Source: Rhodospirillales bacterium | GTDB lineage: Bacteria > Pseudomonadota > Alphaproteobacteria > Rhodospirillales > UBA2165 | Length of the DNA stretch: 64,000 nucleotides | Direction: 5' to 3' | NCBI GenBank assembly: GCA_012960465.1 | Contig: DUBF01000098.1 | Span: forward strand, 38,231 to 102,230 | Shown: piece after piece, positions 1-64,000 of the stretch | Position numbering within the stretch: position 1 is the stretch's first letter | Layout: each line of letters begins with the position of its first letter | Position numbers and translations under genes: made by a program | Notes under the pieces: generated by a model | What the model was told of the DNA's origin: nothing | Databases searched by the model: none | The model's input: only the letters and a program-made list of their open reading frames with translations

Positions 1-1
1 T

Positions 2-727
2 CACACCGTAAACTATCGCGATACAAACTTAATAGGCAACACTGCAGGTCCTGACTGGAAAACCGAAGACATTTACACGCGAACCAGCCAAAAAGGTGGT
101 TTTACAACGATTGAGGGAGCTTACGTGGGCTCCAACTTTGAACTAATAGATGCTGACGGTTACTCGTGGCGGATAGCTGAGAATAAAGAGGTTTACAAAC
201 AGTATAATAGCACAGGTGCAGAAACAGGTAAAAAAATTTCGTCAGAGAACATTGCGATCAGTAGCTTTGATGCTTCGAATAGCACCAATGCTCTCACTTT
301 AAGTAATGGTGATGAGACTATCAGTGGGACGCTCAACCGAGGTGGTTTAGGGATTCTGCAGTCTCAATACTATAATAACTTCATTGATGATAATTCCATT
401 CAAAATGCAATTAATGATATAGATAAAGCTATCGTCTACTTTGATACTAAAGCCGCCCGGATCAGAGGTAATACCACGCTTCTCCAAAGCAACAATGATC
501 TGATTAAAGAACAAGTCTCACAGCTAGAAAAAGAAGTCGCCGATATAGTAACTCTCGAAATAAAAGAAAATGGAGCAAAAAATAGAGCTGAAGGTTTAAA
601 ATTGGCCATAACGATGAACAACATGAACCTTATATCCCAGAACAATCAGGCTTTAATCCAGAATATGTTGCAAGCCGCTCAGGGACCCGGCCCCGCGATG
701 GGTATATTTGGATTAATGGGTTACTAG
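2..727 (+). CDS. C-terminal part of a flagellin-like / secreted filament protein (5' end outside window)
   Basis: Frame 2 is open from base 2 (HTVNYRDTNLIGNTAGPDWKTEDIYTR...) into the listed 200-aa ORF, so the ORF is truncated by the window edge. The C-terminus (DKAIVYFDTKAARIRGNTTLLQSNNDLIKEQ...NRAEGLKLAITMNNMNLISQNNQALIQNML) resembles a flagellin C-terminal D0/D1 helix. Confidence 0.5.
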   Translation, partial: HTVNYRDTNLIGNTAGPDWKTEDIYTRTSQKGGFTTIEGAYVGSNFELIDADGYSWRIAENKEVYKQYNSTGAETGKKISSENIAISSFDASNSTNALTLSNGDETISGTLNRGGLGILQSQYYNNFIDDNSIQNAINDIDKAIVYFDTKAARIRGNTTLLQSNNDLIKEQVSQLEKEVADIVTLEIKENGAKNRAEGLKLAITMNNMNLISQNNQALIQNMLQAAQGPGPAMGIFGLMGY

Positions 728-761
728 GGCTTTTTTCAAATTAACAAAGACTAATAATAAG

Positions 762-2054
762 TCAGTATGGGGGTTTTAAACCGCCTGTAGCCCAATCTAA
801 TAATTCAACAGTGTGAACAACTTGCAGGTCAGTCCCACTCGCGAACTGCATTAAACAGCCTATATTACCAGTAGCTAAGATGCTTACTTTATTAGAATCA
901 GAAACTTCACCAATCAGAGCCAATCTTCGATCTTTTAACTCGTTAGCCATCGTCGGCTGTAATAAATTATAACTTCCAGCCGACCCGCAGCAAAAGTGTC
1001 TACCTGGAATTTCGACAACCTCAAAACCAGCAGATTTTAAATGTTCGCGGGGTTCTAACCTGATACCTTGACCATGTATTAAGGAGCATGCATCGTGATA
1101 TATTATATTTGGCTGATTTGACAGTTTAACGGTGGGTAATTGATGTTCTGATATTAGTTCGGATATATCTCTGGTTAAATCGGATATTTTTTGCGCTTTT
1201 CCTTTGTAGGCTGGATCATCCTTAAACATATAGGCGTAGTCTTTGACCTCTGTACCGCAACCGGCTGCATTGATAATGATATTATCAAGCCCGCGCTGAT
1301 CAAACTCTTTTAACCAGGCATCAATATTAGTTTTGGCCGAATCTCGTGCTATATCATTTTTTCCTATATGATGACTAAGGGCTCCACAACAGCCAACCCC
1401 ATCAGAAACAACAACCTCCATACCCATGCGCGTCAGCAGACGAATAGTTGCTTCATTGACCGAAGGACGTAGAACATTCTGTGCGCAACCCATCAACAAA
1501 CCGACACGCTTTATCCGGATCCCTTCTGCTGGATAAATTCTCGCCTCATTGGTTATTTCTGCTGTTTTAAGTTTAGTTGGAGCCATACTAATCATGTTTG
1601 AAATTTTTAGACCAAAAAACCTAGAAAATGGCTTGGCAAGCTTAGCAACCTTGAGTGCAATCTTAAAAACTTTTGCATGGGTGATTGTGTAAACAAGCAG
1701 CATACGCATAAACCGCTCAAAACCACGACGCTGGTGATGATTTTCAACATAATGGCGCGCATAATCAATATAGTGTTGATAATTAACACCCGATGGACAT
1801 GCCGACATACAAGCTAGACATGATAAGCAACTATCAATATGAGTAACAATTTCTTTATTTGGCGCGCCCTCTCTCTCCAACATATCTTTAATCAAATATA
1901 TACGACCTCTGGGGCTTTCACGCTCATCACCTGAAACTGAATAGGTTGGACAAGAAGGCAAACAAAAACCACAATGAACACATTTTCGAAGATTTTCCTC
2001 CATCATCGCCATTAAAGGATTAGATCGTTGATCTGCAGTAAAATTAGTTTTCAT
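762..2054 (-). CDS. glcF: Glycolate oxidase iron-sulfur subunit
   Basis: Two 4Fe-4S motifs (CVHCGFCLPSCPTY, CLSCLACMSACPSGV) and CCG domains (GVGCCGALSHH, HFCCGSAGSYN); overlaps glcE by 4 nt. Confidence 0.93.
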   Translation of the reverse strand: MKTNFTADQRSNPLMAMMEENLRKCVHCGFCLPSCPTYSVSGDERESPRGRIYLIKDMLEREGAPNKEIVTHIDSCLSCLACMSACPSGVNYQHYIDYARHYVENHHQRRGFERFMRMLLVYTITHAKVFKIALKVAKLAKPFSRFFGLKISNMISMAPTKLKTAEITNEARIYPAEGIRIKRVGLLMGCAQNVLRPSVNEATIRLLTRMGMEVVVSDGVGCCGALSHHIGKNDIARDSAKTNIDAWLKEFDQRGLDNIIINAAGCGTEVKDYAYMFKDDPAYKGKAQKISDLTRDISELISEHQLPTVKLSNQPNIIYHDACSLIHGQGIRLEPREHLKSAGFEVVEIPGRHFCCGSAGSYNLLQPTMANELKDRRLALIGEVSDSNKVSILATGNIGCLMQFASGTDLQVVHTVELLDWATGGLKPPY

Positions 2055-3274
2055 ATACCCTCGTACATCCGGCCAGGGTTAAGTACGCGGCCTGGATCAA
2101 AATTATCTTTGACGGACTTTGTCAGACGATAAAGCGCTGGCTCTTGGGGCTGAAAAACATCAGAGGTCAAACGCAGTTCTGAACTACCCCGCAGTAAAGT
2201 CGCATGCCCTCCCGCAAGTCGTAGAGCTGACCGAATAATCGTACCTACTCCCTCTAATTTTCCGTCCGTAGCCAACCAAATTAAACCACCACCCCAATCA
2301 AAAAAAGTTTTGCACTGGATATCACTTCTTATCTTTGCAACCAGATCCGCCCCCTCGGAAGGGGGCACAGAAATTCGCCAAATTTGATTCGACTGATTAT
2401 TTAACAAAGAACCAATATCCCTGATTTCACTCCATAGGCCGTCCGAGTTGTGACTGTGAAGTTCTTCAAACCCCTCATAACATTGCCATAAAGCTTTCAC
2501 GCCTTGGCAGCGCTTTTCAACAGATATAGCTGGGCCTTGAAGTCTGACAGCTGTCACAGATTGTCCTTGAGTATTAATCCGAGCTATTGATGAATTCTTA
2601 GCAATCCCAGCGGGTAAATGCGCTGCAGCATTGACCTCAAAAGGGCCTTGTAAGGTCTCTGATAATGCCTGAATTCCCATTTTATCGTCCAATCCAAAGA
2701 CCAGTGCTGTTCGCGTCTTTTCGGGGCTTGGTAAGACTTTAATAGTCACAGAAACCATTGCTGCCAAAGTCCCAAAGGATCCTGAAAGAAGTTTCGACAA
2801 ATCAAAGCCTGTAACATTTTTTACCACACGACCACCCGATTTAAATTCTTCTCCTCTACCGCTTATAGCCACAAATCCAAGACAGTAATCTCGTGCGGCG
2901 CCGGATTGTATGCGCCTAGGACCAGATAAATTTGCGGCAACCGTACCACCCAGTGTTCCGGTATTTTTGGAACCTCCATAGAGTAGTGATAAATCTGGTG
3001 GTTCAAATGCTAAATGCTGGTGATTCTCGGCAAGTATCTGCCGAACATCCTCCATCCGAGTTCCAGCATCTGCTGTCATCACTAATTCTTGTGGTTCATA
3101 CAAGGTGACAGTGGATAATTTTGATAAATCTAGCAACTCAGACGTTTGATATGGGCGTCCCCAACCGCGTTTGGATCCAGCTCCAATAATCTCGATAGAT
3201 GCTTTATCATTTATTGTCGCACGGATAATATCCAAGACTTCTTTTTTAGTATGGGGAATAAGGCTTTTATTCAC
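2051..3274 (-). CDS. glcE: Glycolate oxidase FAD-binding subunit
   Basis: FAD-binding type 4 domain (GTLGGTVAANLSGPRRIQSGAARDYCLG) between glcD and glcF. Confidence 0.92.
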   Translation of the reverse strand: MNKSLIPHTKKEVLDIIRATINDKASIEIIGAGSKRGWGRPYQTSELLDLSKLSTVTLYEPQELVMTADAGTRMEDVRQILAENHQHLAFEPPDLSLLYGGSKNTGTLGGTVAANLSGPRRIQSGAARDYCLGFVAISGRGEEFKSGGRVVKNVTGFDLSKLLSGSFGTLAAMVSVTIKVLPSPEKTRTALVFGLDDKMGIQALSETLQGPFEVNAAAHLPAGIAKNSSIARINTQGQSVTAVRLQGPAISVEKRCQGVKALWQCYEGFEELHSHNSDGLWSEIRDIGSLLNNQSNQIWRISVPPSEGADLVAKIRSDIQCKTFFDWGGGLIWLATDGKLEGVGTIIRSALRLAGGHATLLRGSSELRLTSDVFQPQEPALYRLTKSVKDNFDPGRVLNPGRMYEGI

Positions 3275-3283
3275 CGAAAACCT

Positions 3284-4783
3284 CTAAAATCGCGGGATAT
3301 CAGGAAAAGGGGTTTGCCCATGATGAATATGCACGCGGCCAAGCTCTGCACAACGATGGAGGGTCGGAAATACTTTACCGGGATTCAATAAGCCATTTGG
3401 ATCAAAAGCACATTTAAGGCGTTGTTGTTGTTTCAGGTCCTCCTCTGTAAATACCTTTTCCATAAGATCGCGTTTTTCAACACCTACTCCATGTTCACCA
3501 GTTAAGACACCCCCCACTTCAACGCAAAGTATTAGAATCTCAGTACCAAATTCTTCTGCCCGCTCAAGCTCCCCCAACTTATTAGCATCATACATGATCA
3601 AGGGATGGAGATTTCCATCTCCTGCATGAAAAACATTAGCTACCCGGAGTTTATATTTTTGAGACATTTTGCTAATCCGCATCAGTACTTCCGGAAGACG
3701 CGCCCTCGGGATCGTACCATCTACACAATAATAATCAGGCGTAATTCGGCCTATAGCCGGAAAAGCAGCCTTGCGGCCTGCCCAAAATTTTTCTCGCTCG
3801 GTCTCAGATTCACTCACACGAATATAACCAGACCCTAATCCATTCACAATATTTTGCACCCGCGCAATAAGGTCAGTTACCTCATCTAAGGGGCCATCTA
3901 ATTCGACAATTAATAATGTTTCAATATTAGATGGATAGCCTGCATGAACAAATTCTTCCGTTGCTTTGATTGCAAGCTTATCCATCATCTCCATACCACT
4001 TGGTATGATACCTGAACCAATAATAGCCGCCACACAATCACCAGCCAAAGCGGCATCATCAAAACCGATCAGCATAGCACGCGCAGTTTCAGGTTTTTTT
4101 AGAATTCGTAACGTAACTTCAGTAATTACACCAAGCAAACCTTCTGACCCTGTCATAATTCCCAAAAGATCATAACCTTCAGAGTCCAAGTGTTTGCCAC
4201 CTAGCTTTATGATGTCACCATTCATTAATACTATTTCTAGTCCAAGTAAATTATTCGTGGTAAGGCCATATTTTAGGCAGTGTACACCGCCAGAATTTTC
4301 GGCGACATTGCCACCAATAGAACAAACAATTTGACTGGATGGATCAGGCGCATAATAAAAATCGGCGGCGGATACAGCTTCGCTAATCGACAAATTGGTT
4401 ACACCAGACTGCGTCACAACCGCCCGATTGGCATAATCAATGTTCAAAATCTGATTAAATTTACCAAGCCCTAACATAACTGCATCTGCGAGTGGAAGCG
4501 CGCCACCAGAAAGTGATGTTCCTGCTCCTCGAGCAACAACTTTCACGCCAGTTTCATTGCAATATTTTAGTATTTTTGAGACCTGTTCAGTGGTCTCAGG
4601 TAAAACAACAACTAAGGGTAGTTGTCGGTAGGCTGACAAACCATCACATTCATATGCGCTTAAACCTGCAGAATCAATAATTACATTCTCACCAAAAGCC
4701 CCTCGAGGAACAATTTGTTGCAGACGCTCAACAATAATGGAACGTTTAGAAATTATCTTTGCATCTGGGGTTGGCATACGCAT
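3284..4783 (-). CDS. glcD: Glycolate oxidase subunit (FAD-linked)
   Basis: ARGAGTSLSGGALPLADAVMLGLGKFNQIL...CSIGGNVAENSGGVHCLKYGLT...VFHAGDGNLHPLI...GVLTGEHGVGVEKR. Confidence 0.95.
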   Translation of the reverse strand: MRMPTPDAKIISKRSIIVERLQQIVPRGAFGENVIIDSAGLSAYECDGLSAYRQLPLVVVLPETTEQVSKILKYCNETGVKVVARGAGTSLSGGALPLADAVMLGLGKFNQILNIDYANRAVVTQSGVTNLSISEAVSAADFYYAPDPSSQIVCSIGGNVAENSGGVHCLKYGLTTNNLLGLEIVLMNGDIIKLGGKHLDSEGYDLLGIMTGSEGLLGVITEVTLRILKKPETARAMLIGFDDAALAGDCVAAIIGSGIIPSGMEMMDKLAIKATEEFVHAGYPSNIETLLIVELDGPLDEVTDLIARVQNIVNGLGSGYIRVSESETEREKFWAGRKAAFPAIGRITPDYYCVDGTIPRARLPEVLMRISKMSQKYKLRVANVFHAGDGNLHPLIMYDANKLGELERAEEFGTEILILCVEVGGVLTGEHGVGVEKRDLMEKVFTEEDLKQQQRLKCAFDPNGLLNPGKVFPTLHRCAELGRVHIHHGQTPFPDIPRF

Positions 4784-4914
4784 TTAAACTATCTCTAAAA
4801 GTGATTATTAGTAGATAGAATACAGGATAGTAATGTCCATAAAAAGCAAAACTGGAAGTTTTAGCAAAAGACCAGAGAAATAATAGCGTTATCAGTATTT
4901 ATAAGTTCTAAATT

Positions 4915-5040
4915 TTAGCCCTGGCGAGCCTTGAACCTCGGGTTCTGCTTATTTATCACATACAGGCGCCCGCGACGACGAACAATACGACAGTTTTTAT
5001 CTCTCGCTTTGGCTGATTTAAGTGAACTACGCACTTTCAT
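4915..5040 (-). CDS. rpmJ: 50S ribosomal protein L36, 41-aa form without the Cys zinc motif (not in the supplied ORF track)
   Basis: The reverse strand translates exactly as [41 protein letters not shown]. Confidence 0.95.
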
Positions 5041-5307
5041 TTTGTCGTCCTTTTTATTCTGTCAAGATTTACAGATTGCCAGAGGCCGGAAAATAAGCAT
5101 CAAAGTACCTTCTGTCAACGCCTACCACAACTTTTTAGTTTTTTTTGCTTTATTTCCCCATAATCATTAATTAATTAGTTTTAAATGACTAACGTTTAAT
5201 TATTGTGGATATGACAAATCAGACTTGGAATTAAATTTAAGTGATAGCAAAAATAATAATTATTTCCCATCGAACTTGCCAATTACTTATTATTTGTAGC
5301 GATGGGC

Positions 5308-5326
5308 ACGCGACCAAAGGTCGCGT
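5308..5326. terminator. Perfect 8-bp GC-rich inverted repeat just downstream of tRNA-Val, possible terminator or processing hairpin
   Basis: ACGCGACC-AAA-GGTCGCGT; no strong poly-T tract follows. Confidence 0.4.
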
Positions 5327-5338
5327 CGGACAAAAAGC

Positions 5339-5413
5339 TGGTGGGCGTGGTAGGGATTGAACCTACGACCCCCTCGATGTCACCGAGGTGCTCTCCCGCT
5401 GAGCTACACGCCC
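5339..5413 (-). tRNA. tRNA-Val (GAC), CCA encoded
   Basis: GGGCGTG-TA-GCTCAGCGGGAGAGC-A-CCTCG-GTGACAT-CGAGG-GGGTC-GTAGGTTCAATCCCTAC-CACGCCC-ACCA; all stems pair; anticodon GAC. Confidence 0.95.
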
Positions 5414-5557
5414 ATCTTTGTAAACGAAGGCGATTTATATTGATTTTTTTATATTGTGCAAGCACCAGATCAAAATGATTAATTGAACAATTAACAAATA
5501 ATATTCTTTATTGGGAGAAAATTTGAACCCTCAACCCCACACCTTCCCCCCGGAAAA

Positions 5558-6421
5558 TTGATGGACAAACCAGTAAATAGCATCTTTGAATTAGATCGTC
5601 CAAATACTCAAACGATACCGTTCGTTTTTTCCTCACCCCACAGTGGTACAAACTACTTAGAATCCTTCGTTACGAACTCAAAATTAGATCCCCTAACACT
5701 CCGCGGTTCAGAAGATAGCTTTGTTGATGATTTATTTGCAGAGGTACCAAATTACGGTGCCCCTTTCTTGAAGGCGTTGTTCCCGCGCGCATATCTAGAC
5801 CCTAATCGCGAAGCTTATGAGCTTGATCAAAAAATGTTTCTAGAACGTTTGCCCGAGTTCGTTAACACAAATAGCCCACGCGTATTTGCCGGTCTCGGCA
5901 CAGTCCCACGTGTAATTACAAGTGGAGCTGAAATATACCAAAGTAAACTTCCATTTGAAGAAGCTAAGCATCGCATTAATTCTTGCTACCTTCCATACCA
6001 TGCCGCTCTAAAAGACCTGATTAAAGAAACTAAACTTAAATTCGGAAAATGCATTTTGATAGATTGCCACTCGATGCCCTCCGTCAGCGCGTCAATTAAT
6101 AACGATAATTATAATAAAAACGTCGATATAGTATTGGGCAACAAACATGGTAAAACATGTGCGCACGAACTAATGCAATTTGTCGAAAGTCATTTAAAAA
6201 ATCTTGATTTAAGTGTCCGCCGAAATCACCCTTATGCAGGCGGATACACGACGAAACATTACGGAAATCCAGATAATGACGTCCATACACTGCAAATAGA
6301 AGTTAATCGAGCTAGTTACATGGACGAAGAAACAATAACGCGTAAACATGGATTTATAATCATGAAAAATAAATTATCAAATCTAGTACAGGCCCTTGCA
6401 GAAGCTACATTTAATTTTTAA
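5558..6421 (+). CDS. N-formylglutamate amidohydrolase family protein
   Basis: PFVFSSPHSGTNY..., ILIDCHSMPS, LQIEVNR motifs of the FGase family. Confidence 0.88.
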   Translation: MMDKPVNSIFELDRPNTQTIPFVFSSPHSGTNYLESFVTNSKLDPLTLRGSEDSFVDDLFAEVPNYGAPFLKALFPRAYLDPNREAYELDQKMFLERLPEFVNTNSPRVFAGLGTVPRVITSGAEIYQSKLPFEEAKHRINSCYLPYHAALKDLIKETKLKFGKCILIDCHSMPSVSASINNDNYNKNVDIVLGNKHGKTCAHELMQFVESHLKNLDLSVRRNHPYAGGYTTKHYGNPDNDVHTLQIEVNRASYMDEETITRKHGFIIMKNKLSNLVQALAEATFNF

Positions 6422-6513
6422 ATCTATTTGACTATTAAATTGGCACATTTTTTGCGTTTATAAAATAAAAGCCAGTGAATGGCTATAAAACTGTATGATA
6501 ATAGGTGTTAAAA

Positions 6514-7452
6514 ATGGCGCGAATTACACTACCCATTTCTTCAATTATTGCGGCAATGTTAATCTCCGGCGGAATATCAATCGCGGCGGAAACAATAGAA
6601 AATCCAAAAGAAAATAAACAAAACAACGAGTTAAGCTCTACCGACCATCTTTTATGTGAAAAACAAACCCGTGGTTTTGAAACAGCTCTTGGTATTCCTT
6701 CAAATTTACTCACCGCTATTTCTCTGGCGGAAACTGGTCAATGGAACCAAAAAAACAAGGTATTATTTGCCTGGCCATGGACGATAATGGCTAAAGGAAA
6801 AAGCTACTACATGCCTTCCAAACAAAGTGCTATCTCGAAAGTCCGTTCACTACAGGCCCAAGGTCTTCAAAATATTGATGTTGGCTGTATGCAAGTAAAC
6901 CTGTTTTATCACCCGAAAGCTTTTGAAACCCTAAATGCAGCTTTTGATCCTGAGAGGAATGTCGGTTATGCAGCAAATTTTCTTGCAGCACTTAATCAAT
7001 CTACACTTTCATGGGCACAAGCTGCTGCTAATTACCATTCAACAACGATATCAAAGAACCAGATTTATCTCAATAAAGTACTGGGTTTATGGCAAAAGGT
7101 TAGTAACAAAAGTATCCAATATTCTGGATTTCGCCGGTCACCAGATTCAGCTTATTCTGATCCAATAGGCCGCTCAGCCCAGACGGCTCTCCTAAAATCA
7201 AGGTTTCGGGCACGCCTAAGTGCTGAGCATAACGCAAAAAAACCTGATAAGAAAAAACACGACCTTGATGCCTGGCGTCGTGGTCGGTTTGACAAAAATT
7301 TATATCAAACGACAATGGCACTTCAAAAAGCTGAGCGAGCGCGCACCGATAAAGATTTCCTTAAAAAAGGGAAAAAAAGTTTTTTGCAAAGACGACAGTC
7401 TCAGCTTTCACTATGGCGAAAAAATCGGAACGGTTCAGCCTTTAGAGACTAA
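6514..7452 (+). CDS. Lytic transglycosylase (SLT domain) family protein
   Basis: LLTAISLAETGQW...NIDVGCMQVNLFYHPKAF...ANFLAAL...AAANYHS; N-terminal signal-like segment. ATG at 6514 preferred to 6505. Confidence 0.8.
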   Translation: MARITLPISSIIAAMLISGGISIAAETIENPKENKQNNELSSTDHLLCEKQTRGFETALGIPSNLLTAISLAETGQWNQKNKVLFAWPWTIMAKGKSYYMPSKQSAISKVRSLQAQGLQNIDVGCMQVNLFYHPKAFETLNAAFDPERNVGYAANFLAALNQSTLSWAQAAANYHSTTISKNQIYLNKVLGLWQKVSNKSIQYSGFRRSPDSAYSDPIGRSAQTALLKSRFRARLSAEHNAKKPDKKKHDLDAWRRGRFDKNLYQTTMALQKAERARTDKDFLKKGKKSFLQRRQSQLSLWRKNRNGSAFRD

Positions 7453-7667
7453 TTAGTTAGTAATTGGTAGAGTTGATTTTAACTTTCATTTACATCCAGC
7501 ATAAAATTACCTTTAACAATGAATACCAGCGCTAGATGAAAACTCATAATTGCGTTAATATCGGGCTAGTTATTAGGATGACTGCGCAATTAATGGATTG
7601 CAAAGCCCATCCTAAAACCTATTGTTTCTCATACTAAGTTTTCTAATCAAAAGTGGAGTTGTTTAAC

Positions 7668-8135
7668 TTGTCTAACTCAAATATTGGCGCTGAAACTGTT
7701 AAAATGAAACTTTCCGCAACCTGCCCCAGCCATGCTAGAGCAGATATTCGTGTAGGCGATCACGAGATTATTACGGATGAACCAGAGGCACGAGGAGGCT
7801 CGAATTTAGGGGCTGCGCCAGTACAAACGTTTATGGCTTCGTTAATTGGCTGCACAAACGTGATTACGAACAAATGTGCACGTGAATTAGGCGTTGAAAT
7901 TAACTCAATGCAAATTGAGATGGAAGTTGAACTTGACCGCCGCGGTATGATGCTAACAGAAGCCGTTCCGGTACCATTCCCAGCCATAAAACTTAATATT
8001 GATGTAAAAACTAATGCTACAGATGCCCAATGGAACGAAGTTACAGATTATCTTCATAAATTCTGCCCTATCGCTGTAGCTCTGCGAGCTGGTGGAACTA
8101 AAATCACCGAAAATTGGAATTTAATCCGAGACTAA
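7668..8135 (+). CDS. OsmC family protein
   Basis: PVQTFMASLIGCTNVITNKCARELGVEINSMQIEMEVELDRRG; start TTG 7668 (GGAG upstream) or 7653. Confidence 0.82.
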   Translation: MSNSNIGAETVKMKLSATCPSHARADIRVGDHEIITDEPEARGGSNLGAAPVQTFMASLIGCTNVITNKCARELGVEINSMQIEMEVELDRRGMMLTEAVPVPFPAIKLNIDVKTNATDAQWNEVTDYLHKFCPIAVALRAGGTKITENWNLIRD

Positions 8136-8140
8136 AAAAG

Positions 8141-8851
8141 ATGATCCCTATGAAGCCTAATTGGCAAGATAGCCCAAAACGTTCACATACAGAAGTAATA
8201 GAAGAGTTACTCGAACCCGCAAATGCAAAGATTATTGATGTTGGCTGTGGCGCAGGCCAAATTACACGTACCCTGACAGAGATGGGAGCCGAAGTAATAG
8301 GTATTGACCCCGGCAAACGTCAACTTGAACGTGCAAGAGCGGCAGAAACTGTAGGCAATGAAATTTATATTGAAGGTACGGCAGAAGACCTTCCCTTTGA
8401 AGATGAGGCGATGGATATTATCCTATTCTTCAATAGTTTCCATCATGTTCCCAGAAAGGAGTTTACTAGAGCTATAAAAGAATCACAACGAGTTCTGCGG
8501 CCCGGAGGTAAATTATTTTTTACGGAACCGATTGCAGAAGGACCCCAATTCGAGCTAAGTCGATTAATTAATGATGAAACAGAGATCCGAGCACTAGCCT
8601 ACGAAAGCATACTTTCTTTGCCTAATAAAGGCTTTCGGGCAATATTAGAAGTAATGTATATAACTGAAACTCGACATAAAAACTTTGAGCGCTTCAGGTT
8701 TAATTCAACCTCTATAAACCCAGCACGAGAACGCATTTTTGAGAAGCACAACATAGAAATCCGAGAAAGATTCGAAAATTTTAGCACCAAAGACCATGGC
8801 TATTTTGTCTTTCAACATCCCATTCGCGGTAATTTATTCGAGCGCCTTTAA
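8141..8851 (+). CDS. SAM-dependent class I methyltransferase
   Basis: IIDVGCGAGQITRTLTEMGAEVIGIDPG...ILFFNSFHHV...RVLRPGGKLFFTEP. Confidence 0.88.
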   Translation: MIPMKPNWQDSPKRSHTEVIEELLEPANAKIIDVGCGAGQITRTLTEMGAEVIGIDPGKRQLERARAAETVGNEIYIEGTAEDLPFEDEAMDIILFFNSFHHVPRKEFTRAIKESQRVLRPGGKLFFTEPIAEGPQFELSRLINDETEIRALAYESILSLPNKGFRAILEVMYITETRHKNFERFRFNSTSINPARERIFEKHNIEIRERFENFSTKDHGYFVFQHPIRGNLFERL

Positions 8852-8906
8852 ATCAACCTAAACTGGTTCATTACCAACTAAGTCTTCATAAAGATGTTTA
8901 TTTAGG

Positions 8907-11009
8907 TCAAACAAATTGAAAATCTTTAAAACCTTTTCCTTCTTCCGCTAGTCTTTTAAGTAGATTTGAGGGCTCCACCCAATCCCCATATTTTTTATTC
9001 AAATCACAAACCTTTTTATATACCTCGGGCAACCCAATGAGATCAGCATAAAACATTGGGCCACCCCAGTACCTTGGGAAACCATAACCATAATGCCAAA
9101 TGACATCGATATCACTTGAACGTATTGCCAAACCTTCTTCAAGCACTTTGGCTCCAGTATTAATCATCGAGTATAAATACGTTTCCAGAATCTCTTTGTT
9201 AGAGAATTTACGTCGCTCATAGCCGAGTTCAGCCGAGGTTCTAATGATTAAATCTTCGATAATTTGATCAGGTTCGCCTTTGCGGATACCATCAGCATAC
9301 TTATACCAACCAGCACTTGTTTTCTGACCATAACGTCCAGTTTCATAGACCCTATCAATAATGACTGACTGACGGCGACTACCGTATAATTTCTTCTGTT
9401 CTTGACGAATAAGAAAACGTACATCAACACCGGCTAAATCATTCATTGCGAAAGGTCCCATTGGAAATCCAAAATCATATATGACTTTATCGACCTGCCA
9501 AGGAAGAGCTCCTTCTTCAACCATAAACTCAGCAATGCGAGCTGAAATATGCAACATACGATTACCAACAAAACCATCACCAACCCCGACTAGAACGCCA
9601 GTTTTTCGAATTATTTTAGCAAGTCCCATAATGGTAGCAATGGTCGCTTTTGAACTTTTTTCGGTCCGAACGTTCTCAAGTAATTTCATTATATTAGCAG
9701 GGCTGAAAAAGTGAGTTCCACAAACCTTATCAGGACGCTTAGTCACGCTTGCTATTTCATTTATATTTAGAGTAGAGGTATTGCTTGCAAGAATAGTTTC
9801 TGGCTTGCAGACCTTGTCTAGCTCAGTAAAAATTTTCTTTTTTAAATCCATATCTTCAAAGACGGCCTCGATTACAATATCAACGTCCGCTATATCTTTA
9901 TAATCTGTTGTACCCGAAATTAAGTTAAGGCATTTATCCATATTATCTTGCATAATTCGGCCGCTTGAAACCGAACCAGCATAATTATTTCGAACCTTCT
10001 CAAGGCCAGCCGCAAGTGAAACTTGATCAACATCAACAACAACAACAGGAATACCAGCATTAGCAAAATTCATTGCAATCCCGCCGCCCATTGTTCCACT
10101 CCCAATAATCGCAGATTTATTAATCTTTTGAATTGGGATATCTTTTGGAATATCTGGAATTTTTGCAACCGTACGCTCCGCAAAAAACATATAGCGCATA
10201 GATTTTGCTTCATTACTATCCCGCAAACGTACAAAGACTGCCCGCTCATTTTCTAAACCGGCTTTAAAATCCATTGTCGTCGATGTTTCAACTGTATTGA
10301 TGCATTCAAAAGGTGATTCCATATTACGAGATTTCTTAGCAATTTTTTTACGCCAATCTTCAAATATTTGTGGGTCAATATTCGTTACTTTTTCATTTAA
10401 TTCGGACGTACGACGTGGCTCCTGACCGCTATCCGCTTTTTCCTCAGCAAATTCAATCGCTCTAGCCAACAAATCGCCTTCTACGATTTCATCAATCGCG
10501 CCCGCTTCAAAGGCCCTCTTTGCATCTATCGGTTTTCCGATAACTATCATTTCAAGAGCCAATTCTACTCCAACCAAACGAGGTAGTCGCTGAGTACCGC
10601 CACCGCCAGGAATAAAACCAAGATTAACTTCTGGCTGACCAACCTCTATAGTTGGCGCTGCCAATCGATAGTGACAGCTCATAGCGAGTTCCATCCCACC
10701 TCCCAGAGCTAGGCCATTCATTGCAACGACAACAGGCTTTGGTGATTGTTCGATATCTTGGATAAGATCTTCAAGTTCCGGGACACCTTCAGGTGTCTCC
10801 TTGCCAAATTCACTTATATCTGCACCCGCTACAAATATACGGCCCTCGCCAGTAATAACGACAGCTTTACAATCTTCGTCATTCATACATGCTTTCAAAT
10901 ATTGCGAGAGCCCCTTCCTAGTCGCAAAACTTATGGCATTTGCCGGTGGATTATTTATAGTAATAACGCCTATACCGCCTTTTTCTTCAAAATTAATAAC
11001 ATCGGTCAT
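8907..11009 (-). CDS. fadB: Bifunctional enoyl-CoA hydratase / 3-hydroxyacyl-CoA dehydrogenase
   Basis: N-terminal crotonase domain (VVAMNGLALGGGMELAMSCHYRLA), Rossmann GSGTMGGGIAMNFANAG, HFFSPANIMKLLE. Confidence 0.9.
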   Translation of the reverse strand: MTDVINFEEKGGIGVITINNPPANAISFATRKGLSQYLKACMNDEDCKAVVITGEGRIFVAGADISEFGKETPEGVPELEDLIQDIEQSPKPVVVAMNGLALGGGMELAMSCHYRLAAPTIEVGQPEVNLGFIPGGGGTQRLPRLVGVELALEMIVIGKPIDAKRAFEAGAIDEIVEGDLLARAIEFAEEKADSGQEPRRTSELNEKVTNIDPQIFEDWRKKIAKKSRNMESPFECINTVETSTTMDFKAGLENERAVFVRLRDSNEAKSMRYMFFAERTVAKIPDIPKDIPIQKINKSAIIGSGTMGGGIAMNFANAGIPVVVVDVDQVSLAAGLEKVRNNYAGSVSSGRIMQDNMDKCLNLISGTTDYKDIADVDIVIEAVFEDMDLKKKIFTELDKVCKPETILASNTSTLNINEIASVTKRPDKVCGTHFFSPANIMKLLENVRTEKSSKATIATIMGLAKIIRKTGVLVGVGDGFVGNRMLHISARIAEFMVEEGALPWQVDKVIYDFGFPMGPFAMNDLAGVDVRFLIRQEQKKLYGSRRQSVIIDRVYETGRYGQKTSAGWYKYADGIRKGEPDQIIEDLIIRTSAELGYERRKFSNKEILETYLYSMINTGAKVLEEGLAIRSSDIDVIWHYGYGFPRYWGGPMFYADLIGLPEVYKKVCDLNKKYGDWVEPSNLLKRLAEEGKGFKDFQFV

Positions 11010-11048
11010 TATTTAGCAATCTTTCTTTTATGAATTTTATATCTATTT

Positions 11049-12026
11049 TTATGCAAATCGGTCACGATTATGCGGTTGATTAAAATTAAGTTCCGGACCT
11101 TTAGCGACAATACCGCTGGGATTTACATTTGGCATAAGATGGTAGTAACCTCGCTTAATTTGCTCAAAATTAGTCACTCCTGAGATCCCAGGATATTGAT
11201 ACAGCTCCAAGGTAAAATTCCAAAGATTTGGATATTCATATATATGTTTTTTATTACATTTAAAATGACCAAAATAAACAATATCAAAACGCAGCAACGT
11301 AGAGAATAAGCGCCAATCCGCTTCCGTCAATCGATTCCCAATCAAATAGCGGTTGGAATTTAATCTTTCTTCTAACAGATCTAAGGTTGAAAATAATTTG
11401 TCATATGCTTCTTCATAGGCCTCCTGGGTTGCAGCAAAGCCAGTTCGATAAACCCCATTATTTATATTGAAATAAACTATATCATTGATTTCATCAATTT
11501 CTGCTCTCAAATCATCGGGGTAAAAATCTACTTTATTTTTGGTCAATCCATCAAAGGCGGAGTTGAACATCCTAATAATCTCGGCGGATTCATTATTCAC
11601 AATTGTTTGTGTTTTGATATCCCAAAGTGTTGGAACGGTTACCCTACCCGTATAAGAGGGATCAGCTTTAGTGTATAACTCATGTAAGTGATAAATGTTA
11701 TTTATAGTATCGGGAACAGCCCCCGGTTCATCATTAAAGGTCCATCCCTCATCCTTATAACTGGAACCACCAATAGAAATACTGATGATATCCTTTAGTT
11801 TTTTCAATTCGCGGAAAATAATTGACCGATAGGCCCAGGGACAATTGTGAGTTATATAGAGATGATAACGACCAATTTCCGCCTTATATCCTGATTTTCC
11901 CGATGGCCCAGCTGCGCCATCGTATGTCACCCAGTTTCGAAAACTACTTTCAGGGCGGACAAACTTTCCATCTTTATTTCGAAATTGATCATCATTTGAC
12001 CATTTTCCATCAATGAGCATACCCAT
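11049..12026 (-). CDS. Glutathionyl-hydroquinone reductase / xi-class glutathione S-transferase (YqjG-like)
   Basis: YHLYITHNCPWAYRSII (CPWA catalytic motif), LIGNRLTEADWRLFSTLLRFD. Confidence 0.88.
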   Translation of the reverse strand: MGMLIDGKWSNDDQFRNKDGKFVRPESSFRNWVTYDGAAGPSGKSGYKAEIGRYHLYITHNCPWAYRSIIFRELKKLKDIISISIGGSSYKDEGWTFNDEPGAVPDTINNIYHLHELYTKADPSYTGRVTVPTLWDIKTQTIVNNESAEIIRMFNSAFDGLTKNKVDFYPDDLRAEIDEINDIVYFNINNGVYRTGFAATQEAYEEAYDKLFSTLDLLEERLNSNRYLIGNRLTEADWRLFSTLLRFDIVYFGHFKCNKKHIYEYPNLWNFTLELYQYPGISGVTNFEQIKRGYYHLMPNVNPSGIVAKGPELNFNQPHNRDRFA

Positions 12027-12080
12027 TACATAATCTCCAACAAATAACCTAAAAAAGTATATAAAGAAGCTTATAATTTT

Positions 12081-12989
12081 TCATGTTTTAGAGCCCACTA
12101 TTTTTCGTTCTTTACGCTCACGCCGGGCGATATAAACAACGGAGGATAGAACGATGGAACCACCTATAAGTGTATAGATATTTGGCTCATCACCAAATAT
12201 AAAATAACCGACAATAGCTGCCCAAATCAGACGCGTAAAAGTGATTGGTTCGATAACACCAATATCAGAAAGTTTAATAGCCCAAGTAACTGCAAAATGA
12301 TTCATGATTGTGATGACAGACAATCCTATAATCCATAAAAATTGTTCCCAATTAGGTGCCTGCCAAAAATAAAATGCGACCGGGAAAGCAACAACAGTAA
12401 CCCAGAAAGCTTGAGAAAATACGATCGATCCAGGTGGGTCTGTCCTTGTAATAACTTTAACTAATAATTTAGTGACGGCAAAACAAAGAGCAGAAAAAAT
12501 AGCTGCCAAAACTCCAGGTGGAATACCTTCGACGGTCGGTCTAATAATTACCAGAGCCCCAACAATACCAACAATGAGAGCACCCCACCTCCAGGGTTCC
12601 GACTTCTCCCCTAAAAAAATAATCGCTCCCAAAACAGCAAATATCGGAGCCGTAAATCCTACAGCGGTATTTAAATCTAACGGTATTCGGGGTAAAGCCC
12701 AAAACCACCCAAATAGTGCCAAGGTAAAAAAAAACCCGTTAATAAAATGCAAGCCAGGCCGATTTGTTTTTATGCCTGTAATACCTTTGCGCAAAATCCA
12801 TGGCAAAAGAAGTAAAACCATAAAAAATGCCCGGATAAAGGTTATGAAGAATGGATGGAGTTCTTGGCCAAGTTGTTTACCAATAGCCCCATTCACACTA
12901 AGCATTAGGCCCGAAATAATTACTAATGCTATACCAATAAAACTATTTGAGTATCTACCAAAGTAATTATTTTTACTTGAAATTAGCAA
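12081..12989 (-). CDS. EamA/DMT family transporter
   Basis: About 10 hydrophobic helices in two repeats; typical EamA sequence. Confidence 0.85.
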   Translation of the reverse strand: MLISSKNNYFGRYSNSFIGIALVIISGLMLSVNGAIGKQLGQELHPFFITFIRAFFMVLLLLPWILRKGITGIKTNRPGLHFINGFFFTLALFGWFWALPRIPLDLNTAVGFTAPIFAVLGAIIFLGEKSEPWRWGALIVGIVGALVIIRPTVEGIPPGVLAAIFSALCFAVTKLLVKVITRTDPPGSIVFSQAFWVTVVAFPVAFYFWQAPNWEQFLWIIGLSVITIMNHFAVTWAIKLSDIGVIEPITFTRLIWAAIVGYFIFGDEPNIYTLIGGSIVLSSVVYIARRERKERKIVGSKT

Positions 12990-13156
12990 AATTGATTGTT
13001 TTCCATTTATATGATTATTCAGCAGATTTGAAAGATTTCAAACAAATTAAAACAATGAATACTGCTAAAATTTATAATCACTATTTAACTTATTTATATA
13101 GCGTATAGCTAGGATCTTAATCTTGGGTCATATTTGTCCAGATTGCAAAGCTCAGT

Positions 13157-13528
13157 CTATAGGCTATTGAAAACATCCTGAGCCCAGTGAAATGCCGAGT
13201 TAGCAGCAGGTACGCCAGCGTAAATAGCGCTTTGCAATATAACTTCCTTAATTTCATTCTTTGAAAGTTCATTGTTCAGCGCAGCTTTAACGTGCAGTTT
13301 GAATTCATCTTCGCGATGAAGTGCAATCATCATAGCTAGGGTAATGCAGCTTCTTGTTTTTCTCTCCAGACCTGGCCTAGTCCAAATTTCACCCCAGGCA
13401 TATCGTGTAATTAAATCCTGAAATTCTTCCGTAAATTCATCTTTTTTACTTTCAGCTCGATCTACGTGCTTTTCACCTAAAACTTCCCGTCGAACTTTCA
13501 TTCCGTTATTAAAAATTTCTTTTGCCAT
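13157..13528 (-). CDS. pcaC: 4-carboxymuconolactone decarboxylase
   Basis: YAWGEIWTRPGLERKTRSCITLAMMIAL...EVILQSAIYAGVPAANSAF. Confidence 0.92.
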   Translation of the reverse strand: MAKEIFNNGMKVRREVLGEKHVDRAESKKDEFTEEFQDLITRYAWGEIWTRPGLERKTRSCITLAMMIALHREDEFKLHVKAALNNELSKNEIKEVILQSAIYAGVPAANSAFHWAQDVFNSL

Positions 13529-13539
13529 ATTAATAATCC

Positions 13540-14322
13540 TTACTCTAGAAGAAAATCCATAACAGCGTTATTAAACTCGAGCGGCTTTTCGATATTCGAT
13601 AAATGGGCAACCCCTTTTATAATAGTCAACCTTGACCCGGTTATTTCCTGATTAATTAATTCACTATGCAAAACTGGCGTTGACGGATCAAGTTCACCAG
13701 CAATTATCAAAGTTGGGTTATTTATTTTCGCCAATTGACGGGTAAGGTTCATATCACGGACGGCTGCACAACATCCTGTATATCCCGAAATCTCGCAGGT
13801 AGTCATCATCGATTTTAACAATCCAATTTTTGGAGAATTTTTTTCTCTAAATTCTTCCGACAAAAATCTTGCAAGTCCAGCATCCACAATGGAAGCCATC
13901 CCTTTGGTCTTAACCGTATCAATCCGTTCTTGCCACGGATCTGATGGACTCAAATCAGAAGAAGTATTACAAACCACCAATTTATCAACTCGATCCCCAG
14001 CATGGATCCCTAGCCACATAGCAACCATTCCTCCCAGAGAAATACCACAGAGACTTGCTCTACTAATCTCTACATGATCCATAAGTGAAAGAATATCATT
14101 CCCAATATCATCTATCGAATACTCCCCCTCGGGTGAAGATGAGCCCCCATGCCCACGATTATCATATCTCAGGACCCTGAAATGATCAGTAAAACTTAAA
14201 ACCTGCTCTTCCCATAATTGTAGATTGGTAGTCAAGGAATTTGAAAGTATTAGTATTGGCAAATTCTTATTACCATCCCAGCGATAGTTGATATCAGCAC
14301 CATTAATATGAGCTAAAGGCAT
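13540..14322 (-). CDS. pcaD: 3-oxoadipate enol-lactonase
   Basis: Alpha/beta hydrolase (YDNRGHGGSSSPEGEYSI, CGISLGGMVAMWLG); start MPLAHINGAD at 14322 with upstream GAGG preferred to ORF start 14370; pca context. Confidence 0.9.
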   Translation of the reverse strand: MPLAHINGADINYRWDGNKNLPILILSNSLTTNLQLWEEQVLSFTDHFRVLRYDNRGHGGSSSPEGEYSIDDIGNDILSLMDHVEISRASLCGISLGGMVAMWLGIHAGDRVDKLVVCNTSSDLSPSDPWQERIDTVKTKGMASIVDAGLARFLSEEFREKNSPKIGLLKSMMTTCEISGYTGCCAAVRDMNLTRQLAKINNPTLIIAGELDPSTPVLHSELINQEITGSRLTIIKGVAHLSNIEKPLEFNNAVMDFLLE

Positions 14323-14338
14323 TTCGTTTTCCCCTCGA

Positions 14339-15652
14339 TTATTTAATGGCAGATGTTCCCAAATATCCATCTAAGACCAGCATTTGATCCAACTCATCTA
14401 CTGAAATTTCATTCATAATGCGTTTATCTGACTTAAGTATTTCTGATAGGTGTGTGTTTTGAAAAGAAGCTTTGTTGCATGCTTCGTCAATAATCTCACT
14501 AGCCTTTGCCTTACCAACTTTCTTTGATAATTCAAGCATCACTCTTTCCGACATGAATAGACCATTTAACGCATCAAGGTTATATTCCATCTTTTCTGGA
14601 TTTACCTCTAAACCCTCACACATATCGGCTACGGCTGATATTGAGCCAGCAGCTGCCTCAAATATAGCAGGAATTGTAACCCATTCTACTTGCCACCCGC
14701 CAAGGGCTCTCTCATGCTCGTGCGGCATAGCATCGAGAAGGGTCGCTAGTAAATGAGGCGTTCGTTTGGCTCCTGCTAGAGCTACAAGACAATTCACGGG
14801 GTTTCGCTTATGAGGCATTGCAGAAGATCTACCCCTGCTTGAATCTGATTTCTCTGAAACCTCACCAACCTCGGCCTGCAGTAAAAGCGAAATATCCAGA
14901 GCTATCTTTCCGAGTCCGCCAACTAATATTGAAACGGAAGAGCATAAGGCCACAATCCGATCGCGATGGGTATGCCATACGTCATCAGGTAAACCCAGCT
15001 CTAATATCTCGGATAGAGACTCTCTGACCCTTTGGCCATCAGGTCCTAGTGAAGATAAGTTTCCTGCCGCTCCACCAAACTGCAGCACAGAAGCCTCAGT
15101 CGCATTAATCTCAATCCTTTTCCAGTTCCGTAGTAACGCTGACTTCCATCCCAGAACCTTCTGCCCAAATGTTATGGGAACCGACGGCTGGAGTAGAGTG
15201 CGTCCAATCATAATTTGATTACCATACTTATTTATAAGATTTTCCAATGCAGAAACTAGGCGTTGGACATCCCTTTCGAGTATAACTAATGCTTTTTTCA
15301 ACTGAATTATTATTGCGGTATCAATTACGTCTTGGCTCGTTGCTCCATAATGGACCCAACCAGAAGCAGGCTTATCTTTAACTGCAACTAAGTTGGTAAG
15401 GTGTTGAACAAGCGGTACAACGATGGTTCCATGCTGGCTAGCTAACTCTGATAAGTCAGGAATAGAGAACTTAGAAACTTGACAATACTTTGCTATGGCG
15501 TCAGCTATAGCTGGTTCAAATATATTACACTTGGACCCAGCCGCAGCTAAAGCTTTCTCAAAATCAAGCATAGCTTGCAACATTCCTATGTCATCAAATA
15601 TAGACATCATCTGAGGCGTAGTAGTCATTCTTCTAAAGATTTGGTTTGTCAT
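14339..15652 (-). CDS. pcaB: 3-carboxy-cis,cis-muconate cycloisomerase
   Basis: Fumarase/ASL superfamily signature (SSAMPHKRNPVNC), pca cluster context. Confidence 0.9.
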   Translation of the reverse strand: MTNQIFRRMTTTPQMMSIFDDIGMLQAMLDFEKALAAAGSKCNIFEPAIADAIAKYCQVSKFSIPDLSELASQHGTIVVPLVQHLTNLVAVKDKPASGWVHYGATSQDVIDTAIIIQLKKALVILERDVQRLVSALENLINKYGNQIMIGRTLLQPSVPITFGQKVLGWKSALLRNWKRIEINATEASVLQFGGAAGNLSSLGPDGQRVRESLSEILELGLPDDVWHTHRDRIVALCSSVSILVGGLGKIALDISLLLQAEVGEVSEKSDSSRGRSSAMPHKRNPVNCLVALAGAKRTPHLLATLLDAMPHEHERALGGWQVEWVTIPAIFEAAAGSISAVADMCEGLEVNPEKMEYNLDALNGLFMSERVMLELSKKVGKAKASEIIDEACNKASFQNTHLSEILKSDKRIMNEISVDELDQMLVLDGYLGTSAIK

Positions 15653-15696
15653 TTCGTTCAGTTTTTTATGGAAAGAAAAGATCTGTAGCTCTTCAT

Positions 15697-16278
15697 TTAA
15701 ACATCAAAGAAAACTGTCTCCATCTTACCTTGCAAGTGAATATCGAAAGTATATTCAAGGATTCCATCATTACCTTCTTTGCGCTGCGCGATGAGTGTGT
15801 TCCGGGCAGAATCATCATCGATTGAATTAAGTACGGAATCCTCAGTATTAGCTTTTACCTCGTCTGAGAAATAAATACGTGTCACCTGTTGTTTTAGCAT
15901 ACCACGGGCAAACACATTCACAGATACATGGGGAGCCTGAAGCGTATTACCGCGACCAGGAACCCGACCTGGTTTTAATGTTATAAAAAAGAAATGACCA
16001 TCTTTATCTGTACAAGACCTGCCAAAACCAGAAAAATCATTTATTATTTCGAAATCTGATGTGTCTTCTGGATGATCATATTTCCCAAATATATTTGCCT
16101 GCCAAATTTCGATTACTGCATCCGGAACCACCTGACCTTCTCCATCATAAACACGGCCAGACAGCTTCAGAGCACCTTCCACCGTTTCAGGGACAATATA
16201 TTCCTGACCATCCGCTTTAAGTGCAATGGTAAGAAATGGACCCACAGTTTGCGAAGCTGTTATACCTAATTTGCTCAT
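15697..16278 (-). CDS. pcaG: Protocatechuate 3,4-dioxygenase alpha subunit
   Basis: Intradiol dioxygenase fold, TVGPFLTIALK...IEIWQANIFGKY...APHVSVNVFARG. Confidence 0.92.
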   Translation of the reverse strand: MSKLGITASQTVGPFLTIALKADGQEYIVPETVEGALKLSGRVYDGEGQVVPDAVIEIWQANIFGKYDHPEDTSDFEIINDFSGFGRSCTDKDGHFFFITLKPGRVPGRGNTLQAPHVSVNVFARGMLKQQVTRIYFSDEVKANTEDSVLNSIDDDSARNTLIAQRKEGNDGILEYTFDIHLQGKMETVFFDV

Positions 16279-16280
16279 GG

Positions 16281-16991
16281 CTAATCCTGACCTTCAAATG
16301 GTGTGGCTTCACGACCACGCAAAACAAAATCAAATTTAAAACTTAACGCAAAATCAGGTTCGGTGGTATCCAGATCAAACTTTGATATCATCCGCTTCCT
16401 GACAGCCTCGTCAGAAATTGAATTAAAGATAGGATCAAATGCGAAAAGCGGGTCATCGGGAAAGTACATTTGAGTGATTAAACGAGTAGCAAACGCAGGC
16501 CCAAATAAGGAAAAATGAATATGAGCAGGTCTCCATGCATTATAGTGGTTTCCCCAAGGGTACGCTCCAGGTTTAATAGTGGTAAACTTGTACTCCCCTT
16601 TTTCGTTAGAGACTATACGTCCCTTTCCAGTAAAGTTTGGATCAAGTGGAGCCGGATGCTGGTCAACCGCATGTTTATATCTACCAGCAGCATTACATTG
16701 CCAAATCTCAATTAAGGTATTCGGTACAGGCTTCCCATCCTCATCCAACACCTTCCCACTAACATAAATTCTCTGACCCTGAGCCTCTTGCCCATCAACA
16801 ATTGATAAATCACTCTCACCAGCATCTATTTTTTCATTCTTAAAAAGAGGACCTGTAACCTCAGTTAAAGTATGCTCAATTTTAATAGGTTTTCTCTGAG
16901 GAGACCTATGAACAGTACTCTTATAACCTTCATATCGAGCGGGCGGATGATCATTTTTGCTCTTCCTCGAATATTCTAATGGTTCACTCAT
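16281..16991 (-). CDS. pcaH: Protocatechuate 3,4-dioxygenase beta subunit
   Basis: TLIEIWQCNAAGRYKH...YPWGNHYNAWRPAHIHFSLFGPAF. Confidence 0.94.
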   Translation of the reverse strand: MSEPLEYSRKSKNDHPPARYEGYKSTVHRSPQRKPIKIEHTLTEVTGPLFKNEKIDAGESDLSIVDGQEAQGQRIYVSGKVLDEDGKPVPNTLIEIWQCNAAGRYKHAVDQHPAPLDPNFTGKGRIVSNEKGEYKFTTIKPGAYPWGNHYNAWRPAHIHFSLFGPAFATRLITQMYFPDDPLFAFDPIFNSISDEAVRKRMISKFDLDTTEPDFALSFKFDFVLRGREATPFEGQD

Positions 16992-17171
16992 ATCCTACTC
17001 CTCAATAACTAAACCTAGCCAGAGACACCTAACCCAAATTTACCCTAGTAATAAACGTATGCACTTGCAATATAACGGCAGTTAGCCAACAAATCTTTTA
17101 TAAATCTAAAGCTTCCTTGAAATTCATATCTGTAATATGCAAAGAGCAACTCCAATTAACACTCACGAAGA

Positions 17172-17942
17172 TTAATTTAAACCAATAAAACCGTCATACA
17201 ACAGCTTTATACCGGTCGCAAATAAGAGTGTCATAATGGCACGATAGAAAAGGACATCATCAATTCTACGCTGAATCCAAAGACCAATAAAAATCCCGAT
17301 CGGGACAATCGGAAGTAGTATAAGTGACGTCGAAAGATTAGTAATATTAAACTGACCTAACCACCAATAGGGACCAATTTTTGCGTAATTAACGTATGTA
17401 TAAAATATTGCTAGCGTTCCCATGTAGATCGATTTATCAAGGCGCTGCGGGATCATGTATACATTTAGGGGCGGCCCACCCGAATGAGCAACAAAACTCG
17501 TAAAGCCACAAACTGCGCACCAAAAACCACCCTTAATGATATTGGGCCCAACGGGTGGAGGCGGAATTTTCTTACGTAAATAGTCAATAAACTTTAATGA
17601 AGAAAAAATAACCGCAATACTGCCAATAATTAGCTTAATAAATGCAGGGTCTAGATATTTAAAGCTAAGAGTTCCAACAATTACACCGATAGTCGCGCCA
17701 GGGATCATTATCGACAGGTTTTTTCGGTCCCAGGTTCTACGGAATGCCCAAATCGCAAAGATATCTGCAATACATATACTCGGTAATAACAAGGCAGCGG
17801 CTTGAGGTACAGAAACAACTAATGCCATTAAAGGAGTAGCGAGACTCCCAGTTCCTCCAATCCCCGCTTTAGAGATCCCAATAGTTATTACCGCGGGTAT
17901 TGCAACTAAATAGAATAGTGGATCGGTTATTAAGACTATCAT
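17172..17942 (-). CDS. TauE/SafE family sulfite/anion exporter-like membrane protein
   Basis: SKAGIGGTGSLATPLMAL...GFTSFVAHSGGPPLNVYMIPQRLDK. Confidence 0.85.
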   Translation of the reverse strand: MIVLITDPLFYLVAIPAVITIGISKAGIGGTGSLATPLMALVVSVPQAAALLLPSICIADIFAIWAFRRTWDRKNLSIMIPGATIGVIVGTLSFKYLDPAFIKLIIGSIAVIFSSLKFIDYLRKKIPPPPVGPNIIKGGFWCAVCGFTSFVAHSGGPPLNVYMIPQRLDKSIYMGTLAIFYTYVNYAKIGPYWWLGQFNITNLSTSLILLPIVPIGIFIGLWIQRRIDDVLFYRAIMTLLFATGIKLLYDGFIGLN

Positions 17943-18139
17943 TTCTTATCTAACCTAGAACCATCAATGAGAACAGGAATTAACTTCAGTTTCCAGACGA
18001 TAGCCTTGGCTAACTTAACACTGATCGAAGTATCATCCAGCACAACTGTAGCCACGGGCTTCAAACCTTCCGAAGCAGCCGTAGCTAAGACGCCATCGTT
18101 GATAGCTTCAGCTTGGTCAAGTACAATTTTTGTCGTCAA
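17939..18139 (-). pseudogene. Short ORF resembling the N-terminus of a GlcG/HbpS-like (DUF336) protein, possibly truncated or degenerate
   Basis: MTTKIVLDQAEAINDGVLATAASEGLKPVATVVLDD... matches the usual N-terminal pattern, but only 66 aa and the expected downstream core is absent. Confidence 0.35.
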
Positions 18140-18247
18140 ATTCTCTCTATAGATTTTAGCTTGTAAGGGCTATCCCACCTAGATGCTATCCATGAAAAAT
18201 TCCTGACTGACTATGCCACGGAGCTTTTTGTTGCGTTAAAATTTTTC

Positions 18248-19603
18248 CTAACTGGGCGCAAATAACTTCTCTGGCAACCAAGTGGCAATTTCAGGAAAAT
18301 TAATGATCAAAATCATACCAAGCAACATAATCATCCAATAAGGGGTCGAACTTTTAAAGATTGTCATTACATTAATGTCTGGATCAAACTGCTGGATCGC
18401 CGACTTTACAGTATAAACCAATAGTCCAAATGGCGGGGTATAGAGACCCGCTTCGATAGCGATGATACCTATGATAGCAAAAGCAATCGGATCAAAACCT
18501 AATTTTACCGCAATTGGCGCAAAGATGGCCGCGGTCAAAAGCATGATCGATATAGAATCAATAATCATACCAAGGGCAAACCAGATCGCCACCATAACCG
18601 TAATTACCATCCAAGGTTCCATCCCAGAACCAAGGAATACGCCTTCAATCGCATTGGCCATACCAGTCATCGCTAATGTACGAGAATAAAGTGCTGCCGT
18701 AACAAGAAGAAGTAGGATTGGCGCCGATGTCTTTCCCACAGAAAGGATGGATTCAACAATATCCTTATAACGCATGCCTTTTATAAGACCCAACATCAGA
18801 CCAATAAATGCACCCGCGCCCGCGCCTTCCGTTGGTGTAAAAAAGCCAAACCAAATACCGCCGAGCACAGCAACAATGACAAGAATAATACCAAACAAGC
18901 TTATCAGGAATTGACCGGTTGATACTTCGGCAACTTCTTCGATTGCAAGGTTAGCTTTTACGCCGCCACCGACCAGGCTCGGGTTCATAATAGCCCTAAT
19001 AAAAACATAAATAATGAATAACGACGCCAACATGAGGCCTGGAATTACGCCGGCAGCAAAAATTTGGCCAATCGATTGCTCAGTCAAGATGCCCCATACA
19101 ATCATTAAAACGCTCGGAGGAATAAGCATGCCCAGGCAACTTGATCCGGCTATCGCGCCGAGCGCAAAACCTTTATGATAATTAAACCGTCGCATTTCTG
19201 GATAGGCGATGCGAGAAAAAGCTGCAGCCGAAGCAATACTAACGCCAGTCACAAAAGAAAATAGCGCATTACCCAAGACCGTTGCAATTGCGAGGCGGCC
19301 CGGAATTTTTCTCAAAAGCCGGTTAATTCCACGGTAAACATCGGTAACTGTTCCTGACTTACCAATGAACTCACCCATAAGCATAAATAATGGAATAACC
19401 GCAAAAACATAATCACGGATTGCTTCATATGCGGTCGCAGCCAGCATCGATTGCACGGTATGGAATGCATTCATATCCGCACCGGTTACCAAAAAAATAC
19501 CAAGTGCACTTGTCATTCCAAGCGCAATCGCAATATGAACGCCAATAGCAACAAGACCAATTAGGCAGACAACCAGCAAAACGGCAATATTTACTTCAAA
19601 CAC
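18248..19603 (-). CDS. dctM: TRAP transporter large permease (DctM)
   Basis: 12-TM DctM-type sequence; GSSCLGMLIPPSVLMIVWGILTEQSIGQIFAAGVIPGL. Confidence 0.94.
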   Translation of the reverse strand: MFEVNIAVLLVVCLIGLVAIGVHIAIALGMTSALGIFLVTGADMNAFHTVQSMLAATAYEAIRDYVFAVIPLFMLMGEFIGKSGTVTDVYRGINRLLRKIPGRLAIATVLGNALFSFVTGVSIASAAAFSRIAYPEMRRFNYHKGFALGAIAGSSCLGMLIPPSVLMIVWGILTEQSIGQIFAAGVIPGLMLASLFIIYVFIRAIMNPSLVGGGVKANLAIEEVAEVSTGQFLISLFGIILVIVAVLGGIWFGFFTPTEGAGAGAFIGLMLGLIKGMRYKDIVESILSVGKTSAPILLLLVTAALYSRTLAMTGMANAIEGVFLGSGMEPWMVITVMVAIWFALGMIIDSISIMLLTAAIFAPIAVKLGFDPIAFAIIGIIAIEAGLYTPPFGLLVYTVKSAIQQFDPDINVMTIFKSSTPYWMIMLLGMILIINFPEIATWLPEKLFAPS

Positions 19604-19634
19604 TGTTTTAATCCCTATCTATTTGCTGATGATA

Positions 19635-20165
19635 TTAATGTTGATTAATATCGAGATCAGTCTCTAAATCCACTATATCAGGCCGAAAAACGTCGACATA
19701 GGCCATTACAATATAATTGATCATTGCAAGGGCGCTACCGATCAATACGGTCCAACGTGCTGGCCACGAAGGCACCCTCAGTGCGCCTTCGCCCTCAAAT
19801 TCGTTCTCCACGTATGACAAAATACTTTCTTCCCAACCTCCAGTGATGATCATCAGAAAAAAAGCAGCGCCTAAAAGATAACCAATACCCAATAAGCAAC
19901 GCTGCACCCCACCCGAAAAGCGTGAGACGAGAAAATCTGCTTTGAGCATCGAGCGACTACGAATAGCATAACCAGCTTGTAAAAAGACAATAATGACAAT
20001 GGAAGCAGCTACAATCTCAGCCGTACCGTGAATGGGTGTATCAAAAACACCCCGCCCAATAATGGCGGCCAAAACCAAAAATGCGAGGCCAAACGCCCAA
20101 GCTGCTGCTACCACCATAAGAAATTTTGATAATTTATCGCTGAATGTAATTATCGACATCAGCAT
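19635..20165 (-). CDS. dctQ: TRAP transporter small permease (DctQ)
   Basis: 4-TM protein between dctM and dctP. Confidence 0.9.
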   Translation of the reverse strand: MLMSIITFSDKLSKFLMVVAAAWAFGLAFLVLAAIIGRGVFDTPIHGTAEIVAASIVIIVFLQAGYAIRSRSMLKADFLVSRFSGGVQRCLLGIGYLLGAAFFLMIITGGWEESILSYVENEFEGEGALRVPSWPARWTVLIGSALAMINYIVMAYVDVFRPDIVDLETDLDINQH

Positions 20166-20207
20166 TCCCTCTAGAATATTTTTTTTAATAATTGAGTGTA
20201 AGAAATA

Positions 20208-20246
20208 ATTACCGGCTGAAAACAGCTTATGTTTTCAGCCGGTAAT
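20208..20246. promoter_or_regulatory. Long perfect stem-loop in the dctP-dctQ intergenic gap
   Basis: ATTACCGGCTGAAAAC-AGCTTAT-GTTTTCAGCCGGTAAT: 16-bp perfect inverted repeat with 7-nt loop. Confidence 0.85.
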
Positions 20247-20269
20247 AAACTCAGATAACAACTAAGCCG

Positions 20270-21355
20270 TTATTTAACGACGTAGCGCACTGGCCATTTA
20301 TAACCAACTTTCTCAGCCGCATCCAAAGTTGCATTCAAGATAGCTTTTGCAGGCATACCTTCTTTTTCCAAAGTATTGGCATGCATTTGTGGCCATTTAG
20401 CCAGTTTTTTTGCCCAAGCTAAACGCGGTCCTGGTCCAAGCTCTTTAACGGTAATGTTCTTACGCAACCAAGCCATATCTTTTTCATAGCCCTTTTTGTT
20501 GAATGTACCGGTAAGAACGCGATAACGATCAGCAACTTCCATGAAGATTGGCTTAACTTCTGCTGGCAAACCTTTCCAGAAACGGTTGTTAACCGTCAAC
20601 GCGTGCCAGGTGATCGAGCCAAAGCCGATAGTCGTGTAATATTTTCCAACTTCATGAAGCTTAAAGACTGGACCCCAAGCACTTGGGAACATTATGCCTC
20701 CTTCAGCAACACCAGTTTTAATTTTCTGATACCAGCCAGGAAGACCATCCGTTACTGGAATGATACCGATACCAGCTTGTTTCATCCAGTTAAGGTTCAA
20801 GCCTGCGCCCAAAATCTTATGACCTTTAAGATCACCAACGGAGTTCCAATCAAAGTTTGTTCCGAGATTATAGCCGCCATCTCCAATGATCGCTAGCAGC
20901 GTCTGGTTAAATTTTTGGAATCGTTTAGCAAGACTAGGAAACTGCTTATAAACAGACGTTGCTATGGCAACAGACTGAACTGGGTCCATAGTGCCAAAAG
21001 GCAACATGATTTGGAATGCATGCATTTTCAACTTAGATGCTTCGAAGCAATAACAGAAGCCTCCAACGTCAATAACACCGTTTTGCACACCCTCAAAAAC
21101 TTCAAACACTTTGACGATTGATCCACTATAACCTTCAATAAAGTTAATTTTATGGCTGGTTTTAGCTTCCACAGCTTTTTTCAATTCTGTTTGAAAAAAG
21201 TTTTTCATCAATCCTGCATAGACGACTGTCGGCGGATGTCCAGATCCTATTCTAACATTGATGGTTTTAGCATCAGCGCCAGGCGCAGTTGCTAATGATC
21301 CAGCTACAAAACCTATTGCTGCTAGACCTAGTAGAGATTTCTTTAATAAATTCAT
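20270..21355 (-). CDS. dctP: TRAP transporter substrate-binding protein (DctP family)
   Basis: Signal peptide MNLLKKSLLGLAAIGFVAGSLATAPGADA; KIKTGVAEGGIMFPSAWG. Start taken at 21355, not the ORF start 21535. Confidence 0.9.
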   Translation of the reverse strand: MNLLKKSLLGLAAIGFVAGSLATAPGADAKTINVRIGSGHPPTVVYAGLMKNFFQTELKKAVEAKTSHKINFIEGYSGSIVKVFEVFEGVQNGVIDVGGFCYCFEASKLKMHAFQIMLPFGTMDPVQSVAIATSVYKQFPSLAKRFQKFNQTLLAIIGDGGYNLGTNFDWNSVGDLKGHKILGAGLNLNWMKQAGIGIIPVTDGLPGWYQKIKTGVAEGGIMFPSAWGPVFKLHEVGKYYTTIGFGSITWHALTVNNRFWKGLPAEVKPIFMEVADRYRVLTGTFNKKGYEKDMAWLRKNITVKELGPGPRLAWAKKLAKWPQMHANTLEKEGMPAKAILNATLDAAEKVGYKWPVRYVVK

Positions 21356-21684
21356 ATTATTTCCTCCCAAAGGGATTTTACTATTTGGGCCAAAGACTAA
21401 TCCTCTGGCCTCGTACGTCAACATTTGCGTAATATTAGTTACACAATTTCTAACTCTTATAAAAGACTTAATTGATATATGCCAAACTCTCGTTCGAATA
21501 ACGGTATGAATACTTCTGTTAAGATATATAACCATTCACTTTGCACGATTGAATCCAGCAAGAGCGCTCGTGCCAGATCAACACAATACATACAAAACTT
21601 CAACACCGCTTTTTAGAGAGCTAATCTCTTTTATCCGCGAAGTACTAATTTTATCTTCTGTGTCGAAAGAATTTAAATGTCTAA

Positions 21685-21718
21685 TCTACTTCTCATTAGC
21701 GTCTACCTCTCATTAGCG
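21685..21718. repeat. Two tandem 17-bp direct repeats TCTACYTCTCATTAGCG in the divergent dctP / flavin reductase intergenic region
   Basis: TCTACTTCTCATTAGCG followed immediately by TCTACCTCTCATTAGCG. Confidence 0.8.
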
Positions 21719-21978
21719 CGTTTATTACGCCACTTAGTAGCACCATTAGCTAAATATTTTTAACGAAACCGGGTCAATTTTTTAATTTGTACCTAGGATC
21801 CAATTGATCCCACCTTAAAGCTTTTGTGAAACGAAAATTTGTAATTCAGCAGGAAAAAAACATGTCTTAATTGACTCTTCTTTTTGTGTAAAATGCATAT
21901 AAATAATAACGAGCTATTGCTTTTCACCCCATACAAAATAAGATAAATGCCTTTAAGGACGGAAAATACAAAAGTTAA

Positions 21979-22506
21979 ATGGGGGGACTCATGAATAATT
22001 CGGTGGGTATATCAGAATATGATTTTAAGATCGGTATGCGACAACTCGCCGCTGCAGTAAACATTATAACAACAACTCATAATGGGGAAAAAGAAGGATT
22101 AACGGCAACCGCCGCTTGTTCTGTTTCTGCAGAGCCTCCACAATTACTTGTTTGCGTAAATACTGAAGCGGGTGGCCATGATCTTATAAAAATAACAAAA
22201 AAATTTGCTCTTAATGTTTTGAGACGAGATCAGGAACATATTGCGGCTCGCTTTGCAGGTATGGATGGTGCCGACCGAACTGATCGTTTTGGATTGGGTA
22301 AATGGTCTGAAATTATCACGGGAGCCCCATGTCTTGATGGAGCTTTAGTCAATTTTGATTGCGAAGTTATCCAGCATGTATCCGCAGGCACACATTCAAT
22401 TTTCATAGGCCATATAATTGGCAGCAGGACTGAAAACGAAGGCGGCCCACCTTTAATGTACGGCGGGGGAGTATTTACCGGCCTAGCTAATCGTGAAAAT
22501 GTCTAA
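21979..22506 (+). CDS. Flavin reductase (DIM6/NTAB) family protein
   Basis: MRQLAAAVNIITTTHNGEKEGLTATAACSVSAEPPQLLVCVN...FALNVL; FMN-binding split barrel. Confidence 0.88.
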   Translation: MGGLMNNSVGISEYDFKIGMRQLAAAVNIITTTHNGEKEGLTATAACSVSAEPPQLLVCVNTEAGGHDLIKITKKFALNVLRRDQEHIAARFAGMDGADRTDRFGLGKWSEIITGAPCLDGALVNFDCEVIQHVSAGTHSIFIGHIIGSRTENEGGPPLMYGGGVFTGLANRENV

Positions 22507-22549
22507 AGTTTCGGCGTTAGACCCTACGATCAATGCGCAGGTAATAGGG

Positions 22550-22891
22550 CTATTTTGATGGGTATGGCATAATGACGAGAATTGTAGCAATTTCGTTTGT
22601 GTTATTAATTATAGAACGCCCCTCGTCGGGTTCCAAATAAATTGAATCTAGGTTGCTCAACGTAACCTCATCGCCATCTGTTTTGATAGTAATATTTCCA
22701 CCCACGCAAACATAGCATTTCTCTAATGGGGTTGCTGTATGCGTTGTGCCTCCACCGGGCAAAAAATATGAAAGACCAACCCAGAAATTTTCAGCGTCAC
22801 TGGCATCGTGACCTTGAAGGCGAAAACCTTTCATATCAAAATGTCCGCCAGCTTCATATGGCATGACGTCGCTCAATCGGTTAACTTTCAT
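22550..22891 (-). CDS. Cupin domain protein
   Basis: HTATPLEKCYVCVGGNITIKTDGDEVTLSNLDSIYLEPDEGRSIINN; start MKVNRL at 22891 preferred. Confidence 0.75.
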   Translation of the reverse strand: MKVNRLSDVMPYEAGGHFDMKGFRLQGHDASDAENFWVGLSYFLPGGGTTHTATPLEKCYVCVGGNITIKTDGDEVTLSNLDSIYLEPDEGRSIINNTNEIATILVIMPYPSK

Positions 22892-23311
22892 TTCATTTCC
22901 CAAGATTATGATAAATTGATCCGATAACACTATCGATGTTTTTTTTCACCGTCAACGACACAAAATAAAGCGCAGACAATGCTTTAACACTTCACATTAA
23001 AATTTTATGTTAGCGTTCAAAGTTGTCGAAAGCTAGTCTAACAAGGCAAAGCATACCGAGAGTTTAAGCGAGAAGAGATTTTTCCTGAAGGCATTACGAC
23101 GAAGGTCATTGTTTAATGAAATTATGTCAATACGCACCTTGCGTTTGAACCGCACGTTTGTAATTAATAAACTATTAGTATAAATCTCAAATTACAGGAT
23201 TTAATTTAAAAATTTTTACTGATAAAATAAAATAAACCTGAAAAAATTAGGTGTGGAAAACTGCTGTAAGTGCAACATTTTTCATTATGTAATTCATCGG
23301 AGAAAACAGAT

Positions 23312-26290
23312 ATGGGGTCTTTGAAGTTCTCACTTATTTTATATGGCTTGCGCATCCTTTTATGGCTACAAGCTCTTCGTTATCAAGCTTTTAGGGATCG
23401 TTTAAAAGAGAAAAACTTCACAGCTCAAATGAAGACCAAAGACAATTCAATTGGACGTTGGTTTACCTTTAAAGATGGAAGCGTTTCTTCTGGTCGCGGA
23501 ATTAAAATCGATGCAGACATCATATTAACTTTCAAAACATCTGAGGTTGCTGCACGACTTCTAATGCCACCAATTAATCAATTGGAGCAGATAAATGCGA
23601 TGAAGGACTTCCTCTTAAGCCTGGAAGGTCCGGATAATCTTGCCTTATGGTTCACGCAAACTGTAATGCAAACTCAAACTATCGGCTGGAAATATGGTAT
23701 AGATATGGGTGGTGGCATCACTCGTTTTACCAATATGACCAATGGTGGCCCAGTTTTTCTATATGTCAAAGACAATAAACTCATCCGCATAACACCGATT
23801 GATTTTGATGATAGCGATCCAGACACCTATACAATTAAAGCACGCGGTAAAACATTTAAACCCCCACGCAAAACAACTCTCGCGCCACATGGTATGAATT
23901 GGAAGAGCATGCTCAATTCACCTGATCGCTTGCTTTACCCAATGAAGCGTGTCGATTTTGACCCTAATGGGGAACGCAACCAACAGAACCGCGGATCATC
24001 TGGTTATGAACGTATAAGCTGGGATAAAGCACTGGATATTGTAGCAGGTGAGATCAAGCGAATAAAAAAAGAGCACGGCCCAGGTGCTATCGCGAACTCA
24101 CATGGCTCGCACCACACCTGGGGTAACGTAGGATACTATTTAAGTGCCGACTTTAAATTCATTAATGCCGTTGGTATGACGCGCGTACTGCATAACCCGG
24201 ACAGTTGGGAGGGCTGGTACTGGGGCGCCGCCCACCATTGGGGCGGCTCACTACGAGTTGGCCAGTCTGAGACTTACGGCACCGTTGAAGATTTACTTAA
24301 AGAAGCGGAAATGGTTGTTTTTTGGTCCAGTAACCCTGAAGGAACTAGCGGGGCCTATGGATCTTTAGAGGGTACTGTACGCCGTAAATGGTTGAAAGAA
24401 CTCGATATCGATATTGTGCACATAGATCCTTATTATAATGACACAGCACAATTTCTTGGTGGTAAATGGTTGGCCCCAAAACCAACCTCCTCGCCAGCTC
24501 TGTCCATGGCGATCGCGAACGTTTGGATTGAAGAAGGCCTCTATGATAAAGACTTCGTTGCAAAACGTACGACAGGTTTTGACAAATGGAAAGTCTATTT
24601 GATGGGTGAAGATGACGGGGTTCCGAAAACACCCGAATGGGCCGCGGCAGAAACCAACCTCAAAGCGAAAGATATTCGAGCACTTGCACGCAAATGGGGT
24701 AACCGCAAAGTTTATTTGGCAGCGGGGGGCTGGGGTAACGGTCACGGCGGTGCCTGCCGAAATGCTACTGGTATTCAATGGGCACGTTCACTTGTTTGTT
24801 TAATGGCTATGCAAGGAATTGGTAAACCCGGCGTTAATATGGGTAATCTACAATGGGGAACCCCGGTTGATACCACTTTTTATTTCCCGGGCTATGCTGA
24901 GGGGGGCATGTCAGGTGACCTGCACCATACGGCAATGTCAGTTGAGCTTTATCAAAGGATGCCTCAACTACCGAGCCTTAATACCGTAGAACAAGTAATA
25001 CCTAGACTATGGCTACCGGAAGCAATTCTTGAAGGCAAAGCTGAAGGCTATGCTTGGGATGGTAAAAGCATTGAAGCCCAATTTAACAAAATTTCTTACC
25101 CAAAACCGGGTTATTCACCAGTTAAAATGCTCTACAAAATTGGTGGCTCCATTTTTGGCACAATGGCAGATACTAATCGTCACGTAAAAATGTATAGTTC
25201 ACCCAATCTGGAGTTCTGCGTTAGTCAGGCAATGTATAATGAAGGTGAAACTAAATTCGCCGATATTATTTTGCCCGCCTGCACGAATTTTGAACGCCCA
25301 GATATTAGTGAATGGGCGGCACTTGGAGGTTATGCACACCACGGACAGACACAACTTAACAACCGAGTTGCAGTATTCCAGCATCAAGCCATAAAACCAA
25401 TGGGTGAGTCAAAATCTGACTATACAATTTTCTCAGAAATCTGTGAGCGCCTGGGGCTTAGCGCATATTTCACTGAAGGTATATCGGAGCTCGATTGGGC
25501 AAAGCGTATCTTTGATGCTTCCGATTTGCCGCAAATAATCTCATGGAAAAAATTCATAAAAAAAGGCTATGTAGTCATCCCACCCGAGAAAGAAGAACTC
25601 CGTGATCCACTTTCATGGAATTGGTACTACGAGGGACGTAAAAAAGATGTACCGGAACCGATGCCTCTACCCTCTGATTACAAAGATGGGTATTTGGAAG
25701 GTATCCAAACCCAATCTGGTAAAATCGAGTTCGAAGCGCAAAGCCTAAAACGGTTTGATTCTGAAGATCCAGAAAGACCGCCAGTGGTTAAATATACTCG
25801 GCCTTTTGACCCAGAACGTGAGGCAAAATATCCACTTCGGATGCTAACACCACATCCCCGTTTCTCTTTTCACACGCAAGGTGACGGGAAAGATAGCTAT
25901 ATTAATAATATTAAAGATCATCGGATTGAAGTTGATGGTTATTACTACTGGATCATTCGGATTAACGCCAAGGATGCCAAAGAACGTAACATAAAAATGC
26001 ATGACTTGGTTAAAGTCCACAACGATCAAGGTGGTGTTGTTTGTGCTGCTCTAGTCACTGAGCGATTACCCCAAGGCTCGGCGCACGGCTACGAATCTTG
26101 CGCAACCTATGATCCACTTGGTGAGCCAGGTAACTCTGTTGACCGTGGCGGAATTTTGAATCTTTTAACACCGAAGAAATCCCAGATAAAGAAGGGGCAC
26201 TCTATGGGAAGCTCGACGGCTTTGGTTGAAATTGAGTTGTGGGATGGCAAGGCTGAACACAAAGTTGCAACCGCCGTAGCCGCAGAATAG
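23312..26290 (+). CDS. Molybdopterin oxidoreductase large subunit of the pyrogallol/phloroglucinol transhydroxylase type, with N-terminal SCP2-like extension
   Basis: ATG at 23312 preceded by GGAG. DMSO-reductase-family sequence with no N-terminal Fe-S Cys motif; HGSHHTWGN and NPDSWEGW active-site-like motifs; followed by a Fe-S subunit. N-terminal region ([37 protein letters not shown]...[10 protein letters not shown]) looks SCP2-like. Confidence 0.8.
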
Positions 26291-26323
26291 TTATAAGAGA
26301 ATAACAAAGAGAGAAATAAGACT

Positions 26324-27163
26324 ATGTCTAAATGGAACCTTATCATAGATATTGAGAACTGCACGAATTGCAATATGTGTGTACTCGCTTGCCAAGATGA
26401 ACATGTCGACAATTCTTTCCCTGGCTATGCCGAGGAAATGCCAAAGCACGGTGCTCGTTGGATTGAGATAATGAGAAAAGAACGCGGTCAAGCTCCAATG
26501 ATAGATGTCGCTTACATGCCAGTAATGTGTCAGCATTGCGATGATGCCCCATGTATCAAAGCCGCGGACAACTCTGCTATTACAAAACGTGCCGATGGCA
26601 TCGTAATAATCGATCCTATAAAAGCTAAAGGCCAAAAACACATAGTTGAAAGCTGTCCATATAATGCAATTTGGTGGAATGAAAAATTGCAACTTCCTCA
26701 AATTTGGATTTTCGACGCCCATTTACTTGATGAGGGTTGGAAACAACCACGAGCTGCTTCAGTTTGTGCGACAGAGGCTATTATCGCAAAAAAAGTCAGT
26801 GATACCGAGATGCAAAAAATAGTCGAATCTGAGAGCCTAGAAATTCTTCATCCCGAATTCAGTACAAAGCCTCGAGTTTATTATAAAAACCTTCATCGAT
26901 ATAATAAATGTTTTATAGGTGGTAGTGTAGCAGCGGAAAAAGGCGGTACTACCGATTGTGTAAAGGGTGCTAATGTTAAGCTCAGCCAAAACTCAATCAT
27001 AATTGCCGAAGGTACGACCGATGTTTTTGGCGATTTTAAATTTGATAAGCTAGATGAAAAAAGTGGCTCTTATGAAATTGAAATTTCAGCTGAAGGCTAT
27101 ACTTCAAAATCCATTAAAATAGAATTGAAAGCGAGTATAACATTAGAAGATATTTATTTGTAA
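26324..27163 (+). CDS. 4Fe-4S ferredoxin-type small subunit with C-terminal transthyretin/CarboxypepD_reg-like domain
   Basis: CTNCNMCVLACQDEHVDN, CQHCDDAPC, then C-terminal ANVKLSQNSIIIAEGTTDVFGDFKFDKLDEKSGSYEIEISAEGY. Confidence 0.85.
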   Translation: MSKWNLIIDIENCTNCNMCVLACQDEHVDNSFPGYAEEMPKHGARWIEIMRKERGQAPMIDVAYMPVMCQHCDDAPCIKAADNSAITKRADGIVIIDPIKAKGQKHIVESCPYNAIWWNEKLQLPQIWIFDAHLLDEGWKQPRAASVCATEAIIAKKVSDTEMQKIVESESLEILHPEFSTKPRVYYKNLHRYNKCFIGGSVAAEKGGTTDCVKGANVKLSQNSIIIAEGTTDVFGDFKFDKLDEKSGSYEIEISAEGYTSKSIKIELKASITLEDIYL

Positions 27164-27340
27164 AATATCTCGAGGCTGCTTATTGCAAAATTATTTTTTA
27201 CAGACCCATGTTATTTGGTAATTAATTTAAATTTTAAACTAATGAAGATATCGGTTATAATTTATTAAAATAACGTAATATTTAATGAACTAATAACATC
27301 ATGCAAATTTAAAACTGATAAAACGAGGGGGATCACCGCA

Positions 27341-28201
27341 ATGAATTTTGTAACAAATATTATTTTACCATTAGCGCTAGCTTTCATCATGTTCTCTCTT
27401 GGGCTTGGATTAACCTCAAAAGACTTTGCCCGCGTTGTCCTTCAACCAAAGGATTTTTTCGCGGGTCTCCTATCTCAGGTAATTTTACTGCCGATAGTCG
27501 GTTTTGTTCTAGTATCAAGCTTCACAGTATCACCTGAAATTGCACTTGGTGTAATGATCATTGCCGCGGCACCCGGCGGCGTTACTTCAAATATTCTAAC
27601 CTCTTTTGGTCGTGGTGACGTTGCGTTATCTATCTCTCTTACCGCTGTCATTAGCCTATTAAGTGTCATTACAATACCATTAATCGTTGGGTTATCTTAT
27701 GCACATTTCTTTGGGCAAACCGTAAAAGGTGACATATCAATTACACGGATTGCTATTAGTGTATTTGCCATCGTCACAGTACCCGTCCTTATTGGTTTAT
27801 GTGTTCGACATTTTGCTGAAAACTTTGCTAGCCGTTTTGCTGAAGTAAGCAAGAAAATATCCGCCGTTCTTTTTACACTTGTTCTGCTAGGTGCTATATT
27901 TCAGGAACGTAATAATATCGCCGAATATTACGCAGATACAGGCCTGATCACGTTTACTCTGAATATAGTAATGATTGCACTTGCCTGGGGTATAGCTTCA
28001 GTATTTGGTTCAGGAACACAACAAAAAATTGCCATTTCAATAGAATGTGGTTTGCAAAACGGTACCGTAGCTATCGCCGTTGCAACGCTTTTATTCAATG
28101 GTGGACCGACTGTAATTCCAGCTGCGACTTATAGCCTAACAATGTTTCTTACAGCACTAATATTTATTTACATCTTGCGCCGTAATTATAATCCCAGTTA
28201 A
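27341..28201 (+). CDS. Bile acid:sodium symporter (BASS) family transporter
   Basis: IIAAAPGGVTSNILTSFGRGDVALSISLTAVISL; ECGLQNGTVAIAVA. Confidence 0.88.
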   Translation: MNFVTNIILPLALAFIMFSLGLGLTSKDFARVVLQPKDFFAGLLSQVILLPIVGFVLVSSFTVSPEIALGVMIIAAAPGGVTSNILTSFGRGDVALSISLTAVISLLSVITIPLIVGLSYAHFFGQTVKGDISITRIAISVFAIVTVPVLIGLCVRHFAENFASRFAEVSKKISAVLFTLVLLGAIFQERNNIAEYYADTGLITFTLNIVMIALAWGIASVFGSGTQQKIAISIECGLQNGTVAIAVATLLFNGGPTVIPAATYSLTMFLTALIFIYILRRNYNPS

Positions 28202-28265
28202 CAATAATAGCTGATTTAATTTTTATAAATAAATCAATTGGTTAAAACTTAGTTTTTATTTTTAC

Positions 28266-29978
28266 TTATTTTTTTCTTATGTCACGAAATGCTGCATTAA
28301 CTTCTGTTGTATGATGCCGTGCAGCGACCTCTTTACCAGAAAGTATTTCATCATAGAAAAACTGCGGTAATTCATCATCATCTTCCGTAAATCCGGCATC
28401 TTTGTTAAATTGCCATTCCATAGCAAGAGCTTCTCGTCCAAGCTCTTTCATGAAACCTTCTGAGAGCTCAGTACCATGAGCATTATTCAATGCATCTGCA
28501 ATAAATTCTTGTTGGACGTTAGTCACTGAACGACCAAATAAACAAAGGCCAAGAGAGTCTGCTGCCGCACAATCTTCTTGTATATCCAGACTAGCTGCAG
28601 CCAATTCTTCGGTGGTTTTATCTTTACACTGAAATGTTGGAATATTACCTGCGGTGTGATCCGCGCCTTGAGCTGTCACCATCATTGAAATACCCGTCAC
28701 TTCAATCTCCCGAGGATCATAAGCACTTATAGCCTGCTTCTTAATCGCAGGAATACGTGCAACATTATAGTGTTCCCCTACCCGAGCTGTTCCCTGGGCA
28801 TACAGCCGCCCTTTGTCAGTGCCGTCTCGAATATCCTCCAACACCTGGGCCATAAATTCAAAATCACCAAAATCACCTTCTCCCGCCTCCATCAAAACAC
28901 CAATCGTAGCGCCCATCTCAATTGTATCAATTCCAAGATCATTTGCGACATCGTTTAAGCGAGCTACATGGTCTGGATCTGTCAATCCACAGTTACTACC
29001 GACTAGCCCGAGAGTTTCATATTCTAGTGGAGAGCAAATTTCCTCTCCATCTGTATCTGCGTAAATATTACTGCACTTAATCATACAGCCGGGCATACAG
29101 GCGTGCGTTGTCTCGCCCCCTCGTTCCAAATTTTGTTTTCTTATGAATTGACCTCCCAACTTAAAGGGACCCTCATCCGTATCAACAATCGTTCCAGCGC
29201 TAAAGTTACGCGTCGGCAAACCGCCAATTTTATTCGTAAAATCACCAACCATAGCTGTTCCCAACTTTCGAAAGTTATCAATAGCTGGATCAACATCAAG
29301 CATTTTAGTGTACTCTTTTACAGAGCCCATATATTTCTTACGGTCACTAAACTCTGGCATTTTATTACGTTCCACAACAATTGCTTTGACTTTTTTGGAG
29401 CCCATAACAGCGCCAACCCCGCCACGTGCTGCAATTCTAGTCGGTCGTTTTTCTGGATCGGTAAAGGAAATACCTGCCATCAAACCACCATATTCGCCAA
29501 CTGGGCTACAGATGCCAAGACTTACTTTATCCCCATATTTTTCAAAAAGCATCTGAGCTACTTCAAAATTACCTTTACCAAGATAAGGTGCTGCTTCGTC
29601 AAAGGTTATATTCCCTTCCTTAGGTATATGAATAATTACCCAATCATCAGATATTCCATTAAGCGTGAAACCAGCCATACCCAGTTGACCAAGCGCAAAA
29701 GCAAATGTACCCCCAGAATTTGCCTCTTTAATCCCCCCAGTTAGAGGACTTTTGCAACCCACACTAAGACGGTTCGCATTGGAAAAGTTAGAACCCGCGA
29801 ATGGTCCCGCAGAAAAAATCAAAGGATTATCAGGACCCAGTGGATTAGCCGTCGCGGCACCCTTTTCCAGCAAAGTTTTAGCGATAAAATGTCTCCCAAC
29901 CCTAACAGCACCTAAGCCATCCAATTCTTCAGTCTCAATTGACTGATCACTGAGGTCAATGTTTAAGTATTTACGCAT
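28266..29978 (-). CDS. Aldehyde ferredoxin oxidoreductase (AOR) family tungsto/molybdo-pterin enzyme
   Basis: Full-length 570-aa AOR: NRLSVGCKSPLTGGIKEANSGG, RIAARGGVGAVMGSKKVKAIVV, CMPGCMIKC and a downstream Cys (DSLGLCLFG). Confidence 0.9.
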   Translation of the reverse strand: MRKYLNIDLSDQSIETEELDGLGAVRVGRHFIAKTLLEKGAATANPLGPDNPLIFSAGPFAGSNFSNANRLSVGCKSPLTGGIKEANSGGTFAFALGQLGMAGFTLNGISDDWVIIHIPKEGNITFDEAAPYLGKGNFEVAQMLFEKYGDKVSLGICSPVGEYGGLMAGISFTDPEKRPTRIAARGGVGAVMGSKKVKAIVVERNKMPEFSDRKKYMGSVKEYTKMLDVDPAIDNFRKLGTAMVGDFTNKIGGLPTRNFSAGTIVDTDEGPFKLGGQFIRKQNLERGGETTHACMPGCMIKCSNIYADTDGEEICSPLEYETLGLVGSNCGLTDPDHVARLNDVANDLGIDTIEMGATIGVLMEAGEGDFGDFEFMAQVLEDIRDGTDKGRLYAQGTARVGEHYNVARIPAIKKQAISAYDPREIEVTGISMMVTAQGADHTAGNIPTFQCKDKTTEELAAASLDIQEDCAAADSLGLCLFGRSVTNVQQEFIADALNNAHGTELSEGFMKELGREALAMEWQFNKDAGFTEDDDELPQFFYDEILSGKEVAARHHTTEVNAAFRDIRKK

Positions 29979-30124
29979 ATCATTTCATCCTAAATTTGAT
30001 TAATTGCCATACCGTTATTCCAAATAACGTAAACTTCAAAATACTATGGTCCTCTATCACTCACGTTGAATCAAGACCAATTCCTTGTACACTTATTTTT
30101 ATACTTATTAAAGGTCGCTATAAA

Positions 30125-30529
30125 CTATTGAATTGTCTTTACTTGATTATTCTCACCTGAAACAGGTGGTGGCGGAGAAGCGCTCGCCTGATGGTGCATT
30201 ATGCGCCAAAAACCCTCTTCACGCACAAAAATATTCGTAGCAACCAGGGTTGCCATTTTAAATTCTTCATAACAAATAACAACAGCCATATCGTTATAGA
30301 TGTTAGCCATAGCTCCTTCTATAGTAAAACTGGGGCCGTCGTGATTAGCTAGAATACTATTCCAGCTTTCAATTACAAGATCCCGGCCCAAAAGGTGATT
30401 CCAACCTGGATGAATACAGCTAATAGTCGGGATTCGTGCCCAAAGATCGTCCATAGCTTCTATATCATGATTCATGAATGCAACATAAAATGCATCGTTT
30501 GCGAATAAAACAGCAGCTTGATCTGACAT
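30125..30529 (-). CDS. SnoaL/NTF2-like (DUF4440-type) protein
   Basis: FYVAFMNHDIEAMDDLWARIPTISCIHPGWNHLLGRDLVIESW...FWRIMHHQAS. Confidence 0.8.
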   Translation of the reverse strand: MSDQAAVLFANDAFYVAFMNHDIEAMDDLWARIPTISCIHPGWNHLLGRDLVIESWNSILANHDGPSFTIEGAMANIYNDMAVVICYEEFKMATLVATNIFVREEGFWRIMHHQASASPPPPVSGENNQVKTIQ

Positions 30530-30636
30530 CTAATGAACCTGGCCTCAAACACATTTAATCGTCAAAATCAGCGGGATAATTAAACAATAACATTACAAGT
30601 ACTTATAGTTAATGGTTATATCTGTTAATATTATAA

Positions 30637-32544
30637 TTATGCTGCGGAATGATTTCTGATCTCATCGCGGTATATTTCATCGCGTTCACTCTTGGTCAAT
30701 TTCTTCTCGAAAGGATTTTCTTCTTCCTTCCAGTAAATTTTTGCGGCTCGGCGAGCCACCCGAGTCCGCAGTAAATTTTCTGCTTTGGCCATATTTCTAT
30801 CAGCAACTCTGCTAAGTCTAGCAGCGCCAAATGACTGATAAATTTCAAGTGCTCTCCCAAAAGACTCGGCCGCACCCTCTAAATGCTCGAAGTCTTTGCT
30901 CAAACGTCCAAGTAAAAATAAAGCAGATCCTAAATTATTTTGTGTGGCTGCCCACAATAGCGGGGTTTCAAGCCGACTGCGCACCTGAAGTGCCTCCTGA
31001 CACGTTAAAACAGCCCTATCCAATATTTTAGGATTACGGGATAAATCACCCCATACTTGAAGTGCTTGACCAAGATTGTGTTTTAACTCGCTCCATTTTA
31101 ACGGGTTTTCAAATTTTGAAAATACACGCAGAGCTGACTGATATGCCACAACTGATTCTTTTAATAGATCTGATTCTCCTTTTACCGAGTCTAAACGATA
31201 GAGCATACTGCCAATTCGGCTTTGAATACTTCCCCATTCCCTAGGAAAATCAACTAACGTATACACTTCAAGAATTTCTTTAAGAGTATTAATAGTATTT
31301 TCTAGGATCTCCGGATCATTAGACCGCTCACCTAAACCTTGCCTAATACGGCAAAGATGCAATTGCACATTTGCCCATGCGATTGGATCAATATCCTTAG
31401 ATATTGTATCCATAACTTCCTGATATGCATTAGCTGCTTTTGTAAGCCAATTCGGGTCACTCATATGATAGCCTATTAATGCGGTCACATTACCATAACA
31501 CACCTGAATGGTATTTTGGTCCTGCAACAAAAGCTCATGAGGTGGCTCTTGTCTAGTTTGTTGAGCGGATTCTAAAGCCGGCAATAAAAGAGGTTTGATT
31601 AAAAGCCGTTGCGTCTCAGTCCTAGGCATAATAGCAGCAACAGCAACGGCATAAAGAAGTTTGCTAAATTCTGATCCAAAATTAGTGGGCATAGCGAGAC
31701 GGTCCGATATTAAAAATCCTCCCGGATGATCTGCGTCCCCAGCCTGCGTAACAAAACGCAAATGAATGACAGTCCCAACCTCATTAACATCTCCCCAAAT
31801 CAATAAATCTGCTTTATCTCTAGCTAAACACTGACGCCCAATCGTTAACGCTGATTGCAGAAACACGGCTGACCGATATCCAGTATTTTCAATAGGGAGA
31901 GGCTCGTTATATGCCTTAACGCGCAATTCGGGCCGATTTGATAAGGCGCGCATTAGCAAATTTGTCTGAGTGCCATCTTTATCACCAGCTAAGCGAGCCA
32001 CTCTAAATTCAAGTAAACGTCGTTTATCCGGCGATTTACTGAATAAACTTCTAATTGCATCCCATAGTGTTGCCTGACCGCCAGATAGTTTTCTGGAGCC
32101 AACAGATAGGGTGGCAATTTTTGATGTTTTAGCCGGCGAGCTTAATACACTCGAATGAACAGCCATTTCATTGGAATTACGCAGTCTTTCAGCTAAATTA
32201 CTTATAACGGATAAAGCTACGTCAGGCTGCTCTTTGATAGATGTCAGAAATCCCTCATGTTCTATTACATCTAAAGCCACTGAACCTACCGCCCGGGCCG
32301 TTGTAGTTCTTGCTGAGCGATCTAAAATACCCATCTCACCAATAATAGCGCCCACAGACAATAATTCTAACCGTAAAAAACCACCGTCTGAACCGACTGG
32401 CGCATTTTTCAAGAGCTCCACCTGACCGGAAGAAATCATAAAGGCAGACGAACTTACATCACCCTCTCGAAAAATTATATCACCATCAGCAAATTTCTTT
32501 TCAGTATTTTTCATTTTCAATTTCCAAGCACAGTTTCTATTCAC
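30637..32544 (-). CDS. Cyclic-nucleotide-binding domain protein with C-terminal TPR repeats
   Basis: N-terminal cNMP fold (GDIIFREGDVSSSAFMISSGQVELLK...LSVGAIIGEMGILDRSARTTTARAV); C-terminal tandem repeats (LKHNLGQALQVWGD, TQNNLGSALFLLGR). Start probably the internal MKNTEKKF. Confidence 0.82.
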   Translation of the reverse strand: MNRNCAWKLKMKNTEKKFADGDIIFREGDVSSSAFMISSGQVELLKNAPVGSDGGFLRLELLSVGAIIGEMGILDRSARTTTARAVGSVALDVIEHEGFLTSIKEQPDVALSVISNLAERLRNSNEMAVHSSVLSSPAKTSKIATLSVGSRKLSGGQATLWDAIRSLFSKSPDKRRLLEFRVARLAGDKDGTQTNLLMRALSNRPELRVKAYNEPLPIENTGYRSAVFLQSALTIGRQCLARDKADLLIWGDVNEVGTVIHLRFVTQAGDADHPGGFLISDRLAMPTNFGSEFSKLLYAVAVAAIMPRTETQRLLIKPLLLPALESAQQTRQEPPHELLLQDQNTIQVCYGNVTALIGYHMSDPNWLTKAANAYQEVMDTISKDIDPIAWANVQLHLCRIRQGLGERSNDPEILENTINTLKEILEVYTLVDFPREWGSIQSRIGSMLYRLDSVKGESDLLKESVVAYQSALRVFSKFENPLKWSELKHNLGQALQVWGDLSRNPKILDRAVLTCQEALQVRSRLETPLLWAATQNNLGSALFLLGRLSKDFEHLEGAAESFGRALEIYQSFGAARLSRVADRNMAKAENLLRTRVARRAAKIYWKEEENPFEKKLTKSERDEIYRDEIRNHSAA

Positions 32545-32922
32545 TACAATGCAATTATGCTGCCAGTTATGCTATTCCAAGTAAAAAAATTGAAGTCCAC
32601 AACTCATTGATAATAAAGAAAAATCCAACTAATCCTCCGATCTAAATTCATTTTATTATGATTTGAGGATTATTTAGAGATGTAATAGGTAAATTTGACC
32701 GAGTTGTACTGATCAAAAGACTTTAATTGTGGTAAGAAGCGTATTTTTTAATGAACTATACGTATAATAGGCTAAATCATAGTTCGAATGGTAGATAAGG
32801 GTCGAAGCCAAACGAAATACCTCATAATAATATCAAAAAAGCGTAAATAATAATATATAGACTATAGTTATCTCTGGATAACACTTCAAAAAAGACTTAC
32901 TTCCCCGATTATGGTTATCATC

Positions 32923-33318
32923 CTAATAAGACTTATAAGATTTTTCTTCCATAATTTCAGAACCAAGCAACACGTTAATCTCACGCTTTAAGTTAGCCCT
33001 TTTATCATTAGTGATATAAACCGCTCGGGCTAAATTGATAAACTTTTGGGAATAGTCATTAACTCTTTCGCAGGCTCGTATATCGTCCTCAATACCCCAA
33101 AGCTCTTCATTAACTGCCTTAAGTTCCAACTTCAACACATCAAACTTTGGCGAACTTGTAATCTCTTCGTCGAGTTTCGAAGTCAAAATACCCAATTCAT
33201 GTTGTACGTTAGCAAGCTGTTTGCCATTCTTTATACGCTCAGATTTAATCAAAAGAATAGTAATCTTATCAATCAACTCACCGGGGGCAATTTCAATCAA
33301 AACAGATTTTATAGGCAT
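32923..33318 (-). CDS. DUF6165-like protein
   Basis: IEIAPGELIDKITILLIKSERIKNGKQLANVQHEL; recalled family pattern. Confidence 0.65.
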   Translation of the reverse strand: MPIKSVLIEIAPGELIDKITILLIKSERIKNGKQLANVQHELGILTSKLDEEITSSPKFDVLKLELKAVNEELWGIEDDIRACERVNDYSQKFINLARAVYITNDKRANLKREINVLLGSEIMEEKSYKSY

Positions 33319-34467
33319 TTAAGTTTTACTTTCATCCATTTGACTGATTGTAGTTAGATTATTCCTATCAGATTGATTTAAACCTTCAACATAAACTGAC
33401 TGAGAGGGGAAGGCAAAGCTTGAACCCGCACTGTCGACGATTTTCATAAAGGCTAACATATGCTCCTCTACAATTTTACGCCACAACAACCAATCTGTGG
33501 TCTTAGTAAAATAATAAAGGTTAATATCAACACTTGAGGCATTAAAGGCAACGAGATGAACCATTTCAGTTACACTATGATCCACCCGATCATCTTCAGA
33601 AATAAAGGTCCTAATATTACTTAAGATAGTTTCAAATTGATCCGAGGTTGTCGAGTAGACGAGCCCTATATCCATTTTAACACGACGATTTGACATCCTC
33701 GACCAATTGGTAATTGCTGCATTAGCTATGATGCCATTAGGAATACTTTGAAGCGTTTTAGAAAATTTTCGTATTTTAACTGTTGATAGGGTTATCTGTT
33801 CAACCGTGCCGTGCCCAATGCTAGGGGCCTCTATCCAATCACCCACACTAAAAGCCCTATCAATTAATATAAGTTTTATACCTCCAAACAAATTAGAAAC
33901 AGCATCTTTGGCAGCAAAAGCAAAAGGTAAAGATAAAACACCAATACCAGCAAAATATGGCCACGGATTAATTCCCCATTGAGCAAGAACGGCAACAACC
34001 CCAGATCCAAATAAAAATACTTTCAGAAATTTAAGAAGATAATTTTTTACTTCGTTGGCAACAGGCCCGGCAAGTCTAGCTAATAAACGGTCAAAAAACA
34101 TAGATATTGGGTCCACCAGCTGGAACCCAGTCCAAAAAATAGTAAACGCAATGAGAGACTTTATTATACGGATCAAAATTACTTCCGTATGACTTCCAAA
34201 CGAAATCCAATTAACAGTAAAAGAGAGACCAATGATAAAAAATAAAAACATAAGAGGTTGTTGCAATGCCTTTATGATTTTATCATCAATATCGGTCTCA
34301 GTAAGGTTAGCCCAGCGCTTAAGTCGTGCAATTACGGTACGAGCAAAAAACTTCCGCATAAGAATAAAGCTAAATAGAACAACAGCAGCAGTAGCCATTT
34401 CGCCAACTGTAATCCCGAAAAAATCACTAGTCCAAACTGTTTTAAATTCATCCATTATAAATTCCAT
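33319..34467 (-). CDS. MscS-type mechanosensitive channel
   Basis: PWPYFAGIGVLSLPFAFAAKDAVSNLFGGIKLILIDRAFSVGDWIEA...GTVEQITLSTVKIR. Confidence 0.9.
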   Translation of the reverse strand: MEFIMDEFKTVWTSDFFGITVGEMATAAVVLFSFILMRKFFARTVIARLKRWANLTETDIDDKIIKALQQPLMFLFFIIGLSFTVNWISFGSHTEVILIRIIKSLIAFTIFWTGFQLVDPISMFFDRLLARLAGPVANEVKNYLLKFLKVFLFGSGVVAVLAQWGINPWPYFAGIGVLSLPFAFAAKDAVSNLFGGIKLILIDRAFSVGDWIEAPSIGHGTVEQITLSTVKIRKFSKTLQSIPNGIIANAAITNWSRMSNRRVKMDIGLVYSTTSDQFETILSNIRTFISEDDRVDHSVTEMVHLVAFNASSVDINLYYFTKTTDWLLWRKIVEEHMLAFMKIVDSAGSSFAFPSQSVYVEGLNQSDRNNLTTISQMDESKT

Positions 34468-34498
34468 ACCGCATTAACGCTCGTTTAGTTTAATTATA

Positions 34499-35116
34499 TC
34501 ATTTGTATTGACCATAAATATTATTTTCAACCATTTCTTCAAGCTCTTCCAATGTCTCCGCACTAATGACTTTTTGGGCTATGTGATAGCTAAATCCGGC
34601 CCGCGCCAATTTAGCCATGTCTTTTTCTCGAAACTCGTTTCGTTTATCTAGGATCTCTCGGAAAGGCCCTAGACGTCGTTTACGAGAAAATATTATTGAT
34701 GCTGTTAGCTCAGGATCCTCATTATCACACTTTAGAAGTTCTAAACTCTCATTAATTACCTCAGCCGCAAACCCTCTTTCCATAAGTTTTGCTCGAATTG
34801 TTCGCTCAGATAAACCGCGACGTCTTAAACTAGCAGCTCGAACCTGTGCAAACTGCAGGTCATCTAATAGCCCAATTCTAACAAATCGCGATATTAACTG
34901 ATCAACAATCTCAGCTCCCTCTTCAAAGTTAGTGTTATGATATTGCGCCGAACGTTTTACACGCCGTATCATTACTCGACGAAAGTTCTCACTCGAAGAA
35001 GAAAAGCGTTGTAAATAATACAATGCCGCATTCTCTAGGGACTTTGATGTCACTTTTCGCGGGACTTTTCTCTTTTGAGATTCTAGTTTAAAATGCTCAA
35101 TCACTGAATTCATCAT
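34499..35116 (-). CDS. recX: Regulatory protein RecX
   Basis: ALYYLQRFSSSSENFRRVMIRRVKR...LDDLQFAQVRAASLRRRGLSERTIRAKLMERGF; start MMNSVIEHF at 35116 avoids overlap with the divergent permease. Confidence 0.8.
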   Translation of the reverse strand: MMNSVIEHFKLESQKRKVPRKVTSKSLENAALYYLQRFSSSSENFRRVMIRRVKRSAQYHNTNFEEGAEIVDQLISRFVRIGLLDDLQFAQVRAASLRRRGLSERTIRAKLMERGFAAEVINESLELLKCDNEDPELTASIIFSRKRRLGPFREILDKRNEFREKDMAKLARAGFSYHIAQKVISAETLEELEEMVENNIYGQYK

Positions 35117-35197
35117 ATAAATGTGGTTGGGTTTGTCTCTCCTACTGTATATACCAATTTTCTCCTCATCCTGATACCCAAGAACGAAAAATTTAAC

Positions 35198-36043
35198 ATG
35201 CAAAATCCAAGGCGTAAAACTAAAGCGAATATAAATACCATGCTAGAAAACCGACCCCAAACGGATCCAGCAATTGGCAAACGTAACTGGATTGGCTTAA
35301 AAACACTCTATTTGAGGGAAACAAAACGCTTCTTAAAAGTCTATATTCAAACTGTGATCGCACCAGTGGTTTCAACATTAATTTTTTTAGCAATTTTTAC
35401 GCTCGCAATTGGTCGCCTACGGGGCAATATCAACGGCATACCCTTTATTCAATTTTTAGCTCCTGGCCTAATTATGATGGCAATACTGCAAAATGCATTT
35501 GCAAATGCCACGTCTTCCCTGATGGGAGCAAAAATGCAAGGAAATATTGTTGATACCTTAATGCCTCCTCTAACCTCCCTTGAACTAGTGTTCGCTTATG
35601 CGAGCGGGGGAGCAACACGAGGTCTAACAGTTGGTATTGCTGTTACAGTCGCTATGACCCCTTTCACCTCGCTGATGCCAGCCAACATATTTCTCATATT
35701 ATTTCATTCAATCGCAGCCTCCTACATGATGGCTGTACTTGGTGTAATCAGTGGTATTTGGGCTGATAAGAATGAGCAAGTGGCTGTAATCACAGGCTTC
35801 ATAGTCACACCGCTTTCATTTCTTTCTGGCACTTTCTATTCAATAGAACGTCTGCCAGAGTTTCTCCAGACCCTGACTATGTTCAATCCATTTTTCTATG
35901 CTATCGACGGTTTGCGGGCAGGGTTCATTGGCCATTCTGATGGCCCTATTTTCCAAGGAATTCTCGTTATGGGTGGCGTAAATATAACGCTTTGGATCTT
36001 TTGTCATCGATTAATTGCGAGTGGGTACAAATTGAAGGAATAA
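35198..36043 (+). CDS. ABC-2 type permease (copy 1 of 3)
   Basis: YLRETKRFLKVYIQTVIAPVVSTLIFLAIF...FIQFLAPGLIMMAILQNAFANATSSLM...PLSFLSGTFYSIERLPE. Confidence 0.88.
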   Translation: MQNPRRKTKANINTMLENRPQTDPAIGKRNWIGLKTLYLRETKRFLKVYIQTVIAPVVSTLIFLAIFTLAIGRLRGNINGIPFIQFLAPGLIMMAILQNAFANATSSLMGAKMQGNIVDTLMPPLTSLELVFAYASGGATRGLTVGIAVTVAMTPFTSLMPANIFLILFHSIAASYMMAVLGVISGIWADKNEQVAVITGFIVTPLSFLSGTFYSIERLPEFLQTLTMFNPFFYAIDGLRAGFIGHSDGPIFQGILVMGGVNITLWIFCHRLIASGYKLKE

Positions 36044-36048
36044 AGTTA

Positions 36049-36855
36049 TTGTCATCCAAAATAAACAGACTTGAAATTAGACCCGTTGTGACGGGCACCA
36101 ATTGGCAAGGTATTAGGACGCTTTATGCTAAAGAAGTACATCGATATTTAAAAATATTCGGTCAAACCTTGCTTGCTCCCATTATCACAACGCTCTTATT
36201 CTTAACAGTCTTTGGAGTAGTCTTTGGTGATGGACGAACAGTGGGCAAACTGACTTATATTGAATTTTTAGCGCCAGGACTATTGATGATGACAATTTTG
36301 CAAAATGCATTTGCCAATACGTCGACATCGCTTATCAGCCAAAAAATTAACGAGAGTATAGTTGATACTTTAATGCCGCCGCTAAGTCCCCTAGAACTGA
36401 CAATCGGCTTTATCTTAGGAGGAGCAACCCGAGGTCTCATGGTTGCTATCGGGGTTGGACTAAGCCTCGCACTGGTCATACCAATTTCATTTCACAATCC
36501 AAGTGCGATTATTTTTTTTGCTTTTGGTGCGGCCCTTATGATGGGCTCAATGGGAATGATGACTGGTATTTGGGCAGAAAAGTTTGATCATGTCTCGACT
36601 GTCACCAACTTTATTATCTTACCCCTTTCATTTTTGAGTGGTACGTTTTTTCCAATAAGCCGTTTTCCCGAAACCTTGCAAACAGCAAGCCATTATAATC
36701 CGTTTTTTTATTTAATAGATGGCTTACGCTTCGGATTTACGAACCAATCAACTGGTTCAATTGAGACCGGAGTTTTTTTTATTATTATTTTTAACATCCT
36801 ACTTTGGTTAACTTGTTATTGGATGTTACGCACAGGCTACAAGATTAAGGATTGA
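36049..36855 (+). CDS. ABC-2 type permease (copy 2 of 3)
   Basis: YAKEVHRYLKIFGQTLLAPIITTLLFLTVF...IEFLAPGLLMMTILQNAFANTSTSLI; probable TTG start at 36049 with AAGGAA upstream. Confidence 0.85.
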   Translation: MSSKINRLEIRPVVTGTNWQGIRTLYAKEVHRYLKIFGQTLLAPIITTLLFLTVFGVVFGDGRTVGKLTYIEFLAPGLLMMTILQNAFANTSTSLISQKINESIVDTLMPPLSPLELTIGFILGGATRGLMVAIGVGLSLALVIPISFHNPSAIIFFAFGAALMMGSMGMMTGIWAEKFDHVSTVTNFIILPLSFLSGTFFPISRFPETLQTASHYNPFFYLIDGLRFGFTNQSTGSIETGVFFIIIFNILLWLTCYWMLRTGYKIKD

Positions 36856-36859
36856 CTTA

Positions 36860-37657
36860 ATGTTAATTTTTGAAACCCGGCCTCGAAACGGTCGTTGGAA
36901 TATGATAGGCACTTGGGCTCTTTACCGCAGAGAAGTGTTACGATTTTTTAAAATAGCAGCCCAAACTTTCTTTGCTCCAGTAATAACGGCACTTTTATTT
37001 TTAGCTATTTTTAATCTCGCTTTTTCCGGCCAAGGGCGTTCTGTGGATGGTATACCGTTCATTCAATTTCTTGTCCCAGGATTGACCTTAATGGCAGCGA
37101 TGACGGCTTCCTTCGCTAATGCGTCTTTTTCCTTAATGTTTGAAAAAATGGTCGAGACCATTGTCGACACACTAATGCCACCCATGTCACCGGGCGAGCT
37201 CACAGCAGGCTACGTTTTAGCAAGTACCACGCGCGGCCTTTTAGTAGGAATTGCTGTTTTAATTGGCATGCTAATTTTTACCACGGTCAAAATTCATTCT
37301 TGTACCTTCGTTTTGTTTTATGCAATCGCGGCGTCGATGTTAATGTCCGTTCTTGGTCTAGTTACTGCGATCTGGGCTGAAAAAATAGATCACGTTGCCT
37401 CAATCAATAACTTTATAATCCTTCCTCTAACTTTCTTATCTGGCACATTTTATTCAACTCAACATTTACCAGAAACGTTCCAAAAGATCGCGCATTTTAA
37501 CCCATTTTTCTATGTAATTGATGGTTTTCGCTATGGCTTCTTGGGGGTCCATGATGGTAGTTTAGTCACAGGCATCGTATTATTAACAACTCTAATAGTA
37601 TTTTTTTGGTTCACCTGTGTACAGCTTTTTGCCAGTGGCTATAAGCTCAAATCATAA
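36860..37657 (+). CDS. ABC-2 type permease (copy 3 of 3)
   Basis: YRREVLRFFKIAAQTFFAPVITALLFLAIF...FIQFLVPGLTLMAAMTASFANASFSLMF. Confidence 0.88.
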   Translation: MLIFETRPRNGRWNMIGTWALYRREVLRFFKIAAQTFFAPVITALLFLAIFNLAFSGQGRSVDGIPFIQFLVPGLTLMAAMTASFANASFSLMFEKMVETIVDTLMPPMSPGELTAGYVLASTTRGLLVGIAVLIGMLIFTTVKIHSCTFVLFYAIAASMLMSVLGLVTAIWAEKIDHVASINNFIILPLTFLSGTFYSTQHLPETFQKIAHFNPFFYVIDGFRYGFLGVHDGSLVTGIVLLTTLIVFFWFTCVQLFASGYKLKS

Positions 37658-37854
37658 AATTACCAGGACCTTAGCCAAAATTAGATATAAAATTCTCATT
37701 TCTAATAGTTTAATGTCTTTAATTATAATATAGCGTCATTAATACATGTTGATCCATTTTTATTGACAAATAGATGGGAGATTCAGATACTCCGTCGTTT
37801 TGCTAGATAGCTCCGTATTTATATGCTGTTTAGTTATTTTATTAGGAGGCCATA

Positions 37855-39030
37855 ATGACATCAGCAATCATGCCCACATATGCACCGGCAGATATTGCTT
37901 TCGAATACGGAGAAGGTATTTATTTATTTTCGCCAGAAGGTAAAAAATATGTAGACTTTAGTTCAGGTATTGCAGTGAATTCACTCGGCCATTCCCACCC
38001 TCATTTGGTTCAAGCAATCCAGAACCAGGCTGGTAAGGTTATCCACTATTCCAATCTCTATAAAATTCTAGGTCAAGAACTCCTCGCGAAAAGACTTGTG
38101 GATAATAGCTTTGCAAGCTCAGTTTTCTTCTGCAACTCTGGCGCTGAAGCGGTGGAGTGCGGAATAAAAATAGTTAGACGCCATCATGTTCAAAATGGCA
38201 ACCCGGAGAAAACCCGAATTATAACCTGCTCTGGGGGTTTTCATGGTAGAACACTTGCGGCGCTCTCGGCCGCCAAAAATGAAAAGCATACAGCTGGATT
38301 TTTTCCCATGCTTGATGGTTTTGATCAAGTATCGTTTGATAATTTGGATCAAATGCAGAATGCCATCACCAATAAGACCGCAGCAATATTAGTCGAGCCC
38401 ATTCAGGGGGAAGGGGGGATAAACAATGCAGATACTAATTATTTTAAAAAGTTAAGAAGTATGGCAGGTGAAGCTGGTATTCTGTTGTTTATGGATGAGG
38501 TCCAGACCGGTATTGGTAGAACGGGAAAATTATTTGCCCATGAATGGGCTAAAATCCAGCCTGATATTATGGCTATTGCTAAAGGTCTCGGTGGTGGATT
38601 TCCTGTGGGTGCTTGCTTAGCTAATGAAAAAACGACAAAGACCATGGCCCCTGGAACTCACGGGTCAACTTTCGGTGGCAATCCATTGGCATCAGCAGCT
38701 GCAAACGCCGTTCTAGATATTGTCTTAGATGATGGTTTCTTAGATGATGTTCAACGCAAAGGTATATACTTGAAAAACCAACTTGCGTTTATTGTTGCCA
38801 AGCACAAATTCCTTGGCGAAATCCGAGGACAAGGCCTATTGGTCGGCGTAGTTTGTGATGATAGCGTCGTTAATTTAGATATAGTCAAGGAGGCCGAGGC
38901 TAGGGGCCTTCTAACAGTACCTGCAGGCAACAACGTTATCAGGTTTATTCCTCCATTAATTATCACTGAGACTGAGATCGACGAAGGCTTATCCCTTTTT
39001 GATCAGGCATGTAATAGCTTTAATTGCTAG
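37855..39030 (+). CDS. argD: Acetylornithine aminotransferase
   Basis: Class III aminotransferase with FMDEVQTGIGRTGKLFAHEW, AIAKGLGGGFPVGA; followed by argF. Confidence 0.93.
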   Translation: MTSAIMPTYAPADIAFEYGEGIYLFSPEGKKYVDFSSGIAVNSLGHSHPHLVQAIQNQAGKVIHYSNLYKILGQELLAKRLVDNSFASSVFFCNSGAEAVECGIKIVRRHHVQNGNPEKTRIITCSGGFHGRTLAALSAAKNEKHTAGFFPMLDGFDQVSFDNLDQMQNAITNKTAAILVEPIQGEGGINNADTNYFKKLRSMAGEAGILLFMDEVQTGIGRTGKLFAHEWAKIQPDIMAIAKGLGGGFPVGACLANEKTTKTMAPGTHGSTFGGNPLASAAANAVLDIVLDDGFLDDVQRKGIYLKNQLAFIVAKHKFLGEIRGQGLLVGVVCDDSVVNLDIVKEAEARGLLTVPAGNNVIRFIPPLIITETEIDEGLSLFDQACNSFNC

Positions 39031-39039
39031 GAGAAAATT

Positions 39040-39963
39040 ATGTCGGTACAGCAAGCGCCTAGACATTTTCTTGATATTAACCAATTCAGTAACTCAACTT
39101 TACGTTCAATCTTAAACAAAGCGATTGAATATAAAAAAGCTGGAAGAAACTTTAACAAGCCACTGCTAGATCATACGTTGGTACTAATTTTTGAGAAATC
39201 TTCAACCAGGACCCGCGTCTCATTTGAAGTTGGCATGCGACAGTTAGGGGGGGATGTCGTGGTATTAGGCCCTAGAGACTCACAAATGGGTCGCGGTGAA
39301 AGCATTGGTGATACTGCGCGCGTACTCTCTCGATTTTCTGATGTTATAATGATCCGAACTGATTCTCATAAAAAACTTGAATTGCTTGCGGAAAACTCTT
39401 CGGTCCCTGTCATTAATGGGCTAACCGATGATAGCCACCCCTGTCAAATTATGGCTGATATCATGACTTTTGAGGAACATCGTGGTTCAATTGAAGGAAA
39501 AACAATTGCTTGGGTTGGTGATGGCAATAACGTTGCAACAAGTTGGCTACATGCAGCCGTAAAATTCAACTTTAACTTCAAGATTGCAACTCCCGCCGAA
39601 TTGAAATTGCCGGAAAGTCAAATTGAATGCGCAATTTCAGAAGGTTGTAATGTAACAATCACCAGCATTGCAAAAGAAGCAGTAAAAGGTGCAGATTGCG
39701 TTGTCGCAGACACTTGGGTGTCCATGGGTGCTGACAATGATCGAAGCAAAAAAATTAAACTATTAGAGCCTTTTCAAGTCAATGAGGACTTGATGGCTTT
39801 AGCTAATTCTGATGCACTCTTCATGCATTGCCTGCCGGCACACAGGGGCGAAGAGGTAACCAGCAGCGTTATCGATGGCAAACAAAGTGTTGTCTGGGAT
39901 GAGGCTGAAAACCGTCTTCATGCACAAAAAGGCATACTATCTTATTGTCTAAACATTATCTGA
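39040..39963 (+). CDS. argF: Ornithine carbamoyltransferase
   Basis: FEKSSTRTRVSFEVGMRQLGG, DDSHPCQIMAD, FMHCLPAHRGEEV. Confidence 0.95.
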   Translation: MSVQQAPRHFLDINQFSNSTLRSILNKAIEYKKAGRNFNKPLLDHTLVLIFEKSSTRTRVSFEVGMRQLGGDVVVLGPRDSQMGRGESIGDTARVLSRFSDVIMIRTDSHKKLELLAENSSVPVINGLTDDSHPCQIMADIMTFEEHRGSIEGKTIAWVGDGNNVATSWLHAAVKFNFNFKIATPAELKLPESQIECAISEGCNVTITSIAKEAVKGADCVVADTWVSMGADNDRSKKIKLLEPFQVNEDLMALANSDALFMHCLPAHRGEEVTSSVIDGKQSVVWDEAENRLHAQKGILSYCLNII

Positions 39964-39975
39964 TGTAGCTTAATT

Positions 39976-40908
39976 ATGGCTAATTCAGCATCACACCTCG
40001 AATTCCCAGACGAAGTTCAATCATTTAGCGTCGAACACACAAACGTGCGTGGCCGTTTAGTCCGTTTGAGTAAAGCTTATGAGAAAATATTAACTAACCA
40101 TAACTATCCAGCTCAAGTTGCAAGCCTAATCGGCGAACTAACAGCAATGAGTATCTCGCTTGCAGATTCACTTAAATACGACGGGCAGTTTATCCTGCAA
40201 ACCCAGAGCGATGGGCCGATAAATATGATGGTTGCCAATGTTACCAGCAGTGGCACAATACGTAGTTATGCGCGATATGATGCTGAAAAATTCAATAATA
40301 CTATCAAGCAAAACTCGGTACCTTATTTATTGGGTAATGGCCACATTGCTTTCACCGTTGACCAAGGTGCAGATACGGAACGGTATCAAGGGATCACCGC
40401 ATTAGAAGGCTCAAATCTTGCCGAGTGCGCACAAAATTATTTCCGGCAATCTGAGCAAATTGAAACTGCTATCATGCTGACTGCCGACCCCGTGAAAAAA
40501 AGAGCTGCAGCTTTAATGATTCAGAAAATGCCAATTTCTAACACCAATTCCCATCAACCTGATGCACTTTCACCCGAAGAGGATGATGAGAGTTGGCGTG
40601 ATGCAGAAATTTTAATGAGTTCGACAAGGACCGAAGAATTGCTTGATACAAATCTAAAAGCTAATGAGTTACTCTTTCGGCTCTACCATGAATTCGGGGT
40701 CCGGCTTCACAATAAAAAACCACTTACATTTCAATGCCAGTGCTCGAGAGAAAAATTAGCAAAAATCCTAGCATCTGTTCCACCAAAAGAGATTGAGTAT
40801 ATGAAAACTGATGAAGGCTTGATCACGTCCAATTGTGAATTTTGCGGCACTGATTATAAGTTTAATGATGAAATACTTAATTCCATAAGAAATAATGAAG
40901 CTCAATAA
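39976..40908 (+). CDS. hslO: Redox-regulated chaperone Hsp33
   Basis: C-terminal zinc motif FQCQCSREK...SNCEFCGTDYKF. Confidence 0.93.
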   Translation: MANSASHLEFPDEVQSFSVEHTNVRGRLVRLSKAYEKILTNHNYPAQVASLIGELTAMSISLADSLKYDGQFILQTQSDGPINMMVANVTSSGTIRSYARYDAEKFNNTIKQNSVPYLLGNGHIAFTVDQGADTERYQGITALEGSNLAECAQNYFRQSEQIETAIMLTADPVKKRAAALMIQKMPISNTNSHQPDALSPEEDDESWRDAEILMSSTRTEELLDTNLKANELLFRLYHEFGVRLHNKKPLTFQCQCSREKLAKILASVPPKEIEYMKTDEGLITSNCEFCGTDYKFNDEILNSIRNNEAQ

Positions 40909-40953
40909 TATACATCCTTGTATCACCCCCTCTCATCATGGCACCATGATAGA

Positions 40954-41544
40954 ATGATAAGAAAATATACTCACCACATGCTATTTATATGTACCTTTTG
41001 TGCGCTAACTGCCTGCCAGACAACTGCATATCAACAAAACTTCCCCACAATGACCTTTAAATATTTACCGGCGATAAAGTTGATGGTCAGTGATATCAAA
41101 CTCATCTCAAATGTTAAACTCAGTTTTGATGCACCTCATGTAGCCTACAAGCTACCAGTTTCACCTGAAAAGGCCATTATCCGGTGGGCTAAAGACCGCC
41201 TCTCAATTTCTGGCAATAAAAATACTGCGCAGATGATAATTATTCGAGCGGATGCCCAGGAAATTAACCTTGATTTAGATAAAAGCCTTTTAGGGATTCT
41301 TAAAAATCAACAATCTCATCGCTTTGAAACTTTTATTGAGGTTCGACTTGAAATCTTGGATGAAAAAAATATCCGTCGGGCTTTTGTAACAGGCAAAACG
41401 CAACAATCCATTACAGTTTCCGAAGCCACATCACTTTCAGACCGTCGAAAAATTTGGTACAATCTTGTGGAGAAACTAATGGCTAAATTTAATTTAATAA
41501 TGCAAAAAAACATCGATCAAAAGTTACAAAATTATTTATTTTAA
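40954..41544 (+). CDS. Hypothetical lipoprotein
   Basis: Signal peptide with lipobox-like MLFICTFCALTAC; no family recognised. Confidence 0.65.
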   Translation: MIRKYTHHMLFICTFCALTACQTTAYQQNFPTMTFKYLPAIKLMVSDIKLISNVKLSFDAPHVAYKLPVSPEKAIIRWAKDRLSISGNKNTAQMIIIRADAQEINLDLDKSLLGILKNQQSHRFETFIEVRLEILDEKNIRRAFVTGKTQQSITVSEATSLSDRRKIWYNLVEKLMAKFNLIMQKNIDQKLQNYLF

Positions 41545-41693
41545 GAACGCGATCATTCTGGAATAAATTTTTATAAATCTTTATCTAAAATGAGTAAGAA
41601 AAAACTTTAAAAGCCGTATATCTTCCATCTTAAAGAAGTTTACGAATCTTAATACAATCAAAATATGAAACTACTATCTCAAAATCATATTCG

Positions 41694-42854
41694 CTACGTA
41701 GCCGCCCAACCCGCTAACTTAACCAAGAAGTCCGAACATTCTTCAAGTTGAGATATGTCAACATATTCATCAGGTCGATGAGCTTGATCTATACTGCCAG
41801 GCCCGCATATCACAGATGGTATACCCGCTTCCTGAAAGAGGCCTGCCTCAGCCGTAAAAGCTACAACACTGGCTCGATTCTGACCCGTAAGATGGCGAAC
41901 TAAAATCTCTGCAGGGTTGTCACTACTAGCAACCAACGGAGGAATAGAGAATTTTGTTAACGTTGTTATACTAGCTTCAGGAGCTAACTTTAGCATTTCT
42001 GGTTTAAGGATTTCTGCATAATAAGATTCTAGTTTTCTTAGCGCCAACACACCATCATCACCAAGAATGCTTCTACAATCCCAAGAGAACTTACATTCTT
42101 CGGCTATAATATTCGTCGCTGTACCACCTTCGATGATGTTTACAGAAATTGTTGAATGATCTGGCTGAAAGCGATCATCGATAGTCCCGTCTGTCTTGAA
42201 TTCCTCCCCAATTTCATCCAAACGACGAATGCATGCTGCCGCAAAGGAAATGGCATTCACTCCCATATGTACTTGTGAAGAATGACCTGGAAGTCCTTTT
42301 GCAGTAGTTTCGTAAAAAGCGGTTCCTTTATGGGCGTTAACCAGCTTCATACTCGTTGGCTCGCCTATAATTGCAGCTCGTGGCATTGGGATATTTTTAC
42401 AAATACGTGCTATCAAGGATGGTGCGCCAAGGCACCCAATTTCTTCATCATAACTAAAAGCCAAATGAATTGGTACTTTTAAATCAAGTGCCTGAAAACG
42501 GGGTATCAGTGACAAAGTAACAGCAATGAAACCCTTCATATCACAAGCTCCTCGGCCAAATAGCTTGCTATTTTTCTCGACCATTTCAAAAGGATTAGTG
42601 TGCCAATCCTGGCCTTCTACCGGCACGACATCCGTATGACCCGAGAGCACAATACCACCTTCAACCATCGGTCCTATTGTGGCTATAAGGTCAGCCTTAG
42701 TACCTTCTGCGTTCAAAGCAATATCACAAATGATGCCAAACTCTTTGAGATACTCCTGTATAAAGTTAATCAATGCCTTGTTAGAAAAAGCTGACACGGT
42801 ATTAAAACTAATCAAAGAGCCTAATATTTCTTGTGTTGTGATAGTGGCGGCCAT
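41694..42854 (-). CDS. argE: Acetylornithine deacetylase
   Basis: LSGHTDVVPVEGQDWHTNPFEM...GRGACDMKGFIAV...SYDEEIGCLGA (M20). Confidence 0.92.
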   Translation of the reverse strand: MAATITTQEILGSLISFNTVSAFSNKALINFIQEYLKEFGIICDIALNAEGTKADLIATIGPMVEGGIVLSGHTDVVPVEGQDWHTNPFEMVEKNSKLFGRGACDMKGFIAVTLSLIPRFQALDLKVPIHLAFSYDEEIGCLGAPSLIARICKNIPMPRAAIIGEPTSMKLVNAHKGTAFYETTAKGLPGHSSQVHMGVNAISFAAACIRRLDEIGEEFKTDGTIDDRFQPDHSTISVNIIEGGTATNIIAEECKFSWDCRSILGDDGVLALRKLESYYAEILKPEMLKLAPEASITTLTKFSIPPLVASSDNPAEILVRHLTGQNRASVVAFTAEAGLFQEAGIPSVICGPGSIDQAHRPDEYVDISQLEECSDFLVKLAGWAAT

Positions 42855-44366
42855 TTATGCTCTCCAAAACGAGCGAGTAAATAAGACCATTACAGTGAAT
42901 AATTCCAAACGGCCAAGCAGCATGCCCATTGACAATATCCACTTCGCTGTCGTCGGAAGAGTTGCGTAATTACCTTCCGGCCCAACAATAGAACCCAAAC
43001 CAGGGCCCACATTCGAGATCGCTGATGCTGCAGCAGAAACACTAGTAATAAAATCGAGTCCCAATAAACCCAGCATTATTGCCAGTCCTATATAAGTTGC
43101 AAAAAAAACAAAAAAGAAACTCATCACCGAGCCAATAACCTCTTCAGGGATGGGACGATGATTGTAATAGGGGATATATATACCATGTGGTTGTGCTAAA
43201 TTATATAACTGCATACGGGCGGCCGCATAAAGGATCTGAAATCGAAAGATTTTAATACCACAGGTGGTTGAACCTGCACAGCCACCAATAAACATAATGA
43301 AGAAAAATATTGGGATTGCGAAGCTACCCCATTTATCAAATTCAGCCGTCGCATACCCCGTCCCAGTCATAATTGAAACAACATTAAAAGCCGCCAAACG
43401 CAATGCATACAAAGGTTCTTCACCATTTTCTAACCATAGCCAACCGGCAATTACTACAATGATGGCTACAAGAATCGTCAAAAATAGTTGAACTTGAGAA
43501 TCGCAAAATAGATTACCAGGTTTGCCCTGCAGTACCATTAAATATAATAAAAAAGGTAGACTGCCGATAACCATACCTACCGTCACGATGACATCAATTG
43601 CCGCGCTATCAAAGTGCCCAACTGATGCATTATAATTTGAGAAGCCACCGGTCGCAATCGTCGTCATTGCATGAACAACAGCATCAAAGCCACTCATTCC
43701 TACTAGCCACAACAACGCGGCCCAAATCATTGTCAAAACTACATAAATGGCAGTGATTGCTGCCGCTACTTGTGCCGCACGAGGCAAAGCTTTTTCAGAA
43801 AGATCAGAAGATTCCATTCTAAACAATTGCATGCCTCCAACACGCAAAAGAGGCATTACGGCTAATGCCATCACGATGATGCCAATACCACCAAGCCATT
43901 GAAGTAAAGACCGCCACAACAGCAGTCCGGGCGGGGCTGTATCTAAATCGACTATGATTGTTGAACCCGTAGTGGTTATACCAGACATTGCTTCAAAGAA
44001 GGCGTCGGTAAAGCTAAGATTAAGCTGTGAAAATGCAAATGGAAGTGCTGCAAAAGCGGTTAAAACAATCCAACTCATTGTAGTGAGAATAAAAGCTTGG
44101 CGAACGGAAAGTGAAGCTCCACCGGCCTGGCTCGTCAATGATAGTGAAACACCGATAAACAAGGTCACGCCTGAAGCAACAGCAAAAACCTGCCAATCGG
44201 GATTACCTACAACGATATCTGCAATCGCAGGAATGACCATCATCACCGCCAACGTAGACAGCAATAAACCGAGTATCAGAAATATGGGGCGAAAGTCTAT
44301 CACTTCAAATAGTCCTATGCTCTCATCATTTTTAAAATCATGATCCAAACAAATAAGAGCGGTCAA
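42855..44366 (-). CDS. trkH: Trk-type potassium uptake protein
   Basis: Pore-loop-like SGITTTGSTII, TTIATGGFSN, GTGYATAEFDKW, IGGCAGSTTCGIKIFR. Confidence 0.92.
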   Translation of the reverse strand: MTALICLDHDFKNDESIGLFEVIDFRPIFLILGLLLSTLAVMMVIPAIADIVVGNPDWQVFAVASGVTLFIGVSLSLTSQAGGASLSVRQAFILTTMSWIVLTAFAALPFAFSQLNLSFTDAFFEAMSGITTTGSTIIVDLDTAPPGLLLWRSLLQWLGGIGIIVMALAVMPLLRVGGMQLFRMESSDLSEKALPRAAQVAAAITAIYVVLTMIWAALLWLVGMSGFDAVVHAMTTIATGGFSNYNASVGHFDSAAIDVIVTVGMVIGSLPFLLYLMVLQGKPGNLFCDSQVQLFLTILVAIIVVIAGWLWLENGEEPLYALRLAAFNVVSIMTGTGYATAEFDKWGSFAIPIFFFIMFIGGCAGSTTCGIKIFRFQILYAAARMQLYNLAQPHGIYIPYYNHRPIPEEVIGSVMSFFFVFFATYIGLAIMLGLLGLDFITSVSAAASAISNVGPGLGSIVGPEGNYATLPTTAKWILSMGMLLGRLELFTVMVLFTRSFWRA

Positions 44367-44412
44367 TTATTTTCGCAAATAATATTCTCTAATAATTAGT
44401 TATAAATTAGAT

Positions 44413-45018
44413 CTAAGTTCCATTACTTGGATTACCTATAATTGACAAAAATTCACGCCGAGTTGATGGATCTTCCCTAAAAGCACCTAGCATTGTACTC
44501 GTAACCATACTGACCCCAGGCTTATCAATTCCACGTGTCGTCATACATTCATGAGCAGCCTCAATTACGACTGCCACTCCCTTTGGATCCAAAACATCAT
44601 TCAAAGCATTAGCAATCTGTGCTGTCATTTTTTCCTGGATTTGAAGCCGGCGACCAAAAGTTTCAACTAACCGCGCCAATTTACTAATACCAACGACACG
44701 AGACCTTGGCAAATAGGCAACATGAACCTTACCTAAGATAGGTGCAATATGGTGTTCACAATGAGACGCAAAATAAATGTCTTTGAGAACTACAATTTCA
44801 TCGTAACCCTCGGTCTCATCAAAACTTTTACCAAGAATTTTCTCAGGATCATCATTATAACCACTAAAATACTCCTCATAAGCCCTAACCACACGCGCAG
44901 GCGTATCAATCAAACCATCTCTGGTTGGATCATCGCCAGCCCATTTCAATAATGTACAAACAGCTGCCTCAGCTTCTTCCCGGCTAGGTTTTTTAGTTGT
45001 CACGTTTCTTCCTCTCAA
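44413..45018 (-). CDS. folE: GTP cyclohydrolase I
   Basis: [30 protein letters not shown]. Confidence 0.94.
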
Positions 45019-45185
45019 TCAATAAACAGTCTCCTTAAAATGATTCATTTTAATTCCCACGTTAAATTTTCATAGTCAGCAATGATATCATATCTATTAA
45101 TTTACCTAAATTAACGATTTCTGCGGCTTTCACCAGCAAGAAGCAATAATTCGTTTTAGCGTCTATAAATTAATTCTTGGTATTA

Positions 45186-45578
45186 TTAGTTCACCAACGT
45201 TAAATCGTGAGGAGAATCCAATGAAAAAGCAGGAACAGACACACTGAAACTCGTGCCTGTATTATTAATCATCTGGTAGCTACCTACCATGAAACCAGAC
45301 GGTGTCGCCAAGGGTGTGCCACTAGTATACTCAAAACTTTCGCCTGGTTGCAAAATAGGCTGTTCACCAACAACCCCTTCGCCTTGTACTTCATGAATAC
45401 GTCCATGAGAATCAGTAATATGCCAATGGCGCCGCATTAATTGCACGGTATCCTCACCTTGATTTTCAATACAAATACGATAGGCCCAAACAAAGTGAAA
45501 ATCTTCTGGTTCGGACTGCTCCTCCATAAAAATTGGATCAACAGATATTTTAATAGAATTAGTGACCTCGGAATACAT
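45186..45578 (-). CDS. apaG: ApaG family protein
   Basis: FVWAYRICIENQGEDTVQLMRRHWHITDSHGRIHEVQGEGVVGEQP. Confidence 0.93.
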   Translation of the reverse strand: MYSEVTNSIKISVDPIFMEEQSEPEDFHFVWAYRICIENQGEDTVQLMRRHWHITDSHGRIHEVQGEGVVGEQPILQPGESFEYTSGTPLATPSGFMVGSYQMINNTGTSFSVSVPAFSLDSPHDLTLVN

Positions 45579-45982
45579 AACCATCCACCAGATTAATACC
45601 AAATTACTTTTTAGTTAATATTTAGCACATTTGACAGCGTACGAACACACCTTTCGAAACAGCTAAATAAACTTTGACAATACATATTACTAATCGTTTA
45701 CCATCGGGAAATAGTTAAAACTCAGAAAATCTAACAATAATATTAAGCCAATTAGTAGTATAATAAACCAGACCCAATGAAAATAACAAATAGGGGTATT
45801 CTTACGACACGTGCACCTGCACTTTTCCATCCTATTAAATTGAGAACAACCATCAACGATAGCTAACCAAAGGATAAAAAGTAATCTCGGAGATTAGCTA
45901 ACCATTAGTTATGCTCACTTACCTTATTGTGTTTAAGAAACTCGCAATCGAATAATAAATGACACTTGCACCACTGGCATAT

Positions 45983-46007
45983 GGAGACTAATTAGGTCTC
46001 CTAATTA
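45983..46007. promoter_or_regulatory. Overlapping, mutually exclusive inverted repeats upstream of an orphan ORF
   Basis: GGAGAC(45983-45988)/GTCTCC(45996-46001) and TAATTAG(45989-45995)/CTAATTA(46001-46007). Confidence 0.5.
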
Positions 46008-46032
46008 TCAAAGATATTTACGGAGCATTGTT

Positions 46033-46641
46033 TTGAACGACCAAAATATTACCCGCCACGATTATGGAGGCAAAGTAGAAACTAATTGTGAGAAATTTAT
46101 CGAAGGTTTGATAGAATTATTTGACGATCTTTCTGACTTTGCACTCTCTAGAATTCATAAAAAAATCTTTGAGTCCGTTCCCAATTACAACGTTAATAAG
46201 CTCCCACAAAAAGATATCAATCATTTTAAACTTACTTGGTATATCACATTAGCCGAACTAATGTTCTTTAGTATGAAGAGCCAACCCAAGTTAGAAGAAA
46301 TTAGAAATATGTTTTATACTGAAATGGAAATCACCGCAGCAGAACGCAATGCAACGCCTTTTCTAATGGAAGCTCGAACCACTATTCCGAGAATCATTAT
46401 GCGGAATAAAGATTTCACCGAGAATGGAATATTTAATACTCCAACGAGTAACCGTGCAGAAGATACTCCTCGTAATAATGGATTAGGGCCAGAGCTCGCA
46501 CGTATTATCATGGAAACATCTTTTTCAACAAATCCAATTATAGGAACGCTTTACGACGATATCCTAGAAATTTTTGAGCTTGAATTCAATAATGCTTACG
46601 GCCATTGTTCAATTTCTTGTGCAACATTTTCTATAATCTAA
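46033..46641 (+). CDS. Hypothetical protein, no recognised family
   Basis: 202-aa ORF, TTG start with GGAG upstream; convergent 4-nt overlap with the next gene. Confidence 0.6.
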   Translation: MNDQNITRHDYGGKVETNCEKFIEGLIELFDDLSDFALSRIHKKIFESVPNYNVNKLPQKDINHFKLTWYITLAELMFFSMKSQPKLEEIRNMFYTEMEITAAERNATPFLMEARTTIPRIIMRNKDFTENGIFNTPTSNRAEDTPRNNGLGPELARIIMETSFSTNPIIGTLYDDILEIFELEFNNAYGHCSISCATFSII

Positions 46642-47558
46642 AAGAAAAATGTGTTGCGAATAGAAATATAAGACATTGCAATACCAATTAGGAGAAAGAG
46701 GTAGCCTATCGAACGTTCCATGGTGTGCTGCGAGACTTTACCCTGCAACCGTGGCCCAATCTGCCCTCCAATAATAACAGCGGGAACAGTATAAATAACA
46801 ACATTCCACGGCACCGCTTTCAGACCCCCTTGAGCCACCAGAGAAGATATCTGTGTAAATGATGCCGCTGCTACAACCACTATAACGACAAAGACGGAAG
46901 TTGCTGCAGCAACAGGGATAGGGACCCCATTCCGCTTTGCAAGTTGTGGCATAACAACCTCACCAATTCCAACACCCAAAAGACCCGTTAGAAATCCGCC
47001 AACACCTGTTGCTATAGCCCCAACACCTTGTTGCGGCTTTTTATAAGTATAAGTAGTACCATCGCGCCCTGTAATAGATTTTATTGGGCTCCCCAATATA
47101 TCTTCTGGGCCGTCATTACCATCTTCCACACCCAATACTTTTGCAGGCTCATTATAACTGATCAACACCAACGATAAAATAAGCATCAGCAAGCCATAAA
47201 CACCACGTAGTGCTTCTTCAAATTCTTTGAATGTAGTTAGTAAAAGAGCACCGCCTATACCTATTGGAACACCAACTAAAATGAATGGGATGGCACTTTT
47301 ATAATCTATCAATCGCTTTCTATAATAACCAATAAATCCCGAGGAAAAGCCAAAAACCTCTGTCAGGAGTGCAACACCAATTGCTGCGGCAATATTTTCA
47401 AACGGATATTCTGGGCCTAGAATTGGGAATATAATCATGAAGATTGGAGCGAACATGGCAGCGCCGCCAATACCACTAAGCATTGCAGTTGTAGCCACAC
47501 ACATAGCGACGGGGAACATAAACCAATAGAGCGTCCAATCAAATTGCGCTAATTCCAT
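46638..47558 (-). CDS. TauE/SafE family membrane transporter
   Basis: SGIGGAAMFAPIFMI...TGLLGVGIGEVVMPQLAKRNGVPIPVAAATSVFV. Confidence 0.85.
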   Translation of the reverse strand: MELAQFDWTLYWFMFPVAMCVATTAMLSGIGGAAMFAPIFMIIFPILGPEYPFENIAAAIGVALLTEVFGFSSGFIGYYRKRLIDYKSAIPFILVGVPIGIGGALLLTTFKEFEEALRGVYGLLMLILSLVLISYNEPAKVLGVEDGNDGPEDILGSPIKSITGRDGTTYTYKKPQQGVGAIATGVGGFLTGLLGVGIGEVVMPQLAKRNGVPIPVAAATSVFVVIVVVAAASFTQISSLVAQGGLKAVPWNVVIYTVPAVIIGGQIGPRLQGKVSQHTMERSIGYLFLLIGIAMSYISIRNTFFF

Positions 47559-47675
47559 AATCGATACTTCCTAGATTACTTGAAAGTTTATTACTGGGCG
47601 CAACTAGCTAACCCATAGGTAGATATCGGTTTTCCCGATTATATTTAAATTAATTCATAAGACGTATGAAATTGC

Positions 47676-48803
<1,128 letters not shown>

Positions 48804-48817
48804 TCATGGAAATTGAG

Positions 48818-48877
48818 TTATTCGTACCGAAGAGCTCCAATAGGGTCAAGACCGGCGGCCCTTATTGCTGGAACTAG
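48818..48877 (-). pseudogene. Relic of the extreme C-terminus of a MacB/FtsX-type ABC permease
   Basis: Reverse-strand in-frame LVPAIRAAGLDPIGALRYE*; immediately preceded by an in-frame stop (TAG). Confidence 0.6.
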
Positions 48878-49287
48878 CTATAACATATCATAAAAAATTC
48901 TATACTGATGATCCTGAGCCTAATCATATAGAATGTATAAGTTTGGACCCATCCGTCAAATAATAATATTAAGCTAATACATAAAGATTGATCATGTAAA
49001 CGGATTACACCTTAACGCGTAATGAACAAATTCAGTCAAGATTAACACTTAAATTCTTGGTATCTTTAAGGAAGCTCCTTGTTGTTAGTCACAGGCGGTG
49101 TTAAACAGCGAGGCGATGAACAAGGTTTATTTATTAACCTAAAACACAGCATAATTTTGGGCTAAAAAATTGCAAAATAACAAAAAAATATGTATTTTAG
49201 TTTACATATACAAACGCACCTAAGATCTAAACTACACCGAAAATTAAATACGAGATTTCCAATGCATTTGGCACAAGTATAATAAAA

Positions 49288-49731
49288 ATGTTGAGTATTT
49301 CTCACCTCCCGCATTTAAATGCTATTCTCAATGCCATAGCTGCTTGCTTCTTAATGGGCGGCTTTATATTTATAAAGTCAGGTAATCGTGATGCCCATAG
49401 ACTTTGTATGATAATCGCCTTAATCATATCAAGTTTGTTTCTGATTAGTTACGTTATCCACCGTTTTTACGTCCCAATTTTTGTTTTTCAGGGAGAGGGT
49501 GGCATACGGGTCTTTTATTATATGTTACTGATCAGTCACGTATTCTTAGCAATAGCGATTGTTCCCTTGATTACTGTAACAGTTATCCGGGCTTTCAGAG
49601 AAAATTTTATAGGTCATAAAAGAATAGCCAAACTGGTATGGCCAATTTGGATGTATGTTTCAATATCCGGGATTATTGTATATCTAATGCTTTATCAGTT
49701 ATACCCGCTTAAAACAGCCCAACTTATATAA
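49288..49731 (+). CDS. DUF420-like membrane protein
   Basis: LPHLNAILNAIAACFLMGGFIFIKSGNRDAHRLCMI...RVFYYMLLISHVFLAIAIVPLI. Confidence 0.75.
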   Translation: MLSISHLPHLNAILNAIAACFLMGGFIFIKSGNRDAHRLCMIIALIISSLFLISYVIHRFYVPIFVFQGEGGIRVFYYMLLISHVFLAIAIVPLITVTVIRAFRENFIGHKRIAKLVWPIWMYVSISGIIVYLMLYQLYPLKTAQLI

Positions 49732-49741
49732 GCTGACTGGC

Positions 49742-51049
49742 ATGCCCATAGAAACACTTTCTTATTCACGTAAGGCCCTTTTAAGAGGCTGGTCACTGCT
49801 TGCTATCGCTTCCCTAGCTTTAGCAGGTTTATTTGCCATACTACTAGTACTATCGCGTATTCCCGGCATGGAAAACTCTGTTCCGTGGCCTACAGCGTTT
49901 TTCCAAAAAGGCTTGGTGGTACATGTTGTGCTGTCATTTGCAGTTTGGTACCTAGCAGTTTTTGTTTGTTTAGTTCAAATTGGGAGTAACGACGATGTAA
50001 AATTACTTGATAAAGCTGGACTTTGCTTCGCAATAATAGGCACGATCCTGCTACTAATCCCTGCTTTACTCGACCGCGGTGAACCAACTCTCAATAATTA
50101 CATACCTGTCATTATTGATCCTCTCTATTACTCCGGCTTGATACTACTTGCTCTTGGAATACTTTTTGGCATCGTCCCGATTTTTAAAAATCACTTTAAA
50201 GGTCCAAATTTAAAAGGACCTGGATATATTTATATCATATCAATTATCGCCTTTATTTTTGCGATGGCGCAACTTGCCAACCAGCCAATAAGTTATGATT
50301 ATAATGAAAGACTGATGTGGGGTGGAGGACATGTCCTACAATGTTTAAATGTCATTTTACTTTTAATAGCCTGGTCTTACCTCACAGATCAAATTAAACC
50401 TAACACTCCGTTCAAAGTAGCAACGATATGGCTGGTTGTAGCAAGCCTTATAGGATTAAGTTTTTATATAATATGGGATGTGACGGACGAAACCCAAACT
50501 AGAGCCTTTACACATCTCCAAAAAACTCTAGCCCCTCCAATACTAATTTTCTTTATTATTCTTTTACCTACCATTAGACACCATTTGAAAAATTTCAAGT
50601 GGCAAGATCCGGCTATGCTAAGCTTTTGGGCGTCAATAGTCGTTTTCGCTGTCGGTGGCGTTCTAGGGGGATTTGTTGACGGAATAGATACCCGTACTCC
50701 AGCCCATTACCACGGTGTTATTGGTGGAATAAATCTGGCTTTTGTTGGTCTATTTTATACAGTTTTTCTGCCTATGCTCGGTCGAAATATACAAACGGGC
50801 AAACTAATAATCAGCCAGATAATTCTTTATGCCTCAGGGCAATTCCTTTTTATCATCGGTATGTTTCTTGCCGGCCATATGGGTGCGGCCCGGAAAGTGA
50901 TGGGTACAGCAATAGATATGGATAGTTCAATGGCAATCGGCGCCGCGAGAATCAGAGATTTTGGGGGTGGATTGGCAATTATTGGTGGTGTTTTATTTAT
51001 TTATGCCGCATTAAAAGCTCTATTAAGAAAATCCAAGTTAGAAACATAA
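49742..51049 (+). CDS. Heme-copper-oxidase subunit I-like membrane protein (divergent)
   Basis: About 12 TM helices; VVHVVLSFAVWYL, GGGHVLQC, PAHYHGVIGGINLAF; adjacent to ctaB. Confidence 0.65.
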   Translation: MPIETLSYSRKALLRGWSLLAIASLALAGLFAILLVLSRIPGMENSVPWPTAFFQKGLVVHVVLSFAVWYLAVFVCLVQIGSNDDVKLLDKAGLCFAIIGTILLLIPALLDRGEPTLNNYIPVIIDPLYYSGLILLALGILFGIVPIFKNHFKGPNLKGPGYIYIISIIAFIFAMAQLANQPISYDYNERLMWGGGHVLQCLNVILLLIAWSYLTDQIKPNTPFKVATIWLVVASLIGLSFYIIWDVTDETQTRAFTHLQKTLAPPILIFFIILLPTIRHHLKNFKWQDPAMLSFWASIVVFAVGGVLGGFVDGIDTRTPAHYHGVIGGINLAFVGLFYTVFLPMLGRNIQTGKLIISQIILYASGQFLFIIGMFLAGHMGAARKVMGTAIDMDSSMAIGAARIRDFGGGLAIIGGVLFIYAALKALLRKSKLET

Positions 51050-51112
51050 ACATGAACAAGAAAATTAGTATAAACTCAGTTATAATAACTCACAGAGTAT
51101 CTCACTTAAACC

Positions 51113-52054
51113 ATGGTTGAACATTATACAAATATATCAGAATTGGACCAACAAGCTAAAAACTTGAACACAGTCTCGGTTGAAGTAAATCCGCGCGTTG
51201 TTGACTACGCCATCTTATTGAAACCAAGAGTGATGTCCCTGGTATTATTTACAGGAATTGTTGGTATGGTTATGGCGCCAGGATCTATTCCTTTGTTTAC
51301 CTATCTAATAGCTATAGTTTGCATTGGTGTTGGCGCTGGAGCTTCTGGCGCAATTAACATGTGGTACGACCGCGATATAGATAGCAAAATGGAACGTACA
51401 ATGAACCGTCCAATTCCTTCTGGCCGGATGCAACCTGCCAATGCGCTGTGGTTTGGTATTGTATTATCGTTAATATCCGTCACGGCTATGGCAATTTGGG
51501 TAAATTCAATTTCAGCTGCTTTACTTGCCGGCACTATTATTTACTACGTTATTATTTACACAGTCTGGCTTAAGCGCCGAACGCCGCAAAATATTGTCAT
51601 TGGAGGTGGGTCAGGCGCCCTTCCTCCGATGATCGGGTGGGCAGTTGTAACAGGTGACATTTCGTTAGACTCTATTTTACTTTTTGCGATTATTTTCATG
51701 TGGACACCACCACATTTTTGGGCTTTAGCACTATATCGTTCTGGAGATTATGAAAAAGCAGGCGTACCTATGATGCCAGCAGTCTCCGGCGTAACAGAAA
51801 CCAAAAAGCAAATGCTAATATACACTATTCTTTTATTACCGCTAACAGTTGCCCCCACATTTACGGGTCTAGTCTCTATACCAGCAGGTGTCATTATTGG
51901 GCTCCTCGGCTTATGGTTTATCCGCCACGCCTATATAGTATTAAAATCAATTGGATTTGATGCGCCACGCGCAATGTTTAGATTTTCAATACTCCACCTT
52001 TTTTTAATATTCGTTATTTTCTTAGTTGACCGCGGTATCATACACTTACTCTAA
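51113..52054 (+). CDS. ctaB: Protoheme IX farnesyltransferase (heme O synthase)
   Basis: INMWYDRDIDSKMERTMNRPIPSGRM; FMWTPPHFWALALYRSGDYEKAGVPMMP. Confidence 0.95.
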   Translation: MVEHYTNISELDQQAKNLNTVSVEVNPRVVDYAILLKPRVMSLVLFTGIVGMVMAPGSIPLFTYLIAIVCIGVGAGASGAINMWYDRDIDSKMERTMNRPIPSGRMQPANALWFGIVLSLISVTAMAIWVNSISAALLAGTIIYYVIIYTVWLKRRTPQNIVIGGGSGALPPMIGWAVVTGDISLDSILLFAIIFMWTPPHFWALALYRSGDYEKAGVPMMPAVSGVTETKKQMLIYTILLLPLTVAPTFTGLVSIPAGVIIGLLGLWFIRHAYIVLKSIGFDAPRAMFRFSILHLFLIFVIFLVDRGIIHLL

Positions 52055-52071
52055 GGCCTCTCTTTATTCCT

Positions 52072-53574
52072 ATGACACCCATAACTGCATATAAAAAATT
52101 AGAAAAATATTTTGGACGACTTCTAGCTCTACGTGAAGCCTCTGGTATGCTTCATTGGGACGCTGCCACAATGATGCCGAAAAGCGACGCGGCTGCGACT
52201 ACAAGAAGTGACCAAATAGCAGCCCTTGGTGGGGTCTGCCACGAAATTCTTAATAATACTGAAACCTCTGACCTATTAGATGAAGCCGAGGACCAAAATA
52301 ATCTAGACAAATGGCAATTAGCTAATCTTAGAGAAATGCGCCACATGTGGGTACATGCAAGTGCAGTTACGGGTGATCTAATTGAAGCACTATCCAAGGC
52401 TTCCATGAAGTGCGAAATAAAATGGCGCACTGCTCGAACTGGGTCGGACTACGAGGGTATCAAGCCATTATTATCCACAGTACTTCAGCTAGTCAAAGAG
52501 TCGGCTGTAGCTAAATCTGAAGTACTGGGTTGTTCTCCCTATGAAGCGCTGATGGACGAGTATACGCCAGGCTTAAGACAGGAGACGGTAGATCCGATTT
52601 TTTCTGATATTGAGAAATTCCTTCCAAACTTTTTACAGGCTGTACTAGAGAAGCAGGCTACGATGGGACAACCAATCATTCCCAAAAGCCCGTTTCCTTT
52701 AGATCAACAGCGTACCCTTGGTCAATTATTAATGAAAGCACTGGGTTTTGACTTTAATCAAGGACGGCTCGATGTCAGTTTGCATCCATTCTCAGGCGGT
52801 ACACCAGATGATCTGAGAATTACTACACGTTATAATGAAGATGACTTCTTGTCCGGCTTGATGGGAATATTACATGAAACTGGTCACGCATTATATGAGA
52901 AAAATTTACCTAAAAAATGGCGACACCAACCAGTTGGCGAAGCGCGCGGTATGGATATGCATGAAAGCCAATCTTTGCTAATTGAAATGCAGGCTTGTCG
53001 CTCTAGAGAATTTCTTACCTATGCAGCTCCTCTAATGAAAAAAATATTTAAACGAGAAGGTCCAGAATGGGAAATCGATAACCTCTATCAAATTTATTCT
53101 ACCGTAAATCCAGGTCTAATCCGAGTTGATGCAGATGAAGTTACCTATCCAGCACACATTATCTTGCGTTATAATATCGAACACGCATTAATTAGTGATA
53201 AAATGACCCTCAACGATTTACCTAATGTTTGGAATGACGGAATGTTTAATTTATTAGGTTTAAAACCAACGGATCATGGCAATGGTTGTATGCAAGATAT
53301 TCACTGGTTTGATGGCGCATGGGGTTATTTTCCTAGCTATAGCCTCGGTGCAATGGCGGCCGCACAATTCTTTGATGCTGCTGTTCAATCTAATTCGGAT
53401 ATTCTTCCATCGATTAGTCTAGGTAACTTTGGGCCGCTTTATGACTGGCTTACGAAGAATATTCACAGCAGAGGGTCACTTTATGAGACACCAGAATTGA
53501 TTAAACTTGCGACTGGTAAACAATTAGATCCTTCTATCTTCAAACGGCATCTTACACAAAGATATCTTACTTAA
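52072..53574 (+). CDS. Carboxypeptidase Taq family (M32) metallopeptidase
   Basis: GILHETGHALYEKNLP (HExxH-like HETGH), MDMHESQSLLIE. Confidence 0.92.
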   Translation: MTPITAYKKLEKYFGRLLALREASGMLHWDAATMMPKSDAAATTRSDQIAALGGVCHEILNNTETSDLLDEAEDQNNLDKWQLANLREMRHMWVHASAVTGDLIEALSKASMKCEIKWRTARTGSDYEGIKPLLSTVLQLVKESAVAKSEVLGCSPYEALMDEYTPGLRQETVDPIFSDIEKFLPNFLQAVLEKQATMGQPIIPKSPFPLDQQRTLGQLLMKALGFDFNQGRLDVSLHPFSGGTPDDLRITTRYNEDDFLSGLMGILHETGHALYEKNLPKKWRHQPVGEARGMDMHESQSLLIEMQACRSREFLTYAAPLMKKIFKREGPEWEIDNLYQIYSTVNPGLIRVDADEVTYPAHIILRYNIEHALISDKMTLNDLPNVWNDGMFNLLGLKPTDHGNGCMQDIHWFDGAWGYFPSYSLGAMAAAQFFDAAVQSNSDILPSISLGNFGPLYDWLTKNIHSRGSLYETPELIKLATGKQLDPSIFKRHLTQRYLT

Positions 53575-53659
53575 CGCCCGTCATGACTAGCTTGCGACGC
53601 TAACCCTCGAAGTATAGTCTACACAAAATTTAAATCATTCATTCGACTTGGAGAATTCT

Positions 53660-55069
53660 TTGAAATATATCAGTACTCGCTCAGGGGCGCCTGATTTAGA
53701 ATTTGAAGATGTATTATTAACAGGACTTAGCCCCGACGGAGGTCTTTACGTACCTCAGGCTTGGCCCCAATTTTCAAAAAATGAAATTCGTGATTTACGT
53801 GGTCTTACCTATGCGGAATTAGCGACAAAAATTATGCTTCCCTTCATGGGCGATTCTATCCCCAAAGATCTATTCAAAAAAATCGTCGAAGAGACTTATG
53901 CAGAGTTCAATCATCGCGCGATTGCCCCAACCAAACAAATTGGTCACAACCAGTGGGTTGCTGAACTATTCCACGGTCCGACACTCGCATTCAAAGATTA
54001 TCCGTTACAACTCGTTGGCAGGCTTTTTGATTATTTTCTAACAAAACGTGATAAAAAGGTTACAATTATAGGGGCTACTTCGGGAGATACCGGCTCGGCT
54101 GCAATTGAAGCCTGCCGAGATCGGGACGCTATTAAAATATTCATCCTCCACCCCCAAGGTCGTGTATCCGAAGTTCAACGACGCCAAATGACCACAGTTA
54201 GATCAGAAAATGTATTTAACATTGCACTGGATGGAACATTTGATGATTGCCAGGATATGGTAAAAGCACTGTTCGTCGATGAAAAATTTCGTGATGCCCA
54301 TAACCTATCTGCCGTAAATTCTATAAACTGGGCACGTATAATGGCTCAGATTGTCTATTACTTCTGGACAGGAGTATCCCTTGGAGCACCGGATCAAAAA
54401 TTCATATACGCCGTACCAACGGGTAATTTTGGCAATGTCTATGCCGGCTATGCAGCTAAGAAAATGGGTTTACCGGTTGAAAAATTAATCATCGGATCTA
54501 ATGAGAATGACATACTTACACGATTTTTTGCCTCGCAAAACACGAAGGGTACGATGTCAATGGCCCCCGTTATTCCAACCTCTAGTCCAAGTATGGATAT
54601 TCAAATTTCAAGTAATTTTGAACGTCTATTATTCGATTATTATGGCCGGGATGGCAAGGCTGTCGCCGGTGTCCTGGAGGATTTTCGTCACAACAAAACC
54701 GTCAATTTTGGTCATGAATGCTGGCAAAAAATGCGTAAAATATTCGAATGTTACCGTGTCAGTAATTCTGAAATAAACTCTGCTATCGCCAACGTTTATA
54801 AAACAACCGGAGAACTCTTAGATCCGCATAGTATTATCGGCGTTGTTGGAGGCCACAAAGGGCATACCAATCCCGCTAACATTATGGTGGCTTTGGCTAC
54901 AGCTCATCCAGCCAAATTTCCAGCAGCAGTCGTAGAAGCAACTGGCATCACCCCAAATTTACCTGCACATCTAGCAGATCTCCTGGAGCGAGAAGAGAGT
55001 TATGATGTATTGCCAAATGATCTAGATCAGATACGCGACTATATCGTTAATACACTTAAAAAAAAGTAG
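53660..55069 (+). CDS. thrC: Threonine synthase
   Basis: MKYISTRSGAPDLEFEDVLLTGLSPDGGLYVP; HGPTLAFKDYPLQLVG; TTG at 53660 with GGAG upstream. Confidence 0.94.
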   Translation: MKYISTRSGAPDLEFEDVLLTGLSPDGGLYVPQAWPQFSKNEIRDLRGLTYAELATKIMLPFMGDSIPKDLFKKIVEETYAEFNHRAIAPTKQIGHNQWVAELFHGPTLAFKDYPLQLVGRLFDYFLTKRDKKVTIIGATSGDTGSAAIEACRDRDAIKIFILHPQGRVSEVQRRQMTTVRSENVFNIALDGTFDDCQDMVKALFVDEKFRDAHNLSAVNSINWARIMAQIVYYFWTGVSLGAPDQKFIYAVPTGNFGNVYAGYAAKKMGLPVEKLIIGSNENDILTRFFASQNTKGTMSMAPVIPTSSPSMDIQISSNFERLLFDYYGRDGKAVAGVLEDFRHNKTVNFGHECWQKMRKIFECYRVSNSEINSAIANVYKTTGELLDPHSIIGVVGGHKGHTNPANIMVALATAHPAKFPAAVVEATGITPNLPAHLADLLEREESYDVLPNDLDQIRDYIVNTLKKK

Positions 55070-55075
55070 TCCAGG

Positions 55076-56332
55076 ATGAACGTTAAAATTACTACACTTT
55101 CAAATGGACTCCGCATAGCGAGCGATTATATGGGTACTGTCGAAACCGTCTCGGTCGGGGCTTGGGTAGCGGTTGGTACTCGTCATGAAGAACAGAAACT
55201 GAATGGTATTTCTCACTTAATAGAACATCTAGCATTTAAGGGAACAAAAAAACGTTCAGCTTTTTCCATCGCCGCGGAAATTGAAGCCGTCGGAGGGCAA
55301 ATGAATGCCTACACTTCACGTGAAAATACAGCTTTTTATGCGAAGGTTCTAAAAGGAGACGTCGCTCTCGCAATCGATATCATCTCCGATATTCTTCAGA
55401 ATTCAACGATCGAACCGAATGAATTAGAGCGTGAACGCCAGGTTGTAATTCAAGAAATTCATCAATCCCATGATATACCCGATGACATAATTTTTGATCA
55501 CTTCCAAGAAACTGCCTATCCAAATCAAGCTATTGGACGGCCTATTTTAGGGAAAGCTAAACTAATTAAAGACATCAAACGGAAAACTCTGATGGAATAT
55601 ATGAAAGTCCAGTACTCTGCTTCGAGAATTGTTGTCGCTGCAGCAGGTAACGTCGAACATGATGTTTTAGTTGAACTTGCGGAAAAAGCTTTTTGTAATC
55701 TTCGCAATGACCCTGACACTCCTAAAGAGCCCATCAACTATCAAGGCGGTGATTACAGGGAAATTCGTGATCTTGAACAAGTGCACCTCGTGATGGGCTT
55801 AGATGGCGTATCCTACAAAGATCCAGATTATTATCCGATTTCGGTCCTATCAACTTTACTCGGCGGCGGAATGTCCTCTCGTTTATTTCAAGAAATTCGT
55901 GAGAAACGCGGTCTCGTTTATAGCATATACAGCTTTACATCCAGCTTTGAAGATGGGGGGATTTTTGGTGTCTATGCTGGAACTGGTAAAGAGGAAGTAG
56001 GCGAGCTACTGCCAATTATTTGTTTCGAACTGCAAAAACTAGCTGAAAACATTGTCGATAATGAAGTAGCTCGTGCTCGTGCTCAATTAAAAGCCTCAAC
56101 CCTAATGGCCCTTGAAAGCACAGCCTCCCGCAGTGAACAGATTGCTCGCCAATTACAAATTTTTGATCGTATTGTGCCAGCGGAAGAAGTCATCAAACAA
56201 ATAGATAAGGTCAATGCCGCAGATCTAAAACGGATAACAACACGTTTGCTGAGAAGCGAATTAACCTTCGCGGCCCTCGGACCAATCCATAACGTAGAAG
56301 AATTTAATTCAATAAAGAGAAGATTAAACTAA
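55076..56332 (+). CDS. M16 family zinc peptidase (processing-peptidase-like)
   Basis: NGISHLIEHLAFKGTKKRSAFSIAAEIEAVGGQMNAYTSRENTAFYAKVL (HxxEH). Confidence 0.94.
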   Translation: MNVKITTLSNGLRIASDYMGTVETVSVGAWVAVGTRHEEQKLNGISHLIEHLAFKGTKKRSAFSIAAEIEAVGGQMNAYTSRENTAFYAKVLKGDVALAIDIISDILQNSTIEPNELERERQVVIQEIHQSHDIPDDIIFDHFQETAYPNQAIGRPILGKAKLIKDIKRKTLMEYMKVQYSASRIVVAAAGNVEHDVLVELAEKAFCNLRNDPDTPKEPINYQGGDYREIRDLEQVHLVMGLDGVSYKDPDYYPISVLSTLLGGGMSSRLFQEIREKRGLVYSIYSFTSSFEDGGIFGVYAGTGKEEVGELLPIICFELQKLAENIVDNEVARARAQLKASTLMALESTASRSEQIARQLQIFDRIVPAEEVIKQIDKVNAADLKRITTRLLRSELTFAALGPIHNVEEFNSIKRRLN

Positions 56333-56372
56333 AATCGTCAAATCCAAATTCAACCACCAATAAAAAACTTGA

Positions 56373-56954
56373 TCAGGCGTGACCTACCTCATCTGAGAGC
56401 ATCCGGGGATCAATGCCAATTTTTTCAATTGACCGCTCCCACTTGGTGGCTTGGTCACCATCAAAAATAAGTTCCATATCAGCCGGGGCTTGTAGCCAAC
56501 CATTGGCCTTTATTTCATCGTCGAGTTGACCCGGCCCCCAACCGGCATACCCTAGGGCCAACAAACTCTGTTTTGGCCCCCGACCTCTCGCAACCGCTTT
56601 TAAAACATCTACCGTTGCTGTTAATGAAACACCACCATCAACTTCTAAGGTTGCATCTTGTTGATAGTCATCTGAATGTAGCACAAAACCGCGACCAGCC
56701 TCAACTGGACCACCAAAATGTATTGGTACTGCGCGGCCGTTGGCCCCTTCCTCAATTCCTAATTGTTCAAGAAGACTAGGAAAAGAAAGTCCCTTAATTA
56801 CTTGATTAAGCACAAGCCCCATCGCCCCATCATCGGTGTGAGCACATATATAAATGACTGTTTTATAAAATTGCTCATCTCGCATTCCTGGCATGGCAAT
56901 CAAGAGTTGACCGGTAAAATAAAAATCAGACCCAGATTCATCTTTTCTTAACAT
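56373..56954 (-). CDS. YqgE/AlgH family protein
   Basis: FTGQLLIAMPGMRDEQFYKTVIYICAHTDDGAMGLVLNQ; HFGGPVEAGRGFVLH. Confidence 0.92.
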   Translation of the reverse strand: MLRKDESGSDFYFTGQLLIAMPGMRDEQFYKTVIYICAHTDDGAMGLVLNQVIKGLSFPSLLEQLGIEEGANGRAVPIHFGGPVEAGRGFVLHSDDYQQDATLEVDGGVSLTATVDVLKAVARGRGPKQSLLALGYAGWGPGQLDDEIKANGWLQAPADMELIFDGDQATKWERSIEKIGIDPRMLSDEVGHA

Positions 56955-57072
56955 CGTACTCTTTCAAATACTATTTATATATTACGCAAATATCTCAAAG
57001 TGATACTTAATCAGTATTATCACATATTTGTTGATTTGATCAAAGTTTGAATTTGAAATTCAAAAAATCTAC

Positions 57073-57096
57073 AAATTTATAAATTTATAAATTTAT
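57073..57096. repeat. Three tandem copies of AAATTTAT
   Basis: AAATTTATAAATTTATAAATTTAT in the divergent yqgE/dsbD-like intergenic region. Confidence 0.8.
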
Positions 57097-57166
57097 TTAA
57101 TCCTTATTTACCTATATAAATTAACAGCATAGGTTGTTTAGTATTACAATGTTAATTGGTGAGAAC

Positions 57167-59344
57167 ATGAAATTTTTATTCTCTGGCCTTTCTAAGGGCT
57201 TATCATCAGTTTTTACATCCCTGTTTGTATATATGGGATTACTAGTTCTAATTAATCAAGCAAGTATCGCTAACCAAGGAGTATCTCCTTGGATTAAAAC
57301 TGATCAAACTTCCGTCCGACTTATTGCTGCCATGCCCTCAATTGGTGATCGTCAAATTATCAAACTGGGTCTCCAATTTAAACTGAAAACAGGTTGGAAA
57401 ATATACTGGCGATCACCAGGCGACGCGGGGTTCCCCCCAAGCCTTGACTTAAAACAATCTGAAAATTTAGAAAAAATAGATTTCGGTTGGCCTCTGCCAA
57501 CCCGATTTTTAGTTTCTGGCATTCAAACAATTGGGTATAAAAATGAAGTAGTATTTCCGATTAACGCGACAGTTAGCAACCAAAATCAAAAATTAAAATT
57601 ACGAGCGGATCTTGATTACCTAGCCTGCGATGAAATTTGTATTCCCTATAAAGCTAAGCTTTCCCTTGATATTCCTGCCGGCCCAGCCACCAACCTTTTG
57701 TCAGAGAACAACCACCTAATAAATCAATATATGGCAAAAATTCCAGGTGATGGAAAAGCCCATAAACTAAAGATCAGTAGTGTCGTAACAACTGGTGCAT
57801 TTATCGAGGTTGAAAAGAATATCCGTAAAGGTTTTATAACTATAAAAGCAAAGAGTGGGCTCCCCTTTAAAGACCCTGATATTTTTATAGAAGGCCCAGA
57901 ATTAACTTTTTTTGGAGCGCCAAAATTAACGCTAAATAAAGATAAATCTACCGCAACGTTCATTGTGCCCGTTACAGAAGAAGAAAATGCTAAAATTATT
58001 GCATCCTCAATACGGTTAACACTAAAAGATAACGAACGCTCGGCTGAGCGTAGCCTGCAGGTCATATCATCAGAAGCTTCTCCACCAATTAAAAACCAAC
58101 AGTTCTCATTTCCATTAATCTTTGGCTTTGCACTTTTGGGTGGATTAATCTTAAATCTAATGCCCTGCGTGCTCCCTGTCATTTCCTTGAAAATTCTAAG
58201 TCTGGTATCGCATAGTCACTCAAGCGGTGGGACAGTAAGACTAAGTTTCATCGCCTCTGCTCTGGGTATAATTTTTTCATTCTTGTTAATAGGGGGCGGC
58301 CTTATTTGCCTGAAATTTGCTGGCTCCACAGTTGGCTGGGGTATTCAGTTTCAGTACCCATGGTTCATTGTTGGATTAAGTATTATCGTTACATTCTTTG
58401 CATACAATCTTTGGGGCCTATTTGAACTACGTCTGCCAACTCGGTTAACCGATTTTGCCAACAACTCTGGCAGTCATAACAAGAACCAGCTTAGTTTTGG
58501 TAATAATTTCATAACCGGTGCATTTGCCACATTATTAGCAACTCCCTGTTCCGCCCCATTTCTAGGCACAGCCGTCGGGTTTGCCTTGGCTGGCAGTATT
58601 ATTGACATATTCGTTATCTTTTTAGCTTTAGGGATCGGCATGGCGTTGCCTTATTTAATAATTGCAACTTTTCCGAGTTTTGTTGATAAGCTGCCAAAGC
58701 CGGGGATTTGGATGGTCACAATCAAGAGAATTTTAGGGATTGCATTAGCAGCTACAACTATTTGGCTATTGTCGATCTTAGCTATCCAAGTAGGCACAAT
58801 AGTAGCATTAATTATCTCTGCACTACTTATTCTCGTGGGCCTCAGTTTGATAATACGCAATCGTCAAAAAGAAGATAATCGTCTTCCAACTACGATTATT
58901 ATTATTGCAAGTATTCTTGGGGCTTTTTGGGTACCATACAATATTTCTCCCTCTCAAATTCAAATTAAAAATCAAAAACAAACTTACTGGCAAGATTTTA
59001 ATCCGGAAGCTATCCCGAACTTGGTAAAAAAAGGTAAAACCATCTTTATCGATATCACAGCAGAGTGGTGCATCACGTGTCAGGTCAATAAAGCTATCGT
59101 GCTTAAGAGCCAGAAATTTAAAGACCTAATTGCTAGTAATAAAATAATAGCTATGCAAGGCGATTGGACAAAGCCAGATGAAAAAATCCTAAGTTACCTG
59201 AGGAAATTTAATCGTTTTGGTATACCTTTTAACGCCGTTTACGGACCTGGAAGCAAATCGGGCGACGTCCTCCCAGAACTTCTCACAACAAACACTGTTC
59301 TGCACAGTCTAAAAAAAGCGTCAAAAGGAAAATTAATATTCTAG
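57167..59344 (+). CDS. DsbD-like protein-disulfide reductase
   Basis: LNLMPCVLPVISLKIL, LATPCSAPFLGTAVGFAL, C-terminal thioredoxin-like DITAEWCITCQVN. Confidence 0.88.
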   Translation: MKFLFSGLSKGLSSVFTSLFVYMGLLVLINQASIANQGVSPWIKTDQTSVRLIAAMPSIGDRQIIKLGLQFKLKTGWKIYWRSPGDAGFPPSLDLKQSENLEKIDFGWPLPTRFLVSGIQTIGYKNEVVFPINATVSNQNQKLKLRADLDYLACDEICIPYKAKLSLDIPAGPATNLLSENNHLINQYMAKIPGDGKAHKLKISSVVTTGAFIEVEKNIRKGFITIKAKSGLPFKDPDIFIEGPELTFFGAPKLTLNKDKSTATFIVPVTEEENAKIIASSIRLTLKDNERSAERSLQVISSEASPPIKNQQFSFPLIFGFALLGGLILNLMPCVLPVISLKILSLVSHSHSSGGTVRLSFIASALGIIFSFLLIGGGLICLKFAGSTVGWGIQFQYPWFIVGLSIIVTFFAYNLWGLFELRLPTRLTDFANNSGSHNKNQLSFGNNFITGAFATLLATPCSAPFLGTAVGFALAGSIIDIFVIFLALGIGMALPYLIIATFPSFVDKLPKPGIWMVTIKRILGIALAATTIWLLSILAIQVGTIVALIISALLILVGLSLIIRNRQKEDNRLPTTIIIIASILGAFWVPYNISPSQIQIKNQKQTYWQDFNPEAIPNLVKKGKTIFIDITAEWCITCQVNKAIVLKSQKFKDLIASNKIIAMQGDWTKPDEKILSYLRKFNRFGIPFNAVYGPGSKSGDVLPELLTTNTVLHSLKKASKGKLIF

Positions 59345-59381
59345 AAAAAATTTCTAAGGAAATATTATCTACAGAAATTCC

Positions 59382-60266
59382 TTAAATTGATTTATTACGG
59401 ACTGCCTCATAACGGATGTTATAATAATTACCCATAAAAATAATTAACGCTCCAAACAATAATGCTGTTTCTAATGTTTCGTTATAGAAAAAATAGCCGA
59501 TAATCGCAATTATAGGTAGTCGCATAAAGTCTATTGGAATTACTGTTAACGTATCGGCAACCTGAAACGCTCGTGTTAAGCAATAATGTGAGAAAAATCC
59601 ACCAACTCCAACGAGCACAATCCATTGAATATCTGATATAGACGGTATAACCCAAACAAATGAAGCTGGCAGTAAAGCAAACGGAAATTGGATAAGGTTC
59701 ATATAAAACAACACGGCTAAAGGATGCTCGGTTTTGGTCATCGACTTTGTTAAAATATAAGAAACTGCATAACAAAATGCAGCACCAATCACAATAAACG
59801 CTGCAGGATCTATAACATTCAAACCCGGTCTTAGTATAATTACTACGCCAGCTATCCCACAACAGATAGCTAAAATCCGAGCGTGATGCATACGCTCACC
59901 TAAAAAAATAACAGCAAGTAGAGCAGTCCAAACCGGTGTAGCGTACTCAAGTGCAAAGACAGTAGCCAGTGGTAAAAGAGAAATACCAAGAAACCATCCA
60001 AATTGACCACCAAAATTAAATATATTACGCAAAAAATGATAAGATATATGTGAAGTTTTAATTACAGGCCAACCTACACGCATAATTACCAGGACTGTAA
60101 TAGACAAAGCTATGAAGCTTCGAAAGGTTAAAATCTGAAAAATACTTAAGGTGTCGGATAGCTCTCGACCCGCAATGGCCATGCCAACAAAAGAGATCAC
60201 GGCGCCGCTCATCCAAAAGAAACCGTGGATTAAAGAGGCCGCCGGCAGAGAATTATTTTGAATCAT
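59382..60266 (-). CDS. EamA/DMT family transporter
   Basis: 10-TM EamA-type sequence, FALEYATPVWTALLAVIFLGERMH. Confidence 0.86.
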   Translation of the reverse strand: MIQNNSLPAASLIHGFFWMSGAVISFVGMAIAGRELSDTLSIFQILTFRSFIALSITVLVIMRVGWPVIKTSHISYHFLRNIFNFGGQFGWFLGISLLPLATVFALEYATPVWTALLAVIFLGERMHHARILAICCGIAGVVIILRPGLNVIDPAAFIVIGAAFCYAVSYILTKSMTKTEHPLAVLFYMNLIQFPFALLPASFVWVIPSISDIQWIVLVGVGGFFSHYCLTRAFQVADTLTVIPIDFMRLPIIAIIGYFFYNETLETALLFGALIIFMGNYYNIRYEAVRNKSI

Positions 60267-60842
60267 TTAAACCCGTTCGGATAACCAAATAGCTAGCCGA
60301 GATCCAGTTTTGATAGCGGACGATAGTATCGGATATCCAGGTGCCTGTTCAGCTTCATTGGCTAATGCTATGTCTCGATGCTGGACCTCTTCCTCTCTAA
60401 ACTCATCAATAACTTTTTTTAATACCGGTTCAGCGTCTTTATCAGGCAATTTATTTAATTCTGCAGATTGATCAGCATAATGTTCTTCAATTACTTCCTC
60501 AATCGCGACCGTACAAGCCATTGCAGCTTCCCGGCCAAGTAATGCTGTCCCAACACCAAGTGCATAGCCTGCAACTTGCCATAAAGGCATTAAAGCTGTT
60601 GGACGCACCCGTCGCTCAACGATCAGTTTATTAAAGGTTTCAAGATGCCGCTCCTCTGCAACTGCCATCTCACGCAATACATCGCCATCATTTGAGTCAC
60701 CGAGGATGGCCAATTGCCCTTCATAGATTCGTTTGGCGCCATATTCCCCTGCATGGTCAACGCGGATGATCCGGTTTATTAGTTCATTTTTATCTAGGTC
60801 GCCAAGCAGATGGCCGGGTTTCTTGGTTGGTTGAGCCGTCAA
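60267..60842 (-). CDS. coq7: Demethoxyubiquinone hydroxylase
   Basis: RVDHAGEYGAKRIYEGQ...AEERHLETF...DEFREEEVQHRDIAL di-iron motifs. Confidence 0.93.
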   Translation of the reverse strand: MTAQPTKKPGHLLGDLDKNELINRIIRVDHAGEYGAKRIYEGQLAILGDSNDGDVLREMAVAEERHLETFNKLIVERRVRPTALMPLWQVAGYALGVGTALLGREAAMACTVAIEEVIEEHYADQSAELNKLPDKDAEPVLKKVIDEFREEEVQHRDIALANEAEQAPGYPILSSAIKTGSRLAIWLSERV

Positions 60843-60854
60843 ATTCTAATTCTC

Positions 60855-61355
60855 CTAATTTAGATCGACCCTGATTTTCCTACTTAATAAAACACTTGAA
60901 AAGCTCAGGGTCCCTAGGATAACTGATACAATTATGTTATAAACGGTCATTGACAATCCAAACAAGGTCCAGTCGATCTCATCACATTTTTTTGGCATTG
61001 TCGACATCAACTGACTTTGAAAATTTTCAAAACTTATTGGAAGCTTGTTAAAATTACCACAACCTGTTGCTGCATTCCACCAATGCTGTTCAACACCATA
61101 ATGATAAAAGGCTAAAAATGCACTAATCAAAAAAACAATACCAATAACTCTAAGCGTCCCTTGCTGATTAGTCGTTTTAATATGAAGCGCTAAGCCGGCA
61201 AACAAGATCGCTGCAAAATACGGGATACGCTGATATTTACACAATATACAAGGTTCAAGACCATACATTAGCTCGGCCACAAATACGATTAAAAGAACGC
61301 AAATACTTGCTAGCAGTATTAGTCGTAAAATTATTTTATCAGTATTTTTAGTCAT
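60855..61355 (-). CDS. dsbB: Disulfide bond formation protein DsbB family
   Basis: YGLEPCILCKYQRIPYF; periplasmic Cys pair region. Confidence 0.87.
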   Translation of the reverse strand: MTKNTDKIILRLILLASICVLLIVFVAELMYGLEPCILCKYQRIPYFAAILFAGLALHIKTTNQQGTLRVIGIVFLISAFLAFYHYGVEQHWWNAATGCGNFNKLPISFENFQSQLMSTMPKKCDEIDWTLFGLSMTVYNIIVSVILGTLSFSSVLLSRKIRVDLN

Positions 61356-61367
61356 TCTAATTGTACC

Positions 61368-61949
61368 CTAAAGTAGAAATTTAATTAGAAAAAAACTACC
61401 TATTAATAAAACAACAAATAAAATAAATAATAGCCCAAGTCGGCGTTCGATAAATGCACGGGCAGGATCGCCATACTTCCAGAGTAATGCTGCAATAACA
61501 AAAAAGCGCGTACCTCGAGCTAGAATTGACCCAATTATAAAAATCGTTAAGTTCAGGCCAGTAGCACCACTAAGTATCGTAATTACTTTATAAGGGAATG
61601 GAGTAATACCAGCAAAAAATACTGCCCATGCCCCCCATTGGTTATATGTAATCTGAAACTCCGAAAAATTTTTCGTATAACTGTAAAATTCTAATACTGG
61701 TTTACCGATTTGTTCGTACATAAAAAAACCAATCCCATACCCAAATATACCTCCAATTACTGAAGCCGCGGTACAGATACTTGCCGCAAGCCAGGCACGA
61801 TCCCTCATAGCTAAAACTATCGGTATGAGTAATATATCTGGGGGTATAGGAAAAATCGAACTTTCTATTAATGAAATCAGAGCCAAAGCCATAAGGGCGT
61901 ATTTTTTGCCCGCTAGATTTAAAATCCAATCATATAGTTTACGCAACAT
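61368..61949 (-). CDS. DedA/SNARE-associated (YqaA-like) membrane protein
   Basis: ESSIFPIPPDILLIPIVLA...FFAGITPFPYKVITILSGATGL. Confidence 0.87.
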   Translation of the reverse strand: MLRKLYDWILNLAGKKYALMALALISLIESSIFPIPPDILLIPIVLAMRDRAWLAASICTAASVIGGIFGYGIGFFMYEQIGKPVLEFYSYTKNFSEFQITYNQWGAWAVFFAGITPFPYKVITILSGATGLNLTIFIIGSILARGTRFFVIAALLWKYGDPARAFIERRLGLLFILFVVLLIGSFFLIKFLL

Positions 61950-62200
61950 AATTTTTTATCCTAAGAACGGTGTCTTTACTAATGCGTACTCATTCTTTTA
62001 GCAAACAACTTAGTCTCATTTTAAATATGACGCCCAGCCTGTTTTGTATTTAAACAAATTTCAAAATCTAAGTATTGAATTGGTTAAGTATTCTGTATCT
62101 ATGGGGCTTTGAATTTGATAATAATTACTAATCGAAATGTTTTGTAGTGGTTGACCCAGCCTGAACTCATTGTATTATTTGCCGCGATTAGAAAAATAAT

Positions 62201-62287
62201 GCCCCCGTGGCGGAACTGGTAGACGCGCGGGATTCAAAATCCCGTTCTCGCAAGGGAGTGTCCGTTCGATTCGGACCGGGGGCACCA
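62201..62287 (+). tRNA. tRNA-Leu (CAA), CCA encoded
   Basis: GCCCCCGTGGCGGAACTGGTAGACGCGCGGGATTCAAAATCCCGTTCTCGCAAGGGAGTGTCCGTTCGATTCGGACCGGGGGCACCA; stem CGGGA/TCCCG around TTCAAAA. Confidence 0.95.
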
Positions 62288-62334
62288 TTTCCCAATTTTC
62301 ATTATCCAATACTTTCAAATGAAAGGATTGACAT

Positions 62335-62625
62335 ATGCCAAAAACCGACAGCCCTCAACTCGCTAAGTTGCATGAAGGCGCCGTAGTTATTGAGCGTCGC
62401 AAAGGCTCCCCTAATTTACAAATTCGAATGAAGATTCCAGGTGGGAAGCCAACTCGTTTCCAATCAAAAACATCCAATCTGGAAGATGCCAAATCAGTCG
62501 CAACCAAAGCATACCTAAAAATGTTAGGCCGCGTTGAACACGGAATGTCGCCCCTCGAAAAACATGGAAAATTTGGCCTCATCTGCGACGAATATTTGGC
62601 GACATTACAAAAGGTGATTGATTAT
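62335..62625 (+). pseudogene. Truncated tyrosine recombinase/integrase N-terminus next to tRNA-Leu
   Basis: VVIERRKGSPNLQIRMKIPGGKPTRFQSKTSNLEDAKSVATKAYLKMLGRVEHGMSPLEKHGKFGLICDEYLATLQK; beyond about 62625 the ORF only reads antisense through the next gene, with no catalytic domain. Confidence 0.65.
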
Positions 62626-63987
62626 TCACTTGGTGTCCGCGTTGGCACAAATGACAATACGCCGAATCACCTCCACATTCATGACCAGGGCGACAATACC
62701 CAGGGTGGCAAGAGGCAGGTTGAAGAGGGCGCCAAGGAAGATTATGAATACTCGCACGTCGCGGCCCAGTCGAAAGTATGTGGCACCTTTCAACCTTTGT
62801 GCCATCAACCCGTCATACTTGTCCGCCGTATAGCTGTTTAGGAACGATCCCACAATCGCCGCAAACCCCAGCACGATGGACAGGTTTGTGTCGGTCGTGG
62901 CAAATTCGTGCCACATCAGACCAAACAGCAGAACGGCGTCGGCATATCGGTCGAGGACCGCGTCGAACCAGCCGCCAAAATCGCTTTGCGAATGTTTCAG
63001 CCGGGCGATCTCGCCATCGCAACCATCGATGATTGAGGCCAGTTGGGCCAACGCCCCGCCGATGGCCAGTGCAGGGTAGCCGCTCACGGCCATAAATCCT
63101 GCGGCAACGCAGGATAGCATCCACGAGATTAGAGAAATTTGGTTGGGCGTCACCGTTGTGCACACCAGATAGCGGCTCAACCACCGGGATATCGGTCGGT
63201 TGAGATGTCGTGAAACCGGCCCGTCTCGAGTCTTGCGACCCTGGTCGCGCATCAAACGTCGTTCGGCTTCACGCAGTGCGTCGGGCGTGTCCACATCGAG
63301 CCATGACATACCTGTCACATCGACGGTTTTCGCCTGGCCTTCATCCGCCAACTCCCTGAGCCCATCAGAAAGTCCATGCCGATTCTTTGCCGCAGCGTGC
63401 TTGAGGCCCTCAAACAGGCCGGATGTACAAAGCATAACTCCGGTATCGCCGGCATCCCAATCACCAAGTAATTTTTCGATTTTCTGAATGCGTCCGTCAT
63501 CAAACTTGACCCGCGTGACGTCGTCGAGATCGAAGATGCCGTCTTTGTCACAGTCCACAGCGAGGCACATTTCTCCGGGTGCGGGAGGATTGTCGGCCAG
63601 TGCTTGTGCAATACCTGGGTCGAATATATGATCAATCATGATCAGGAAGAAAGCTGCCTCCCCGGTGTGATTCTTGGCTGCCAAGGCACTGGCACCGTTC
63701 CCCCGCTCCCAGTTTTCGGCTTCGATGAAGTCAATCGTGACGCCGCGACGTTGGGCGATATCGGCAAAATGGGTCCTAACGGTTTTGGCCTCATGACCGA
63801 GAGTTACGAAAAATCGTCGGACACCGGTGCCCAGCAATGTGCAAACGACCCGTTCCGCGAGGCTTAGCCCAAGCACCTTGGTTAGGGGTTTTGGTGTCTT
63901 CATTTGCGGTCGAAGCCGCGATCCCAATCCTGCAGCTAGAATCAGAGCTATCTCCGGCGTTGCGTTTACTCCATCAGTCTTTTCCAT
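62626..63987 (-). CDS. Fused nucleotidyltransferase and CDP-alcohol phosphatidyltransferase (IPCT-DIPPS-like)
   Basis: LILAAGLGSRLRPQMKTPKPLTKVLG; IDGCDGEIARLKHSQSDFGGWFDAVLDRYAD (CDP-alcohol phosphotransferase motif); GC-richer than the rest of the window. Confidence 0.85.
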   Translation of the reverse strand: MEKTDGVNATPEIALILAAGLGSRLRPQMKTPKPLTKVLGLSLAERVVCTLLGTGVRRFFVTLGHEAKTVRTHFADIAQRRGVTIDFIEAENWERGNGASALAAKNHTGEAAFFLIMIDHIFDPGIAQALADNPPAPGEMCLAVDCDKDGIFDLDDVTRVKFDDGRIQKIEKLLGDWDAGDTGVMLCTSGLFEGLKHAAAKNRHGLSDGLRELADEGQAKTVDVTGMSWLDVDTPDALREAERRLMRDQGRKTRDGPVSRHLNRPISRWLSRYLVCTTVTPNQISLISWMLSCVAAGFMAVSGYPALAIGGALAQLASIIDGCDGEIARLKHSQSDFGGWFDAVLDRYADAVLLFGLMWHEFATTDTNLSIVLGFAAIVGSFLNSYTADKYDGLMAQRLKGATYFRLGRDVRVFIIFLGALFNLPLATLGIVALVMNVEVIRRIVICANADTK

Positions 63988-64000
63988 GGCTCAAAACATC

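Follow-up and report, generated by a model that had tools for sequence, protein, structure and literature searches.

The window, by which we mean the whole 64,000-nucleotide stretch of DNA analysed, probably holds the left-end relic of an element that integrated at tRNA-Leu(CAA) and was cut by an operon, and this element appears to be kin to a group of islands that bring a replacement tRNA with them, in many cases with an intron that would protect it. A broader reading, in which integrase-less cassettes of 1.2–1.5 kb with the same ends belong to the same system and the whole offers a route by which group I introns spread and persist in bacterial tRNA genes, we regard as evenly poised.

A truncated integrase beside tRNA-Leu(CAA)

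A sequence-only reading of the window had proposed a tRNA-Leu integration site followed by the N-terminus of an integrase, and both proposals hold. The tRNA-Leu(CAA) gene, which is intronless, occupies positions 62201–62287 of the plus strand (ARAGORN and allele comparison), and 47 bp past it, at 62335, begins a plus-strand reading frame whose first ~94 codons (62335–62616) correspond, by similarity to intact relatives, to the arm-binding N-terminus and the first part of the core-binding domain of a tyrosine integrase. In a comparison with 15 sequences, this N-terminus was 38.5% identical over 96 amino acids to the intact 393-aa integrase of genome G151 (E 5e-14); whole-genome searches with it returned G059 (E 5e-7) and G146 (E 7e-6), and further matches came from G205 and G214. 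Searches of Pfam, NCBIfam and PHROGs with the 97-aa or 168-aa protein gave no match, and it was genome searches, the profile databases being silent, that recovered the relatives.

The frame had also been said to collapse at about 62.61–62.63 kb. Alignment does place the end of the likeness to intact integrases there (about residue 95, 62617–62634), but the frame itself stays open to 62841 (168 aa). The proposed loss of the catalytic part is borne out, in that the remnant lacks the catalytic residues that its relatives possess. The integrase of the window is dead, and the element is presumably no longer able to excise itself. Two further expectations came to nothing. A search of the genome with PF00589 for the missing C-terminus led to nine places, those inspected having N-termini of their own or being of other types, and contig C32, which continues the operon at the end of the window (see below), holds no significant integrase remnant. 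As for a second att copy, the 24-nt 3′ end of the tRNA is present in a single copy, with up to 3 mismatches allowed, in an assembly that is possibly incomplete; since the integrases of the relatives recombine in the anticodon loop and the tRNA is not rebuilt, the 3′ end of the tRNA may be the wrong att candidate.

Related integrases lie on islands that split host tRNA genes

With the intact integrase of the sister species G007 as query, 17 of 317 genomes of the order gave matches at E <1e-20, and an integrase profile found matches in 28 of the 385 genomes of a class sample at E <1e-30. The typical layout in the order consists of nucleotides 1–39 or 1–40 of a tRNA-Leu gene, ending in the anticodon loop, followed by 100–250 bp in which tandem repeats spaced at 10–12 bp are often present, a complete tRNA-Leu gene and the integrase gene; in a second layout the complete tRNA comes after the integrase. 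A half tRNA stands upstream of the complete tRNA or of the integrase in G007, G151, G172, G150, G227, G214, G205, G101, G188 and G146, and the missing 3′ half (nucleotides 31–87) was found at the other end of the island where contigs were long enough. The two island ends share a core of 7–17 bp in the anticodon loop, and the host tRNA, mostly a tRNA-Leu, is not rebuilt.

When the islands were cut out in silico, 12 of 13 trials left a whole host tRNA with no intron. The excised lengths include 27,543 bp in G325 (a single-contig genome), 20,357 bp in G415, 12,867 bp in G059 and 6,216 bp in G188; further excisions concerned two nested islands in G205 and another island for which either of two right ends may be taken. 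The two halves of the host gene in G325 and G188 form acceptor-stem pairs with one another and are clearly unlike the tRNA of the island, so that a simple local duplication can be dismissed. As the comparison shows, the integrase of such elements acts on a short core within the anticodon loop, and the halves of the host tRNA are left at the island ends; to judge from this disruption, the island's own complete tRNA would take over.

Arm-like tandem repeats with a spacing of 10–12 bp occur in islands of both sizes, large and small (p<0.05 in 14 of 25), and a TACAG motif is enriched in the arms of some islands and not common to all. Phage collections contained hardly any relatives of the integrase, and the relatives found on plasmids had no adjoining tRNA. 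Elsewhere in the window's own genome, an intact 402-aa relative of the integrase family adjoins tRNA-Met (G000:C181, 412–1521, minus strand; L295, L315).

Group I introns in the island tRNAs

Group I introns were found in the complete tRNA of 11 integrase-bearing islands, those of G007, G084, G158, G188, G059, G268, G277 and G009 in the order and of G325, G415 and G696 in the class sample. Their Rfam scores are 63.3 bits (G084), 60.0 (G158), 59.0 (G007), 57.4 (G188), 56.0 (G325), 53.2 (G059), 52.4 (G268), 52.2 (G415), 51.4 (G277), 44.5 (G696) and 40.8 (G009), the last two falling below the gathering score of 50. Six of the first 8 islands have the intron in the anticodon loop, as do the three found later. 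The intron follows nucleotide 35 in tRNA-Leu(UAA), that is, the first base of the anticodon, which we take to be the position of the cyanobacterial intron, and nucleotide 34 in the tRNA-Leu(CAA) of G268 and G277; at both sites it falls within the core at which the host gene was divided. The introns of G007 and G084 sit in the D-loop, after nucleotide 20, and G011 also has a D-loop intron. ARAGORN misnames some of the intron-bearing tRNAs, among them that of G179, called Ile where the exons suggest Thr(CGU), and that of G011, called Pro where they give Leu; in these cases the exons were read by eye.

Of the integrase-bearing islands with a complete tRNA, about half lack an intron. The set of islands that came from the intron search is weighted towards introns; among those that came from the integrase search alone, the intron-bearing share of islands with a complete tRNA is roughly a third to two fifths. 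In the order, 43 intron-bearing tRNAs were examined, 8 of them with a tyrosine recombinase within 100 bp, the remainder having none detected in the fetched flanks by a home-made profile that may miss distant recombinases. A host tRNA half is present at all 8. In the window's own genome, a group I intron (52.8 bits) interrupts a tRNA-Leu(UAA) gene that lies 57 bp short of a contig end (G000:C201, 11071–11360; L251).

Splicing of the RNA copy would yield a normal tRNA, and in the DNA the intron would break up the core, so that the integrase could neither attack the island's tRNA nor admit a second island there. We think that the introns probably shield the replacement tRNA from the integrase; the D-loop introns of G007, G084 and G011 may not block recombination. 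An event that an in-core intron would be expected to prevent is seen in G205, where a 15.5-kb island lies within the anticodon loop of the intronless replacement tRNA of another such island (G205:C45, context positions 1649–21341; L187, L188), a single case and not proof.

The introns might instead be passengers with no protective role, the tRNA having been taken from a host whose gene already bore one, and of the alternatives that we weighed this one, though the less favoured account, keeps the most force. About 25 of the 43 intron-bearing tRNAs have their intron in the same place and show no sign of an island, island and chromosomal introns are interleaved in a tree without support, and some introns are in the D-loop. 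Set against these points is a tight association: 17 of the 43 intron-bearing tRNAs adjoin a half tRNA, whereas no 5′ half was seen within 2 kb of any of 24 ordinary tRNAs. The split host tRNAs themselves had no intron, and in most islands the intron falls within the 7–17 bp core.

Small islands without an integrase

Six islands of 1192–1495 bp lack an integrase and have an intron-bearing tRNA between both halves of the host gene. They are built of a half tRNA, an arm region, a tRNA with a group I intron, about one open reading frame and the other half tRNA, and several have arm-like tandem repeats. Three interrupt tRNA-Leu(UAA) (G124, G257, G074), and the others tRNA-Leu(CAA) (G033), tRNA-Thr(UGU) (G155) and apparently tRNA-Thr(CGU) (G179); the loci are L246 (reverse strand, 9554–11047), L252, L231, L261, L264 and L250. 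Excision of each of the six in silico restored an intact, intronless host tRNA. Their reading frames encode a 287-aa membrane protein, a 219-aa protein with an 8xMP domain, a 308-aa protein with DUF7946/DUF7947 and proteins of 266 and 280 aa, the frame in G179 having 93 aa only; PADLOC gave no match to these single genes. Three more such islands (G223, G153, G020) have one half and are interrupted by a contig end. A longer island with an intron in tRNA-Arg (G230) gave no clean tRNA on excision and was left out.

With ends like those of the larger islands, the small islands are best read as non-autonomous elements that would be moved in trans by related integrases. They would be among the smallest mobile units to give the host a tRNA in return for an insertion site.

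Comparison with known systems

Replacement tRNAs are already known from phages. In the tRNA-dependent lysogeny of mycobacteriophages (Guerrero-Bustamante and Hatfull 2024, PMC10865867), as here, a tyrosine integrase uses a short common core (~10 bp) in a tRNA gene, the host tRNA is not rebuilt, and a complete tRNA of the same isotype carried by the element replaces that of the host. That phenomenon was said to need study outside Actinobacteria; the islands described here are alphaproteobacterial, lie mostly at tRNA-Leu, often have a group I intron and in some cases are small and without an integrase. Rhizobium phages vTRX32-1 and relatives (PMC8631192) likewise integrate at tRNA-Leu through a 12-bp core and bring a complete replacement tRNA-Leu, and loss of the core in the phage tRNA has been proposed to prevent super-integration. 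Those phages, of 42–45 kb, have however lost the core by sequence change, whereas here it is split by an intron.

The idea that tRNA introns guard tRNA genes from integration is that of Randau and Soll, as reported in PMC3293823 and PMC4390854, and concerns archaeal introns; PMC3293823 calls it an idea without direct evidence. It shares with our proposal an intron in the attachment site that would block recombination, and differs from it in that the introns here are bacterial group I introns and are carried by the integrating elements themselves. They belong to the same RNA family as known bacterial tRNA group I introns (Rfam RF00028), but are found on integrated islands beside split host tRNAs and in some cases in the D-loop. 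In the open-access library searched, no paper describes a replacement tRNA that is carried by an island and also has a group I intron, and in that literature the group I intron in an island's replacement tRNA is apparently new.

Two puzzles are addressed by these observations, namely why bacterial tRNA genes have group I introns that lack a homing enzyme, with the question of how such introns pass from one species to another, and whether a tRNA intron guards its gene against integration, as was proposed for archaea (PMC3293823). Here the introns ride on integrating elements and lie in the very base pairs of recombination, and the split host genes record the event.

The tRNA-Leu locus of the window

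Two genes anchor the tRNA-Leu locus in synteny, both on the minus strand: a DsbB-like gene (60855–61355), whose orthologues in sister species stand beside tRNA-Leu(CAA), and a gene for a VTT-domain membrane protein (61368–61949; PF09335, 34.0 bits), whose orthologues there are 72–79% identical. Upstream of the tRNA, on the plus strand, lies a predicted promoter (62151–62178; TTGACC, 16 bp, TATTAT), the function of which we propose from conservation, as the block AGTGGTTGACCCAGC...TAT is kept at the same locus in G001, G003 and G005. The tRNA itself has the same allele as that of G001. It is 1 nucleotide away from the intron-bearing tRNA-Leu that G011 has at this locus and 2 nucleotides from the island-borne tRNA of G007, the exons being compared in both cases. 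In other sister species the alleles at this locus differ from it in 9–16 of 87 nucleotides, and such variety at one syntenic locus is the pattern that would be expected from repeated replacement.

No group I intron interrupts the window's tRNA (ARAGORN), no half tRNA was found upstream of it or elsewhere in the assembly, and no arm repeats were seen in the window. The tRNA was considered as the element's own replacement tRNA, a reading weakened by the conserved native promoter upstream. With a native promoter, no half and no intron, the window is to be taken as a related relic rather than as an island with the defining features of the group, and the grounds for placing it in the family are the integrase N-terminus, the spacing between tRNA and integrase, and the tRNA allele. 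An intronless tRNA at a native promoter could have arisen, for example, by recombination between two 39-bp tRNA copies, with loss of part of the left end; alternatively, the allele may be native and have later been taken up by islands.

It is unlikely, in our view, that the element was an ordinary tRNA island, integrated at the 3′ end with the tRNA rebuilt, later reduced by deletion and unrelated to replacement tRNAs. A complete tRNA followed by an integrase is indeed the classical layout of such islands, and the tRNA stands at its native promoter with an allele common to G001. The assembly has no displaced 3′ fragment, however, the most closely related integrases act in the anticodon loop and leave the host tRNA in halves, and the divergence of alleles at the locus, up to 16 of 87 nucleotides, also speaks against it.

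Several observations were made at related loci. At the VTT locus of G011 (L232, G011:C51, reverse strand, ~7018–7325), the tRNA-Leu(CAA) has a group I intron in its D-loop, with no integrase or tRNA half seen nearby. In G006 a C-terminal fragment resembling another kind of integrase (L157, G006:C149, 2207–2690) lies 5 bp from the 3′ end of a tRNA-Leu(CAA) that is inverted relative to the window, which marks the locus as a repeated target. The window's genome also has a decayed tRNA-Leu, consisting of the 5′ ~60 nucleotides of another allele type (L006, G000:C60, 2212–2271, minus strand), that resembles the G004 allele and the split host gene of G007.

A di-myo-inositol-phosphate operon adjoins the integrase remnant

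The remnant had been described as abutting the stop codon of a convergent GC-rich gene, and this stop codon is at 62626–62628. The gene (62626–63987, minus strand) is a fused IPCT/DIPPS gene with PF12804 and PF01066 above cut-off, its best NCBIfam model being NF041135 at 271.7 bits, under the model's cut-off of 580. The change in composition noted by hand count is likewise upheld, the 60-nt lines at 62461, 62881 and 63001 having 38%, 55% and 67% GC. The maximum-likelihood breakpoint of GC is at 62631, where it steps from 40% to 55% (log-likelihood gain 46; 4-kb windows placed elsewhere in the stretch reach no more than 14.8), and the low-GC side matches the host norm of 40.5%.

The window ends where contig C98 ends, and its last 98 bp (63903–64000) recur unchanged at the beginning of contig C32. 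There an IMPase-like gene and MIPS (930–2054) continue the operon on the same strand. On C32, GC drops to 39% at position 2041, low GC thus returning ~2.04 kb into the contig, and with host-like DNA on both sides the GC-rich block is identified as a foreign operon of ~3.4 kb. The proposed island boundary with a deletion or insertion is therefore correct as to the deletion/insertion junction, but the change in GC is the end of the foreign operon and not the edge of an island. In the history that we propose, insertion of this laterally acquired operon cut the integrase at about codon 94, and the remainder would have been lost.

The operon, with its fused IPCT/DIPPS, IMPase and MIPS genes, is predicted to code for di-myo-inositol phosphate synthesis. 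Its gene order is repeated in relatives, and the same gene set, the synthase with 78–85% protein identity, is found in MAGs filed under several groups. G006, a sister species, has a copy with 95% DNA identity over 1175 bp, the identity (BLAST) beginning at 62617–62625, 9 bp beyond the stop codon of the synthase gene, but it is flanked there by other, truncated genes, from which it follows that the operon was acquired, or moved, more than once. Next to that operon are a shortened M16 peptidase gene and then a fatty-acid desaturase-like piece (L043, G006:C375, 1493–1963). Deep-sea Thaumarchaeota (PMC7265257) also have a fused IPCT/DIPPS gene with an inositol monophosphatase gene in a small, laterally acquired block in a non-thermophile; the alphaproteobacterial operon differs in including MIPS and in being inserted in an integrase gene.

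In G006, orthologues of C32 genes come less than 4 kb after the group DsbB–VTT–tRNA-Leu. In G004, four C32 genes have their orthologues after the tRNA-Leu, with order and orientation unchanged. The genes at the end of C98 and those of C32 adjoin each other, without the operon, in sister species, so the join of C98, operon and C32 lies between parts that belong together. An assembly chimera, raised earlier, in which a GC-rich contig end from another organism or place was misjoined to the integrase, might be suspected from the 245-contig metagenome-like bin (2.9% estimated contamination), from the junction's distance of only 1.4 kb from the contig end, from a one-base difference between C98 and C32 just before their overlap and from the joining of the same operon to a mosaic of truncated genes in G006, but is quite improbable given the host composition on both flanks of the operon, the adjoining of the flanking genes in sister species, the same end point of the operon in G006 and the absence from the assembly of a second copy of the junction that could cause a misjoin.

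A leader of ~110 nucleotides ahead of the operon is conserved, with 68% mean identity (upstream of MIPS in L052–L066 and L075; L042, 2052–2194, minus strand); its consensus fold is weak, with six pairs changed on both sides.
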